DNA of 64,000 bases from Linyphia triangularis (lineage: Eukaryota > Arthropoda > Arachnida > Araneae > Linyphiidae), in the NCBI GenBank assembly GCA_963978545.1, contig OZ021732.1:23942688-24006687 (forward strand), written 5' to 3'. A program made the position numbers and the translations under genes. Position 1 is the stretch's first letter, and every line of letters starts with the position of its first letter. Positions 1 through 64,000 of the stretch are shown here, in pieces. The notes under the pieces are model-generated. The model did not search any database, was not told where the DNA came from, and worked only from the letters and a program-made list of their open reading frames with translations.

Positions 1-458
1 GTAAACATTTGATAGTTATAAACCTTTAACTAAGTTATTCAAGTCTTTCAAATTCCTTTTTCTCTATTTTGAAGGAGGCATGGTAAAAATCCAGCGAAAT
101 ACACTTAATCAAAACACGTACGAAATGGCCATCGGAGTTTACTATTGTGCACTTGGAAAATTGTAAGACGGCGCGCTATAATCCACCTACGAATGAAGCA
201 CGTTATATAGACATCTACTCAATGGTTTCAGTCCCTGATATATACGTTGCACGTTTGAACATGAATGCGCATGCGCGAGAGCCGATTTCGTAGGGGTGAT
301 CCATATATTGCGTACTGTTGGGAGGGAAAAAACAAAAGTTTTTCGAATTCTTTCAGGATGAAATTTTTTCTGAAAAAGGGCAAGAAGGGAGCTATTTTTA
401 TAGAAAAAGGGCAGGCAGGGCGCGCCGCCCCTCGAAAAATGCCTAGGATGAACTCTGC
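1..458 (-). mobile_element. 5' part of a TIR element of the family complete at 51444-52982 (family R1), reverse orientation, cut by window edge
   Basis: Read on the minus strand this stretch is nearly identical to 51444-51905, including the ends near GTTTAAC and the internal GGGCAGG/CGGCGCGCC block. The element's outer end is at about 458 (GGATGAACTCTG), so the remainder lies left of the window. It stands head to head with a + strand copy beginning at about 479, with about 20 bases between them. The 101-codon open frame across this stretch is a by-product of the repeat; it has no recognisable domain. Confidence 0.75.
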
Positions 459-1147
459 AATCTCTATAAATAGGTTATACCGAGTTCATCCTAGATGTTT
501 TTCAAGGGAGCGCCGCACCCTGCCTGCCCTTTTTATCGAAAATAGCGCCCTTCCCGCTTTTTTCATTTGAAATGCCACCCCGCACGAATTCGTTATGCTT
601 TTGTTTTTTCCCCCCTCAGTAGTGCAATATGCGGATCACTCCTCCTGAAATTGCCTGTTGCGCATTCATGTACAAACTCGCCAACCAAAAACTGTAATCA
701 TTGAATGGATGCTGATATAATGGGCATCATTGGTAGGTGGATTGTAGGAGGTCGTCTTAAAATTTCCAATAGTTAGCATGGATGGACATTTCGTACGTAA
801 TTTGATTAAACTTATTTCACTGGATTTTTACCAAGCCTTCACAAAAAAAGAGAAGAAAGGAATTTGAAAGGGGTGATTTAGTTAGTTAAAGGTTATTACC
901 ATCAAATGTTTACATTAAGCATTTAAAAGGAATATTTCCGTTTGACCACCAACGACATCGCGATGCTCTCTTATTAATTTTAGAGGAAATTTATTTTTTG
1001 TAATTTATCTGTTAATTAATTTCTAAATGTCCGTTTTATTTGTTAAATTAAATATCACAGAAATGTAATCAATATCCCAGATTATTTCCTTTTTTTTTTT
1101 TTTTTTTAAACATCTATTATAGCCTGTGTAATAACGGCATGTATGGC

Positions 1148-2345
1148 GAGAAAGGAATTTGAAAGGGGTGATTTAGTTAGTTAAAGGTTATTACCATCAA
1201 AGGTATAGAGAGAATTTGAGCAGAATTTGATCCGATTTAAAAAATAAAAATGCACACATTTTAGGACATAAGCCATGGATTAAGTTGTGGGTGCGTTTTT
1301 TGCAAAATACCAAAGAATTTTTTTATATGCTAAAATTGAAAAATGTGATTTGGCTTTTTTGCTAAAATATTTAACCAGAAAATTTGCAAATTATCCATTT
1401 TTATGATCAGAATAATAGTCATCAACCTAACTAATATAATCTCATAAGATTTAAAAATAGAGATTATATTTTAATTTGTCTGATGAAATAAATGCAGTGA
1501 AAAATAAACTGAGGACAAGGGGTTGAAACAAAAATCTTAAAAGTTTATTTAAAACATAATCAACACTACTACCTCACTGGCAGTCAGAAACCATCTGCCC
1601 TGTTTCACAAGAAACTTTCTCTTATATAGTAAATAAATTTGTATAATACAAAGAATGCATGCCTAGAAAAAATACCACAGTTGACCAATCAAAAATTCAG
1701 GAACTCCCAACACAAATATTATTAAACTTTCAAGGAAGAAGCCATACAACTCAACTTAAAACTTTAGCTGAAGCAAAAGGTAAACAATAGTTTGAAAAGT
1801 GGGCGGTTTACACACAGCACAGGTTGGGGAAAAGTATGAAGACAGGTACATTAACAAGTAAGTTAAATAAACTGTTTATCTAACAACTAATTTGATCCGA
1901 TTTAAAAAATAAAAATGCACACATTTTAGGACATAAGCCAGGGATTAAGTTGTGGGTGCGTTTTTTGCAAAATACCAAAGAATTTTTTTATATGCTAAAA
2001 TTGAAAAATGTGATTTGGCTTTTTTGCTAAAATATTTAACCAAAAAATTTACAAATTATCCATTTTTATGATCAGAATAATAGTCATCAACCTAACAAAC
2101 GGAGCAAGCTAAAGGTACAAAAGTATTTGTCTTGATTATATTTGGTATAAAATAGCTTTTTATTTAATTATATTTGGTATCAAATAGCTTTTTATTTAAT
2201 TATAAAAAGCTTCTTTAAATAAAAAATCTTTTAGATTGAAAGTTGGTCATAATTGTGAGTATGCAACTCACAATTATTTTAGCATTTTGCTAAAGAGAAA
2301 ATTTAGATTTTAACTTTTTTGCTAAAGAAATTTTGGACTCCAGCT
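1148..2345. repeat. Insertion with internal direct repeats
   Basis: Within the R1 copy, 1148-1201 repeats 850-905 (both end GGTTATTACCATCAAA). A segment of about 205 bp at 1227-1430 recurs at 1890-2097 with few differences, flanking about 460 bp of other sequence. The structure looks like a local duplication plus an insertion. I cannot fix its ends and see no coding sequence. Confidence 0.5.
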
Positions 2346-3659
2346 TAAACACTGACATAGGCCAAGTTCTTTAGTCAGAATACTTTTTGTGATATCCCAT
2401 AATAAATATTGTTGAATTTGGAGAAACACTATTCCCTGTCAACGGCAAAGTTTAAAAAATAAAGTTTAAGGTTGATTCATTTATATTTTAGACAATTTTG
2501 TGAGGCTTGTGAAAAGTTCTTAAATTAACATTCATTATATCAAAACATTCTTATCTTAATTTTACAGTATTATAAATTGATATTTTTATAAAAATGAATA
2601 TTTGATGTAAATTTTACTGTGTAGATGGTTTTTTATTCTTAATAATTTTCTCAATCTTATTTCAGAAGAAGTAGGACTGTAGCTAATTATTAGTATTTTG
2701 ATATCGTTTGCAGTTGTGGGAATTCTGCGCCAGCGCGCAAAAAAATGGTATCCTGCGCCAACCTGCTACAAAACCACATTTAAGTGCAATTCTGCTCCAA
2801 TTTTCTCTAAATCTTCTTTTAAACGCGCAAGCTAAAGCACCAAACCAGCTCCCGCACATCAAATCTATGCGGAGACGAAATTACGGCAACCTCAAGGGCC
2901 GTTTTCGCACAAATTTGCAAAACATTCGATTTCCCCCCCCCCCCCCATTCCCCAACAGAATGCAATGTGTGGATTATCCCTCTGAAATCGACATTCACGC
3001 ATGCGCATTCATGTTCAAACACACTTTGCATCGGTGCAAATTAAAATTGCCGAGTACTGATTGCGAGATAGAATTTAGGGGGCAGCCTCAAAATTTCCAA
3101 TTTCTAGTTAGCACGGATGTCCATTTTCTTATGTACGTACCTTGATTAAGTGTGTTTCGCCGTATTCTTAGAACGCCCTCTTGTTCTAAATAAAGTAGAA
3201 AGGAACTGCTAAAAAGTTAAAGGTGTATAACCATCAAGTGTTTTTACTAAGCATTTAAATTGAATATTTCCGCTGAGACACGCGTAGTGACGATGCCTTC
3301 TTTTAAATTTAGGGATGTTTTTTATAATTTACTTGTTGCCTGTTGGTCGTTAACTTTTAAACGTCCGTTTTACATTGGAAATTAAGTATCACAAAAATGT
3401 AATCAAAATCCTGGAATGTTTCCGATTTAAAAAATAAAAGTAATACTTTTTTATAAGTTTATAGAACGGCATGTAGGGTGAAATCGCCGTTTAGACGCAG
3501 AATTTGACCCGATTTGGAAAATAAAAAAAATTCCCAAAATTTTAGAACATTCACAAAAATTTAGAAACAGTCTTATTTGAATTTTACTGTATTGCTATTT
3601 TTGCTATAAGATTGCTATTTTTACACAAATGAGTTTTATAATAATACAATTTTTTACAT

Positions 3660-4215
3660 AAGTAGTTTTGGCTTTCTGATTGTACCTTTGGCAAACGCAA
3701 TGTTAAAATTTTAATTAGTTCATTTTTAATTTAATTTTTTTTAACAAACTGACTTCAAAGAGAGGTACAGCTCTGAAATTTTCAACATAAGTGGTTTTAG
3801 CCTTCAAATTGTACATTTGTGACAGACAGAATGTTAAAATTTAATTAGGTTTTTTTTAAATTTTTAATTAAAAAAACTACAAAACGACTTCTAATAAGGC
3901 TGCTGCTCAAAAATTTTCAACCTTAGTAGTTTTGACCTTCAAATTGTACATTTGTGACAAACAGTATGTCAAAATTTTAATTATTTTTAAATAACTTTTT
4001 TTTTTATATTGTATAAACCGACTTCAAGTAGAGGTACAGCTCTGAAATTTTCAACATAAGTAGTTTTGGCCTTTTTTTTATTAAACTTTTTAAAAACAGA
4101 ATTTTAAAATTTTAATTTGTTTTTTATTTAATATTTTTACAAAGCGATTTCTAATAGATCTAGAGCTCTGAAATATTCAACATAAGTAGTTTAGGCCTTC
4201 TAATTTTGCTTTTCA
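3660..4215. repeat. Tandem repeat, unit about 126-142 bp, about 4 copies
   Basis: The core (ACTTCnAnTAGAGGTACAGC, then CTGAAATTTTCAACATAAGT, then AGTTTTGGCCTTC) starts at about 3752, 3894, 4020 and 4146. The units are diverged, so the array is old. It lies inside the 2711-4872 element. Confidence 0.75.
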
Positions 4216-4337
4216 TAATTACATGTTGAAATAATTCAAAAGGGTGAAGGGGTTGTGTTATTGTATTAACGGGCAAATTTTTTGGTTCTCAATAGGGATG
4301 GGGTACTAATATTAAGAGTTTACGTTACAATTAACTT

Positions 4338-4552
4338 TTACCGAGTCAAGCGAGCTTGTGTTTGCACTGAAATGAATCTTCTAGTGAGTGAAGCGAGCCT
4401 GTCCTTGCATAGCAATACATTTTCAGCAAGTTTGTGCTTGTGTAGCAATTAAACTTATCAGAGAGTTAAGCGAGCTGTGTTTGTGTTACAATGAAACTCT
4501 TAGCGAGCAAAAAGAGCTTGGTTTTGCATAGCAAATCCATTCGCTAAATGTC
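4338..4552. repeat. Degenerate tandem repeat, unit about 42 bp, about 5 copies
   Basis: The motif GAGTnAAGCGAGCTTGTGTT followed by TGCATAGCAAT recurs at about 4342, 4385, 4430, 4463 and 4504. It sits next to the 126-142 bp array and belongs to the same nested element. Confidence 0.6.
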
Positions 4553-5109
4553 AAAAACTAATAAGTATTTAATAACATGTTTATATTTAATAACATGTTT
4601 TTTATGTAGAAAAATAAAATTAAGATAAAATTAAAATAAAATTTAAATTAATTAATAAAATAAGTTCAAATTTTAATTATTGTAATTGTTGTTAAATCAG
4701 CTACAATTTATTATATTTCTGGTACTAATCTTCGAAATTTGCTGCTACATTTTCTCTTATTCTGCTCCAAAAAATAAATTTTGCTGCTCCAATTTTTTGC
4801 AAATCTGCTCCAAATGTTAAATTTTGCTGCTCCAAAATTGCTCCAAACTGGGCTTTAGCACTTCCCACCCCTGCGTCTGTCTTTTGAGTTTCTGAGCAAA
4901 TTGTTTATTCGAGCCATTTTAAGCATTGTTAATTTTTCTTCCAAGAAATTTTAAATTATTTTATAGTGGAAAAGTAAAACAATATTGAAATTATAGAAGA
5001 AAACCGGTTACAAATTTCTGCAATTTGCCGTAAAAGTACCCTCGAAAACAGGAGTTGCCCTTTTTTGGAAAATGGCACCCTGCCCTTTTTCATTTCTTGA
5101 ATGAACGCT

Positions 5110-5940
5110 AAAATATAATATTTACATATATCAGGGTTTATATGTGAATAAGCTAATTAGTCTTAACTCAAGGATTATAAATAGCAGTTGTTTTTAATTG
5201 GATTTAGCTTGCTTTGCACTTGTTTATAAATTTTGCATATCAGGTAGCATGGTTTAACTAGAGTATGGCGGCTTTTGTAGATATTTCAAGGGGTCTTCCT
5301 TCATGAGTGACAAAAATAATTTATTTTGCTAAAGTTTGCAGTTTCACTTGGTATCTATCATAAGTAACTTATACTGAGTATCAGATTTGTAAGACATTAC
5401 ATAAACAGTAATATTAAATTTTTATTTTTGGTTTCATACTTAATAGCTGGTTTTGTATAATGAACAAATTTAATTTATATTTGTGTGTGATTGTAATTGA
5501 AAGCTTCTGGTGGGGGAATTAAAATTCTAATAAATACAAATAAGTTTGGCTAATTTAAACTAATATTCGAACTTTTTCTTTTATTAAACATTTGACTTGC
5601 TACGATCTAAGGTAATGTAATAATCATGGTTTAATTCATTTTTATTAAGGAACTTTTTTCATGTTTTGATCAAAGCCTCTTGTTTATCCACGTTCAAACT
5701 TGTACCACTTTTGATTTAATAAGAGTTCTCTTTAAAATGGGGTTTGTTCAACTATAGAAGTTTATTACCTTAAGAAATGTTCACCCAATGATTGTTAGTT
5801 TGGGAATTTAGCCATGTGATGCAAGTCTTTAGAATATGTGCACAAAATTTTCATTTATTGCATTTGCAAAGATTTTTTGGATTTTTTTTTTTTTTTTAAC
5901 ACAAGAACTGTGCAGTAAATTAAATGCTAGCTTCAAACTT

Positions 5941-5973
<33 letters not shown>

Positions 5974-6389
5974 CCCCCTTTCCTTTTTCCTGCAATATAT
6001 TGATATCTAGTACATTATTATTAACAGTTTTTAATATAGGGTCTACTAGCTGAATATCTGCTTTCTTACAAAATTTCACTTTGTCTATTTTAACTAAGCT
6101 TTTAGCATGATCTTTAGTTATATTGTTTCAAACTGTTAGAGATGATTGATGTGGTAGAAAAGTGTTACAAAATCATTCTTTATTCTGATAATCTTTTTGA
6201 ATAACATTTTCTAGCTTTTTGCACCATCAAAAGCAATTCTTGCAGTAATGGAATGGTCCAATTATAAATTTGAAGCTTTTAATGGTTTTTATCTCTTTTT
6301 CTAAATAAACAAAAAATGACTTGTTACCTAGGCCTCTTTCAATTTTTATTGAAATATTTCCTGAAATTGTGTATTTTGCTGTTCTTCAG
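5110..6389 (+). other. Intron of ALYREF, no gene seen
   Basis: AT-rich sequence with long T tracts (5881-5900 and a run of about 30 T at 5948-5980). It ends in a pyrimidine-rich acceptor, GTTCTTCAG, at 6381-6389. I searched it for the missing RRM exons and saw none, so that intron probably extends past the left edge of the window. Confidence 0.6.
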
Positions 6390-6507
6390 GAATCGCCTGA
6401 GTGGTGGTGGAAGCAATCGAGGTCGACCTGGAAGAGGAGGCAGGTCTCAACAAAAAGTTCCCACTGCTGAAGAATTAGATGCTGAACTAGATGCCTATGT
6501 AAATAAG
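6390..6507 (+). CDS. ALYREF: ALY/REF export factor (THO complex subunit 4), penultimate coding exon
   Basis: ALYREF is the nuclear adaptor that couples the TREX complex to mRNA and hands transcripts to the NXF1 export receptor. This exon encodes the RGG-type linker (NRLSGGGSNRGRPGRGGRSQ) followed by the conserved C-terminal helix (AEELDAELDAYVNK) that helps contact the export machinery in this family. It starts in phase 2 after a pyrimidine tract and AG (6388-6389) and ends at AAG followed by the consensus donor GTGAAGT (6508). Reading through the donor would add only V-K before a stop, so splicing to 8571 is the better model. The RRM exons are not in the window. Confidence 0.85.
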
Positions 6508-6637
6508 GTGAAGTAAACTTTATGCCTAAGAAATGCTTAATAAACATGATGTAGAGGTATTGTATCTGCTTCAAAACTCTTCCAATTTTTCATAGTATAT
6601 TCCTAAACTTCTTTGATTTAACAAAATGTCTATGGAG

Positions 6638-7505
6638 CAGGGTTGTCATGCACTTTGAAAACCTGGAATTCTCAGGGAAAATGAAAATGCCTAAAAAAGG
6701 TCTGGGAAAACTAAAAAATTTAATATTTTCTGGAAAAGTCAGGGAATTTCTTTTAGATTCAAGTTTTCTTTTAAGAAGTTTAGTAATTTTTTCAGAATGC
6801 ACATCAGCCTTCTGAAAATTTGATATTTCATATGATATTTTCTTGTAAGAATGTGTTAAAAGTATCCGTTGAAAAAAAGGTGAAAATCTTTTGCTTTTAC
6901 TCTGATTTCCGCTTTTTTTTTCTGCAATTTTTCACTTTTTTCGACAATTTTATTATTTTTAATGGACTTTGTAGGGCTTTATCAGACTAAACTTGCTTAA
7001 AACACGCCTCAGGAGAATATTTCTAGCTGCGCCACTGTTCTGTACACACATTAGTACACAAATATATTCTTATTCAGCTATTTTGTAGTTCAAAATAACA
7101 CTGCAAATACATTTTCCCAATTTTTTTTTTATTTTAACTGTTTCTACCCCAGAAAAATATTAAGGGAGATACACGCAAAAATTGCTACTTATACCATCTA
7201 ATCAATTTATCTTCATGTGCAAGTACATTAGTGTTTGGTGACACAAATCGCAAAAATTTTACTATTCAATAAAAAAGGTAGATTTTCGCTTTTTTTTTAA
7301 CCAAAATTTTGATTAATTGATTAAAATGCACGTTAAAATATCATCAAATTTTTTCCTTATAATCCTTGTTTAAAATTACAATTTTAACTGCAATTGTATG
7401 CAAAAAAAAATTTGTTTATATCGGCTTAAAATGAAACCTGGAAATTAAAAAAAAAATTCTGAAAAAGTCAGGGAATTTTGTTCTGCATTTTGAGTAGCAA
7501 CCCTG
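6638..7505. mobile_element. Short TIR element (CAGGGTTG...CAACCCTG) in ALYREF last intron
   Basis: The ends are CAGGGTTGTCATGC and GAGTAGCAACCCTG. Subterminal motifs (CCTGGAATTCTCAGGG and GTCAGGGAATTTTG) match two other elements in the window (7895-8284 and 47563-48516). The flanks ATGGAG / ATGGAAG resemble a decayed duplication. It is non-coding: only T-rich and A-rich filler inside. Confidence 0.7.
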
Positions 7506-7894
7506 ATGGAAGTAAGCATTTTGAAAAAAAAAAAAAAATCTTCCTCATTATTAGTGAATTTGACGGACTAGTTTGTTTTAAGTTCTTGTATCAGAATAAA
7601 AATGTCAAAAGAAGAACCAAGCAAATTAGTGTTTTTTGCTTTTTCTATAAAATGCTTACAATTTTCTTACATAAATTATACTAGAAATTACGCCAGACAG
7701 TAACTACAGCATTGGTGCGTGTTTCATCATCTACCAAAATTAAGGAATGTTAGCAACAGCTTAAAATCAATATTTGGAATTCTTTTAAAGAGTAAGACGT
7801 AGGGTTACTTAATTTATCAGTATTTTGTAATTTTTAAGCAAATTTCGTGTTTTTTGTGCTTGTCTGAGTATGTTTCCTTTTAAAGTTGCTTATT

Positions 7895-8284
7895 CAGAGT
7901 GGCCACAGGACCTGGAAATGTCAGAGTTTTCTGAATCTGGAAATGTCAGGAAACTTAATAAAATTCCACGAAAATCAGACAAATTTTCAGGCATGTTTTC
8001 CCTTTCTTCTGTATTTTGGCGCCATTTACCGGAAGATTTGTTGTGGTGTAATCGTTAAAATTTTGATGTTGCGGAAATTTTTTAACTTTTCATAACCTCC
8101 AAAACTATTTTTAAGAAATTGACATGTTATATCCTTAGCATACCTGTTCTATTTGATCAGGGTGTCTATACATCTGATAAATAATTGGTGAAATTAAAAA
8201 AAAGTGTACCGTAAAATCAGAATTTTTAAGAAATCTGTCAGAGAAATCAAGGAACTTTTTTTCCTGAATTTTGTGGCCACCCTA
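7895..8284. mobile_element. Short TIR element with 5-bp target duplication TTATT
   Basis: The element runs from CAGAGTGGCCACAGG to TTTTGTGGCCACCCTA. It is flanked exactly by TTATT at 7890-7894 and 8285-8289. It shares GGAAATGTCAGG motifs with the 6638 and 47563 elements. It is non-autonomous, with no coding capacity. The two open frames near 7870-8095 are only repeat sequence. Confidence 0.75.
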
Positions 8285-8570
8285 TTATTATTGGCACTGA
8301 TTTTTCTGTTGGGTTACAATTTTGTTCTAATTGTTACCATTAATTTTATATTAAACTCCTGGTATTTGAGTTAAACTTCCTATTAAATTATAAAATTTAG
8401 GGATATTATATATACCAGAAAAAATCATTGACTGTATTACTTGAAATTGCTTAGAAAAATCAGTATTACCTTGATATGGTGAAAATAGTTCTTTGTTTTT
8501 TGAAAATTTTTAGTTTGGCTACTTCAATTACGTCCAAGTCTCACAATGTTTTCAATTTTCTTTATTTTAG

Positions 8571-8582
8571 ATGGAAGAGTGA
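8571..8582 (+). CDS. ALYREF: ALYREF terminal coding exon (four codons: M-E-E-stop)
   Basis: After a strong acceptor (TTTATTTTAG, 8561-8570) the sequence reads ATG GAA GAG TGA. It joins in phase 0 to the exon ending at 6507 and gives a C-terminus ...DAYVNKMEE. Family members commonly end in a short acidic or polar tail after the LDAYN-type helix; the human protein ends ARMDTS. The join is inferred from splice signals and phase, without transcript support. Confidence 0.65.
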   Translation: MEE

Positions 8583-9080
8583 TTTCCTCAAGTACAAATC
8601 TTTTGAGAATCTGGATTGAACACAGACTGAAGAACTCAATTTGAACTTTTTAGGCCATTGATGTCCTCATTTCTGTGCCGATGAATATTTGTAAAGCTCT
8701 TATATAAAGATGGCCCGAATCTGTTATTATAAAGTATATAATCTTGTTTTAATTGAAGAATAGTACAGCGTTGATTTGTATGGAAGCTGTTGCTTTACTG
8801 ACTGCTGTTTTACTTTTTCTTTCATCACATCATGCATTGTCATTATTGTAAGACTCTATGATACTACTGATCCATTAAAGCACATCCATTTTATTAGTTG
8901 GTTCAATTGTATTTTTCTTTGTGTTTTATTCAAATATCTAGTAGAAGTAGTAATATGTTTAAAATATTTGCATATTAGGCAACTTTTAATCAAACTTTTA
9001 GAAAAGTAGTCAGAGACTGCTCATACCAGTTATGCTACAGATATGCAGGGATCTCAGACCTGCGCCAAATGCTTTATTTT
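8583..9080 (+). other. Probable ALYREF 3' UTR and downstream sequence
   Basis: It follows the ALYREF stop directly. There is no canonical AATAAA nearby. An ATTAAA variant at 8874-8879 is the best candidate poly(A) signal. No other gene or repeat was recognised. Confidence 0.4.
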
Positions 9081-9084
9081 AGCC

Positions 9085-9810
9085 ATATTTGTGCCAAAAC
9101 GCATTTTTTCCCCCCTTTTGCTCGTTGAAAATTGATACTGTTCGCCGCTGTAATATCGTTATTGTTGAGAAATATTCCGGTACATTCGGCGTTAACGCTG
9201 ATATTTACGTTGGTGTGGTGTTCATTTTCTCCGAGTGCTACGATTATTTGCGATGCTAATGCCGACATTGTTAAGTTTTACGGTGTTGATACAAGTGTTA
9301 TGACGGTCATTTTCGTCGAGTCTTTCATCGATATAATAGCTCTGTAATATTGAGAATTGCTCCAGTTAATTCGAAGCTATTGCTGATATTTTCGTTGGTA
9401 TGATGGTAATTATTGCCGAGTGCTACGATATTGCAATATCCGAAATTTGTCCCGATATTACTGAAAAAATGTAGATGATTTGCGACGCTAATGCAAATTA
9501 TTGTGGTGGCCATTTTCGTCGAGTCTTTTACCGATATATTAGCGCTGTTAGGAATTGCTCCGGTTTATTCGGCGCTATTGCTAATATTTTCGTTGGTGTG
9601 ACGGTCATTTTCGGAGAGTGCTGCGCTTTTGCACAAACGTTACCGAGAAAATGTCAATATTACCGACATTTGTGCCGATATGTACATTTTTGCGATTGTC
9701 ATTTCTACTGAGTCTTCAACTTACGTAATATCCTCTGTCTAGATTTTCGACGGCATTGTAAGCGCTATCGCTAATATTTACACAAGTGTGGTAGTCATTT
9801 TCGTTGCAAA
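9085..9810. repeat. Tandem satellite, unit about 190 bp, about 4 copies
   Basis: The marker (A)TTCGGCGCTATTGCTAATAT recurs at about 9184, 9370, 9570 and 9751, each followed by TTTCGTTGGTGTG and GGTCATTTTCG. The array is richer in CG dinucleotides than the surrounding DNA. Several overlapping open frames on both strands are by-products of this composition. The array starts about 500 bp after the ALYREF stop. Confidence 0.8.
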
Positions 9811-10365
9811 ATTAATCGGAAACTTGGAACTTTGAAAAATTACGTGATGGCGTAAAGTTAGGCGTAAATTATTCAAAATTATTGAGGAGAACAGGGAAGG
9901 AAAGAAGAAGTTCAGATATAGAAAAATATATGATGGATCATAACATGCACAAATTCGTGACAATACTGTTATAATTAAACGTATACATAAATTGAGGAAC
10001 TTGCATATATAAATAGGTTTATCAAGTTTTAATGCTTTGACATTTCAGTTACGTTTTTGGCAAACATATCTTAATTTTCTAATTTTTTCAACAGATAACT
10101 TTGATTTCTACGAAATATATTTTAACGTGTTATCGATTAAACTCGTGAATTTCTATTAAGATTTTATTCTTTTTTAAATTTACCACTACTTAATTTCTTT
10201 TTTTAATAATTATTTTTAAACAGTTCATAATGGAAGATTGTTTGGCACATACCCAATTGTCATTCAATTCTATTTAAATAATTTTAGACAAAATGAAATT
10301 GCATTACAACACAAAATTAAATAATTACCCCTTGTCTAAGGAGTGAATCAAATTACCTACATAAA
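9811..10365. other. Intergenic, nothing recognised
   Basis: AT-rich sequence up to the left target duplication of the palindromic element. No open frame, repeat or structured RNA was recognised. Confidence 0.5.
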
Positions 10366-10387
10366 ATCGTGAGTAGTATAAAAATGA

Positions 10388-10486
10388 GAGTTCTAACTCA
10401 CCGGAGCAGAGGGAGTTCTAACCCAGGGAGCAGAAAGTTCTAACTCGCGGATCAGGGAGTTCTAACTAAGGGAGCAGGGGTGACAG
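10388..10486. repeat. Subterminal short tandem repeats, left end
   Basis: The unit AGTTCTAACTCnnGGAGCAG(GG) occurs about four times just inside the left terminus, 16 bp from the end. Confidence 0.75.
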
Positions 10487-11334
10487 AGTGACATCATTGC
10501 GGGGAATGTTCGAACTGAGTGATCTTACCTATCTTACAAAGCTGGTGGCGACTATATGTTTACAAAATATATTTTATAATTAAATTAATATTTTTAGGGC
10601 GAGATTCGAACCCGTAACCTAGGGATTTCGGGGATTTACCTGAAGGGGTTGAGAGTGGAGATTAGAGTGTGTTGATAAGGATTGGGTGAAAAGAGGGATT
10701 GGGGAATGACTGGATGACTTTACACTAGTAATAATTTAAGACTAATAAAATCCTGTTGTATATTTTTGTTTATTGTGAGTTTATTTTACAGAAGAAGGGG
10801 GAAAAAATGTTTCATCCTTTTCTTCTATAAATGTTTTTTGTTCTTGTATATGGAGGTGGAAATCTTACTCTCACTCTTTTGTGTGATCTTCTAATTATTC
10901 TAGGAAATTGGTACATTTCATCGAAAAATGGTAGTTCATTGAATTTAAATAAAATTTAATATTTAGTTTTAGTTTAGAGAACTACGGTTTATGAGCATTT
11001 ATAATTTTACTGTACTAATATCATGTGAATAAATCTATTAAATGAAAAAGAAATCTGTATATGATTAAGTTTGATGAATACTAATATGAACAAGTTTAAA
11101 TTGAATGAAAGAGAATCTCTAGTCAAATAAGGAAACAGTTGTTTTCAATTAATCAATTTATTCAATACATATTAGAATATTTCATTTTACATACAAGTTT
11201 AACAAAATTTCATGATACATCATAGTTTATGTTCAACAATTTTAACAATTCAATTGCAGTTTTTCACAATATTTCAGTTGTAAATATATTACATACATTA
11301 AATCTATACAGCAAAAGAAAATGTAAATAATTAT

Positions 11335-11748
11335 TTAAACATCCATTAAAGATGGGATCTTAAAATCTCCATGTGCTAAGGTTGAAAAACCGTCATCTAA
11401 TATAAATCGTTTATCATCATATGGATTTAGAGATATTTTATTGATTTTTGTTTTATATAGTTGATGATTATCGTTAACAATACGAGTACTTTCTACTCTT
11501 GTTTGTATATTTTCTTTCAAACACTGCCTATAATCATTATGTGAGAGTTTTTTCTGCAGCGCAACCTTAGGAACGCCTTTTGCCGGTTTTTTTTAATGCA
11601 ATGCTCTGTTTCTATACTATACATCTTAACTTTTAAGCCAACAAATTCTCTTACAAGTGTTGCATTCATTTCGACCTTCATTTTCCCAACGACTTTTTTT
11701 ATTTTGATTAATAAAACCTATAATTTCTACGACAATGAATTCAAACAT
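11335..11748 (-). pseudogene. C-terminal fragment of Polinton protein-primed DNA polymerase B, left arm
   Basis: The minus strand encodes NKKVVGKMKDE-like and REFVGLKVKMYS-like segments, then after a frameshift SLNPYDDKRFILDDGFSTLA and a stop. Such segments characterise the extreme C-terminus of the B-family polymerase of arthropod Polintons. The fragment covers roughly 130 residues of a protein that is normally far larger. The frame breaks in an A run near 11590-11600, where this copy has eight A against six in the right arm. Neither copy is in frame. Transcription would run towards the element's left end, which fits the usual position of polB beside a terminus. Confidence 0.8.
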
Positions 11749-12560
11749 TGCCGTTCATGTCTTTAAAATGTATAATGACACCTCTAACTTTTAGAAAAAA
11801 AGAAACACTAAAAATTTACAAGGCAAAGAATTTAAAATTGAACGTTAAAATTAACTTTACATGTACTATCATACTCTTATATCAACGATAAATAAGATAA
11901 AAAAGAAACTCTAAAAATTTATAAGGCAAAGAATTTAAATAATACGCGAAAATTTACCTCTCATATAAAAATTATGTCTTTCAAATGTGTAAGAATAACG
12001 CTAAATTAGAGAAAAATAAATATTAAAAATTTATAAGGTAAGGAATTGAAACAATACGCGAAAATTTATTTCACACATAAAATTTTTATCTTTAAAATGT
12101 GTAAGAATAATGCAAAATTAGAGAAGAAAAAAAAAATAACATACTTAAACTTTCTTCGACAACAATTTAAACAATACGCGAAAATTTCATACACAATTAT
12201 TTGCTTAGGTTAATGTTAAATAATGGGAAATTTAACAGAATAAAAATTTCAAAGATAAAGAATTTTAACCTTTACACGAAAATTTACTTCAGATATAAAT
12301 ATCATGTCTTTAAACTTTAACGTGATAATTTACTTCTCATATACAATTAAACTCTTAGGTTAATGTTAAATAAAAGAAAAAGTAACATACTCAAAAATTT
12401 CTAAGATAAGCATAACGTAAAAATTTCATATATGTTTAAAATGTAACATATAAGAGAAAAAAAATAACATACTTGAACTTTCTATAGCAAAGAATTTAAG
12501 CGTTAGCGTAAAAATTTACTTTACATATAAAATTCACGTCTTTAAACGAGATGATAAGCA
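11735..12560. repeat. Degenerate tandem repeat, unit about 115-130 bp, left arm
   Basis: The phrases ATACGCGAAAATTTAC, CATATAAAATT, GTCTTTAAAATGTGTAAG and AAAAATTTATAAGGCAAAG recur in order about six times. The array lies directly inside the polB fragment. The matching array in the right arm (27365-28040) is shorter by about one unit. Confidence 0.7.
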
Positions 12561-13794
12561 TGTGACGGTAATTAGTCAATCAGGTTAGCGGTAGGTGATA
12601 CGCCACTTGCCGGCATTTTTAGACCGGAGGATGAGTCACGCTAAAACTTGTTCAAACAGGTAGGATGACTTGTACAGCAAGAACAGCAGCATCAACGCGC
12701 AAGCAGCGGTTGATCCTGCTGTGTGTCAGCAGGTCTTTGAGATTATCGTTTTCCTACTTTGCCTTTTTCGTAATGAAATGTTTATGAAAACTTGGAATGA
12801 ATGAAGTGGATTTCAAAGACACATTAGTAAGTGAAGGTAGAATTCGCATGGACTTTCTTCCAAAGAGTTTGATTCACTTGGAGAATTTAAGATCATTTCT
12901 ACTTGAAAACTTTTCTATTGTCTAAAACATTGAATATTGTTCAAACTCAGTGAGATTATATGCTACAATACGGGTAAAACTTAACAAAATTGTTACATAG
13001 AAGAAAAATAGTAAGAGATTTAAAATAAATACTAGTTATAGATACTCCAAAGAAAAAATTTCACCTCTACTTTTCAATCGAAAAATCAATGCAAGTTGGA
13101 AATTTATGTTACTTCAAGAAAGACTTAGACAATTTACTTTGTAATAATATTGTTGCACAAATTGTCTGTATATATTGTAAATAGTGACGTATTATTTCAA
13201 AATTCTATTGTAATTTATTTTTATCTTATTTTATTTATTAATTAATAGCGATTATACAAGTTAGAAAAAGGTGGCAGCACCTGAAGTAATCGAGAAGTTT
13301 CGAGAAATTTCTTTTCCGATGAATTGGCTGGAAATTTCGAGAATGTCTCACGCGCTTGGATATAAAAGACTGGAGAACGGGAAAGTTTTCAGATTGACTT
13401 TGGACTTCGAGGTGAGCTGATCGCTTTGTTTACTGGAGTGAGCTTGTATAATCGCCGTATTCGAAGTTATTTTTGTTGAAGCTTGAGAGTAATTAAACTG
13501 TTGCCTGTGAATAAATTTTGTGAGTTTTCTGAAGAGAGAATAAATATTTTCAGGGGCGTAGCCAGGATTTTTTTTCGGGAGGGGCTGAGAAATTATAAAT
13601 GTCAACTTCGGAAACAATAATTATCATTCAATAATTTACAAATCAAAATTAATCAAACTAAAAAACAAATAAACACTTTTTGGGATTATAATACTTTTAG
13701 CACATATAGCGTTCACTGGAAAGAAAATTTATTCGTTAAATGTAGTAATAATCAAATGACCCTTTCTTTTCACAATCGTGACATTAAGTATTAA

Positions 13795-13998
13795 CCCTTT
13801 GCACTCCAGTGGCGCCTCTCAGGCGCCACACGATTGGATGCCAAACCACTAGAGGACGATTAGGTGTGATGCGGAAATTCGATGCAAGGCCAATGACTGT
13901 GTTTAGTTTCTATGAAGCAAATCCATAAACACCAGCCGAACCTAAAATGTCTCGAGTTGCTGATTCCTCCGCGCGAAAAAGGCCTGGAGTGCAAAGGG
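13795..13998. mobile_element. piggyBac-like MITE flanked by TTAA, inside the hAT element
   Basis: CCCTTTGCACTCCAGTGGCG at the left and GCCTGGAGTGCAAAGGG at the right form inverted ends, with TTAA at 13791-13794 and 13999-14002. It is 204 bp and non-coding. TTAA targeting and CCCTTT ends are typical of the piggyBac group. The piggyBac relic at 56164 has a related end (CCCTTTCCGTATGG). Confidence 0.88.
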
Positions 13999-14137
13999 TT
14001 AATATGCATGAATAATACTTGATTAAGAATGCTTTAATGAAACACAATAAAAATGCTTTTTAAAATAAGGAAATGAGAAGAAATATCACATTTAAAATAA
14101 AGTTTAATAATGGGACAATTGTATGGATTAAGAGGCA

Positions 14138-15695
14138 TTACAAAGTTAAATTGAATTTTCTAACAGTTCCACTGCTGGCAAATTTGTTGAGGACCATCTC
14201 GTCTGAAACTGAGCATTGCCTATGGATATTCAGCAAAGCCAGTCCAGTTAAGCGATTTTCGCTTGTCGTACTTCTAAGATAAGTTTTCAATCTCCGAAGA
14301 GTAGAAAAACTTCTCTCAGCTGTGGCTGCTGACACTGGCAGAATGGATAGGATTTTGAGCAAAACGTATACGCTGGGGAAGATGTTTTGGTCGCATTCAT
14401 ATAGCGACCAAATCGCTGAGTTTGGTAACATTTCGACCGACATCCACTTTCTTTTCCACAGCTCCCATCCACCTTCAATCACATCTTTGTAAGTAGGAAG
14501 ATCATCTTCATAAAAGGAGATGCATGGTTCAATATCTTGAAAACTCTTCCCAACAGCGTGTTGCGGAATAAGGTTTTGCAAGGAAGAAATTGTTTCTTTA
14601 TGAGGCAAAAAGAGCTCATTTAATGAAGATATCATATCATCTAAGTAGGGCGTAAAAATTGTTATTCTATAGTATTCTTCAGTTGTTTTGTAGACTATAT
14701 TTGGGCGATTCTTTTGGATTTTACACACTCTTTGTGTTTTGACTTCTATATTATGTTTTACAGCTAAGGTTTCAGCTTCATTATATATAGAATTAAACTT
14801 ATCCACATGGTTGTTTCTCATTTATTGCAACATCGTCGTTATGTTGCTGACTTCACCCAAAGCACTGGCCAAGTCAATGTTAGTACTTTGCAGATACTCG
14901 GATAGGTTGTATGTGCAACCTAGCAGTTTACTGGCGATGCACAAACATACTAGAAAAGAAAACTGACATGCGCTTTGCAACAAAATGTTTGGCTTTTTGG
15001 ACGAATCGTCTGTTGCGAGGCCCTCGATTTCCTCTAACGAAGCGATGATTGGCTCTAAAAACTCCTTGAACATTAAAATGGCTTCATGACGTAAAATCCA
15101 ACGAATTTCACATAACGTCTTAAGTTTCGTCTGTTTTGTGTTGGGTTTCAAGTCTTTAATATTCTTTTTCAGAATATCTGTTCGTTTGTAGATTTATGAA
15201 AGAAACTGCAAATTTCTGAAATTACACCAAAGGCCTTTCGGATGCCCTGAACTTTCGTTGCGTCAGATATGCAGAGATTGAGAGAGTGAGTTACTCAATG
15301 GGTATATACAGCTTTCGGGTATTTTCTCTCACCATAGCTTGAACACCACGAAATTGCCTACGCATGTTTGACGCCCCGTCGTATCCTTGGCCACGTAGCT
15401 TGTTTAAATCAAAGCCAAGTTTTAGCAAGTCTTCTACAATTGTAGCTGTAAGACCTGCACCAGTTAAATTAGTGACAGGAATAAACGCAAGGAAATCTTC
15501 TCTAGTTTGTACAGTTGCTTCATCAATATACCTTATGCATAAAGACAGTTGTTCTATTTGAGAAATATCTGTTGTTTCGTAGGCAATGATGGAAAAAAAC
15601 TCTGAATTTGATACTTTTTTTAACTATTTCGGATTGTATGAGCTCTCCAAAAATACTTATGATTTCGTTTTGAATTGATGGGCTTATATACAATT
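14138..15695 (-). pseudogene. hAT transposase of the ZMYM1-like type, frameshifted
   Basis: The minus-strand order is: a region with LSLCIRYIDE and PVTNLTGAGL; the RGQGYDGASNM motif carrying a catalytic Asp (about 15360-15390); a long alpha-helical middle (14822-15151); and the C-terminal dimerisation block AATAERSFSTLRRLKTYLRS (14821-14138) ending in a stop. Stops and frameshifts separate the pieces near 15150-15330 and 15540-15620, and an in-frame stop lies at 14819-14821. Family members cut and paste DNA in the nucleus. This copy cannot encode a full enzyme, though the last 227 codons are open. Similar proteins are annotated as zinc finger MYM-type 1-like in many animals. Confidence 0.88.
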
Positions 15696-15904
15696 TCAAA
15701 AAATTAGAAAATAACGAAAACTTGTGTTATTTTCAAATTTTAATTATCCAAGCATAAATAGATCTATTTCTGACTTTCGAGGTTTGAAAATTTCGGGGGG
15801 GGGGGGGGCTGCAGCCCCATCAGCCACCCCCTGGCTACGCGCCTGAATATTTTTATACCGTGAAATTTGTACCATCATTGCCTCAGCGGAAAAATTCGTA
15901 ACAG

Positions 15905-15921
15905 TGGTGTCAGAAGTGGGG
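15905..15921 (+). promoter_or_regulatory. Primer binding site, tRNA-Leu-like
   Basis: TGGTGTCAGAAGTGGGG begins one base after the 5' LTR. It is close to the complement of a tRNA-Leu 3' end, as in several gypsy-group elements. The tRNA assignment is from memory of the motif. Confidence 0.75.
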
Positions 15922-15935
15922 TTTCGTAATTTTGA

Positions 15936-17180
15936 ATGCCGACAACTAGAGGAATGATGGAAGACCAAATGAAACAATTAATGGAAATGATTGCTGGAAT
16001 AAAAGCCGGACAAGAATCCACGGCCGCTGAAATGAAAGATGAAATAAAAGCCGGACAAGAATTAACCGCCGCTGGTCAAGCCCGTCAAGAAACGACAAAT
16101 GCCGAACTCGCCGCCGCAATCGCCGCTAGTCAAGAAGCAACATCGTCGGACATTAAAATTTTAGCCTCCAAACAGGAGTCGACTGCTGCGTCCGTTGACG
16201 GATTTATAGAGCGCACGGAAAATGTGCTTCAGTCAATGAAGGCTGATATTTCGGAAGTCAAAGAAGATCTTGTGACTGTGAGGAATGAAATCGAAGAAAA
16301 AGTTTCCACCTTAAAGGAAGAGCAAGCCAAATTCATTGACATTGCAGAAGAAAGGCTGCGAAAAATGGAAACTCGCGAAGCTGTCACCATTGCAACGCCT
16401 AATTGGGATAATGTTTCCACTCCTTTTATTGCGCCACGTTCCAACATCAAAGTGGCCACTTTTGATGGGAGGTCGTCTTGGCGCGTTTATCAAACGCAGT
16501 TTGAAATTATTGCTGCTGCGAATGGTTGGGACGATACTTCGAAGGCATTCCATCTCGCAGCATCTCTTCGAGGTGAAGCTGCTGACATTTTACAGACACT
16601 ACCTGAAGAGAAGCGGGGAGAATTCGTGGAGCTGGCAAGTGCGTTGGAATTAAGGTTTGGGGAGCAACATCTAAATGATTATAACAGACTGCAACTGAAA
16701 GTGAGACAGCAGAAGGCCAATGAAACTCTTCAAGAATTGGCATCGGATATAGAAAGACTGTCGCTCCTCGCTTTCCCAGACTGTCCCTCGGACGTACGAG
16801 ATAACCTGTCTCTTCAATATTTCGTGGATGCCATCAAAGATCCCGACATACAGCAAGCTACCAGGATGTCAGACAGCAAAGATCTGAAGTCCACCCTCGT
16901 CTATGCCATGAGAGTAGAAGCCGCACAGCAAGCTTCTAGAAAAGATCGGCGTTTCGTACGTGGAACATTGGCAGACGATTCCTCTGAACTTTTCACGAAG
17001 AAGTTTCAAGAACTGGAAAACAAGATGGAGCGAATTATGAGAAATATTCCTGGCTCGAGGGATCGAAAAACTAGAGTGGTTTGTTGGCTCTGCAACCGGG
17101 AAGGACATTTCAGACGTGATTGCCCTGAATTGGACAGGAGAGGGGACAGACCCTCGTCCGAGACTCAGCAGTTAAACTAA
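15936..17180 (+). CDS. gag: Gag polyprotein of the gypsy element
   Basis: Gag packages element RNA into cytoplasmic particles. The open frame is intact, 414 codons. Residues about 1-145 are Ala/Glu/Lys-rich with repeated AGQE(S/L)TAA segments and probable coiled coil. Residues about 175-330 form the capsid-like region (FDGRSSWRVYQTQF, then LRGEAADILQTLP). A CX2CX4HX4C zinc knuckle (CWLCNREGHFRRDC) lies at about residues 386-399. The start is the first ATG after the primer site, 33 bases downstream of the LTR. Pol lies in the -1 frame relative to gag after its stop, so Gag-Pol probably needs frameshifting or reinitiation. This is the only element gene in the window that appears undamaged. Confidence 0.93.
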   Translation: MPTTRGMMEDQMKQLMEMIAGIKAGQESTAAEMKDEIKAGQELTAAGQARQETTNAELAAAIAASQEATSSDIKILASKQESTAASVDGFIERTENVLQSMKADISEVKEDLVTVRNEIEEKVSTLKEEQAKFIDIAEERLRKMETREAVTIATPNWDNVSTPFIAPRSNIKVATFDGRSSWRVYQTQFEIIAAANGWDDTSKAFHLAASLRGEAADILQTLPEEKRGEFVELASALELRFGEQHLNDYNRLQLKVRQQKANETLQELASDIERLSLLAFPDCPSDVRDNLSLQYFVDAIKDPDIQQATRMSDSKDLKSTLVYAMRVEAAQQASRKDRRFVRGTLADDSSELFTKKFQELENKMERIMRNIPGSRDRKTRVVCWLCNREGHFRRDCPELDRRGDRPSSETQQLN

Positions 17181-17249
17181 AGAGCGGCTATCTCGCGAGG
17201 CGGAGTTCGCCGTGTAGAGCAGGTGGTGCCCCACTCAGCCTCTATCACA

Positions 17250-20200
17250 TCTCATCCCTTCAAGGAGGAAACCATGGTTTATTCGTCGAGGGCAAGATCA
17301 ATGGAACTCCCTGTCGTCTAATAGTTGACTCAGGGGCAAATGTAACCATCTTACGGACGGATGTAGCCCGGCGCCTGGGCAGCCAACCTCTTTACACGGC
17401 GCCTTCAGTTTCACTACAGACTGTGACTGGTGACAAAATTTCTGTGCATGGGAAATTAAATGTCAACATCTCTTTTGGATTTCACACCTACACTCATACC
17501 GTTTACGTCGCTGAAATTATTGACCCATGTATTCTTGGATTGGACTTTTAAAGAGAAATGGAATTACTTTGAATTTCGAGAAAGGCGAGCTTCACACGGG
17601 GAAAGAAGAAGTTCCATTGTTCGGTTTGGACTCGGAAGAGCCGTGTGCATATCGAATAGTAGCTCTTGAAGACATCACCATCCCCTCCATGACAGATTTG
17701 GTTGTAAAAGGTTCAACAGAGCTCCCGAAGGCCTTCCGATTTGGAGTAACGGACTTCCCATCATCGAATAGCGTCCCGAAAGGAGTGGTAGTAGGAGCGA
17801 CGTTTGTGGATCTCTCTCAAGAGGTGGTGCATGTGAGAATGGCCAACATCGGTGATTCTAAGAGAGTTATCAAGAAAGGAGAAGAAATTGCCACTTGCAC
17901 ACCTGTTACAAACATCGAACGAGGATCGAAGGAGCTTCCGACCGCACCACCCGCGGATTTAGTGGACCAGCTTCTCGAAGACTCTCGGTTGGAAAGAAGG
18001 CAAGAGAAGATTGTCGGAAGCCTTATAAAAGAATTTCAAGACATTTTCTCCATGTCATCGAAAGATGTAGGAAGAACAGAGCTTACTCAACATCGAATCG
18101 ATACTGGGACCCATTTACCTATTAAACAACATCCTCGAAGACTTCCTTTCGCAAAACAAGAGGAGGTCCTGAGATTGTTACATGAAATGGAAGATAATAG
18201 AGTTATCGAACCCTCCTCAAGTCCATGGGCCTCTCCAATCGTACTCGTTCGAAAGAAGGATGATTCCACCAGGTTTTGTGTGGATTACCGGAAGCTGAAC
18301 GAAATTACGAAAAAGGACAGCTACCCTCTGCCAAGAATCGATGACACTTTGGACACTCTATCGGGGAACCAGTGGTTTTCGACTTTGGATTTGAAGAGTG
18401 GATGCTGGCAAGTGGAGATACATCCCGACGATCGTGAGAAGACTGCCTTCACTACCGGCCAAGGATTATGGCAGTTTCAAGTTATGCCGTTTGGCTTGTG
18501 TAATGCACCGGCTACGTTCGAGCGACTAATGGGAGACTGTGCTTAGAGGACTTTCCTACGAGACCTGTCTGGTATATTTGGACGATATCATTATCACCGG
18601 GCGGAGTTTTGATCAACACTTGCAAAATGTGAAGAACGTGTTCTTGAAGCTTAGGGAAGCCCACTTGAAACTTAGCCCATCAAAATGTAAGCTCTTTAGG
18701 CGGAAAGTCAGTTATCTCGGACACATCATCTCATCCGATGGAGTAAGCACAGATCCAGCCAAGATCAATGCTGTGCAAATTTGGTCTCGACCGCAAGACG
18801 TTCATCAATGGCGAAGCTTCCTAAGCCTGTGCACGTATTACCGTAAATTCGTGAAAGGTTTCTCCAAGATCGCCAGACCCTTGCATCGACTAACAGAGAG
18901 CAAGCAGAAGTTCCTATGGACTGCCGACTGTGACGACTCCTTCAATCAACTGAAGAACGCTTTAACATCCGCGCTTGTTTTGGTTTTTCCCGATGTTAAC
19001 AAGGACTTTATTCTGGATACAGATGCCAGCAATGAGGGAGTGGGCACCGTTCTTTCCCAGGAAATTGAAGGACAGGAGAAAGTCGTCGCTTATTTTAGTA
19101 AGAGCCTGTCAAGATCCGAGCGGAACTACTGCGTCACAAGAAAGGAGTTACTGGCAATAGTAAAAGCCGTTGAGCACTTTTATCATTACTTGTACGGCCG
19201 AAAATTCCTTTTAAGAACTGATCATGCGACTCTGACTTGGTTGCTGAATTTCAAGAATACAGAGGGACAAATAGCAAGGTGGATTCAGCGCCTGCAGGAA
19301 TACGACATGGATATCCATCACAGAAAAGGAACGTTCCATGGGAATGCAGACGCTCTTTCTAGAAGACCATGTCCGGAGAACTGTCGATTTTGTTCCAATG
19401 CCGAGTCTAAGTTTGGGGTTAACACATCGGACGTTCGGAAAATAACTTCCAAGTCAACTACTTCAGACGTGGATCCTTGGAGTGATCAGAATGTCCGCAA
19501 AAGTCAGGTCGAAGATCAGGATTTGAAACTTCTCATTGAATTCCTGGAAGCGGCTACCGGAAAACCCAGTTGGACAGGAAATTGCATGCTATAGCCCAAC
19601 AATGAAGAGATATTGGGCTATGTGGGACTCTTTGCACTTGAAGAATGGAGTACTCTACCGTCGATGGGAGTCCGATGATGGCAAAAGCTTCCGGTGGCAA
19701 TTAATCCTTCCAAGTTCTAGAGTTACGAACGTTCTAGAAGAACTTCACAGCAGTTCTACTGGAGGACATTTTGGTGTCACGAAAACTCTTCAGAAAGTCT
19801 GGGAGAGATTCTTCTGGGACAAAGCAAAATCCGACGTGGAGAAGTGGTGCAAGTCCTGTGATGCATGCAATTCGCGGAAGGGACCGAAGACCCGAACTCG
19901 TGGAAAGTTGCAACGTTACAACGTAGGAGCACCATTCGAAAGAATTGCTTTGGACGTCTTAGGCCCCCTACCTCACACAACTAATGGCAACAAATACATC
20001 CTAGTTGTCATGGACTACTTTAGCAAGTGGCCAGAAGCATACGCGATTCCGGTCCAGGAAGCCACAACCGTAGCAGAAGTCCTCGTACGGAATTGGATCT
20101 CCCGATTTGGCGTACCCCTGCTGATACATTCCGATCAGGGGACGAACTTCAACTCTGCCGTCTTCACTGGGCTGTGTGACTTGCTCGACATGGAAAAGAC

Positions 20201-20783
20201 TCGTACAACTCCCCTGCACCCACAATCCGATGGAATGGTTGAACGATTTAATAGAACGATTCTGAATCATCTCTCCTTGTTTGTTTCCAAGAACCAGCAA
20301 GATTGGGATCAGAAACTTCCATTGTTCCTTTTGGCCTACAGAAGTGCTACTCACGAGACCACCGGATACACACCATCTCAAATGATTTTCGGAAGAGACC
20401 TTAGACTACCCTGCGACCTCCTCTTTGGACGACCACCGGACACCCCTTCCTCGCCTGTCCAGAATCTAGATGATCTCCAGGCACGTTTGGAAGCCGTACA
20501 TCGGTTCGCCAGAGAAAGAATCCACATCATGACAGAGCGCATGAAGATCCGCTACGATGCCAAGGCCACGGAACGTTCATTCCAGGAAGGTGACAAGGTG
20601 TGGTTATGGAATCCTAAACGTCGGAAAGGACTCTCCCCTAAGCTCCAGACGAACTGGGAAGGGCCGTATGTGGTCCTTAAGAAGATCAACGACGTCGTGG
20701 TAAGGATTCAACGGACACCCTCCTGTAAACCTAGAGTTGTACATAACAATAGACTAGCCCCATATTATAGTAGAAGTGATTGA
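17250..20783 (+). pseudogene. pol: Pol polyprotein (protease, RT, RNase H, integrase) with three 1-bp frameshifts
   Basis: Protease: LIVDSGANVTIL, with the active-site DSG at about 17324-17335. Reverse transcriptase: the [10 protein letters not shown] motif near 18277 and YLDD at 18575-18586. RNase H: begins near 19015 (DTDASNEG). Integrase: zinc-binding H and C residues, with CKSCDAC near 19850. Catalytic D, D, E fall at 19953, 20133 and 20241 with 35 residues between the last two, followed by a GPY motif (WEGPYVVL). The frame is lost at about 17548 (one T missing), about 18532 (one extra G) and about 19574 (one extra A). The related copy at 59040-64000 has the in-frame base count at each site. 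No premature stops by substitution were seen. Confidence 0.9.
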
Positions 20784-20830
20784 ATTGACTTTTCTCTTAA
20801 GGACTTCACTGCCCGGGACGTACAGTCTTT

Positions 20831-20843
20831 AAGAAGGGGGAAA
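20831..20843 (+). promoter_or_regulatory. Polypurine tract
   Basis: AAGAAGGGGGAAA lies directly before the 3' LTR and is the expected plus-strand primer for reverse transcription. Confidence 0.85.
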
Positions 20844-21305
20844 TGTTGCACAAATTGTCTGTATATATTGTAAATAGTGACGTATTATTTCAAAATTCTA
20901 TTGTAATTTATTTTAATCTTATTTTATTTATTAATTAATAGCGATTATACAAGTTAGAAAAAGGTGGCAACACCTGAAGTAATCGAGAAGTTTCGAGAAA
21001 TTTCTTTTCCGATGAATTGGCTGGAAATTTCGAGAATGTCTCACGCGCTTGGATATAAAAGACTGGAGAACGGGAAAGTTTTCAGATTGACTTTGGACTT
21101 CGAGGTGAGCTGATCGCTTTGTTTACTGGAGTGAGCTTGTATAATCGCCGTATTCGAAGTTATTTTTGTTGAAGCTTGTGTTGAAGCTTGAGAGTAATTA
21201 AACTGTTGCCTGTGAATAAATTTTGTGAGTTTTCTGAAGAGAGAATAAATATTTTTATACCGTGAAAACTGTACCATCATTGCCTCAGCGGAAAAATTCG
21301 TAACA
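20844..21305 (+). repeat. 3' LTR (462 bp)
   Basis: TGTTGCAC...GTAACA. It contains the uninterrupted hAT target (AATATTTT once, about 21247-21254), which confirms the hAT insertion in the other LTR. Confidence 0.93.
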
Positions 21306-21309
21306 ATAT

Positions 21310-23785
21310 ACGTTAAGGTGTCGTATTAACTCGTGCAATACATGCTGACTAAGGTTTATTTTACTTATCTAAGAAAGGTGAATTGGGGGAAAATATTAAA
21401 TAAATTGTAGATATTAAATACATTGTAGATATGCATTCAAGTTTTGAAAATCACCTGCAAGACTTTTAAAACATCTTAAGATAAATTGAAAGAAACTTGT
21501 GAATTATATGTAAACTATATAACTTTTTATACTCTGAAAGGAAATCACAAGTAATTTAGTTAACTTTTTTCATGGTAACACTCATATTCAACGACATGTT
21601 TTTAAAATTTAACCTTCTTTACATGATAATAGTTATAAATTTTTTCAATCTCAGATGCGATATACTATTATTTCTAACATATATGTTACGAATTGTGTAA
21701 AGTTTTTAAAAGAGTATATGCAAATCACCAATCAGAAACATAAAAATCTAACATCAATCAAACAAACTAAAATAATAAGATATTTTCCTTTGTGGAAATA
21801 GTTAACTACTCATGTGATGGAATATACTTAGAAAATTTAAATACTGAAAAAAGTTTGCTAGCCAAACTTAAAGAATATATATTTTTTTTCTTGTGAAAAA
21901 CTAGCATACATTTGAAAAATGTAGAGTTTGTTACTCGTAAAATTGAACATCATCTGGACAAACTAAATTATACATGATTTTTTTTTTTTATATTTGAGAG
22001 GTGCTGACAATATATCATTAATATAGAGATTTTTAACTTCCACCCATAATTTCTAAATAACTTATACATAATTTTCAGAAAACTGAAACGGAATGTGTTT
22101 TACAAGACGCTTATTTTGTAAGATGAATATTCAATATTAATATAACTGAGCAAAGTCCATTCCGGAAAAAAAACTTGTAAAAGATACTTATATTTTGAAA
22201 ATAGTTTGAAATATCCTTTTAAATTTATGAATGCTCGCTTTCGAAAGACACAAATAAAACTGATATTACTCATGATAATTAACACATACATAACATTAGT
22301 CAAACAAAGTGAAATTTTTATTGCTTGTGACCGATAACTTTTCAGTGAAGTAGAACTTACATAGGAAATTTGTGCAAACTTTTTCAACTTTTAAACCAAG
22401 TATCATGTAAAATTATAAATTTCGATAGGAAATAGCACACTTCAGAATCGGAACAAGTCTTCTAATTAAGCTAAATTTATTTCTCAAGGAATTGAAAGCA
22501 TACCAGAAAAGTCCTTATCATTTCGCATCTTTTCTCATGTTGCAAGAAAACATACTTTGTAAAAGATCGTCGTTGCACTTAACAAAAATCAGTAAAAATA
22601 AATGTATTTTCTATGGCAAAGATAAAACTTCACAACTTAATTACTGAAATTTAGCTAAGTTGCATATGGTTTATTCACATAACTCGCATATGCTTCGAAT
22701 GTTGAAATATATTTGTCAGTTGAAATCAAACTCATCGAAAATAAATGCTACCTACATTTTCAAGTCGGAAATTACTATTAAATAAACTTTACATGTAAAA
22801 CATTGTCATGTTAAAAAGAAAAATCTACAAAAATGTAAACGATAATTTTACTGTTGGTACATAAATGATGAATAATTTATGATTTTATTCTAGGCAAACG
22901 TTTTATTGTCTAACAGAGAACTTAAACTTTAGCAGAAAAACGAAAAAATACAATTTTTATATCCTATCATGCTTGTCGAAAATTGAATTTATTAGCTGTT
23001 GTAATAGATTTTTATTGTCCAAATTTCTATAGTTTTTCTTCCCAGTGTAATAAAATTAAGTTCATGTGTAATGATTAGGTTTTTTTTTTTTTTTTATGAA
23101 TCTTATAAATTTAATGAAATTATTATGACCTAAGAGATTGAGTGAACTGAATAAATCAATGATGTAAATTTAAACAGTGACTTGAACTGATACATACTAT
23201 AACTGTAAAGAAGTATGACAAAGTGATAGATGAAGTAAAAATAGAAGTTGAGTGAAATGTGTTTGAAAAAAAGTTGAAGACGACAAGAAATTCGTAATTG
23301 AGAATTATCATTGACTTATATTAACTTCGTTTTTCTTGCTTATGACAAGAAAATACACACTTTCTTATTAAGAACCAACTTGATATCTTATCATAGAATA
23401 ACAATGATAAAATATCTATACATTAAAAAAAAAAAAAAAAAAAAAAAAAATACCAAACTTAGACATAGCAAATTTCTTGAAATTCATGTATAATGTGAGA
23501 AGTTTTACTGGAAATATAGAAGATACAGCATTGAAAGATGTGAATGTTTCGATGTACTTTATCAGAAATAAAAAAATAAAAAAATGCCCTGAGGTTCGCT
23601 ATAAAAAATTTTAGGAAAAAGTTTAAACAAAATTTAAAATCAAACATGCTTTTAAATGGGAACACATATATTAAAACTATAGCACATTAAACAATTTATA
23701 TTACGTCATCTCAGTTGTATCAAACTGAATAACATGAAAAACAACCACAAACTGAATAAACATGAAAATTATCAATATATATGGA
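21310..23785 (+). repeat. Left palindrome arm, inner part
   Basis: It continues the left arm after the gypsy element and is the reverse complement of 24316 to about 26780. It is AT-rich, without recognisable genes. A 95-codon open frame (22100-22387, minus strand) has a counterpart in the other arm (25694-25981) only because the arms are near-identical. Confidence 0.9.
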
Positions 23786-24315
23786 TAATATTTAGAAAGA
23801 GGTCGGATATCTTCAACTATTCTACACCTGATTGGACAACACTTATAATGTGTGTGAGGAAAAAAAAAAAAAAAAAATTCAATTACTAGGTGAGAAAAAT
23901 TTCCTTGTAGGAATCAATGAAATTGGATAGTTATACTTTGGTTCGAAGCAATTTTCGTTTCAAGCATATGATTTGTTGCTAAGTTGAAATAAATACACTT
24001 TAAATCAATGCTTAGTATCTTTTCTTTTATTCTTACTATGATCATTCTTATATTGAAGGATGATTTTTCGAAAGTCAATATATTTGAAAAATAAATATAT
24101 CTATAGTGTAAAGTTAAAGTTACGTGGAATACTATTGGAATTAGCATTAGAAATTCAATCACTCAATTTATTCATGGGATATTGACCATCACGTGAATAT
24201 CTCACGGCAACATTGGTTGCTCTTATCGGTATATGATTACGCATGTTTTCGTGATCTTAACGTACGTCAATATGTTATTATTTTTTTTTTTTTATATGTG
24301 AAAAAAGCAAACTTT
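23786..24315. other. Central loop of the palindrome (about 530 bp)
   Basis: This is the only part of the element without a mirror copy. It holds an A tract (about 23861-23878) and a T tract (about 24281-24293). No coding sequence was recognised; an 82-codon open frame on the minus strand has no recognisable motif. Confidence 0.8.
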
Positions 24316-27202
24316 TCCATATATATTGATAATTTTCATGTTTATTCAGTTTGTGGTTGTTTTTCATGTTATTCAGTTTGATACAACTGAGAGGACGTAA
24401 TATTAATTGTTTAATGTGCTATAGTTTTAATATATGTGTTCCCATTTAAAAGCATGTTTGATTTTAAATTTTGTTTAAACTTTCTCCTAAAATTTTTTAT
24501 AGCGAACCTCAGCGCATTTTTTTATTTTTTTTATTTCTGATAAAGTACTTCGAAACATTCACATCTTTCAATGTTGTATCTTCTATATTTCCAGTAAAAC
24601 TTCTCACATTATACATGAATTTCAAGAAATTTGCTATGTCTAAGTTTGGTATTTTTTTTTTTTTTAATGTATAGATATTTCATCATTGTTATTCTATGAT
24701 AAGATATCAAGTTGGTTCTTAATAAGAAAGAGTGTATTTTCTTGTCATAAGCAAGAAAAACGAAGTTAATATAAGTCAATGATAATTCTCAATTACGAAT
24801 TTCTTGTCGTCTTCAACTTTTTTTCAAACACATTTCACTCAACTTCTATTTTTACTTCATCTATCACTTTGTCATACTTCTTTACAGTTATAGTATGTAT
24901 CAGTTCAAGTCACTGTTTAAATTTACATCATTGATTTATTCAGTTCACTCAATCTCTTAGGTCATAATATAATTTCATTAAATTTATAAGATTCATAAAA
25001 AAAAAAATCTAATCATTACACATGAACTTAATTTTATTACACTGGGAAGAAAAACTATAGAAATTTGGACAATAAAAATCTATTACAACAGCTAATAAAT
25101 TCAATTTTCGACAAGCATGATAGGATATAAAAATTGTATTTTTTCGTTTTTCTGCTAAAGTTTAAGTTCTCTGTTAGACAATAAAACGTTTGCCTAGAAT
25201 AAAATTTATTCATCATTTATGTACCAACAGTAAAATTATCGTTTACATTTTAGTAGATTTTTCTTTTTAACATGACAATGTTTTACATGTAAAGTTTATT
25301 TAATAGTAATTTCCGACTTGAAAATGTAGGTAGCATTTATTTTCGATGAGTTTGATTTCAACTGACAAATATATTTCAACATTCGAAGCATATGCGAGTT
25401 ATGTGAATAAACCATGTGCAACTTAGCTAAATTTCAGTAATTAAGTTGTGAAGTTTTATCTTTGCCATAGAAAATACATTTATTTTTACTGATTTTTGTT
25501 AAGTGCAACGACGATCTTTTACAAAGTATGTTTTCTTGCAACATGAGAAAAGATGCGAAATGATAAGGACTTTTCTGGTATGCTTTCAATTCCTTGAGAA
25601 ATAAATTTAGCTTAATTAGAAGACTTGTTCCGATTCTGAAGTGTGCTATTTCCTATCGAAATTTATAATTTTACATGATACTTGGTTTAAAAGTTGAAAA
25701 AGTTTGCACAAATTTCCTATGTAAGTTCTACTTCACTGAAAAGTTATCGGTCACAAGCAATAAAAATTCCAATGTGTTTGACTAATGTTATGTATGTGTT
25801 AATTATCATGAGTAATATCAGTTTTATTTGTGTCTTTCGAAAGCGAGCATTCATAAATTTAAAAGGATATTTCAAACTATTTTCAAAATATAAGTATCTT
25901 TTACAAGTTTTTTTTCCGGAATGGACTTTGCTCAGTTATATTAATATTGAATATTCATCTTACAAAATAAGCGTCTTGTAAAACACATTCCGTTTCAGTT
26001 TTCTGAAAATTATGTATAAGTTATTTAGAAATTATGGGTGGAAGTTAAAAATCTCTATATTAATGATATATTGTCTGCACCTCTCAAATAAAAAAAGAAA
26101 ATGCATGTATAATTTAGTTTGTCCAGATGATGTTCAATTTTACGAGTAACAAACTCTACATTTTTCAAATGTATGCTAGTTTTTCACAAGAAAAAAAAAT
26201 ATATATTCTTTAAGTTTGGCTAGCAAACTTTTTTCAGTATTTAAATTTTCTAAGTATATTCCATCACATGAGTAGTTAACTATTTCCACTAAGGAAAATA
26301 TCTTATTATTTTAGTTTGTTTGATTGATGTTAGATTTTTATGTTTCTGATTGGTGATTTGCATATACTCTTTTAAAAACTTTACACAATTCGTAACATAT
26401 ATGTTAGAAATAATAGTATATCGCATCTGAGATTGAAAAAATTTATAACTATTATCATGCAAAGAAGGTTAAATTTTAAAAACATGTCGTTGAATATGAG
26501 TGTTACCATGAAAAAAGTTAACTAAATTACTTGTGATTTCCTTTCAGAGTATAAAAAGTTATATAGTTTACATATAATTCGCAAGTTTCTTTCAATTTAT
26601 CTTGAGATGTTTTAAAAGTCTTGCAGGTGATTTTCAAAACTTGAATGCATATCTACAATGTATTTAATATCTACAATTTATTTAATATTTTCCCCCAATT
26701 CACCTTTCTTAGATAAGTAAAATAAACCTTAGTCAGCATGTATTGCACGAGTTAATACGACACCTTAACGTATATTATTACAAAGTAAATTGTCTAAGTC
26801 TTTCTTGAAGTAACATAAATTTCCAACTTGCATTGATTTTTCGATTGAAAAGTAGAGGTGAAATTTTTTCTTTGGAGTATCTATAACTAGTATTTATTTT
26901 AAATCTCTTACTATTTTTCTTCTATGTAACAATTTTGTTAAGTTTTACCCGTATTGTAGCATATAATCTCACTGAGTTTGAACAATATTCAATGTTTTAG
27001 ACAATAGAAAAGTTTTCAAGTAGAAATGATCTTAAATTCTCCAAGTGAATCAAACTCTTTGGAAGAAAGTCCATGCGAATTCTATCTTCACTTACTAATG
27101 TGTCTTTGAAATCCACTTCATTCATTCCAAGTTTTCATAAACATTTCATTACGAAAAAGGCAAAGTAGGAAAACGATAATCTCAAAGACCTGCTGACACA
27201 CC

Positions 27203-27236
27203 GCAGCATCAACCGCTGCTTGCGCGTTGATGCTGC
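27203..27236. repeat. Perfect 11-bp hairpin in the right arm
   Basis: GCAGCATCAAC and GTTGATGCTGC flank a 12-base loop inside an unusually GC-rich 150-bp segment of the arm. The left-arm version (about 12686-12722) has one stem mismatch. Confidence 0.6.
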
Positions 27237-27364
27237 TGTTCTTGCTGTACAAGTCACCCTACCTGTTTGAACAAGTTTTAGCGTGACTCATCCTCCGGTC
27301 TAAAAATGTCTTCAAGTGGCGTATCACCTACCGCTAACCTGATTGACTAATTACCGTCACATGC

Positions 27365-28040
27365 TTATCATCTCGTTTAAAGACGTGAATTTTATATGTA
27401 AAGTAAATTTTTACGCTAACGCTTAAATTCTTTGCTATAAAAAGTTCAAGTATGTTATTTTTTTTCTCTTATATGTTACATTTTAAACATATGATATGAA
27501 ATTTTTACGTTATGCTTATCTTAGAAATTTTTGAGTATGTTACTTTTTCTTTTATTTAACATTAACCTAAGAGTTTAATTGTATATGAGAAGTAAATTGT
27601 CACGTTAAAGTTTATAGACATGATATTTATATCTGAAGTAAATTTTCGTGTAAAGGTTAAAATTCTTTATCTTTGAAATTTTTATTCTGTTAAATTTCCC
27701 ATTATTTAACATTAACCTAAGAAAATAATTGTGTATGAAATTTTCGCGTATTGTTTAAATTGTTGTCGAAGAAAGTTTAAGTATGTTATTTTTTTTTCTT
27801 CTCTAATTTTGCATTATTCTTACACATTTTAAAGATAAAAATGTTATGTGTGAAATAAATTTTCGCGTATTGTTTCAATTAGTTTCTTTTTTATCTTATT
27901 TATTGTTGATATAAGAGTATGATAGTACATGTAAAGTTAATTTTAACGTTCAATTTTAAATTCTTTGCCTTGTAAATTTTTAGTGTTTCTTTTTTCCTAA
28001 AAGTTAGAGGTGTCATTATACATTTTAAAGACATGAACGG
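27365..28040. repeat. Degenerate tandem repeat, unit about 115-130 bp, right arm
   Basis: Mirror of 11735-12560. Near 27880 the right arm passes straight from one unit to a later one and lacks about 130 bp present in the left arm. This is a length change expected from slippage or unequal exchange. Confidence 0.7.
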
Positions 28041-28042
28041 CA

Positions 28043-28454
28043 ATGTTTGAATTCATTGTCGTAGAAATTATAGGTTTTATTAATCAAAATAAAAAAGTCG
28101 TTGGGAAAATGAAGGACGAAATGAATGCAACACTTGTAAGAGAATTTGTTGGCTTAAAAGTTAAGATGTATAGTATAGAAACAGAGCATTGCATTAAAAA
28201 ACCCGGCAAAAGGCGTTCCTAAGGTTGCGCTGCAGAAAAAACTCTCACATAATGATTATAGGCAGTGTTTGAAAGAAAATATACAAACAAGAGTAGAAAG
28301 TACTCGTATTGTTAACGATAATCATCAACTATATATAACAAAAATCAATAAACTAGCTCTAAATCCATATGATGATAAGCGATTTATATTAGATGACGGT
28401 TTTTCAACCTTAGCACATGGAGATTTTAAGATCCCATCTTTAATGGATGTTTAA
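28043..28454 (+). pseudogene. C-terminal fragment of Polinton protein-primed DNA polymerase B, right arm
   Basis: Mirror copy of the left-arm fragment. The first part is open from about 28043 and contains REFVGLKVKMYS. The frame is lost in the A run at about 28191-28197. The second part (open from at least 28200) contains the KGVPK and ALNPYDDKRFILDDG segments and stops at 28454. It points to the right terminus. The residues upstream of about 28040 do not look like polymerase, so only the 3' end of polB was kept. Confidence 0.8.
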
Positions 28455-29169
28455 ATAATTATTTACATTTTCTTTTGCTGTATAGATTTAATGTATGTAA
28501 TATATTTACAACTGAAATATTGTGAAAAACTGCAATTGAATTGTTAAAATTGTTGAACATAAACTATGATGTATCATGAAATTTTGTTAAACTTGTATGT
28601 AAAATGAAATATTCTAATATGTATTGAATAAATTGATTCATTGAAAACAACTGCTTCCTTATTTGACTAGAGACTCTCTTTCATTCAATTTAAACTTGTT
28701 CATATTAGTATTCATCAAACTTAATCATATACAGATTTCTTTTTCATTTAATAGATTTATTCACATGATATTAGTACAGTAAAATTATAAATGCTCATAA
28801 ACCGTAGTTCACTAAACTAAAACTAAATATTAAATGTGAAATTTTATTTAAATTCAATGAACTACCATTTTTCGATGAAATGTACCAATTTCCTAGAATA
28901 ATTAGAAGATCACACAAAAGAGTGAGAGTAAGATTTCCACCTCCATATACAAGAACAAAAAACATTTATAGAAGAAAAGGATGAAACATTTTTTCCCCCT
29001 TCTTCTGTAAAATAAACTCACAATAAACAAAAATATACAACAGGATTTTATTAGTCTTAAATTATTACTAGTGTAAAGTAATCCAGTCATTCCCCAATCC
29101 CTCTTATCACCCAATCCTTATCAACACACTCTAATCTCCACTCTCAACCCCTTCAGGTAAATCCCCGAA

Positions 29170-29245
29170 ATCCCTGGGTGGTTAAAGCAGAAAACAATAA
29201 TTACTCTTTCATTGTATCCTTTTACGGGTTCGAATCTCGCCCTAA
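29170..29245 (+). other. tRNA-like A-box/B-box pair in the right arm
   Basis: GGGTGGTTAAAGCAG resembles a pol III A box, and ACGGGTTCGAATCTCGCCCT, 45 bp on, resembles a B box plus T arm. The cloverleaf is poor: the anticodon arm has a 12-base loop and I cannot pair the acceptor ends. This is a tRNA-derived relic at best. The left arm keeps the B-box part (10599-10620) but has lost about 46 bp including the A box. Confidence 0.35.
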
Positions 29246-29299
29246 AAATATTAATTTAATTATAAAATATATTTTGTAAACATATAGTTTTATTATTCA

Positions 29300-29313
29300 A
29301 CACTAGATGGCGC
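29300..29313 (+). promoter_or_regulatory. CTCF-like motif in the right arm
   Basis: ACACTAGATGGCGC matches the insect/vertebrate CTCF core (CCASYAGRKGGC) at all but the first base. The left arm has a deletion of about 22 bp that removes most of the motif. The motif match is visible; binding is not shown. Confidence 0.35.
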
Positions 29314-29379
29314 CACCAGCTTTGTAAGATAGGTAAGATCACTCAGTGCGAACATTCCCCGCAATGATGTCACTCTGTC

Positions 29380-29577
29380 ACCCCTGCTCCCTTAGTTAGA
29401 ACTCTCTGCTCCCCGAGTTAGAACTCCCTGTTCAGCCTGATCCGTGAGTTAGAACTTTCTGCTCCCCTTGCTCCCCAAGTTAGAACTTTCTGCTCCCCCC
29501 TGCTCCCCAAGTTAGAACTTTCTGCTCCCTGGGTTAGTACTCCCTCTGCTCCACCTGCTCCGGTGAGTTAGAACTCT
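29380..29577. repeat. Subterminal short tandem repeats, right end
   Basis: Inverted counterpart of the left array, with about seven units of AGTTAGAACTTTCTGCTCCCC and extra CTGCTCCCC sub-units. The copy number differs between the two ends of one element. Confidence 0.75.
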
Positions 29578-29598
29578 CATTTTTATACTACTATCGTG

Positions 29599-30290
29599 TA
29601 CTTATGATTATAATAAGAGATGTATTTCTTATTATTTATAAAAATGGTTTAATAATTTTCATTTACAATTAAATCACTCTCAATAACATCTTAATTAATA
29701 GTACTACATTTTTTTTTAAAAATATTATACGGACTTAAAAAAATAACTATGAATGGAAAATGTGTAATACAGAAAATTTAATTTTTCTGATTTCGAAAAC
29801 AAAACGTATAAAAAGCTTAGATTTTGATTTGTACTCTAAACCCACAATGTCAGGCAGATCACTAACACAATGCAGTGTTAAATATGTGTTTACATTCGTA
29901 TTAAAAAGTTATAAATCGACACAAACATGATCCAAATTGGTTCAGTTAATCTGGATAATAGATAAACGTTGAATTTTATACGTATATGGAGAGATAAAAT
30001 TTAAATAAAAATCTTTTCTCTAGTAAACGTAATTTTACGTATGAATTAGATTAATTCATTTCAAGTTTTTAAGAATTAAGAACCATTATATATAAATAAT
30101 TTAAAATAAAGACACTTACTTGAAATGTATATTTGAAGTTTTATGTAATCAGTTGCAACATTTTCGTTTGGTATTGACTATAGTATGTAATTGCTACCAG
30201 CTTAGCTTCGCATGGCACCATACCAATTTGTGAAATGGAAATGGCCTCTAACAAAACAACGACCACTCTTTTCTTGGTGTTGTGACTTGT
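29599..30290. other. AT-rich intergenic sequence
   Basis: Nothing recognisable apart from short A/T tracts. The last 100 bp (30180-30290) are more complex, and continue at 34429 across the hAT insertion, but match no gene I know. Confidence 0.45.
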
Positions 30291-31334
30291 GTTCCATCCA
30301 GGCGCGGATTTGAAGGGGGTGCGGGGGGTGCGACCGCACCCCCCATAAAGTATCTCGTCTAAATTTTTTAAATGGCAGTTTCACAGAGTTCAAAGTAAAA
30401 AGAAATAGATAAAAAAAAAATGAAATTTCATATATTTGTAAGATCTATTTTTTTACTTAATATCCATATCGATGGAAATCAGCAAACAAAATTAAGCTTT
30501 TTATGACATTCTTCATGCCTCATTAATACAGATTTTTAAGCCACTTAACCGAACGCCTTATTTCGTTACCCGTAGAAGAAATGGGCTTGAGAAGGGACGA
30601 GTAGATCGGGATTGTGTTGACCTGCAATGTACAGCTCAACGAATCTTCACCCCTTGTGTGATTCTCAAATTAAAAAATGAATTTTGAATGACCATTGAAA
30701 CATTTCTCAATTTCAGCACGATTTTCTCCTTGATCAGAGGCCAATTAATTATAAAGGTGTAATATCGGAGTGCCATCGCACCCCCTAAACTTCATTCGAT
30801 GTACAAAAAATCATGCACTAAAATAGCTTTGAAGGAAAAAAAATCCTTAAATTGTAATTGGAAAATAAAATGCCTAATTCATAACTAAGAAAAAGCTTTG
30901 ATCAAATCGGCACTATAGCATTATTGCAATTCTATAGAATATTGCAAGAACTTACAGTTCCGATCAAGACGCTATCGATAAATTAGGACCAAGAAGTTTC
31001 TCTTCATTCTTTCCTAAAGATCTTAAAACAGCCAAGGGAAGGGAACAAAATGACCCCTTCTTTGTGTGACTTTGAATTTGAAGGACACAAACAAAGTAAT
31101 AAAATTTGAGGGGTCATACAACATACAATACCCTCCCTTGCACGCGACATTGCCCCATATCACATGTGAGTTGCAAAATTACTAACATGCCTCTACTCGG
31201 AGGTGGAAGTGAATGGAATGGTCATTCTTGCTTGAGTTGGAGGATGCATGCGATGTCTAGATTGTTTGTTTCTTCAATTGGTATGGCAGTGCAAGATAAT
31301 TAACAGTAATATATAACCATGATAAGATTTTTTT

Positions 31335-31755
31335 AATTTAATATTTATTTTATAAAGTGTAATATAACATTAACAATTTGTTTTAGTTTAGACATTTGCT
31401 TTTTTTTTTCTAAATATTTTTGAATATTTAATTTTTGACCGAATGATCAGAAGTAGCGATTTATCCTACACACTCATATTTGATATTTTATGTAATTATC
31501 AACTTAACTCTCAATTCAATACCATCAGTATATGAATAGATTGTAATAAAATATTTAATTCTTACAAAAATTAACTGATTTTACTGGATTAACCCATTGT
31601 ATCTGCACCCTTTCATATGCAAAATCAATAAAGTCAAACAAAATTACTTTTTTAAATTATAAAAATGTAATTTATCATTGACAGTTTAAAGTGAGTTCCA
31701 TATAGTTTTTAACTTCTTTTCAAAATATTGAGGATCATAGCCTAGCACGTTTTTA
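31335..31755 (+). repeat. Diverged internal direct repeat, copy 1 (partner 32980-33390)
   Basis: The two segments share collinear blocks such as CCGAATGATC, AACTGATTTTACTG, TGTATCTGCACCCTT, CATATGCAAAATC and CAGTTTAAAGTGAGTTCCAT. They are about 75-80% alike by eye. No coding sequence. Confidence 0.8.
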
Positions 31756-32979
31756 AATATTGCTATGCTCCAATCTCACTCACAAGAGGTATACTCGCCT
31801 ACCATACAAAAAGTCACCGGGTCGAGCAATATGTCTGTAGTCTGTTTTCAAATTGAGTAAAGACTTTAAAAAATTTGACTAGTAATCTTGCATCGATTGT
31901 TGAGCTACTTCCTGATAGTTTTCCGAGGTTTCTCTTATTTAAGATGTATATGAAGTCCATTTTTTCCTTGAAAAACCATCTGGTAGATGTTCTCTGCTTG
32001 ATAAATAAACTAATCAGAATCTAACGTGTTTTTTTTTTTTTTTTTTTTTTTTTTAAATATGAGGATTTGTGTGTTGACTGTTTAAGATGGTCTTTGAGTA
32101 CATTTTCCTAATTTAAGCTATCTTTGAATCATATTTATAAAAGAAAATATAAAGTTATGTTAAAACAATCTCAAAATTTATATTAAAGTACAGGTTGGAT
32201 ATAATTAAAATCTATCTATTTAGAGAATTTTTGCAACTAAAGGAAAATATAAAACTTTAAGATGAAAAGGGCTTATATGGCTGTTACTTTTACATGTTAT
32301 TCCTTATAAATGAAATAATAAATCAAAATGAAATCAATCCAATGAAGTTTTAAATATATTGTTGTTCTTGAAGCGTAATTAGCAAAAATCCAAACAGTTA
32401 TTTCTTAAAGTTTTCATTTCAAAAATTTTATGATAATGTTTAAACAGCATTACCAGATTTTCCCAGCAGCACTAATACAAAATTTCAAAAAGATTTATTA
32501 ATTTCTACAGACTCCGGACTGATCTAAACAACACCAGTTTAATTATGACCCGCCTGCACCTTAAAAACTTTCTCGAGGATGTCAGAAAGCATAAGTACCG
32601 TTTGGTATTAGTAACCCCTAACCAAATCGGAATTATATTAAAGTTTTAAAAGAAATTTATACTGGATTGATACAGAAAATCTTTATAGAATTTGATACTA
32701 ATATTGTTGATGCGTATTTAACCAATAAAAAGAAAAGAAAATTTACAAAATAAATAAAAAATAAAATTTGAGAGAGCCATAGTAAAAACTATCTTATTCA
32801 AAGATAATTTTTTTTTATTAAAAAACTGTACACACACGCACATTGAGGTCAACGCACTCACTCTTTTTTTACTATAAAGTTCGAATACATGTTAATTTAG
32901 TTAGATAAGTCTTAGTAGTGCATCAATATGTAGAGTTAAGGTTAAGGTGACTAAACATTGGTAAGATTTTTTTTTTTTT

Positions 32980-33390
32980 TTTTTTTAATTTTACTTATTT
33001 CACAAAATGTAATATTTCATTAACAATATTTGTTTAGATCTTTGTTTTTTCCGAAAAATGTTTAAATATTTTATTTTTGTCCGAATGATCCGAAGAAGGG
33101 ACTTATCGTGCACACTGATATTCGATATTGTGTGCAATTATCAAAGTAATATTTGAATAGATTATTATAAAATATTTCATTCTTATAAAAATAAACTGAT
33201 TTTACTGAAATAAGTATTGTATCTGCACCCTTGCATATGCAAAATCCTTAAAACCCTTTGACAATGTCAAACGAAATTATTTTCTTAAATTATAAAAATG
33301 TCATTTATCCTTAACAGTTTAAAGTGAGTTCCATGTTGTTTTGTACTTCTTTTCAAAATATTGAGAATCATAGCCAAACACGTTTTTACT
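32980..33390 (+). repeat. Diverged internal direct repeat, copy 2
   Basis: Partner of 31335-31755 inside the same hAT element. Both start beside a T tract. Confidence 0.8.
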
Positions 33391-34854
33391 TTCAATTACC
33401 CATATGTTTACATAGGGTATAGCAAGTGTATAGCATTTAGACGAACTGACGTACTAAACGAATTGACGTACGATAGTCAAATTTGCTGTGCGGGTTAGTG
33501 GTAGCCATGGGACCTACGATTAAGGTTACGCAATCGTCCCCACCGAAATTCCCATAGAAATCTGATAAAAGTGGAAAAAGCTGAAAAACGAGTGTCTTTA
33601 ACACTCGCTTTTCAATCTTGAGCATCGCCCATCAACTATTGATATTTTTCTGTTTTTCGCACCAGGAAGGACAATGTAATGTCGATTGAATATCATCACC
33701 AATTTCCGAGTTTCGACGTTTTTTCCCATTCCCCCCCCCCCCCCTCTCTTCCCACGTAAAAATATCGCCAAACCCTCGATTTTCACTTAAATGAAGGAAA
33801 ATATGGAAACAGTAAATAATGCCGTATCAAATTTGAATGCAAGGATCAATATTATAGTGTATAGTCTCAAGTTTATGTAACTTATAATTTAATTTACTAA
33901 TGTGATGTCAAACAGAGTTGAAAAGCATTGTTTAACTTTGGAAATTATTAAAACTTTATGAAAATAGAGTTTAACGTACCTGCAGTATTGTCTAAAGTTG
34001 TTAAAACATCTGCCGCCTTTTTTCTGCATTAAATGATTTATGATGTTGAATATATTGGTTAATTAACTTGCCTAAAAAAAGTTGAATTTTCAGGGTTGTT
34101 GAACTTTTTACACTTCACCTGATCTGCATGAGATATTTTTTTGAGCTCTTAAATATTCTTTATCTAATAATAAATACTAAATATTTATAATTTAATTGAA
34201 TTAAAGTGTATTACATTTTCGGGGTAATTTCTTATATAGGACGCAAAAGAGGATAGTCAAAATCTCTAATTTTTATTTATCATTGAACCCTGGTAGTATC
34301 ATACTAATTGATGATACCCCTCCTCCCCCCTCAATTCCAAGTTGATAAATTATTATCGCGACTGTAACCACTCACGGTCATAATCGCACCACCCTTGATT
34401 GACCTCTAAATCCGCCCCTGGTTCCATCATTTGTCAATTCGGTTCGACTAGTAATGTAATTAGAGCTAGAGTCTTTACCGCCTCGAAAAATTGACCCCCC
34501 GAGAAGCTTTACTTAAAGTTTCTGCTTTTAAGATGTCCGAACAATATATACTCTGTCGCCAACGATCTTGGGGGGCCATTATAGTAATGAGTTAATAGCT
34601 CATCCACGACTGGACTATGCGGGTAGTCACAGATCTCCTTGGTTCTTTCCTCACCTCGGGCGTTAAGTAGCAGTCATCGGCGCTTCTCCACAATACCCCA
34701 TACTTTTCCTAGAATACCTTATCTCCCCGACTAACCAAAAAAGGGAGCGAACGATGGAAACAATTGGGATTCAAATGCAATCGGTTAGAAAAAAGAAGAA
34801 AAAAAAGTTCAAGAAGACGATTACTTATATTGAAAAAAAAAGAACGAACTTCCA

Positions 34855-34937
34855 TACCGGACCGGCCCATTTTTTTCAGACACTGACCGGCCCGGTGATT
34901 GCACCGGACAACCCTATGGCCAGTACGCCCCTGGTTA
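34855..34937 (-). mobile_element. Isolated end of another TIR element (CAGGGGCGTACTGGCCA type)
   Basis: The reverse complement of 34921-34937 is CAGGGGCGTACTGGCCA, followed by the GGCCCGG/CCGGTC blocks seen at ends of one arthropod hAT-like group. I did not find the opposite end. Nothing else is recognisable in 34430-35219 apart from A-rich stretches. Confidence 0.4.
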
Positions 34938-35424
34938 AGTCGTATCATAAATTTATTTTGAAAGTCCCAAAAAGGTCCCAAAAAAGTATAAATGAACCTA
35001 CAGAAATTTAGTAGACACCCTGTATGACAAGCATACTTATGACTTAAACCAAAAAAGATAATAGTTGATAAAGTCGTTTATTATATTTTATTACTTAATA
35101 ATTTTCTCCCAACGAGATTTACTGTGAAGATGTAAAGTAAATTTGGTCATATTTATAAAGATCCTTAATAAATATTTGTGGGTCCTTAAAAACTCCTTAA
35201 TTTTCAGTTTGAAGAAAGAGTGGAAACTAGAGATGGAACGGATGTGAGTTTTGCCGGATACCGGATTTCGGATATCCGGGGTACCATGTCTACCGGATAC
35301 GGATATCCGAAACGGATTTCACCGGATATCCGGCCGGATATTCGGTCTATATACTAAAAACGATAGTTATACGATATGCTATATGAAAAAAATGGTCATG
35401 ATATGAAGTATCAAGTAAATTATA

Positions 35425-35690
35425 AGTAGTGGTTAGCGCACCGCACTGCATGCCACAGGTCCATGGTTTGATTCGCGGACTGGGCAAGGTTGACTTAGCT
35501 GTTTATACCTGAAAGAAATAAACTGAGGAGGATCATGCATGCTTGGGAACTAAACACTGGGGTTCGGCGTCAGAATGACCATCTGACCGGAACATCTGTT
35601 ATGTGACACACAAATGCCACAGTCAAGAAAGCTGAGCTGGGCCCAGCAGGCCTTGGTCCACACGGGCTGTCGCGCCACTGAATTAATTTT
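35425..35690 (+). mobile_element. tRNA-derived SINE inside hAT copy A
   Basis: An A box (TAGTGGTTAGCGC) and a B box (GGTTTGATTCG) form a tRNA-like head. They are followed by a body and a GC-rich tail (GGGCCCAGCAGGCCTTGGTC, then GGGCTGTCGCGCCACTG). Copy B keeps only the tail segment (about 40452-40516), so the SINE was present before the copies diverged and copy B then lost the head. No target duplication was recognised. Confidence 0.65.
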
Positions 35691-35699
35691 TTATATTTA

Positions 35700-35956
35700 A
35701 ACTTTAGTTGATGAGTGAAAAAGATCTTTGTTGCTGATTTTATATCTTGTAATATTGATACTTTTAGTTTTTCATATAGTTCTGGCAGGGCTTTATCACG
35801 AAAATAATTTCTACTTGGAAGCGGATAACGAGGAGCTAGGTACTTTATTAACTGACCAAAGCCTTCTCTATTCACAATGGAGAATGGTTCAGCATCAAGA
35901 GCCATTAACTCACCTAAAATTATATTAAAAACATTTTTTACAATGTTGAAGTGCAA
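35700..35956 (-). pseudogene. hAT transposase, RNase H-like N-proximal segment, copy A
   Basis: The minus-strand open segment contains MALDAEPFSIVNREGFGQLI and the following RYPLPSRNYFRDKALPELY region, typical of BED-type hAT transposases (ZBED-like). It stops being transposase where the SINE sequence begins at about 35690. It is absent from copy B. Confidence 0.8.
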
Positions 35957-36266
35957 AATATAGCTACTTTCAATTTACTTCATGCATTGTTTATAATTGA
36001 TAAATGATTACAAAATTATACCGAATGCATTTATTAATAACAAAAGATTTATTTTAAATATTTTATGAAATTGAAGTCTTTTTTTTTTTTTTTTTTGTAA
36101 TGCACCTAAAACATTACGGATTTAAAGAAATCTAGTAGAAAACTTAAATTGTATCTATCGGAATATTCCGTCTTTAAATATAAACTTAAAAAATTTCGAA
36201 CCCAAAATTCATCAACATTATGTTATACCATATTTAAAATATATATTTAATTTTAAACAAACAAAA

Positions 36267-36627
36267 TTAGTACTTACATATTTTTGTGGTTAAGGCTTTT
36301 GCTTCAGGATCATCTAAACTCCACAATTTTGGTACAAATAATGTCGATTCCAATGTTGTCTGCGTGCATTTCTTGTTTTGATGAATTGTTTTTTCTTGTT
36401 CATCAATATTTGATGCATTTAGTGAGTCTTCATAAGCTTCGGTGAATTTCCTTATGCACACTTATTAAATGGTTCCATAAGGATTTTGTGGAAAAGGATT
36501 TTGGGCTTTTGCCGCGCACAATATATTTTTTAAACGATTCTGTGGATCAAGTAACACATAGGGCTTTGCTTTCGTCATTTCCATTAATTTTAAAATACCT
36601 TCGAATGGGTGATTTTAAATGAGCCAT
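36267..36627 (-). pseudogene. hAT transposase N-terminus with BED zinc finger, copy A
   Basis: The minus strand reads a BED finger (YFKINGNDESKALC, then SLWNHLISVHKE). The second zinc-binding Cys codon has become TGA, so the finger is interrupted. Downstream is a polar linker (NASNIDEQEKTIHQNKKCTQ) and an acidic stretch. BED fingers bind element ends in this transposase group. Copy B keeps the second Cys but has a 1-bp insertion upstream, so both are dead by independent lesions. Confidence 0.75.
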
Positions 36628-37476
36628 TATTAAAAATTATAAATTGGATTGTAATTGGAGAAAACTATGATTCAAGACATTCTAGAGAGCTAAATATAAT
36701 TCCACATTGTGGCGCTGCGTTAAAGACCTAAAAATTACAATACTTCATTTTACGTCAGAAAAAATATACCAGCTTTCAACTTCTGCCAATGAAAAATCAG
36801 AAATTAGACCATACCATTCACAGCATAAAAAGGGGTAGAGTATTATCGTCGATAGAAGAAAAAAAAAAAGCATTGAGGAGTGCGCATTGGCTATTTATTG
36901 CTTTTTACTCGCTAGCAAATGTCAGAAAAAAAAGAGGAAGTGAGAATAACTAAAACTCTTATAACTTATGTTATGGAAAAAAAGTACTATTTATTAGTAT
37001 TTCGGTTCGTGTTTTACGGAGAAGCATTCAAATATAACATCTGGAATTAATCAGATCATAAACTTGGAATGAAAAGAACATATTGCAAAACACGTATGAA
37101 GGATGTGTATGGAAAAATATTGGAGGAATGGTTTATGCTTATCAACTCGGCGCCAATAATACAGGGAAAGCATAGTTCTCACGAAGGAACTTTTTCGTTT
37201 TCTAACTTGACTGCAATTTAAGTCCAAGAAAAAAAAAATTAAGAAAAAAAAGTGTAGGATGCGGTGTCCCCTTTGTCCGAAAAAGATCCATATTTTTTGC
37301 AAAAAATTATTTCTTGTGGATACCTGGTGGCCGGATATATAGCCGGATATCCGAATGAAATTATCGGATGTCCGGTATTTCAAATCGGATATCCGACGGG
37401 GTTTCGGATGTTGAAAAATCAGCCGGATATCGGATATTTGCCGGATATCCGTACCATCCCTAGTGAGAACCCTGCA

Positions 37477-37654
37477 TTCGTCTCGGGTAATTCTGCTTCA
37501 AATTTTTTTTTTCTACAAAAGTTGTTTTTATATGCTACAAAGGGCATTTTCCCTGCTACTAAACTTGTTCTTACCTGCTCCGAAAGTCATTTTTTTTCTG
37601 CTCCAGAACTTAATATTACCTGCTCCAAATTTTTCTGAGTGACTGGGAGCCCTG
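37477..37654 (-). mobile_element. End of a CTGCTCC-repeat TIR element
   Basis: It contains four to five degenerate copies of (C)TGCTCCAAA-TTTTT and ends in GTGACTGGGAGCCCTG. The reverse complement of that end (CAGGGCTCCCAGTCAC) looks like a TIR. Similar CTGCTCC iteration marks the right end of 2711-4872. The other end was not found. Confidence 0.45.
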
Positions 37655-39039
37655 AATATATCACAGCAGTTAAAATTTAAAAATCCTTAAGAACGACTTA
37701 TTTTTGGTTGGTCCACTTGAACTTTTCGTTTTGGATCCTTAATACTCGATTGTAAATTAAAAATGTTTTAAGGCTATCCCATATTTGATTATTTCCTATT
37801 TTCTCCTACCGTTTTGGACCTATCATCCAAAAGTTAAGCACGGATAGGAAAATGTTAATTTTCGAACACCAATCTGAATTTGAACAGAACATGATAATAA
37901 GTCTAAGTTTTTTTCCAATATTTTTGAAATTTTGTATTTTATATGCAATAAGCGAAAAATTCGGTATAAAAAACATTTTAAACATATTTACTTGAAATTT
38001 AAAGTATTAAATATATAAAGCAAAAGATAGTATTATTTTAACTCTTAGAACTGTCTTGTATCAGTTTGCTAATAAATTATTAGTTTATAAAACTAAAACG
38101 TTCGTTAACAATCATCAGTCTTCCAATACAAATAGTGGCTCAGCATGGCCCTTGTGTTGCCTTTGCGCCACAAAACAACAAACAAACAAATCCAATACAA
38201 ATAGTTCGACATACATACTTTGGATACACGTGTATTAGGTCACTTGTTTATTATAATTGTTCGGAAAGAAGTGTCTAAATATATCTATAAAGAAGTGTCA
38301 AATTTAATACATTTTACAAAAAATAGATCATTAATTCATTATGCTGGAACCCATAATGAAACAAAAAGTGGATAAAAGATAACAGTAAATCTGACTGTTG
38401 ATAGAATTGAGAATGTTTTAACATTAATAAACTGAAATTGCAGTATAAAAATTGATGAATTGTAGTAATAAATAGTTTAATTTAACCAGATAGAAGAGTT
38501 TTAGCAAAAGTGTTTCTTCATAGTGTATATTTGCTAGTAAAATCTTTTGTGATCTTTGATAAATTTAGCAATGCTGAGGTGGTCTACTTTTATGGAATTT
38601 TTTTCCCCTTTAGAATATTACAAAATTTCCTTTTTACGCAATATTTTATATTGGAAAAACACATTTTTAGAGATTTTTGGTGCGGAGACGAAATTATATC
38701 TTTGTTCTCGCTATTGGTAAAACAAAGGGGCGATCACCCCCGTGTGGTTGGCATCCATGCACCAGTTTTCTTTCTATAGCACGTTGTTCATAGCCACCAG
38801 CAGGATTATTGGCAGGGGTGCAAAACTGCTGAAATTTTGTTTAAATCAGTAATTTTTTGGAACTGTTGCTTGTAAATTACTAATGAAATGTTAATTAACA
38901 AATAATATGCATAAATTTTCACTTTGATAATAAAAAAATAATTCACGTTGTATATTTTCCTCCTCCTGGTTATTTTATTTGATACCCAACCCAACCATAT
39001 TTAAAAAACTTTCTCTTACAAGAGAAAAGATATATATAT
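37655..39039. other. AT-rich spacer between two hAT copies
   Basis: Apart from the SINE-tail insertion at 38136-38190 I see no gene or repeat. The 89-codon open frame at 38510-38779 has no recognisable motif. Confidence 0.5.
38136..38190 (+). mobile_element. 55-bp retrotransposed SINE/LINE tail with perfect 14-bp target duplication
   Basis: TCCAATACAAATAG occurs at 38122-38135 and again at 38191-38204. Between them lies a 55-bp segment (GTGTTGCCTTTGCGCCACAA core) ending in (CAAA)n. The oligo-A-like tail and variable-length duplication indicate LINE-type retrotransposition of an extremely 5'-truncated copy. Confidence 0.8.
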
Positions 39040-40636
39040 TAGGGATGGAACGGATATCCGGCATATCCGGCTGATTTTTCAATATCCGAAACCCCGTCGG
39101 ATATCCGATTTGAAATACCGGACATCCGATAATTTCATTCGGATATCCGGCTATATATCCGGCCACCAGGTATCCACAAGAAATAATTTTTTGCAAAAAA
39201 TAATGATCTTTTTCGGACAAAGGGGACACCGCATCCTACACTTTTTTTTTTAATTTTTTTTTTTCTTGGACATAAATTGCAACATAATTGCGTATTATTG
39301 GCGCCGAGTTGATAAGCATAAACGATTCCTCCAATCTTTTTCCATACACATCCTTCATACGTGCTTTGCAATATGTTCTTTTCATTCCAAGTTTATGATC
39401 TGATTAATTCCAGATGTTATATTTGAATGCTTCTCCGTAAAACACGAACCGAAATACTAATAAATAGTACTTTTTTTTCCATAACATAAGTCTTCCCACT
39501 TTCTCCTTTTTTTCTGACATTTGCTAGCGAGTAAAAAGCAATAAATAGCTAATGCGCACTTCTCGATGTTTTTTTTTTTTTTTTTTTTTTCTATCGACGA
39601 TAATACCCTACCCCTTTATGCTGTGAATGGTATGGTCTAATTTCTGATTTTTCATTGGCAGAAGTTGAAAGCTGGTATATTTTTTCTGACGTAAAATGAA
39701 ATATTGTAATTTTTAGGTCTTTAACGCAGCGCCACAATGTGGAATTATATTTAGCTCTCTAGAATGTCTTGAATCATAGTTTTCTCCAATTACAATCCAA
39801 TTTATAATTTTTAATAATGGTTCATTTAAAATCACCTATTTGGAAGTATTTTAAAATTAATGGAAATGACGAAAGCAAAGCCCTCTATGTGTTACTTGCT
39901 CCACAGAATCGTTTAAAAAATATATTGTGCGCGGCAAAAGCCCAAAATCCTTTTCCAGACTTATGGAACTATTTAATGAGTGTGCATAAGGAAATTCACC
40001 GAAGCTTAAAAGACTCACTAAATGCATCAAATATTGATGAACAAGAAAAAACAATTCATCAAAACAAGAAATGCACGCAGACAACATTGGAATCGACATT
40101 ATATGTATGGAGTTTAGATGATCCTAAAGCAAAAGCCTTAACCACAAATATATGTAAGTACTAATTTTGTTTGTTATCACCTTGCTGTGTGTTTTTCGGG
40201 TAAAAGTAATATTGAATATTTATGCAGACTTGAGGAAGATTATCTTATGTTTACATTACATGATACAAGGTAAGAAGTTGAGTAACAATTTGCAAACGTA
40301 TTTCTGAAATATTTTCATCACATTTTAGATTGTTTGGTACAATTTTAAGTAACACACAAACAAAATGGTGATGAAGTTTCAAAATTGTTCAGCAAGTGTA
40401 GGTATTGGCATCACTAAAACATCGTTTCATCAACTAAAGTTTAAATAAAAAAATTAACTCAGTGGCGTGACAGCCCGTGTGGACCAAGGCCTGCTGGGCC
40501 CAGCTCAGCTTTCTTAGACCGAATATCCGGCCGGATATCCGGTGAAATCCGTTTCGGATATCCGTATCCGGTAGACATGGTACCCCGGATATCCGAAATC
40601 CGGTATCCGGCAAAACTCACATCCGTTCCATCCCTA
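39040..40636 (+). mobile_element. BED-finger hAT element, copy B, 8-bp duplication ATATATAT
   Basis: The ends are TAGGGATGGAACGGATATCC and its counterpart ending CCATCCCTA. ATATATAT flanks at 39032-39039 and 40637-40644. It is the reverse complement of copy A with a shorter interior (about 1.6 kb), lacking the RNase H-like segment. Because the target is a TA repeat, the duplication alone is weak, but the termini are clear. Confidence 0.88.
39817..40164 (+). pseudogene. hAT transposase N-terminus with frameshifted BED finger, copy B
   Basis: A 115-codon open frame starts like copy A (HLKSPIWKYFKINGNDESKA). A 1-bp insertion then shifts the Cys-containing part out of frame; the frame is recovered before NASNIDEQEKTIHQNKKCTQ. 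It ends shortly before the region where copy A continues into the RNase H-like segment. Nothing suggests a functional product. Confidence 0.75.
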
Positions 40637-40644
40637 ATATATAT

Positions 40645-41283
40645 GTATATTTTTTAATTATATTTTTGAGTTTTTTTCTATATTTCAAGTAGTATTCACA
40701 GAAGAACCAGAACCCATAGAAACAAAATTTTAAAAATCCGTTATGCATTGTTAATTTATTTTAATGTGCAATTGCAACTTTTTGAGCTACAAATCGTTTT
40801 CATAGGGATTGATCACCACAAATAAAAATCCCCTCCTAAATACTTCCCTTTTTTTTCCCTTCTTTTTTTTTTCTGCTTTGAAACTTGATTGAAATAATGT
40901 CAACCACAACGAGTATCAGAAACAAGCTTTGAGTATCTGCAAGTTTCAGATTGTTTGGATGACAGCAAGTGGGTAGTATCTAAGTAATAAAACGTGAACA
41001 AAACCGGTTAATTCGAAAGTAAAGCAATAGAAACGTGTGTAAAAGCGAGGCCTGTTCATAACATCCCAAAATTTGACAAAGGTTTTTCATCGACAATGAG
41101 TGTATCTGCATAGCTACAAAGTTTCAGCTCAATTACGAAATGCGTTTATTAGCATTCCGAACAGCCAATAAAAGCGTTTGTAAAAGTGGCCTTTTAGTGA
41201 CTATAGCAGTTCCAAAAACTTAAAAGAATGCATCGAATCTGCCTGCCATGTTTCAGTTCGATTGGATAAAGGCAAGTGTGTTA
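40645..41283. repeat. Degenerate tandem repeat, unit about 130-175 bp
   Basis: The phrases GTTTCAGnTCnATTnG and AAAAGCG...TAAAAGTGGCCT recur at about 40947, 41121 and 41249, and again at about 43009 after the hAT insertion (41292-42879). Copies are old. The first 270 bp (40645-40914) are plain AT-rich sequence. Confidence 0.5.
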
Positions 41284-41291
41284 GTCCTCGG

Positions 41292-41740
41292 CAAGGTCGT
41301 AGCCAGGATTTTTTTTCGGGGGGATATGCTCACCCATATTCAAGAATTGCTTTCAATAGTGATACGTATAAAACTTGAAATTAGTACTTTTAAATTAAAT
41401 ATCCTTAATTACTTAGTCAATTAAATCTTCGGCAGTATTTAGCAACATATATAATTTCTTAGTAAATAAAAATATATAAATTTTATTAATTAATTCCACT
41501 CACAAAATTTGCGGAAAATTAAGTTAAGCGCATATTTTGCCTCGTAATTCATAATAAACTAGGGGTGTGGAACATCACACAACTTTAATACTGACGTGGA
41601 TTTGTGTCATTTACCGTATGTATGTTTTCATCCTCCATATAGAATAAATGGCCAGTTTGACATTTTGGCACAGACAGACATTTTTTCTAGATTACTTTTT
41701 TGAAAACAGGATGTTTTGAAATCAGGACGTGAAGAAATGC

Positions 41741-41772
<32 letters not shown>

Positions 41773-42879
41773 TAATTGAAAGTAAAAACTTAACTGTCGA
41801 GGCTTTTTGGAAAATTTATAACGGACTTCTTGGTCAATGTCAATTTCTCTATGGATGGATATGAAATCCAAAACATTTAAGGCAATTGTAATAGAAAATG
41901 TTGCCGATTGCGACCGTTTACTATTCATTTTTTAGAGAAGAAGGGTATATGCATTAAGAATAAGTAGAACTAAATAATTAAATATACTCTTTTAAAGTCA
42001 TAGTGTGGTTTTGGAGTTGGCGAGGACTAGAGCAAACTTATATTTGCCTAAAATCTACGTCGAGTTTACACAATGCTACAAAACCTGTTGTACAACAATA
42101 ATGTTCATACATACTTTAAAAAAGAGCTGTGAAAAAAATTGAAGCAACATATAGGAGTATAAAATAATTTCTTATATTGAACAAATATTAGTTCTGTTCA
42201 ATACTATTTTCCCAGTACTTACAAACAATATCTAAACAGTGCTGACCAAACACTATAATCGATGGTGTATATTTTAAATGGATCATTATAATTTTTTTTA
42301 AGGATTTAACTAACACAGTGTCGTGTTATTTTTTAAAATAAAAAAAATTGGTACTTACTTTAATATTAAGAATTTAGCTCGTTTCTTAGGCAAAGCCTCG
42401 AGTGCAATACACTACATTATACGCAACTCGCAGTACTGCATTTTCTGAAGGAAAATATGCAAATGTCGGCCAGGAACTTTCTGAATCAGATCAGAGGTCA
42501 TCATTATGGTGCAAAGTGTCAAACCCAGACAGAAACGGTATTGTACCACTAATAGCCTGTAGGCAACAGACAGATGGGGGACGGGTAGGAAAGATGGAAT
42601 TGTCCTCCAAAAGAAAGAGGGGAAAAGAAAAAAAAGAACGAGGAGGAGATTTTCAGCTCTAATTCCTAGAAAGTCTCCCCGAAAAAGAGAGGTTCTCAAC
42701 ATAGAAGCAGACAATTTCACTACATTTTAGTATGAAAATTGTGGGGAGGGGGGGGGGGGAGAATTGGCTAATTTTATTTTGATTTTTAATTTCCTACAGC
42801 TTTTTTCTACAATTTAAAAATTTCGGGGGGGGGGGGGAGGGATATATATCTCCATATCCCTCCTCTGACTACGCGCATG
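41292..42879. mobile_element. hAT element of the G-tract family, internal-deletion copy
   Basis: The ends CAAGGTCGTAGCCAGGATTT and CTGACTACGCGCATG are decayed versions of the 13551-15845 TIRs. The flanks GTCCTCGG (41284-41291) and GTCCTCCG (42880-42887) match at 7 of 8 bases. Long G runs lie near the right end (42748-42759 and 42825-42837), and TTTCGGGGGG at the left. A run of about 30 A lies at 41739-41768. No transposase could be recognised. The 86- and 102-codon open frames near 42402-42720 have no known motif. Confidence 0.85.
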
Positions 42880-42887
42880 GTCCTCCG

Positions 42888-43368
42888 AAGCGACAATAGT
42901 TGAGTCTGTAAAAGTGGCCTGTCACTGATAGTGACAACCCCCAAAACTTGATAACTTGATAGACATCATATAAATCATACTTGATAGGACATCAAATCAA
43001 TCTGCCAAATTTCAGCTCAATTGGTTAGAGGCAATTGGGTTAATTATCTCTTCGCAGATATAAGCGTCACTTGCAAACAAATAAAATTGAAGTTTATACA
43101 AAGGATTTAAAAATACGAAATAGTAGTTATTTCTTCCAAGTTAGGAAAATAAGGAAAAAAAATCAAAAAAGCAACACTAAATAAGTAGTATAGGAAATGC
43201 TCAGTACAAAAAGAATAAAATACAGATACAAAAAATACAGAAACAAATTAGACACAAAAAAGAATAAAATTATACTAGACAACTGGCGCCTGAAAACCAC
43301 CTCTTAAATGTAATAAAGCAAACAAATTTATTACTCTTCCTGATATAAAATTTGTGGTTTAGTTTTAG
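42888..43368. other. End of the tandem repeat, then AT-rich sequence
   Basis: The first 180 bp continue the repeat described at 40645. The rest is A-rich without features. Confidence 0.4.
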
Positions 43369-43494
43369 AATCTATCCCCTGGCATCGTTGTCAGATCAGG
43401 CAGCAAGACATGGGAGTTGTATAAAGGAATTGATTGTGACGTTTCAAGCTAATCTCTATAACGCTGATCTTGGTCCATTTAAAAGTGAAGTGAA
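43369..43494 (+). CDS. Possible exon of an unidentified gene
   Basis: A 42-codon open stretch (IYPLASLSDQAARHG...LYNADLGPFKSEVN) has balanced amino-acid composition unlike the surrounding AT-rich noise. It is preceded by TTTTAG (acceptor at 43367-43368) and followed by AAT/GTGAGA (donor at 43495). I do not recognise the protein. A second frame is also open for 27 codons, so the reading frame is uncertain and this may be chance. Confidence 0.22.
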
Positions 43495-43755
43495 TGTGAG
43501 AAATTGTAATGTTTTGTTTACTTCTTCTTTTCGACAAGTTAAGCACGTTTTCAACATTTCAACAGCAAATTTATATTAAAAATTTGTATTAAAAAGAATA
43601 ATTTTTTCATATTTTCCCTTGCAGGTAATCTACATATATGTTACTGTGAAATTTTTTGAGTTTTATTTACCGTTGTATGTAAATGCAATTTTCAAAATAT
43701 TCAGTTGGTCAATAATTCAAGATTTGTTCTTAAGAGATTATCTTTCTTTAAAATA

Positions 43756-45824
43756 GGGTGATTCTCCAGTAATTGACCACATGCTAGTAGTTCACCAAAA
43801 TGACAAAAAGGAAGTAAACAAGGATTTTTGTGATTGTATTCTAATTTTTATTGGTTAAAATATATCCAATAACTAATGAAAGCCACTGGCAAAAGTTATA
43901 GGTGTAATCAAGCTTCCAATTGAATGTTAAAAATTAACAAACACAAAGGTATATCACAAGCCTCATATGAGTGACTGACACTATTAGTGAAGGGTGGTTT
44001 AGCTTCTCTGGGATTTTTTAGCATCAACATGAATAATTTAATTCCTAAATGGTTTAATATAAATAATGTATGTAGATCATTTATGATTGTTTTATATTAA
44101 TATACAAGTAATTTTTCTTTAAACTAATAAACAAATTATGAATAACAGATGGTTAATTACTGATCAGGCTAAGTGTTATGTTTTTAGTAAATGACCAAAA
44201 TGGTCAACTACTAAATTTTTACTTACTTGCATATTTTCTGGGAAAAAAAAAGTGACAACAAAGGTTTATACTTTTATTGCAATCTTCACTTACTATTTGT
44301 CCAGAAAAATAGATTTTTTCAGTAATTGACCAATGTGGTTAATTTGTGTCGATAAGAGTGTAAAGTATTAGTTTTTCAACTTTAGAATACAAAAGTAATT
44401 CATTTTTAAACACTAAGGATTTTCTTATTGCATGTGTACATTAGACATTTTTTAAATATACTAGGCTTACTTTCTTGACATAATTTTTTTTTAAAAGTCA
44501 AGAAATGGTCAAAAGTCAATTTTAAGTATACTTCCACTTTACCCCACACAAATATTATGTAGGTTAATTGCAATGTTTATTTAAACTAACACTTTAGTAC
44601 ATAAAATGTTGGCTATTAGAATTTTATAAATTGTTTTAATTTCCTGGAAAATTCAAAAAATCAGATAAAATGGTCTGTTGAAAGAGAAAAGCATTGGTCA
44701 AAGTTAAACCGGAAAATTTCCAGATCACTAACACCCTTGTAATTATCAAAATTACTTTTCACACTTTAATTGAATAAGATATATGTTTAGTAATATTTTT
44801 TAATATGAACAGGAAAAAATTAAAGTAGAAAACTAACTTAAATATCAATAAGAAATTGAGTTAAATAAATCTGTAAGGAAGTTTTTTTTCTAGTTTTAAG
44901 TATATACTTCAGGCTATAAGAATTCTGAAATCATTAAAATTAAACACTCATGGAAGGAAAAAAATCCTTTTTCAAGTACACTGAAGAGGACTTGAAATCT
45001 ACACTTTTTCAAGTAAGAGAAAAAAATGGGAAAATAAGAGAAACATCCAGAAAATACAACATTCCTTATTCTACATTAATTAATAAGCGAAGAGGGAAAA
45101 CTCCAGAATTTAGAAAAATAGGCCCACCAACAATTCTTACACCCTCGGAAGAAACTCTTCTATGTAATTGGATAAATGCCAATGCAAGAAAAGGATTTCC
45201 ATTAGATAAACAGATGCTTTCTGAAACTGTTCAAGAAATAATATCCTCTAAATTCGATTCTTTTCATCCAAATCTTTTTCAGAATTGGGAAAGAGTAGGA
45301 TTATATAGTCTTTTCTATATTATTTTGATTTTCTTGTTTTAGTTTTTTGAGTAAAATACGCATAATTATCTAACAGTCTAACTAACTTTGATAATCTAAG
45401 TTTATAAAACCATCTTAGTATATTTTTCACTGATGTTCCTGTATTTTCATTGATTAAAATTGATTATATTTATTTTTACTTCCTTTTTTTAATTCATTTA
45501 ATAGTTAATTTATGAATATTAGAGCATATTATAACAGAATTTAACAATTAATCTTTGGTTTTATTCTGGAAAAGTGGTCAATGGCTGTGATCAATTACTA
45601 ATGTCTACTTGGTCAATTACTGGCAAAATTGCTTTTGATAAGAAATTCTGATGATATTTTAAATTGTATAAAGGACTGGAACACCATGTTAATTTATTAT
45701 TGAGCTTCATTAATCAATTGATATTTCGGAAAATTTTCATAATATTCCATTAATAATTTTTCAAGAAAAAAAATTAAATGTGTAGAAACTTGCACTAAAT
45801 GGTCAATTACTGGTAGGTTCACCC
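43756..45824 (+). mobile_element. pogo-type (Tc1/mariner superfamily) element with TA target duplication
   Basis: The inverted ends are GGGTGATTCTCCAGTAATTG and CAATTACTGGTAGGTTCACCC, flanked by TA at 43754-43755 and 45825-45826. The end motif GGTCAATTACTG is repeated internally at least six more times in both orientations (about 44150, 44190-44210, 44320, 45570-45625). It carries a truncated transposase and no DDE domain, so it is not autonomous. Confidence 0.88.
44950..45342 (+). pseudogene. N-terminal DNA-binding part of a pogo/Tigger-like transposase
   Basis: A 130-codon open frame. Residues about 8-55 form a pipsqueak-type helix-turn-helix (YTEEDLKSTLFQVREKNGKI, then TSRKYNIPYSTLINKRRGK). 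Residues about 60-105 start the CENP-B-type second domain (LTPSEETLLCNWINANARKG). Then the frame drifts into hydrophobic, non-homologous residues (YSLFYIILIFLF) and stops. Family proteins are several times longer and end in a DDE nuclease domain, which is missing here, so this is an internal-deletion product. A DNA-binding-only protein could in principle be made and repress relatives, but I see no evidence of that. Confidence 0.8.
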
Positions 45825-45826
45825 TA

Positions 45827-46439
45827 CTTTATTGTAATTTTTTTATCTTTAAAAACGCTACTACAAAGTAACTACAGTGCAGCGGTAAAACTCTAAAATT
45901 AAAAGTGTTGAAACGAATTTGATCTTAATTCTAATTAGTTATAGCTCATATTTTATTCTCCAAAGCTAAGAACGTTTTCGGAACAGATGTAGTGTACGAC
46001 ATTTAGCGATTAGAAAATTCGCTAAAATTAAAAACAGCTACTAAAATAATATTAAAATATGAATGAAATTAAAATATAAAGTAAAATCAGTTGCCAGAAA
46101 CAGCATTTATCTGGAAAAAAACTGCCAAATAAAATTGCGCCAATGAAATGTGCTATACTACATCTGTACTACATTTTTAATGTGCTTTCATTAAAATCAC
46201 ATGTAAAGGCCTTTCAGAACTCCAACCGGTTAACATGCGTTACGCCTCCCCCTGGCGACTTTGCAAAATGCTGCAAAGTTGAACTGACACTACTACTGAA
46301 TTGAACTACAGGTTTGCCGAAATGGATGCCAAGTTCTAATGCAACCATATAGATGCTGGGATACCATACTTAGTGCAAAATTCCTCTAAAAAAGGGGGAA
46401 GCGTATGACGTATTTTAATTTTCCAACCTTAAGTGATGA
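45827..46439. other. AT-rich spacer, nothing recognised
   Basis: No open frame or repeat of note between the pogo element and the next TIR element. Confidence 0.5.
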
Positions 46440-46444
46440 CTTTT

Positions 46445-49124
46445 CATGGTTCGTACGGTCCTTAAAAGTCCTTAAAAACTCGAAAAAATTTCTAAGGCCC
46501 TTAAAAGTTCTTATTTTTTAAAAAAATCCTTAGAAGTCCTTATTTTTTTCCAAGTTAAAAACCAATGTTAACGAAATTTGGAGATCATCATTTAAAGTGT
46601 TTTCATCCTTCCTGCCTTTTTTGTTTAAAAAAAAAAAAAAAATTTCCCCGAAAATAGCATCTTTTTTGAAAAAAAAAAGCAAAATTTTCAAATGGAATGC
46701 AATATGCGGATCACCCCTACCGAAATCGCCTGTTGCGCATACGTATTCATGTACAAACGTGCCACGCACAGACCAGTGCTGAAGTCATTGAATGGCTTTT
46801 GATGCCAGGTGCATCATTAGTAGGTAGATTGGTGGGGTCCGTCCCAAAAATTACGAGTAAGCATGTATGCCTATTTCATACGTACCTTGATTAAGTGTAT
46901 GCCTCTGGATTTTTTTTACCATGCCTCCTTACTTAAAATAGAGATGAAAGTTATTGGAAACGGTAGTTTAAAACTTATTCTAAGGTATATAAACCATAAA
47001 GTGTTTTTTACGAAGCATTTAAAAAGAATATATTTCCGCACCGATACGCGAAATCGCGATGCTCTCTTACTAAATTTAGGGGAACGTTTTGTGTAATTTT
47101 AGCTAATGCTAATAAATTTCTGAACGTCCGTTTTATATTTGAAATTAAATATCACAGGGTTGTACAAAATCCCGGATCATTTCCGATTTAAAATGTATAT
47201 ACACATCTTTTAAAACCTATAATAGTAGCTGCATGTATGACAAAAAATTGCAGTTTTAAACAGAATTTGATCTGATTTTGGAAATAAAAATTCACATATT
47301 TTAAGACATAGTCCAAGTTCTTTAATTAGAATATTCTTTTTGTGATATCATGAATCTGGTATGCTTTTAATAGTCAACAAAAAGTACGGCTAAATTTGGA
47401 GAAATACTATCTCCTGTCTAACAATGGCTAAGCCTAAAAAGTAAAGTTAAACGGTTGGGGTTGATCCAATTTTAGGAAATTTTTCATTGAAGTTGTTTGC
47501 AAATACTTTATTAACATTCTTAGCTAAATATTACAGTTATAAATTGCTATCTTTGTACAAATCAGGGTGGTGACAGACCAGGAATTCAGGGAAATGTCAG
47601 GGAATTTCACTCTTGTGGACAACTCTGGGAATTTCGTACAATTACTCTTTAATCAGGGAATTTTAAAATATTTGAGAGTTTCTTTTCTTGCATTCCCTGT
47701 GTGGGTGCGGACATCTATCTCGGATCGCGTCACGTGAAGTGGATGCCGTGAAGTCAGCGCCGTATTGTTAGAAAAAAATCCTGAAACTTCAATCTGACTG
47801 CATCCTTTAGAGACATGATTATTTTCTTCTTTGCTCGCGTTTTTTATCAACAGAATATATTAGAACTCAAATTATTTACATATTATTTATGTTAGATTTT
47901 TAGTTACCTTTTAACTTAGAAGCGTGGCCGCCAGTAGCCTTTCAATTAAAAAAATCTTCTAATTTTAATCTAACTGCATCCTTTACAGATATGATTATTT
48001 TTCTTCTTGACTTGGATATTTTGTCAACAGAATATATTAGAGCTCTAAATTCCTTAATATTTAAAATTGATTCCATCAGATTTTTTCGTTTTTTTTTTTA
48101 ACCGTTTTAGAGCTGTGTTACAGTTTTGCAACAATCCTAAAAGCATTCATAAGCAAAAATGCTTAGATCCTACTGTACTTGATTTTTTTTTTTTTTTTTT
48201 TTTTTATACTTTTATTTTGATATTTTATTGAACACAATTAACTGAAAGTGATGTGTGTGAATTTTTAATCTTTTAATTAATGTTTTCATTTTTTTTTCGT
48301 GCTCTAAAGATGCTTGTTTTGATTTTTAGATTTTGGAGCAATTATGCTTAGACTATTTAAAATTACATTAACTTATAAAATTGTATATTTTTAAATTAGC
48401 CATTATTTTCTGTTTCGTTTTTTGAATGATAACATCGACAGAGAGACATCAAGGAATTTTCTGGCAATCAGTGAAATGTCAGGGAATTTGGTTTCTTGAA
48501 TTCTCTAGCCACCCTGCAAATGAATATTTTATGAAAATCTTACTAAGTGTAGATGTTTTTCTTTATATTCAATAATTTTCTTTTAATCACATTCCAACAG
48601 AGGTGGGACTGGAGCATTTTTAATTGATATTTTAGTATTTTAATATCATTTAACTTTTGAGTTTTAAAATATTTTTTGAAGAAGTTTTTAATTCCTGCCC
48701 TTTTGAGCATTATTGTTAAAATTTTGAAATCATTGTTAGTTTAAATGTATTCATCGTGGTAGAAAAATAAAATAATGTAGAAATTATGACAGAAAACTAG
48801 TTACGAAATTTTGCAATTTGCTTTAAAAGTACCCTCGGAAACAGGAGATTATTAAAAATATGCATAATTTATATTGCACTTCAAGAATTTAAACTACATT
48901 TAGTAAAAGTATAACTATATCTCAAAATGATTGGTTATAATCATAAGGAATTAAAAGAAATTTCATTCATGAATTTTAATATGCATTAAAATTTTCTTTT
49001 CATTCAATTTCTCCCCATCGCACCCAATCACAAAGAAAATTGAGGTCCTTAAAAAGTTAACAAAGTCCTTAGAAAGTCCTTAAAAAGTCCTTATTTTTTA
49101 TTTTGAAAATCTGTATGAACCATG
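46445..49124. mobile_element. TIR element (CATGGTTCGTACGG) with 5-bp duplication CTTTT, containing R1-like sequence
   Basis: The ends CATGGTTCGTACGG and CTGTATGAACCATG are inverted, with CTTTT at 46440-46444 and 49125-49129. Just inside each end are iterated TCCTTAAAAGTCCTTA motifs in opposite orientations. The interior (about 46665-48860) is collinear with family R1, and a CAGGGTGG element is inserted at 47563. Non-coding. Confidence 0.75.
47563..48516. mobile_element. CAGGGTGG TIR element with 5-bp duplication CAAAT
   Basis: The ends CAGGGTGGTGACAGACC and TCTCTAGCCACCCTG are flanked exactly by CAAAT at 47558-47562 and 48517-48521. Removing it restores the R1-type sequence. It shares GGGAAATGTCAGGGAATTT motifs with 6638-7505 and 7895-8284. 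A direct repeat inside (about 47770-47870 and 47950-48050, both with TCTAACTGCATCC-like text) suggests an internal duplication. Confidence 0.85.
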
Positions 49125-49129
49125 CTTTT

Positions 49130-50147
49130 GAGGCTCAAAAAACTAAATTTTTCTTGCAAAATTATAAAAGAATTGCTGTTGATACTCTCACTAAAAGTTG
49201 AAATTTCTGGTCAAAAGTGACAAGGTTGCAATTATTTTAGATAATGTCTCTTTTCTCACAGCTACAATATATGTTTTCAACTATTTTTGATTCAGCCTAA
49301 TTATGTCGCATCTGCCACATCTCTCTTTAAAGTAGTAGTTCGTGCCTTTTCCCTCCATTAAAATCAAGTGTCTTCTAAAGTGCTATTTTATGACCTTCTT
49401 TCTCGCCCTTCTATAAATTCAATGGCCGAAAAATGGACATTTCACTAAATTCCTATGAAAAAAATACACTTTCAAAATTCTACTTTTATAATAAAAATCA
49501 TGTAAAACTCTTACTTAAAATATTTTATTGAATGTGCATGTTTTCCATGAAATATTTTTCTTTGACACTGAGCATATTTTATATTTGAAATCAAATTTTG
49601 GATTTTTCACCCTAAAAAAGTGGGAAATGAAATTGAAAGTTTTTCATAAAAACAGAATGCTGTAAGAGCCTGAATAGTAAATTCTTCTAAGACAGGCCTC
49701 TCATAATTCTCTTTAGCTTCACACTTATACACTTTAGGTATATGAAATTTTTTGGTAACCATTTGGCTTTGGGATAAAAGATAAATGGTTACATTTTCAT
49801 TAGCTGGGTACCAGTTACGCAGTTATTGCCATACCTAAATGTTTACTGTTTGTTATGAGAATTATTAATGATTTGCTAATCTATAGGGCTGTAATTTAAT
49901 AGTTTTTAGCTGGTACCCAGCTAACAGTATAGTACTGATAAATTGGTATTTATGGTTATCTCGTCAACCATTGCCTCTTTTTGTTGGTGAAAAATGTTAA
50001 AACTTCGTAGCCTGTTCGGATAACATTCAGAGCCTTTCTGAGGAATTCTTCAATTGCGTAATGAACCAGGCATTCGTTTGATGGACTAAGGCAGCGGGTC
50101 CCAAACTTTTTAGTTGCGCGGACCATCTATTATATAAATAAGACTTT
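49130..50147. other. Spacer with a perfect 13-bp inverted repeat
   Basis: TAGCTGGGTACCA (49801-49813) and TGGTACCCAGCTA (49911-49923) face each other across 97 bp. At 50091 a CAGCGGGTCCCAAACTTTTT motif resembles the left end of a hAT-like family; its partner was not found. No coding sequence. Confidence 0.5.
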
Positions 50148-51443
50148 GAGGGCCATATTTCTAAATAGGCTAAGTAGGCTGCAGCCTAGAGCGGCAAATT
50201 TTTATGGGGCGGCAGTTTGGCAATTTATTCAAAAGTTAAAATGAAATATTTCAGACATTAATAAAATTTTCCGTACGAATTTAAGAATACATGTTACTTA
50301 AAAATATGTTTTAGTCCTTGTACATAGCCTACTTTGTAAAACTGTAACAAAATACAAATTCACAGCATGTAATCTTGTGTTATAACTTTCTTGTAGTGCA
50401 ATCTAATTTGGTTTGACAACACTGGCACAAGTGTAGTGATTCGATATAACATCATTGTAGCCCATCTGGCAACACTGTTGGTGAAAGGCCCAGTGGCTCC
50501 GCTGTCAGTGGTGTAGTGTCAGTCTAGTCGGTCCGAGTGAAAAGCTGCAATTCATGTCTATCGGTATGCACCACAGGATCTTTGACGATTGTGTTGAGCA
50601 AGGCGTGTTTCTGTTGTTTGTTACGATTTTGCCTTCTTATAGTTTAAAATTTCCAATACATATTGTACAGTTTTTAACAAGTTGGAAACTCCCTACTAGC
50701 TACTGTGAGTGACGGTAGGAAGAGACTCAATGGCTCTAAATACTAAAAATTAACAAAACTGAAATTTCAAGAACAAGACCATGTTCTGAAAAAAAAAACA
50801 AAAAAAAAACCCCACCTGGATTTGTTTTTTAAAACTAATAGTTTGCTCGTGGAAGAAAAGATTGTGCGGGAGAACACAGTTTTTCCTTCCTTAGAAGAGT
50901 TAAGAACTATCTGCGAACTAGTATTTCTGAAATATGGTTAAACTCACTTTCATTGCTTTGTATTGAGGCAAATACAACAAAAACACTTTCATAAGTGGAC
51001 ATTATTAATTAGTTTGCCATTAAGAAATCTCGTAAGAAAGCTATGTAAATTTGAACGTAAAGATTACGTGGGGTGAGTTATTTTTGAGAAGTTTGTATAT
51101 TTTTCAACAAATAAACCAGTAATTAACTACATTTTGTGCAATTTCATTTCACTGTGTTGGACACTTAATTCAAATTGAACACAGTTCTTCAATTACGTAA
51201 AAGATGGTCATTAGCATTAAAATATAAAAATATGTTTCAAATAGTGATCACTAATCTCCAAGAACAAATTAATTAAGTTTAAAACCCATTTAATTTTTTA
51301 ACAGATCTTAAAACAAGTAGAAAATTAATTTGATTATATAATTGTGTAAACCATTGAAATTGTAATTTTATCTAAACTAAATGAACTTTATGTTTAAAAA
51401 AGAGGAAAACACCAATGAACTCTATCCTTTTGTTGTATAAAAC

Positions 51444-52982
51444 ACAGAGTTCATCCTAGGCATTTTTCGAGGGGCGGCGCGCCCTGCCTGCCCTTTTTCT
51501 ATAAAAATAGCGCCCTTCCTGCCCTTTTTCAGAAAAAATTTCATCCTGAAAGAATTCGAAAAACTTTCGTTTTTTCCCCTCCCAACAGTACGCAATATGT
51601 GGATCACCCCTACTGAAATCGGCTGTCGCGCATGCGCATTCATGTTCAAACGCGCAACGTATATATCAGGGACTGAAACCATTGAGTAGATGTCCACATA
51701 ACGTGCTTCATTAGTAGGTGGATTGTAGGGCGCCGTCTTACAATTTCCCAAGTGCACATTAGTAAACTCCGATGGCCATTTCGTACGTGTTTTGATTAAG
51801 TGTATTTCGCTGGATTTTTACTATGCCTCCTTCAAAATAGTGAAGAAAGGAATTTGAAAGACTTGAATAACTTAGTTAAAGGTTTATAACTATCAAATGT
51901 TTACACTAAGAATTTAAAAAGAATATTTCCGTTTGGACACGCGTAATCGCGATGTCCTCCTGTTAAATTTAGGGGGTGTTTTTGGTAATTTGCCTGTTAC
52001 CAATTAATTTCTAAACATCCGTTTCATATTTAAAATTAAACATAACAGGAATGCAACCAAAATCCCAGATTATTTCCGATTTTTAAAAAAAATAAAACTT
52101 TCATTATAGCTTACATAATAGCAGCATGCACGGCAAAAAAATCGCCGTTTTGACGCTAAATTTGATCCGATTTTTAAAATAAAAAAAATGCAAACATTTC
52201 AGGACATAGTCCAAGTTCTTTAGTCGGAACACTCCTTGTGATATCCCACAATGAATAATGTTCAATTTGGAGAAACTCTATTCTCTATCTGACAATAGCA
52301 AACCTAAGAAATAAAGTTTAAGGTTGATTCATTCAAACTTTAGAAAATTTTGAAAGAGTGAAAAGTTATTATCTTAACACATTTTCAAGCTGACCAAACG
52401 GTATAGTGGTTAGCGTGCTAGCTTCTAGACCGCGAGGTTGCAGGTTCGAGTCCCGTGTTGGCATGGGTGTTTGTAAATGTATGTTGGCTTGTCTAATGAC
52501 GAATGTTTCGGCGCATTATAGCCCTCGTGTTGCTGACGGTGCCAGATAATCTGAAAACAACCAACCAACCTAACACATTTTCATTATACTAAAACATTCT
52601 TATCTTAATTTCACTGTATTATAAATTGATAATTTTATAAAAATTACTATTTGATGAAAATTTTACTGTGTATCTTGCACTTTAATTTTAATAATTTTCT
52701 CAGTCTCATTCCAGCAGAATTAGGAATGAAGCATTTTATCAGTATTTTGATATCTTTTAAGTTTCTGAGCGAGTTTTTCATTCACGGATTTTTGCATTAT
52801 AATTTTTTTTTCTCCAGAATATTGAAAATTATTTATCGTGGTAGAAAAGTATAACAATATTGAAATTGTGGCAGAAAACGAGTATTTCTGCAATTTGCCA
52901 TAAAAGTGCCCTCGTAAACAGGAAGTGCCCTTTTTTTGGAAAATAGCACCCTGCCCTTTTTCATTTCTATGTTGAACTCTGT
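51444..52982 (+). mobile_element. Complete R1 TIR element, 1.54 kb, 5-bp duplication AAAAC
   Basis: The termini ACAGAGTTCA and TGAACTCTGT are perfect 10-bp inverted repeats, with AAAAC at 51439-51443 and 52983-52987. Both ends carry GGGCAG-type GC blocks (CTGCCTGCCCTTTTT and ACCCTGCCCTTTTT, the latter with spaced AAATAGC). It is non-coding: no transposase frame. Partial copies lie at 1-458, 479-5109, about 2926-3625 and inside 46445-49124. A SINE sits inside at 52387. Confidence 0.85.
52387..52570 (+). mobile_element. tRNA-derived SINE with 12-bp target duplication
   Basis: A tRNA-like head with an A box (TAGTGGTTAGCG) and B box (GGTTCGAGTCC) is followed by a body of about 110 bp ending in AACCAACCAACC. 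TAACACATTTTC flanks it at 52375-52386 and 52571-52582. The 184-bp insert is absent from the other R1 copies at this position. It is a retrotransposed pol III-type element, not a working tRNA gene. Confidence 0.88.
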
Positions 52983-53076
52983 AAAACAAATGTATTAAGC
53001 AAATATGAGCTATAGAGGGAGCAGCAAATAAACTTTAGCCTATAGGTGTCGTACTCTTAAATCCGGCCCTGGGCCC

Positions 53077-53345
53077 ATTAGCTAAGAGAATATGTGTGTG
53101 TACGTGCTTCAGTAATTAGTAAAACAAGAAGGAATAAACAATAATTTTTTTTAAAGAAATTAACTTTATTGTATTCACTTTGCTCTCACAATTAAGAAAA
53201 CTATAAAACAAGTGGTCAAAGTTAAAAAAAAAAATCAATGAGATTGATGACATTGTTTGTCCCCATAAGAGAGTTAATATCTAGATTAAAACTGGATAGT
53301 TTCAGCCATGCTGTTGAATTTACGCATTATTCACTCGTTACACCA
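53077..53345. other. Spacer, nothing recognised
   Basis: AT-rich sequence between the hAT relic and the tandem duplication. Confidence 0.4.
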
Positions 53346-53735
53346 TCAAAGAATACATTTGAATAATTTGATTGTTGCTAACAATCGAGTGATTCGATTG
53401 TTTCCATCTCAATCCTTGAAGCTCCTATAATATTTAAGGACCTGAGAAGCAAAGGGGTCCAAGTGACTTTTTCTTTAACTTTTGAGAAAATACACTTTAA
53501 AGTTTCTAATTTATATTACTCTTGCGTGAAAATTATCTGTTCAAAGAATACATTTGAATAATTTGATTGTTGCTAACAATCGAGTGATTCGATTGTTTCC
53601 ATCTCAATCCTTGAAGCTCCTATAATATTTAAGGACCTGAGAAGCAAAGGGGTCTAAGTGACTTTTTCTTTAACTTTTGAGAAAATACACTTTAAAGTTT
53701 CTAATTTATATTACTCTTGCGTGAAAATTATCTGT
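53346..53735 (+). repeat. Two 195-bp tandem copies, one visible mismatch
   Basis: The unit starting TCAAAGAATACATTTGAATA runs 53346-53540 and again 53541-53735. The only difference I see is GGGGTCCAAG against GGGGTCTAAG. It ends about 460 bp before the DCAF13 start codon. Confidence 0.92.
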
Positions 53736-53860
53736 TGTTCAAATACTATCGTCTGCAATAAAGATATCACTAGTTTTCATAGAATTTAATATAAATAAAC
53801 TTTTATGTATATTTTATCAAAAGTTGAGAAATGTCACCTGGACCCTTTGCTTCTCAGTCC
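53438..53860. mobile_element. MITE with about 55-bp inverted ends, partly duplicated
   Basis: GGACCTGAGAAGCAAAGGGG at the left and CCCTTTGCTTCTCAGTCC at the right are inverted. The similarity continues about 40 bp inwards (GTGACATTTCTC / AACTTTTGATAAAATATAC). The left part lies in the 195-bp tandem duplication, so there are two left ends (53438 and 53633). No target duplication identified. Confidence 0.65.
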
Positions 53861-54198
53861 TTCATTTATCTAGGATTAAATTCTCGACTAGCGTTCACGA
53901 CCCAGTACCACGCTACTCGAGGCTCATGGGTTGGAACCTCTGAACTATGGGAATTCTTTTTGTAAACTGTCTCATTAACAAGGTTGATATGCAAGTTCTT
54001 ATAAATGATTCATTGTTGAAACCTTTTAGTTTTCTTTCTAACTAGTTTTATAGCTGTAGAATGTTTGCTTTTTTTTGGCTCCAAATAAAGTAAAGTGCTA
54101 TTATTTTCTGTCTGTAATTTATAAACGAAAAAGTCCCTTTTTATTTTAGGTATCAAAGAAAGTTCTATGTCAGTCAGAAACACTTGAAAATATTTAAA
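53861..54198 (+). other. Upstream region of DCAF13 / possible 5' UTR
   Basis: It contains the 5' leader of DCAF13 after a possible acceptor near 54150. A slightly more complex segment lies at 53880-53960. I see no clear TATA box, initiator or CpG island. Confidence 0.35.
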
Positions 54199-54268
54199 AT
54201 GAAAGTCAAAGTATTGTCAAGAAACCCAGATGACTATTTAAGAGAAACAAAGCATGATATACACAAAA
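54199..54268 (+). CDS. DCAF13: DCAF13/SOF1 homologue, coding exon 1
   Basis: It encodes the conserved N-terminus MKVKVLSRNPDDYLRETKHD, matching the highly conserved start of DCAF13 (yeast Sof1). DCAF13 is a WD40 protein of the small-subunit processome, acting in the nucleolus on 18S pre-rRNA, and a DDB1-CUL4 substrate receptor in animals. 23 codons plus one base, then the donor GTAAGT at 54269. An acceptor-like TTTTATTTTAG precedes about 50 bases upstream, so the 5' UTR may be spliced. Confidence 0.92.
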
Positions 54269-54940
54269 GTAAGTAAATATTCAATTTTATACTGCAACAT
54301 GTGTTGTGTTTTGGCATTCTTGAGTTTACTTAACTTTGAAGTATGATGTTGTTAATTTATCGTCTCTGCAAAAATCCTCAATCACATGACTAATACACTC
54401 TTAATATTGAATATCCACTCTACTTCTTTTTCTGTGTTATTGAAATTACAAAAAGAATCGTGTATTCTAAATGGGGTAACAAAACCTGGAAATTGAAGAA
54501 ATATTAGGAATTTTTTTTGAATTTTAGAAAAATTTGAATTTCAAAGAAAAGCCAAGAAAGCATAAGGTTTTCAATACATGTTTCTTGCCTGTGATATAGC
54601 CATAACTGTTTTACCACTATGATATTTTAATTTTCTGAATATATAATAAAATCAGGATAATCTATCAGCCAAATCATAAAATAACAGTTAATTTTTGTGT
54701 TATTCCCCTCCCCACATTAACCTCTCTTTAGCTTTTGTAGTACATTTCTACACAGTTGTTGAAAGTGCAAATCAATAATCTAACCCTCTCCTTTATATGC
54801 AACTGATAGCATCTAAAATCAGCCAGTCACAATATATTTAGCATATGAATTATGACCTTTGAATTTTTATGATTATTAGTAAGATTTTTTTCATTAGGGA
54901 GATTAGGAATATATACTATAGTTGCTCTTTTCCCTTTTAG

Positions 54941-55140
54941 TTCAAAGGAATTTTGATCCTTCCCTCCACCCCTTTGAAGTTGCCAGGGAATACACCAGAA
55001 GTTTGAATGCGACAAAGTTGGAGCGTTTGTTTGCAAAGCCCTTCCTCTTTTCTCTGGATGGTCACAAGGATGGTATCCAGTGCATGTTGAAGCACCCTAC
55101 ATCTCTCTCTGTCATGTTCTCTGGAGCTTACGATGGAGAG
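54941..55140 (+). CDS. DCAF13: DCAF13/SOF1 homologue, coding exon 2
   Basis: Residues about 24-90: NFDPSLHPFEVAREYTRSLN, then KLERLFAKPFLFSLDGHKDG and the first WD repeat ending SGAYDGE. Acceptor CCCTTTTAG (54932-54940), donor GAG/GTAGGT (55141). The one-base overhang of exon 1 plus TT completes an Ile codon. 70 + 200 bases give exactly 90 codons. Confidence 0.95.
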
Positions 55141-55677
55141 GTAGGTCCTGATTTTGTTTATTTATTACCGTGTTTTTGATGGTATATAAGTAGCTCAATG
55201 ATAAAAGACAAAGAATTTTGTTTTAAAGTATTAGGGTAAAGATATTTTTGTTATATTAAAAGCTTTTGATTTGACAAGTTTGATCTGAATTTTTTTTTTA
55301 TTACCCATGCTGCACAGCTTGTCTGAAGGCTTTAAAGTTATTACAGGGGTCGCATTCAACTTAATATTCCTTAAATTTTTGTTTCTTCCTAACATTTTAC
55401 TTAAATTTTAAATTTTTCGATAATGAGGAACATTAATATTTTTTGGTTTTATTTTCAAATAAAAGTAGAGAAAAAAACCATGAAAAACAATACAATTCTT
55501 TCAAAAATTTGAGCTCTGATAGATAGTTAAAAAAAATATTTAGTTTTTCACTTTGGGCGATTTGGCGGTTAAAAGCTACTTTTGCTGCTGAAAAAGCTAC
55601 TGAAATTTTTTTTACAATTTATATATATTGCAATAGTTGGCTTTTGAAATTCATTTATCTCTTTTTAATCTCATTAG

Positions 55678-55785
55678 ATTCGAATGTGGAATTTACAAAC
55701 ACAGAAATGCATGCATTCTGTGCAAGCACATGATGGAATTGTTCGGGGCCTAACTATGCCACTCAGTGGAGATCGCCTATTATCA
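55678..55785 (+). CDS. DCAF13: DCAF13/SOF1 homologue, coding exon 3
   Basis: 36 codons, phase 0 at both ends. It completes WD repeat 1 (IRMWNLQTQKCMHSVQAHDG) and starts the next blade (IVRGLTMPLSGDRLLS). Acceptor CTCATTAG, donor TCA/GTAAGG. Confidence 0.95.
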
Positions 55786-56163
55786 GTAAGGTTATGATTA
55801 TCTAATTAAACTGCTAGTATATGCTAAACTATATGTTATAAAAATCCATTTCATGATACATTTGCTATAATATTATTTGAAATGCATAGAAAATTAGTTA
55901 CAGATCTAAAAGTTGATTGATATGAATAAAAATATAAAAGTTGTGGTTTTGAATGTTTGGTTTATCTTGGTGGTAGAATTTTTATTTATTGAAATAGATG
56001 TTTCAAAATGAATATTGCACTCACTCTAATCAAATAATAAAAGTGTGCTGTTTACTGAACAGTTATAGTTTGATTTTCCAGTTTTTGTCTTATAATTCTG
56101 GTGGTTATATTTGAATAACTTAAAATTTCATTTATGGAATCTAAAATTTGATGGCCTATTTAA
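55786..56163 (+). other. DCAF13 intron 3, part before the piggyBac relic
   Basis: AT-rich, no features recognised. Confidence 0.5.
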
Positions 56164-57250
56164 CCCTTTCCGTATGGATATTTCCCAGACTGCTTTACAA
56201 GCCGAGTACGGGATGGCCTCCGGAACCCCTTAAGATTGAGGAAGACACTTCGTACTGCCCCTCTTGTCAGAGTGATGTATGAGAACAGGGGTGAGTGTCC
56301 AAGATGGCGCCTTCAACGTTGACGCAGTTGTTAGGACTAGGTACACATGAACCAGTTTGGCATCACACTTCACAGAAGTATCGTTATTAGAACAGTTGCT
56401 TCCAAATTTCGGATTGCTTGTCTCTTTTCATTTCCTGCTTCCAGCATTTATATTTCTACTTCTATGTTTTTTCCAAATACTTGTATTGCAAAAATGTCTA
56501 GGCAAAAGAAAGTTTTGATTCAAGAACAAATAAATAGCATTTTGTTTTGCAAAGATGAATTGGATATTTTAGATTTCGATGAAGATGACGGATGGGATTT
56601 GTCTGACGAAGAACCGGCAGACTAAGTACCAGAATCGGGCTATACTTTGATTATGTTTAAAGAGCCAAACAAAGAAGATTTTTTTATCTCTAAGGTGGAA
56701 AAAGTTGATTTTGGAAAGCTTGTTTGGACATTGAAAGTGAAAAATGAAAAAATAAAATTCAGTTCGTTCAATTCACCTGCTTGTCCAAACCATAATTTAG
56801 AGCCCGAAAGTAGTGCTTTGAACTACTTTTCTTCTAGCTTTTATTTCCTGACACTTTATGTGAGATCATTAAAGTAGATACAAATAAATATGCATAGTTT
56901 CGTAAAAAAACATCTGGACGAAAGCACAATTATAGTTTACAAGTTAATTTCTACGTTAGCAGCAAACTTTCCGGCTCCCAAAAGACGAAAATCTTTATAC
57001 GATTTCAAGCTTGAACTGATTGAACAAATCACAGGCAAATACTGCTTTCGTAAAAGAAGTATTTTTGCATCTCAGACAAATGAAGACCACTCTCATAAGA
57101 GAAGAAAAAGAACTTGCGTAAAATGCAGAGAACAAAGGGAATAAACAGCCACAAGTCGAAGAATTGAAAGCGCATGGGAATGTTCTGTTTGCAAATTATG
57201 CTTATGCAAAACCTGATTTTTGTTGCAATGCACTAAGAGAAGCGTAAGAT
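56164..57250 (+). mobile_element. piggyBac-like element relic in DCAF13 intron 3
   Basis: TTAA (56160-56163) precedes CCCTTTCCGTATGG, a piggyBac-type end related to the MITE at 13795. A GC-rich subterminal region follows, then transposase remnants. The right end was not found; the limit given is the end of recognisable coding sequence. Confidence 0.65.
56494..57247 (+). pseudogene. piggyBac transposase remnant lacking the catalytic core
   Basis: The N-terminal part is MSRQKKVLIQEQINSILFC plus the acidic LDFDEDDGWDLSDEEP, then after a stop CPNHNLEPESSALNYFSS with further shifts to the DTNKYA region (about 56880). Directly after comes the C-terminal end: PKRRKSLYDFKLELIEQITG (about 56970) and a basic Cys-containing segment (KRRKRTCVKC). 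The roughly 300 residues between, which hold the three catalytic Asp of this family, are missing. It is a decayed deletion derivative. Confidence 0.8.
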
Positions 57251-58424
57251 ATTGCCAAACATCAAGAATACAAAGAAAAAATATTTACAAAATACAATAA
57301 AATATGCAAAAAACCATTATAAAATACACAAAAATGGAAAAAAACACACTAAAAGGGGCCCTTTTAGACCCTTTTTAAATATAAAAGAAGGCTATACACT
57401 ACACAAAAATGTACCACAATTAGTAATTTGTTAACCAAATTCGTAGCTATTCAGCTAAAAAGCACAAATAATATTATAAAGTAATTCAAGTTAAAATTTT
57501 TAAATTTACCAGGCGAGTATAAATAATTTAAAGTGTTTGTTCTATTGAAATTGCTTGCGCATGATTCTAATGTCCTACGAAGGCTACACTGCACAAAGGT
57601 TTACAATTTTCGGATGGCATTTCTGCAAGTTTTTCAACAAGTGCTTTGCTAATCAAATTATAAAAAATCCAGAAAAGAGCCTGATAATTGACACAAGACT
57701 AAATGTCCAGAATGATGTTGTTTTTCCCCAATTTTGAGTTCATTGCTTAACTTTCGAATTAGTTTTATGTATTTATTAACCAATGAATAATAATTTCTAG
57801 TTCAATAGATGTGACTAATTTAAAAAAATTTAGCTTAGAAAACAATTTTTTTTTTCTATCTTCTATTATTCTGCAAAAGCGATGAGTCATAACTAATCTT
57901 TCTATTCGAATAATTTTTATGTGTTAGCAATATTTTTTATTTTACTGGAAAACTTTCCGCTTTTGAAAAATTTGTAGTGCAATTTTTTATGTTGATGTAT
58001 AACGCAAAATCAGTGCACAGTTTATAATAGATAGTATCTAATTTTGTATGTATAAATGACAAATTATTTTACCTCAGAATTATTATTTTAAAATTTTCTC
58101 CCTGTTACTAGTTAAGATTTTATAAGCTCATGAAGAAAGATAACATAAATGTAATAATAATGTGAATGGTTTAATTTATTTATAATTTTGTTGGAATTCA
58201 AACTTTTTGCCTTGATCTCAAAATAAATCTTTATTCCATCTTTATAATTTGATTGTATTTACATTGTTTAGTTAATTTTTGTGTGTGCATTCAGTGTATT
58301 ATATTCAATTTATTTGTATATTTTGATAAATTTTTACACAATCCAAAAGTCTTTTATATTGATATACATGTTTGTATTTCAAATTGTTGAATACATAAAA
58401 AAACTTTTTCACTTTTGTATATAG
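57251..58424 (+). other. DCAF13 intron 3, part after the piggyBac relic
   Basis: AT-rich and without recognisable genes. The right end of the piggyBac element may lie here. Confidence 0.45.
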
Positions 58425-58505
58425 GTTGGAGATGATAAAGTAATAAAGCATTGGAGTTTAGACGAACCTGCTTTAACACAGCCCATTGATGCAATAGTCA
58501 CTAAG
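58425..58505 (+). CDS. DCAF13: DCAF13/SOF1 homologue, coding exon 4
   Basis: 27 codons: VGDDKVIKHWSLDEPALTQP and onward to a Lys before the donor GTAATG (58506). GDDK.(V/I)K.W is the conserved blade-2 strand of this family. Acceptor TTTTGTATATAG. The remaining blades and the Sof1-like C-terminal domain must lie right of the window, beyond the gypsy copy in intron 4. Confidence 0.93.
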
Positions 58506-59039
58506 GTAATGTGTAAAGTTTTTTATTTTGTTATTTGAACTTAAATATTTTTGATCTCGGTGTTGTTAAGAGTTAAAATGACAGCATTATGTTATTCTGT
58601 TAAATTATAACTTCAATTTATCCCATTTAATTTAAGTAATTGGGTACTACCGCAACAGTTGTCCTTTTTGTTCTGCAAACGTGGTCATTTTCATCTAGCC
58701 ATTAGTTATGTTATACAGTAATCACAGCTCAACAGCATTCATCATTATCTTTTCAAATATCCGATTATTTTGTAGTTATTTGATTTTAGCTGATGAGAAT
58801 GAAATTGTGGAATTTACAGGAAATGAAGAAAAGTCCATAACTATGCACAGAAATTTGTGCTTTTATAATTGAAATTTTTAGGTTGCCTAAATATATTGCT
58901 GAAATGTATTTAAAAACTTAACTATGTCTCTTACTTCCATTCTGGTTAACATGAAAGTTGGTTCAAATCTTCGACGGTTCTAAGTAGCCTGTTACGTAAA
59001 CCTTAAAGAATGGCAATGTTTTGTTTACTTTTTCCATAT
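58506..59039 (+). other. DCAF13 intron 4 before the gypsy copy
   Basis: AT-rich, nothing recognised. Confidence 0.5.
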
Positions 59040-59499
59040 TGTTATGAATTTTCCTTAGAGGTAATGATGGCACAGTTTTTATTAAAAACTATTATTTATT
59101 CACTTCTAAAACTCACAAAATTAATTCAAAGACAATAGTGCAATCACTCTCAAGCTTTAATACAAGCTTCAGTAAGAACAACTTCGAATACAGCAATTAT
59201 ACAAGCTCACTCCAATAAGTAAACAAAGCGATCAGCTTTCATCGAAATACGAAGTCCAACTGTCTGTCGATTTTAGCTGTGGTCTAATTTATAGGGGTGC
59301 GTGAGAACCTTCTCGAAATATCCAGCCAACTCATCAAATAAAAGAAACATCTCGAAATTTCCTGATTGCTTTAGGTGTTTCCATCTTTTTCTAACCTGTA
59401 TTATCGTTGTTAATAAATAAAATAAGATAAAATAAAATACAATTGAACTTAAAACAAATACGCCACTATTTACAACTATATAAGAAAATTTGTGTAACA
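59040..59499 (-). repeat. 3' LTR of the second gypsy copy (460 bp)
   Basis: On the minus strand it begins TGTTACACAAATTTTC and ends TTCATAACA, with the usual TG...CA ends. It is much more diverged from the first copy's LTRs than they are from each other. The polypurine tract (GAAGGGGGAAA on the minus strand) lies at 59500-59513. Confidence 0.88.
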
Positions 59500-59599
59500 T
59501 TTCCCCCTTCTTAAAGACTGTATGTCCCGGGCAGTGAAATCCTTAAGAAGAAAGGCCATTCAATCATTACCACCATAATATGGGTCTAGCCTATTTTAA

Positions 59600-62500
59600 T
59601 GTACAACTCTAGGTTTACAGGAAGGTGTCTATTGGATCCTTACCACAACGTTGATCTTCTTAAGGACCACATACGGCCCTTCCCAGTTCGTCTGGAGCTT
59701 AAGGGATGATCCTTTTCTGATGTTTAAGGTTCCATAACCACACCTTATCATCTTCATGGAATGAACGTTCTGTGGTCTTGGCATCGTAGTGGACCTTCAT
59801 GCGCTCTGTCATGATGTGGATTCTTTCTCTGGCGAACCGATGTACGGCTTCCAAACTTGCCTGGAGATCATCTAGATACTGGACAGGCGAGGAAAGAGTG
59901 TCCGGTGGTCGTCCAATGAGGAGTTTGCAGGGTAATCTAAGATCTCTTCCAAACATCATTTGAGATGGTGTAAATCCGGTGGTCTTGTGAGTTGCACTTA
60001 TGTAGGCCAACAGGAACAGTGGAAGCTTCTGATCCCAATCTTGCTGGTTCTTGGAAACAAATAAGGGGAGATGATTCAGAATCGTTCTATGAAAGCGTTC
60101 GACCATTCTATCAGATTGTGGATGCAGGGTAGTTGTAAGAGTCTTTTCCATGTCAAGCAAGTCACACAGCCCAGTGAAGACAGCAGAGTTGAAGTTCGTC
60201 CCCTGGTCGGAATGTATCAGCTGGGGTACGCCAAATCGGGAGATCCAATTTTGTACGAGGACTTATGCTACGGTTGTGGCTTTCTGGTCCAGAATTGTGC
60301 ATGCTTCTGGCCACTTGCTAAAGTAGTCCATAACGACTAGGATGTATTTGTTGCCATTAGTTGTGCAAGGTAGAGGGCCTAAGACATCCAACACAATTCT
60401 TTCGAATGGTCACGTTGTAACGCTGCAACTTTCCACGAGTTCGGGTCTTCGATCCTTTCTGTGAATTGCATGCAGCACAGGACTTGCATCACTTCTCTTC
60501 TTCGGACTTTGCTTTGTCCCAAAGAATCTTTCCCTGACTTTTTGAAGAGTTTTTATGATACCAAAATGTACTGCTGTGAAGTTCTTCTAGAACGTTGGTA
60601 ACTCTAGAACTTGGAAGGATTAATTGCCACCGGAAGCTCTTACCATCATCGGACTGCTATCGACGGTAGAGTACTCCATTCTTCAAGTGCAAAGAGTCCC
60701 ACATAACACAATATCTCTTAATTGTTGGGCTATAGCATGCAATTTCCTGCCAACTGGGTTTTCCGGTATTATTTCAATTAGAGGTTTCAAGTCCTGATCT
60801 TCGACCTGACTTTTTCGGACATTCTGATCACTCCAAGTGTCCACTTCTGAAGTAGTTGACTTGGAAGTTATTTTTTGAACGGCTGATGCGGTTGTCCCAA
60901 ACTTAGACTCCGCATTGGAACAAAATCGACAATTCTCTGGACATGGTCTTCTGGAAAGAGCATCTGCATTCCCATGGGACGTTCCCTTTCTGTGATGGAT
61001 TTCTGTGTCATATTCCTGTAGGTGCTAGATCCACCTTGCTATTTGTATCTCTGTATTCTTGAAATTCAGCAACCAAGTCAGTGACGCATGATCAGTTCTT
61101 GGAAGGAATTTTTGGCACTACAAGTAATGATGAAAGTGCTCAACAGCCTTTACTATTGCTAGTAACTCCTTTCTTATGACTCAATGGTTCCTCTCGGATC
61201 TTGACAGGCTCTTACTAAAATAAGCGATGACTTTCTCCTCTCCTTCAATTTCGTGGGAAAGAACGGCACCCACCCCTTAATTACTGGCATCTGTATCCAG
61301 AATAAAGTCTTTGTTAACATCGGGAAAAGCCAAAACAGGCGCGGATGTTAAAGCTGTCTTCAGTTGATTGAAGGAGTCATCGCAGTCGGCAGTCCAAAGG
61401 AACTTCTGCTTGTTCTCTGTTAATCGATGCAGAGATCTAGCGATTTTGGAGAAACTCTTCACAAATCTACGGTAATATGTGCACAGTCCTAGGAAGCTTA
61501 GCAATTGATGAACGTTGGCTGAGACCAACTTTGCAGGGCATGGATCTTGGCTGGATCTATGCCCACTCCATCAGATGTGATGATGTGTCCAAGATAGCTG
61601 ACTTTCTGCCTGAAGAGCTTATATTTTGATGAGCCAAGTTTCAAGTGGCCTTACCTAAGCTTCAAAAACATGTTTTTTTTTCTGCAAGAGTTGATCAAAA
61701 CTTCGCCCAGTGATAATGATATCGTCCAAATATACCAGACAGGCTTCGTAGGGAAGTCCTCTAAGCACAGTCTCCATTAGTCGCTCGAACGTAGCCGGTG
61801 CATTACATAAGCCAAACAGCATAACCTGAAACTGCCATAATCCTTATCCGGTAGTGAAGGCGGTCTTTTCACGATCGTCGAGGTGTATCTCCACTTGCCT
61901 TTATCCGCTCTTCAGATCCAAATTTGAAAACCATTTGTTCCCAAATAGAGTGTCTAATGTGTCCTCAATTCTTGGCAGAGGGTAGCTGTTCTTTTTCGTA
62001 ATTTCGTTCAGCTTCCGGTAATCCACACAAAATCTTGTGGAACCATACTTCTTTCAAACGAGTACGATCAGAGAGGCCTATGGACTTGAGGAGGGTTCGA
62101 TAACTCTATTCGCTTCCATCTCCTGTAACAATTTTCCGACCTCTTCTCCTGTTTTGCTTATGGAAGTCTTCGAGGATATTGTTTAATTGGTAGGTGGGCT
62201 CCAGAATCAATTTTATGTTGTGTGAGTTTCATTATTCCGACATCTTTCAAAGACACTGAAAAAACATCTCGAAATTCTCTTATAAGGTTTTTGGCAATTT
62301 TCCCTTGACTCCCTTTCAACCGATCATCCCCGAGAAGCTGCTCGACTAAGTCCTCGGCGGGTGCAGCCGAAAGTTCCACAGATCTTTGTTTGATGCTGGT
62401 AACAGATGAACAGGTGGCAGTTTATTCTCCTTTCTTAATAACTCAAGTAGAATCAGTAACATTGGACATTCTCACATGCACTATTTCCCTGGAGAGGTCC

Positions 62501-63120
62501 ACCAGCTTTGCTCCCACTAACACTCCTTTCGGAACACAACTTGATGGGGAAAAATCCGTAACTCCAAACTGGAAGCTCTTCTGCACCTCTGTTGAACCTT
62601 TTACCACCAAATCCATCATGGAAGGAATCGTTACATCTTCAAGAGCTACAATCTGATATGCACATAGATCCTTTGTCTCCAAAGCAAACTTTGGAACTTT
62701 TTCTACCCCTGTTTAAAACACGTCTTTCTCAAAATTCAAAGTAATTTAATTTTTCTTTAATAAGTCCAGTCCAAAAATGCATGGATCCATAATTTCAGCC
62801 ACGTAAACGGTGTGCGTATAGGTGTTTAATCCAAAGGAGATGTTGACTTTTATTTTCCCCTGCACATTAATCTTGTCAACAGTCACAGTCGATACGGAAG
62901 GCGCCATGTAAAGAGGCTGTCCAGGCGCCGGGCTACATCCGTCCGTACGATGGTTACATTCGCCCGAGTCAACTATTAGACGATAAGGATTTCCGTTAAT
63001 CGCTCCATCCAGGCATTAACCCTGGTTTCCTCCTGATGGGATGAGATTTTAAAGAAGCTGAGTAGGGCACCACCTGCTTTACACGGCAACCTCCGCCCTG
63101 TGAGATGGCCGCTTCTTAGT
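59600..63120 (-). pseudogene. pol: pol remnant of the second gypsy copy
   Basis: The best preserved piece is 59699-60160: the integrase end with the catalytic Glu in MVERFHRTILNH and the following PLFLLAYISATHKTTG. RNase H junction: 61277-61528 (FPDVNKDFILDTDASN). RT N-terminal region: 62158-62379. Protease-RT linker: 62443-62682. At the three sites where the first copy has single-base indels this copy has the ancestral base count. Elsewhere it has numerous other lesions. Confidence 0.88.
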
Positions 63121-64000
63121 TTAATTGTTGAGACTCGGATGAGTCCCCTCTCTTAACCAAATCTGGGCAATCATGTCTGAAACGTCCTTCATGGTTACAG
63201 AGCTAACAAACCACTCTAGTTTTTCCATCCTTTGATACAAGATAACTTCTCTCCACCTTGTTTTCCAGTTCCTGAAACTTCTTAGTAAAAAGTTCCGAGG
63301 AATCGTCAATCAATGCTCCATGTACGAAACGCCGTTCTTTTCTAGAAGCTTGCTGTGCGGCTTCTACTCTCATGGCATAGACGAGGGCGGGCTTTAGATC
63401 TTTACTTTCTGATATCCTGGTAGCTTGCTGTATGTCGAGATCTTTGATGGCGTCTACAAAATACTGTAAAGACAGATTATCTCATACGTCTGAGAGACAG
63501 TCAGGAAAAGCAAGGAGTGACAGTCTTTCTATATCCAAGGCTAATTCTTGAAGTGTTTCACCGATCTTTTGATGTCTTGTTTTTAATTGCAGTCTGTTAT
63601 AATCCTTTAAATGTTGCTCGCCAAACCGCAGTTGTAACATGCTTTTCAATGCAGCCAACTCTCCCCGTTTATCTTCCGGCAGTGTTTGAAGAATGTCTGC
63701 AGCTTCACCTCTAAGAGATGCTGCAAGATGGAATGCTTTTGTGAGGTAATCCCATCCATTAGCAGTGGCTATCATATTGAACTGAGTTCTATAAACGCTC
63801 CACGCCGACTTCCCTTCGAAAGTTGAAGCCATGTGTTAGGACGTGGCCCAAAAACTTCTGTGGAAACCTCCTCTTAGTTCAACTTTGCAGCTGTCACAGC
63901 ACCGCGAGTTTCCAGTTTCCGAAGTCTTTCTTCCATAGCGTCATTAATTCTTTCCTGCTCTTTTTTCATGGTGGAAACCTTTACTTCCATTTCCTTTCTT
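63121..64000 (-). pseudogene. gag: gag remnant of the second gypsy copy (partial)
   Basis: 63482-63832 encodes the capsid-like region (SLRGEAADILQTLPEDKRGE). The zinc-knuckle region lies near 63150-63220 but one Trp codon has become a stop. The terminal QQLN and stop at 63121 match the first copy's gag end. The start codon lies beyond the window. Confidence 0.88.

What the first reader, a model, noticed from the sequence alone, without database searches (positions are those of the whole stretch)
10366..29598. A Polinton derivative reduced to a near-complete palindrome
The element is about 11.06 kb without the gypsy insertion. About 95% of it is two inverted arms of about 5.26 kb around a 530-bp loop. 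The boundaries are hard: mirror-image termini AGTAGTATAAAAATGAG and a perfect 6-bp duplication ATCGTG with unrelated flanks outside. The arms contain the 3' end of protein-primed polB. Polintons normally have TIRs of a few hundred to about a thousand bp enclosing a full gene set; here the TIRs are the element. It could be a new class of fold-back, non-autonomous Polinton, born for example by end-to-end fusion during protein-primed replication (hairpin or snap-back synthesis). The integrase would only need the termini.
Basis: partly seen in the sequence, partly recalled or inferred. Interest (0 to 1): 0.88.

Follow-up and report, generated by a model that had tools for sequence, protein, structure and literature searches.

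The report
Palindromic satellites of a Polinton virus-transposon
The window holds a damaged copy of a mobile DNA family built as one giant palindrome, carrying the ends of a virus-like transposon (Polinton) but almost no genes, and its two halves stay nearly identical in each copy as if made afresh when it moves.

Summary
The palindrome is real: mirrored arms 10372-23788 (split by a gypsy insert) and 24313-29592, AGTAGT ends and a perfect 6-bp duplication ATCGTG. It is an old, centre-deleted copy of a family: 49 loci in this 1.35-Gb genome, window included, share its core or the family terminus (capped, lower bound). In nine fetched arm pairs arms reach 7.5 kb; ten elements show a recognisable ~80-bp imperfect hairpin at the centre. 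Of 8 copies with both termini, 7 have perfect 6-bp duplications. The window's outer 1.5 kb is the polB 3' end plus terminal repeat of a Polinton in the same genome, C10:9038634-9054401, with interrupted polB, a capsid-like ORF and a protease piece. Arms within a copy differ by 0-0.33%, copies by 0.58-2.24% over comparable stretches; differences between copies are mostly symmetric (62 of 71 sites in the shared inner part). Best reading: gene-poor palindromic Polinton satellites whose arms are equalised in a folded-back replication intermediate and which helper enzymes integrate. Intermediate, helper and core origin are inferred or unknown.

The parts
10366..10371 (.). left 6-bp target site duplication ATCGTG
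29593..29598 (.). right 6-bp target site duplication ATCGTG
10372..13150 (-). left arm, outer piece (reverse complement of the right arm)
21297..23788 (-). left arm, inner piece
   Evidence: 25 SNP in 2468 columns against 26784-24313
24313..29592 (+). right arm
23789..24312 (+). unpaired remainder ('loop'); present in both arms in 8 of 9 fetched pairs, so left by deletion of the centre and the inner left arm (inference)
24313..28075 (+). core A, shared at about 95-97% with the longer palindromes; origin unknown; longest stop-free frame 96 aa
28076..29592 (+). end module: polB 3' end plus terminal repeat, matching Polinton C10:9038634-9054401
10372..11715 (-). mirror copy of the end module (inner limit placed from the arm alignment)
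28179..28454 (+). polB C-terminal ORF piece (91 aa)
29178..29592 (+). terminal repeat region also found at the left end of the C10 Polinton
13151..21300 (+). gypsy LTR retrotransposon inserted in the left arm (LTRs 13151-13550 and 20844-21255, 2 SNP in 400); right edge approximate
14138..14821 (-). hAT transposase C-terminal fragment inside the gypsy insert
   Evidence: PF05699, 2.3e-10

Best explanation
A gene-poor, satellite-like palindromic derivative of Polintons. Shown: two mirror arms with Polinton-type ends and 6-bp duplications; many dispersed copies; near-identical arms in each copy although copies differ, with the differences between copies mostly present in both arms; a conserved imperfect hairpin at the dyad; a gene-bearing Polinton with the window's ends in the same genome. 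Inferred: a helper Polinton's protein-primed polymerase copies the element from its two identical ends; the displaced strand is self-complementary and folds back at the central hairpin into a duplex, where differences between the arms are removed by repair or templated copying; the full palindrome is restored from that hairpin and inserted by the helper's integrase, so arms start identical and then drift apart in the chromosome. End modules are exchanged between families by recombination and reach both arms by the same route. Classification as a Polinton-derived palindrome about 0.9; the folded-back replication step about 0.6.
For: AGTAGT termini and perfect 6-bp duplications in the window, the C10 Polinton and 7 of 8 family copies with both termini; (AGT)2//(ACT)2 ends with 6-bp duplications are a reported signature of vertebrate Mavericks (PMC8097293, passages). 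Outer arm equals polB 3' end plus repeat of the C10 Polinton. Arms are sisters in the tree in 10 of 10 copies; core arms differ by 0-2 SNPs per ~1400-1469 columns in 9 copies and 12 of 1470 in the window, against 0.34-2.86% between copies. Shared inner part of 8 copies: 71 variable gap-free columns, 62 symmetric in all copies, 9 asymmetric in one copy each, 0 in two. Without equalisation a new mutation sits in one arm only. The core/polB junction is mirrored in both window arms. Central imperfect palindrome recognisable in 10 elements. Window arms differ more (1.01%) than the LTRs of the later gypsy insert (0.50%), as expected if arms start identical and are not converted afterwards.
Against: No extrachromosomal form or intermediate observed. 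No helper with AGTAGTTAGAAA ends found (searches unanswered). The polB of the C10 copy is interrupted and its integrase was not looked for, so no working helper is shown. Origin of core A unknown. The LTR test rests on 2 SNPs in 400 sites, so its uncertainty overlaps the arm value. In one group of 5 copies, 1 of 16 asymmetric columns is asymmetric in more than one copy; one search has one such position, with different bases, in the tandem array. L013/L014 has both ends but different flanking hexamers. The centre may simply be an unconverted spacer, and any near-palindrome folds well, so one search is no independent support. For core-B elements 1 of 4 fetched midpoints was palindromic.
Confidence: 0.6

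Rival explanations
1. Arms are kept identical in the chromosome by arm-to-arm gene conversion after insertion, as in primate Y palindromes (recalled); transposition merely copies the whole palindrome.
For: Explains identical arms, symmetric differences between copies and an unconverted spacer; in one centre (C5:2485x) one half matches the other where other copies differ.
Against: Window arms 1.01% against 0.50% in a later gypsy insert (few sites); arms of L025/L026 carry 18 differences in 5399 columns; both suggest arms drift once inserted.
Confidence: 0.22
2. A one-off palindrome that spread recently by ordinary transposition from one master copy, without arm equalisation.
For: Near-identical arms in 9 of 9 fetched pairs.
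Against: Copies differ more than arms within a copy, and 62 of 71 variable sites in the shared inner part are the same in both arms of every copy.
Confidence: 0.05
3. Each insertion makes its palindrome anew from a single Polinton end (de novo snap-back at a broken end).
For: Accounts for identical arms and one junction in both arms.
Against: The same dyad sequence recurs in ten elements (in C5:2485x with one half altered), so the dyad is inherited.
Confidence: 0.08
4. Assembly artefact (fold-back reads or mirrored contigs).
For: Long inverted duplications are a known artefact class (general knowledge); no reads were available here.
Against: Different flanks and perfect 6-bp duplications in 7 of 8 copies; an insert in only one window arm.
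Confidence: 0.03

Closest known systems
Polinton/Maverick elements
   Same: (AGT)2 ends, 6-bp duplications, terminal repeat and polB 3' end shared with a Polinton in the same genome
   Different: no gene set; arms make up nearly the whole element instead of ~0.4-0.5-kb repeats; palindromic with a hairpin-like centre
Foldback elements and Galileo (P superfamily) of Drosophila
   Same: very long, internally repetitive inverted repeats (PMC3573991, abstract start in search listing only)
   Different: other termini and, as I recall, other duplication lengths (9 and 7 bp) and other enzymes
Palindromic defective adenovirus genomes (e.g. Ad12 SYREC; recalled, search found no paper on it)
   Same: protein-primed relative; viral end followed by non-viral DNA as a palindrome
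   Different: those arise in culture; this is an integrated, dispersed, inherited family
Poxvirus/parvovirus hairpin telomeres (recalled)
   Same: imperfect hairpin flanked by mirrored sequence
   Different: no evidence of a resolving enzyme or of free hairpin ends

Membership tests
Polinton/Maverick | 6-bp target site duplication | tested here: met
   window ATCGTG; 7 of 8 family copies with both termini, the eighth not
Polinton/Maverick | (AGT)2//(ACT)2 or (AG)3 end motifs | tested here: met
   AGTAGT at both ends; criterion for vertebrate Mavericks from PMC8097293
Polinton/Maverick | terminal sequence shared with a gene-bearing Polinton of the same genome | tested here: met
   for the window copy: C10:9038634-9054401 has the same ends, CATGAT duplications, polB, capsid-like ORF and protease piece. 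Not shown for the AGTAGTTAGAAA-ended copies
Polinton/Maverick | own polB, integrase and capsid genes (autonomous element) | tested here: not met
   only a polB C-terminal piece recognised in the window element; no stop-free frame over 115 aa in four family arms
Polinton/Maverick | mobilised by Polinton integrase and protein-primed polymerase | not testable with these tools
   inferred from the ends only
Foldback/Galileo | their termini and 9- or 7-bp duplications (recalled) | tested here: not met
   6-bp duplications, AGTAGT ends

The most novel reading that the evidence does not exclude
A palindromic, gene-poor satellite of a virus-like transposon that is inherited through a hairpin: the conserved central hairpin is its turn-around point, each replication cycle rewrites one arm from the other, and it spreads (perhaps packaged) with helper Polintons, an integrated, evolutionarily stable counterpart of snap-back defective-interfering genomes.
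Probability: 0.4. Interest if true: 0.9.

Novelty: new variant of a known kind. Interest (0 to 1): 0.78.

Why it matters
Replication of Polintons is inferred mainly from their genes (my understanding of the field). A palindromic family whose arms are equal at birth would give an internal clock for each insertion (arms behave like LTRs) and a sequence record of a folded-back, protein-primed intermediate. It would also be a non-autonomous satellite class of Polintons; the listings of my paper searches that touched this (titles and abstract starts of the best-ranked papers) show no such element.

Tried and rejected
Pfam on arm ORFs gave only sub-threshold matches. The polB tail alone found no homologue in the large protein set and none in viral contigs; the gene upstream in L039 settled it. 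Pfam gave no PF03175 match to the L039 ORF and the PDB search only two chance-level matches, but PHROGs gave a DNA polymerase (1.8e-7) and the protein search 5239 homologues, some listed ones carrying PF03175. C12:16465526-16482590 was first taken for an autonomous Polinton; L034 and L040 show a core-A plus polB-tail sibling with an inserted element and part of the left arm missing. Opposite orientations of the centre were first thought flip/flop; they only reflect insertion orientation. A first symmetry count over the outer 5.4 kb of 8 copies (672 variable columns, 656 symmetric, between-copy median 12%) was found on checking to be inflated, because two groups of copies have different, non-homologous end modules (25-41% in those columns); it is replaced. 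Paper searches for SYREC and snap-back were unhelpful.
Full report
Observation. The inverted repeat is in the sequence as described: left arm 10372-13150 and 21297-23788, right arm 24313-29592, 524 bp between them. The ends mirror each other (AGTAGTATAAAAATGAG) and are flanked by ATCGTG on both sides. An ~8.1-kb gypsy element with 0.50% divergent LTRs (2 of 400) interrupts the left arm. Mirror sequence of this length and identity is not chance (from the sequence; no shuffling test was run on the arms).

A family. Searching the host genome (1.35 Gb, 369 contigs) with the right arm gave 2380 first-look candidates, of which 35 were scored: the window and 25 other loci, 9 of them as minus/plus pairs. 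All 9 pairs were fetched, with two of the single-arm loci. The arms of the pairs align over 5.2-7.5 kb (some clipped by the fetched pieces) at 99.6-100% identity; the longest, C9:41327932-41343517, is 15.6 kb. Searching with that element's terminus gave 2796 candidates, 40 scored: 24 loci, 23 of them new, 16 as end pairs, of which 14 lie 13.5-17.2 kb apart and 2 about 25 kb. Two of the 15 new pairs were read at the midpoint, and both have the same palindromic centre. So at least 49 loci, the window included, carry core A or the family terminus; candidate numbers are not copy numbers, and most of these loci were not read.

Structure. In 8 of 9 pairs the window's 'loop' sequence lies in both arms. 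Four fetched centres, L029-L032, show arms meeting with almost no spacer, L032 with an extra AT-rich tract. The dyad is an imperfect AT-rich palindrome of about 80 bp. One search printed it for 6 of 9 sites tried; with L031 and L032 and L048 and L049 it is recognisable in ten elements. Other copies have irregular centres: L025/L026, C9:42427766 (L006), C14:5659775 (L005) and L027, which has an insert, and the window itself. It folds at -20.9 kcal/mol as DNA, z -7.5, which any near-palindrome would. Its asymmetries recur between copies; in C5:2485x one half matches the other where other copies differ. No stop-free frame longer than 115 aa was found in the 4 arms examined.

Transposition. Of 9 pairs, 8 have both AGTAGTTAGA termini; 7 of these have perfect 6-bp duplications (AATGCG, CTTGTG, AGCAAT, AACCCA, TAGGGG, CATATA, ACTCTG), 1 (L013/L014) does not, and L015 lacks the left end. 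(AGT)2//(ACT)2 ends with perfect 6-bp duplications were used to recognise vertebrate Mavericks (PMC8097293, passages seen).

The Polinton link. The window's outer 1.5 kb gave 33 candidates, all scored, with 72 matching stretches. One place, C10:9038634-9054401, is a conventional Polinton: the window's terminal sequence, CATGAT on both sides, mirrored repeats of only ~0.4-0.5 kb; polB, in this copy interrupted into pieces in different frames, with 5239 homologues at E <= 0.001 among 7996 scored, best 56% identity; a capsid-like ORF (2635 homologues; among the 120 listed many are named F54H12.2-like and one Capsid protein); and an adenovirus-type protease piece above Pfam's cut-off (PF00770). 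Its integrase was not looked for. Window 28076 corresponds to a point inside its polB, and the window's 91-aa tail aligns at the C-terminus of 76 of the 120 listed homologues, the other 44 giving no match at E <= 1e-3. Elements with a different core at C14, C15 and C3 (L036-L038) join the same tail at the same base. Four midpoints of such end pairs were fetched: C4:69720405-69731438 is palindromic there (99.1%, about 280 bp between arms), C6, C14 and C15 are not within the 1 kb read; C4, C6 and C14 share core sequence at 97-98%. Thus end modules move between families. Named homologues of the capsid ORF are mostly from spiders, so the host is probably a spider (inference).

Concerted arms. In a 1.47-kb core alignment the two arms of a copy are sisters in 10 of 10 copies; differences are 0-2 SNPs in 9 copies and 12 in the window, while copies differ by 0.34-2.86%. 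One search compares 8 copies (L015/L016 and the window left out). In the inner part that all share, 71 of 2553 gap-free columns vary: 62 are symmetric in every copy, 9 asymmetric in exactly one copy, none in two; within-copy differences 0-6 per 2571-3223 columns, between copies 0.58-1.00%. Within the group of 5 copies with one kind of end module, over 5.4 kb: 141 variable, 125 symmetric, 16 asymmetric, 1 of these in more than one copy; within 0-18 per ~5400, between 0.81-2.09%. In the group of 3 with the other kind: 134 variable, 131 symmetric, 3 asymmetric, 0 shared; within 0-2, between 1.23-2.24%. One search, on all 9 pairs, found one mapped SNP position shared by two copies (reference 6664, in the tandem array), with different bases. 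A mutation in an unequalised palindrome would sit in one arm only, so the symmetric majority shows that arms have been equalised since the copies' lineages parted; the remaining arm differences are almost all private.

Mechanism. Protein-primed copying from two identical ends, a self-complementary displaced strand that folds at the dyad, and equalisation in that duplex explain identical arms, private asymmetries, a conserved dyad, and one recombination junction present in both arms. Only the anatomy and the pattern of differences are shown. Chromosomal conversion is the main rival; the window, with arms more divergent than its later gypsy LTRs, and L025/L026 speak against it, but the LTR comparison rests on two differences.

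Novelty. None of the listings showed a palindromic Polinton derivative; they were seen as titles and abstract starts of the best-ranked papers, and most subscription papers are outside that library. I call it a new variant of a known kind: Polinton-derived, non-autonomous, palindromic.

Noticed in passing
L010:6355-7300: About 155-bp tandem repeats near the ends of the 7.5-kb arms carry many TGACGTCA-like (CRE/ATF, recalled) motifs (seen).
   Followed up: no
L036-L038; L041, L043, L044 (C4, C6, C14): A second core (B) with the same polB tail; part of it (L043) is ~75% similar to L010:5078-5726, so the cores may be distantly related.
   Followed up: partly
family arms, outer ~2.5 kb: Copies with AGTAGTTAGA ends fall into two groups with non-homologous outer modules (L009, L011, L013, L021, L025 against L017, L019, L023), always the same kind on both arms.
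   Followed up: partly
L013/L014 (C8:69027358-69041960): A palindrome with both termini but different flanking hexamers (TGTATG, AGCGGC), possibly ectopic recombination between copies.
   Followed up: no
L034 and L040 (C12:16465526-16482590): Sibling core-A plus polB-tail element; ORFs that look mariner-like by eye lie on both sides of the right end module, and part of the left arm is missing.
   Followed up: partly
L027:1-3000: Another copy has ORFs that look gypsy-like by eye close to its centre.
   Followed up: no
window 53346-53736: A 195-bp unit duplicated in tandem at 99% match.
   Followed up: no
window 59699-60262: Fragment of a second gypsy integrase on the minus strand, by eye closely similar to the one in the left-arm insert.
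   Followed up: no
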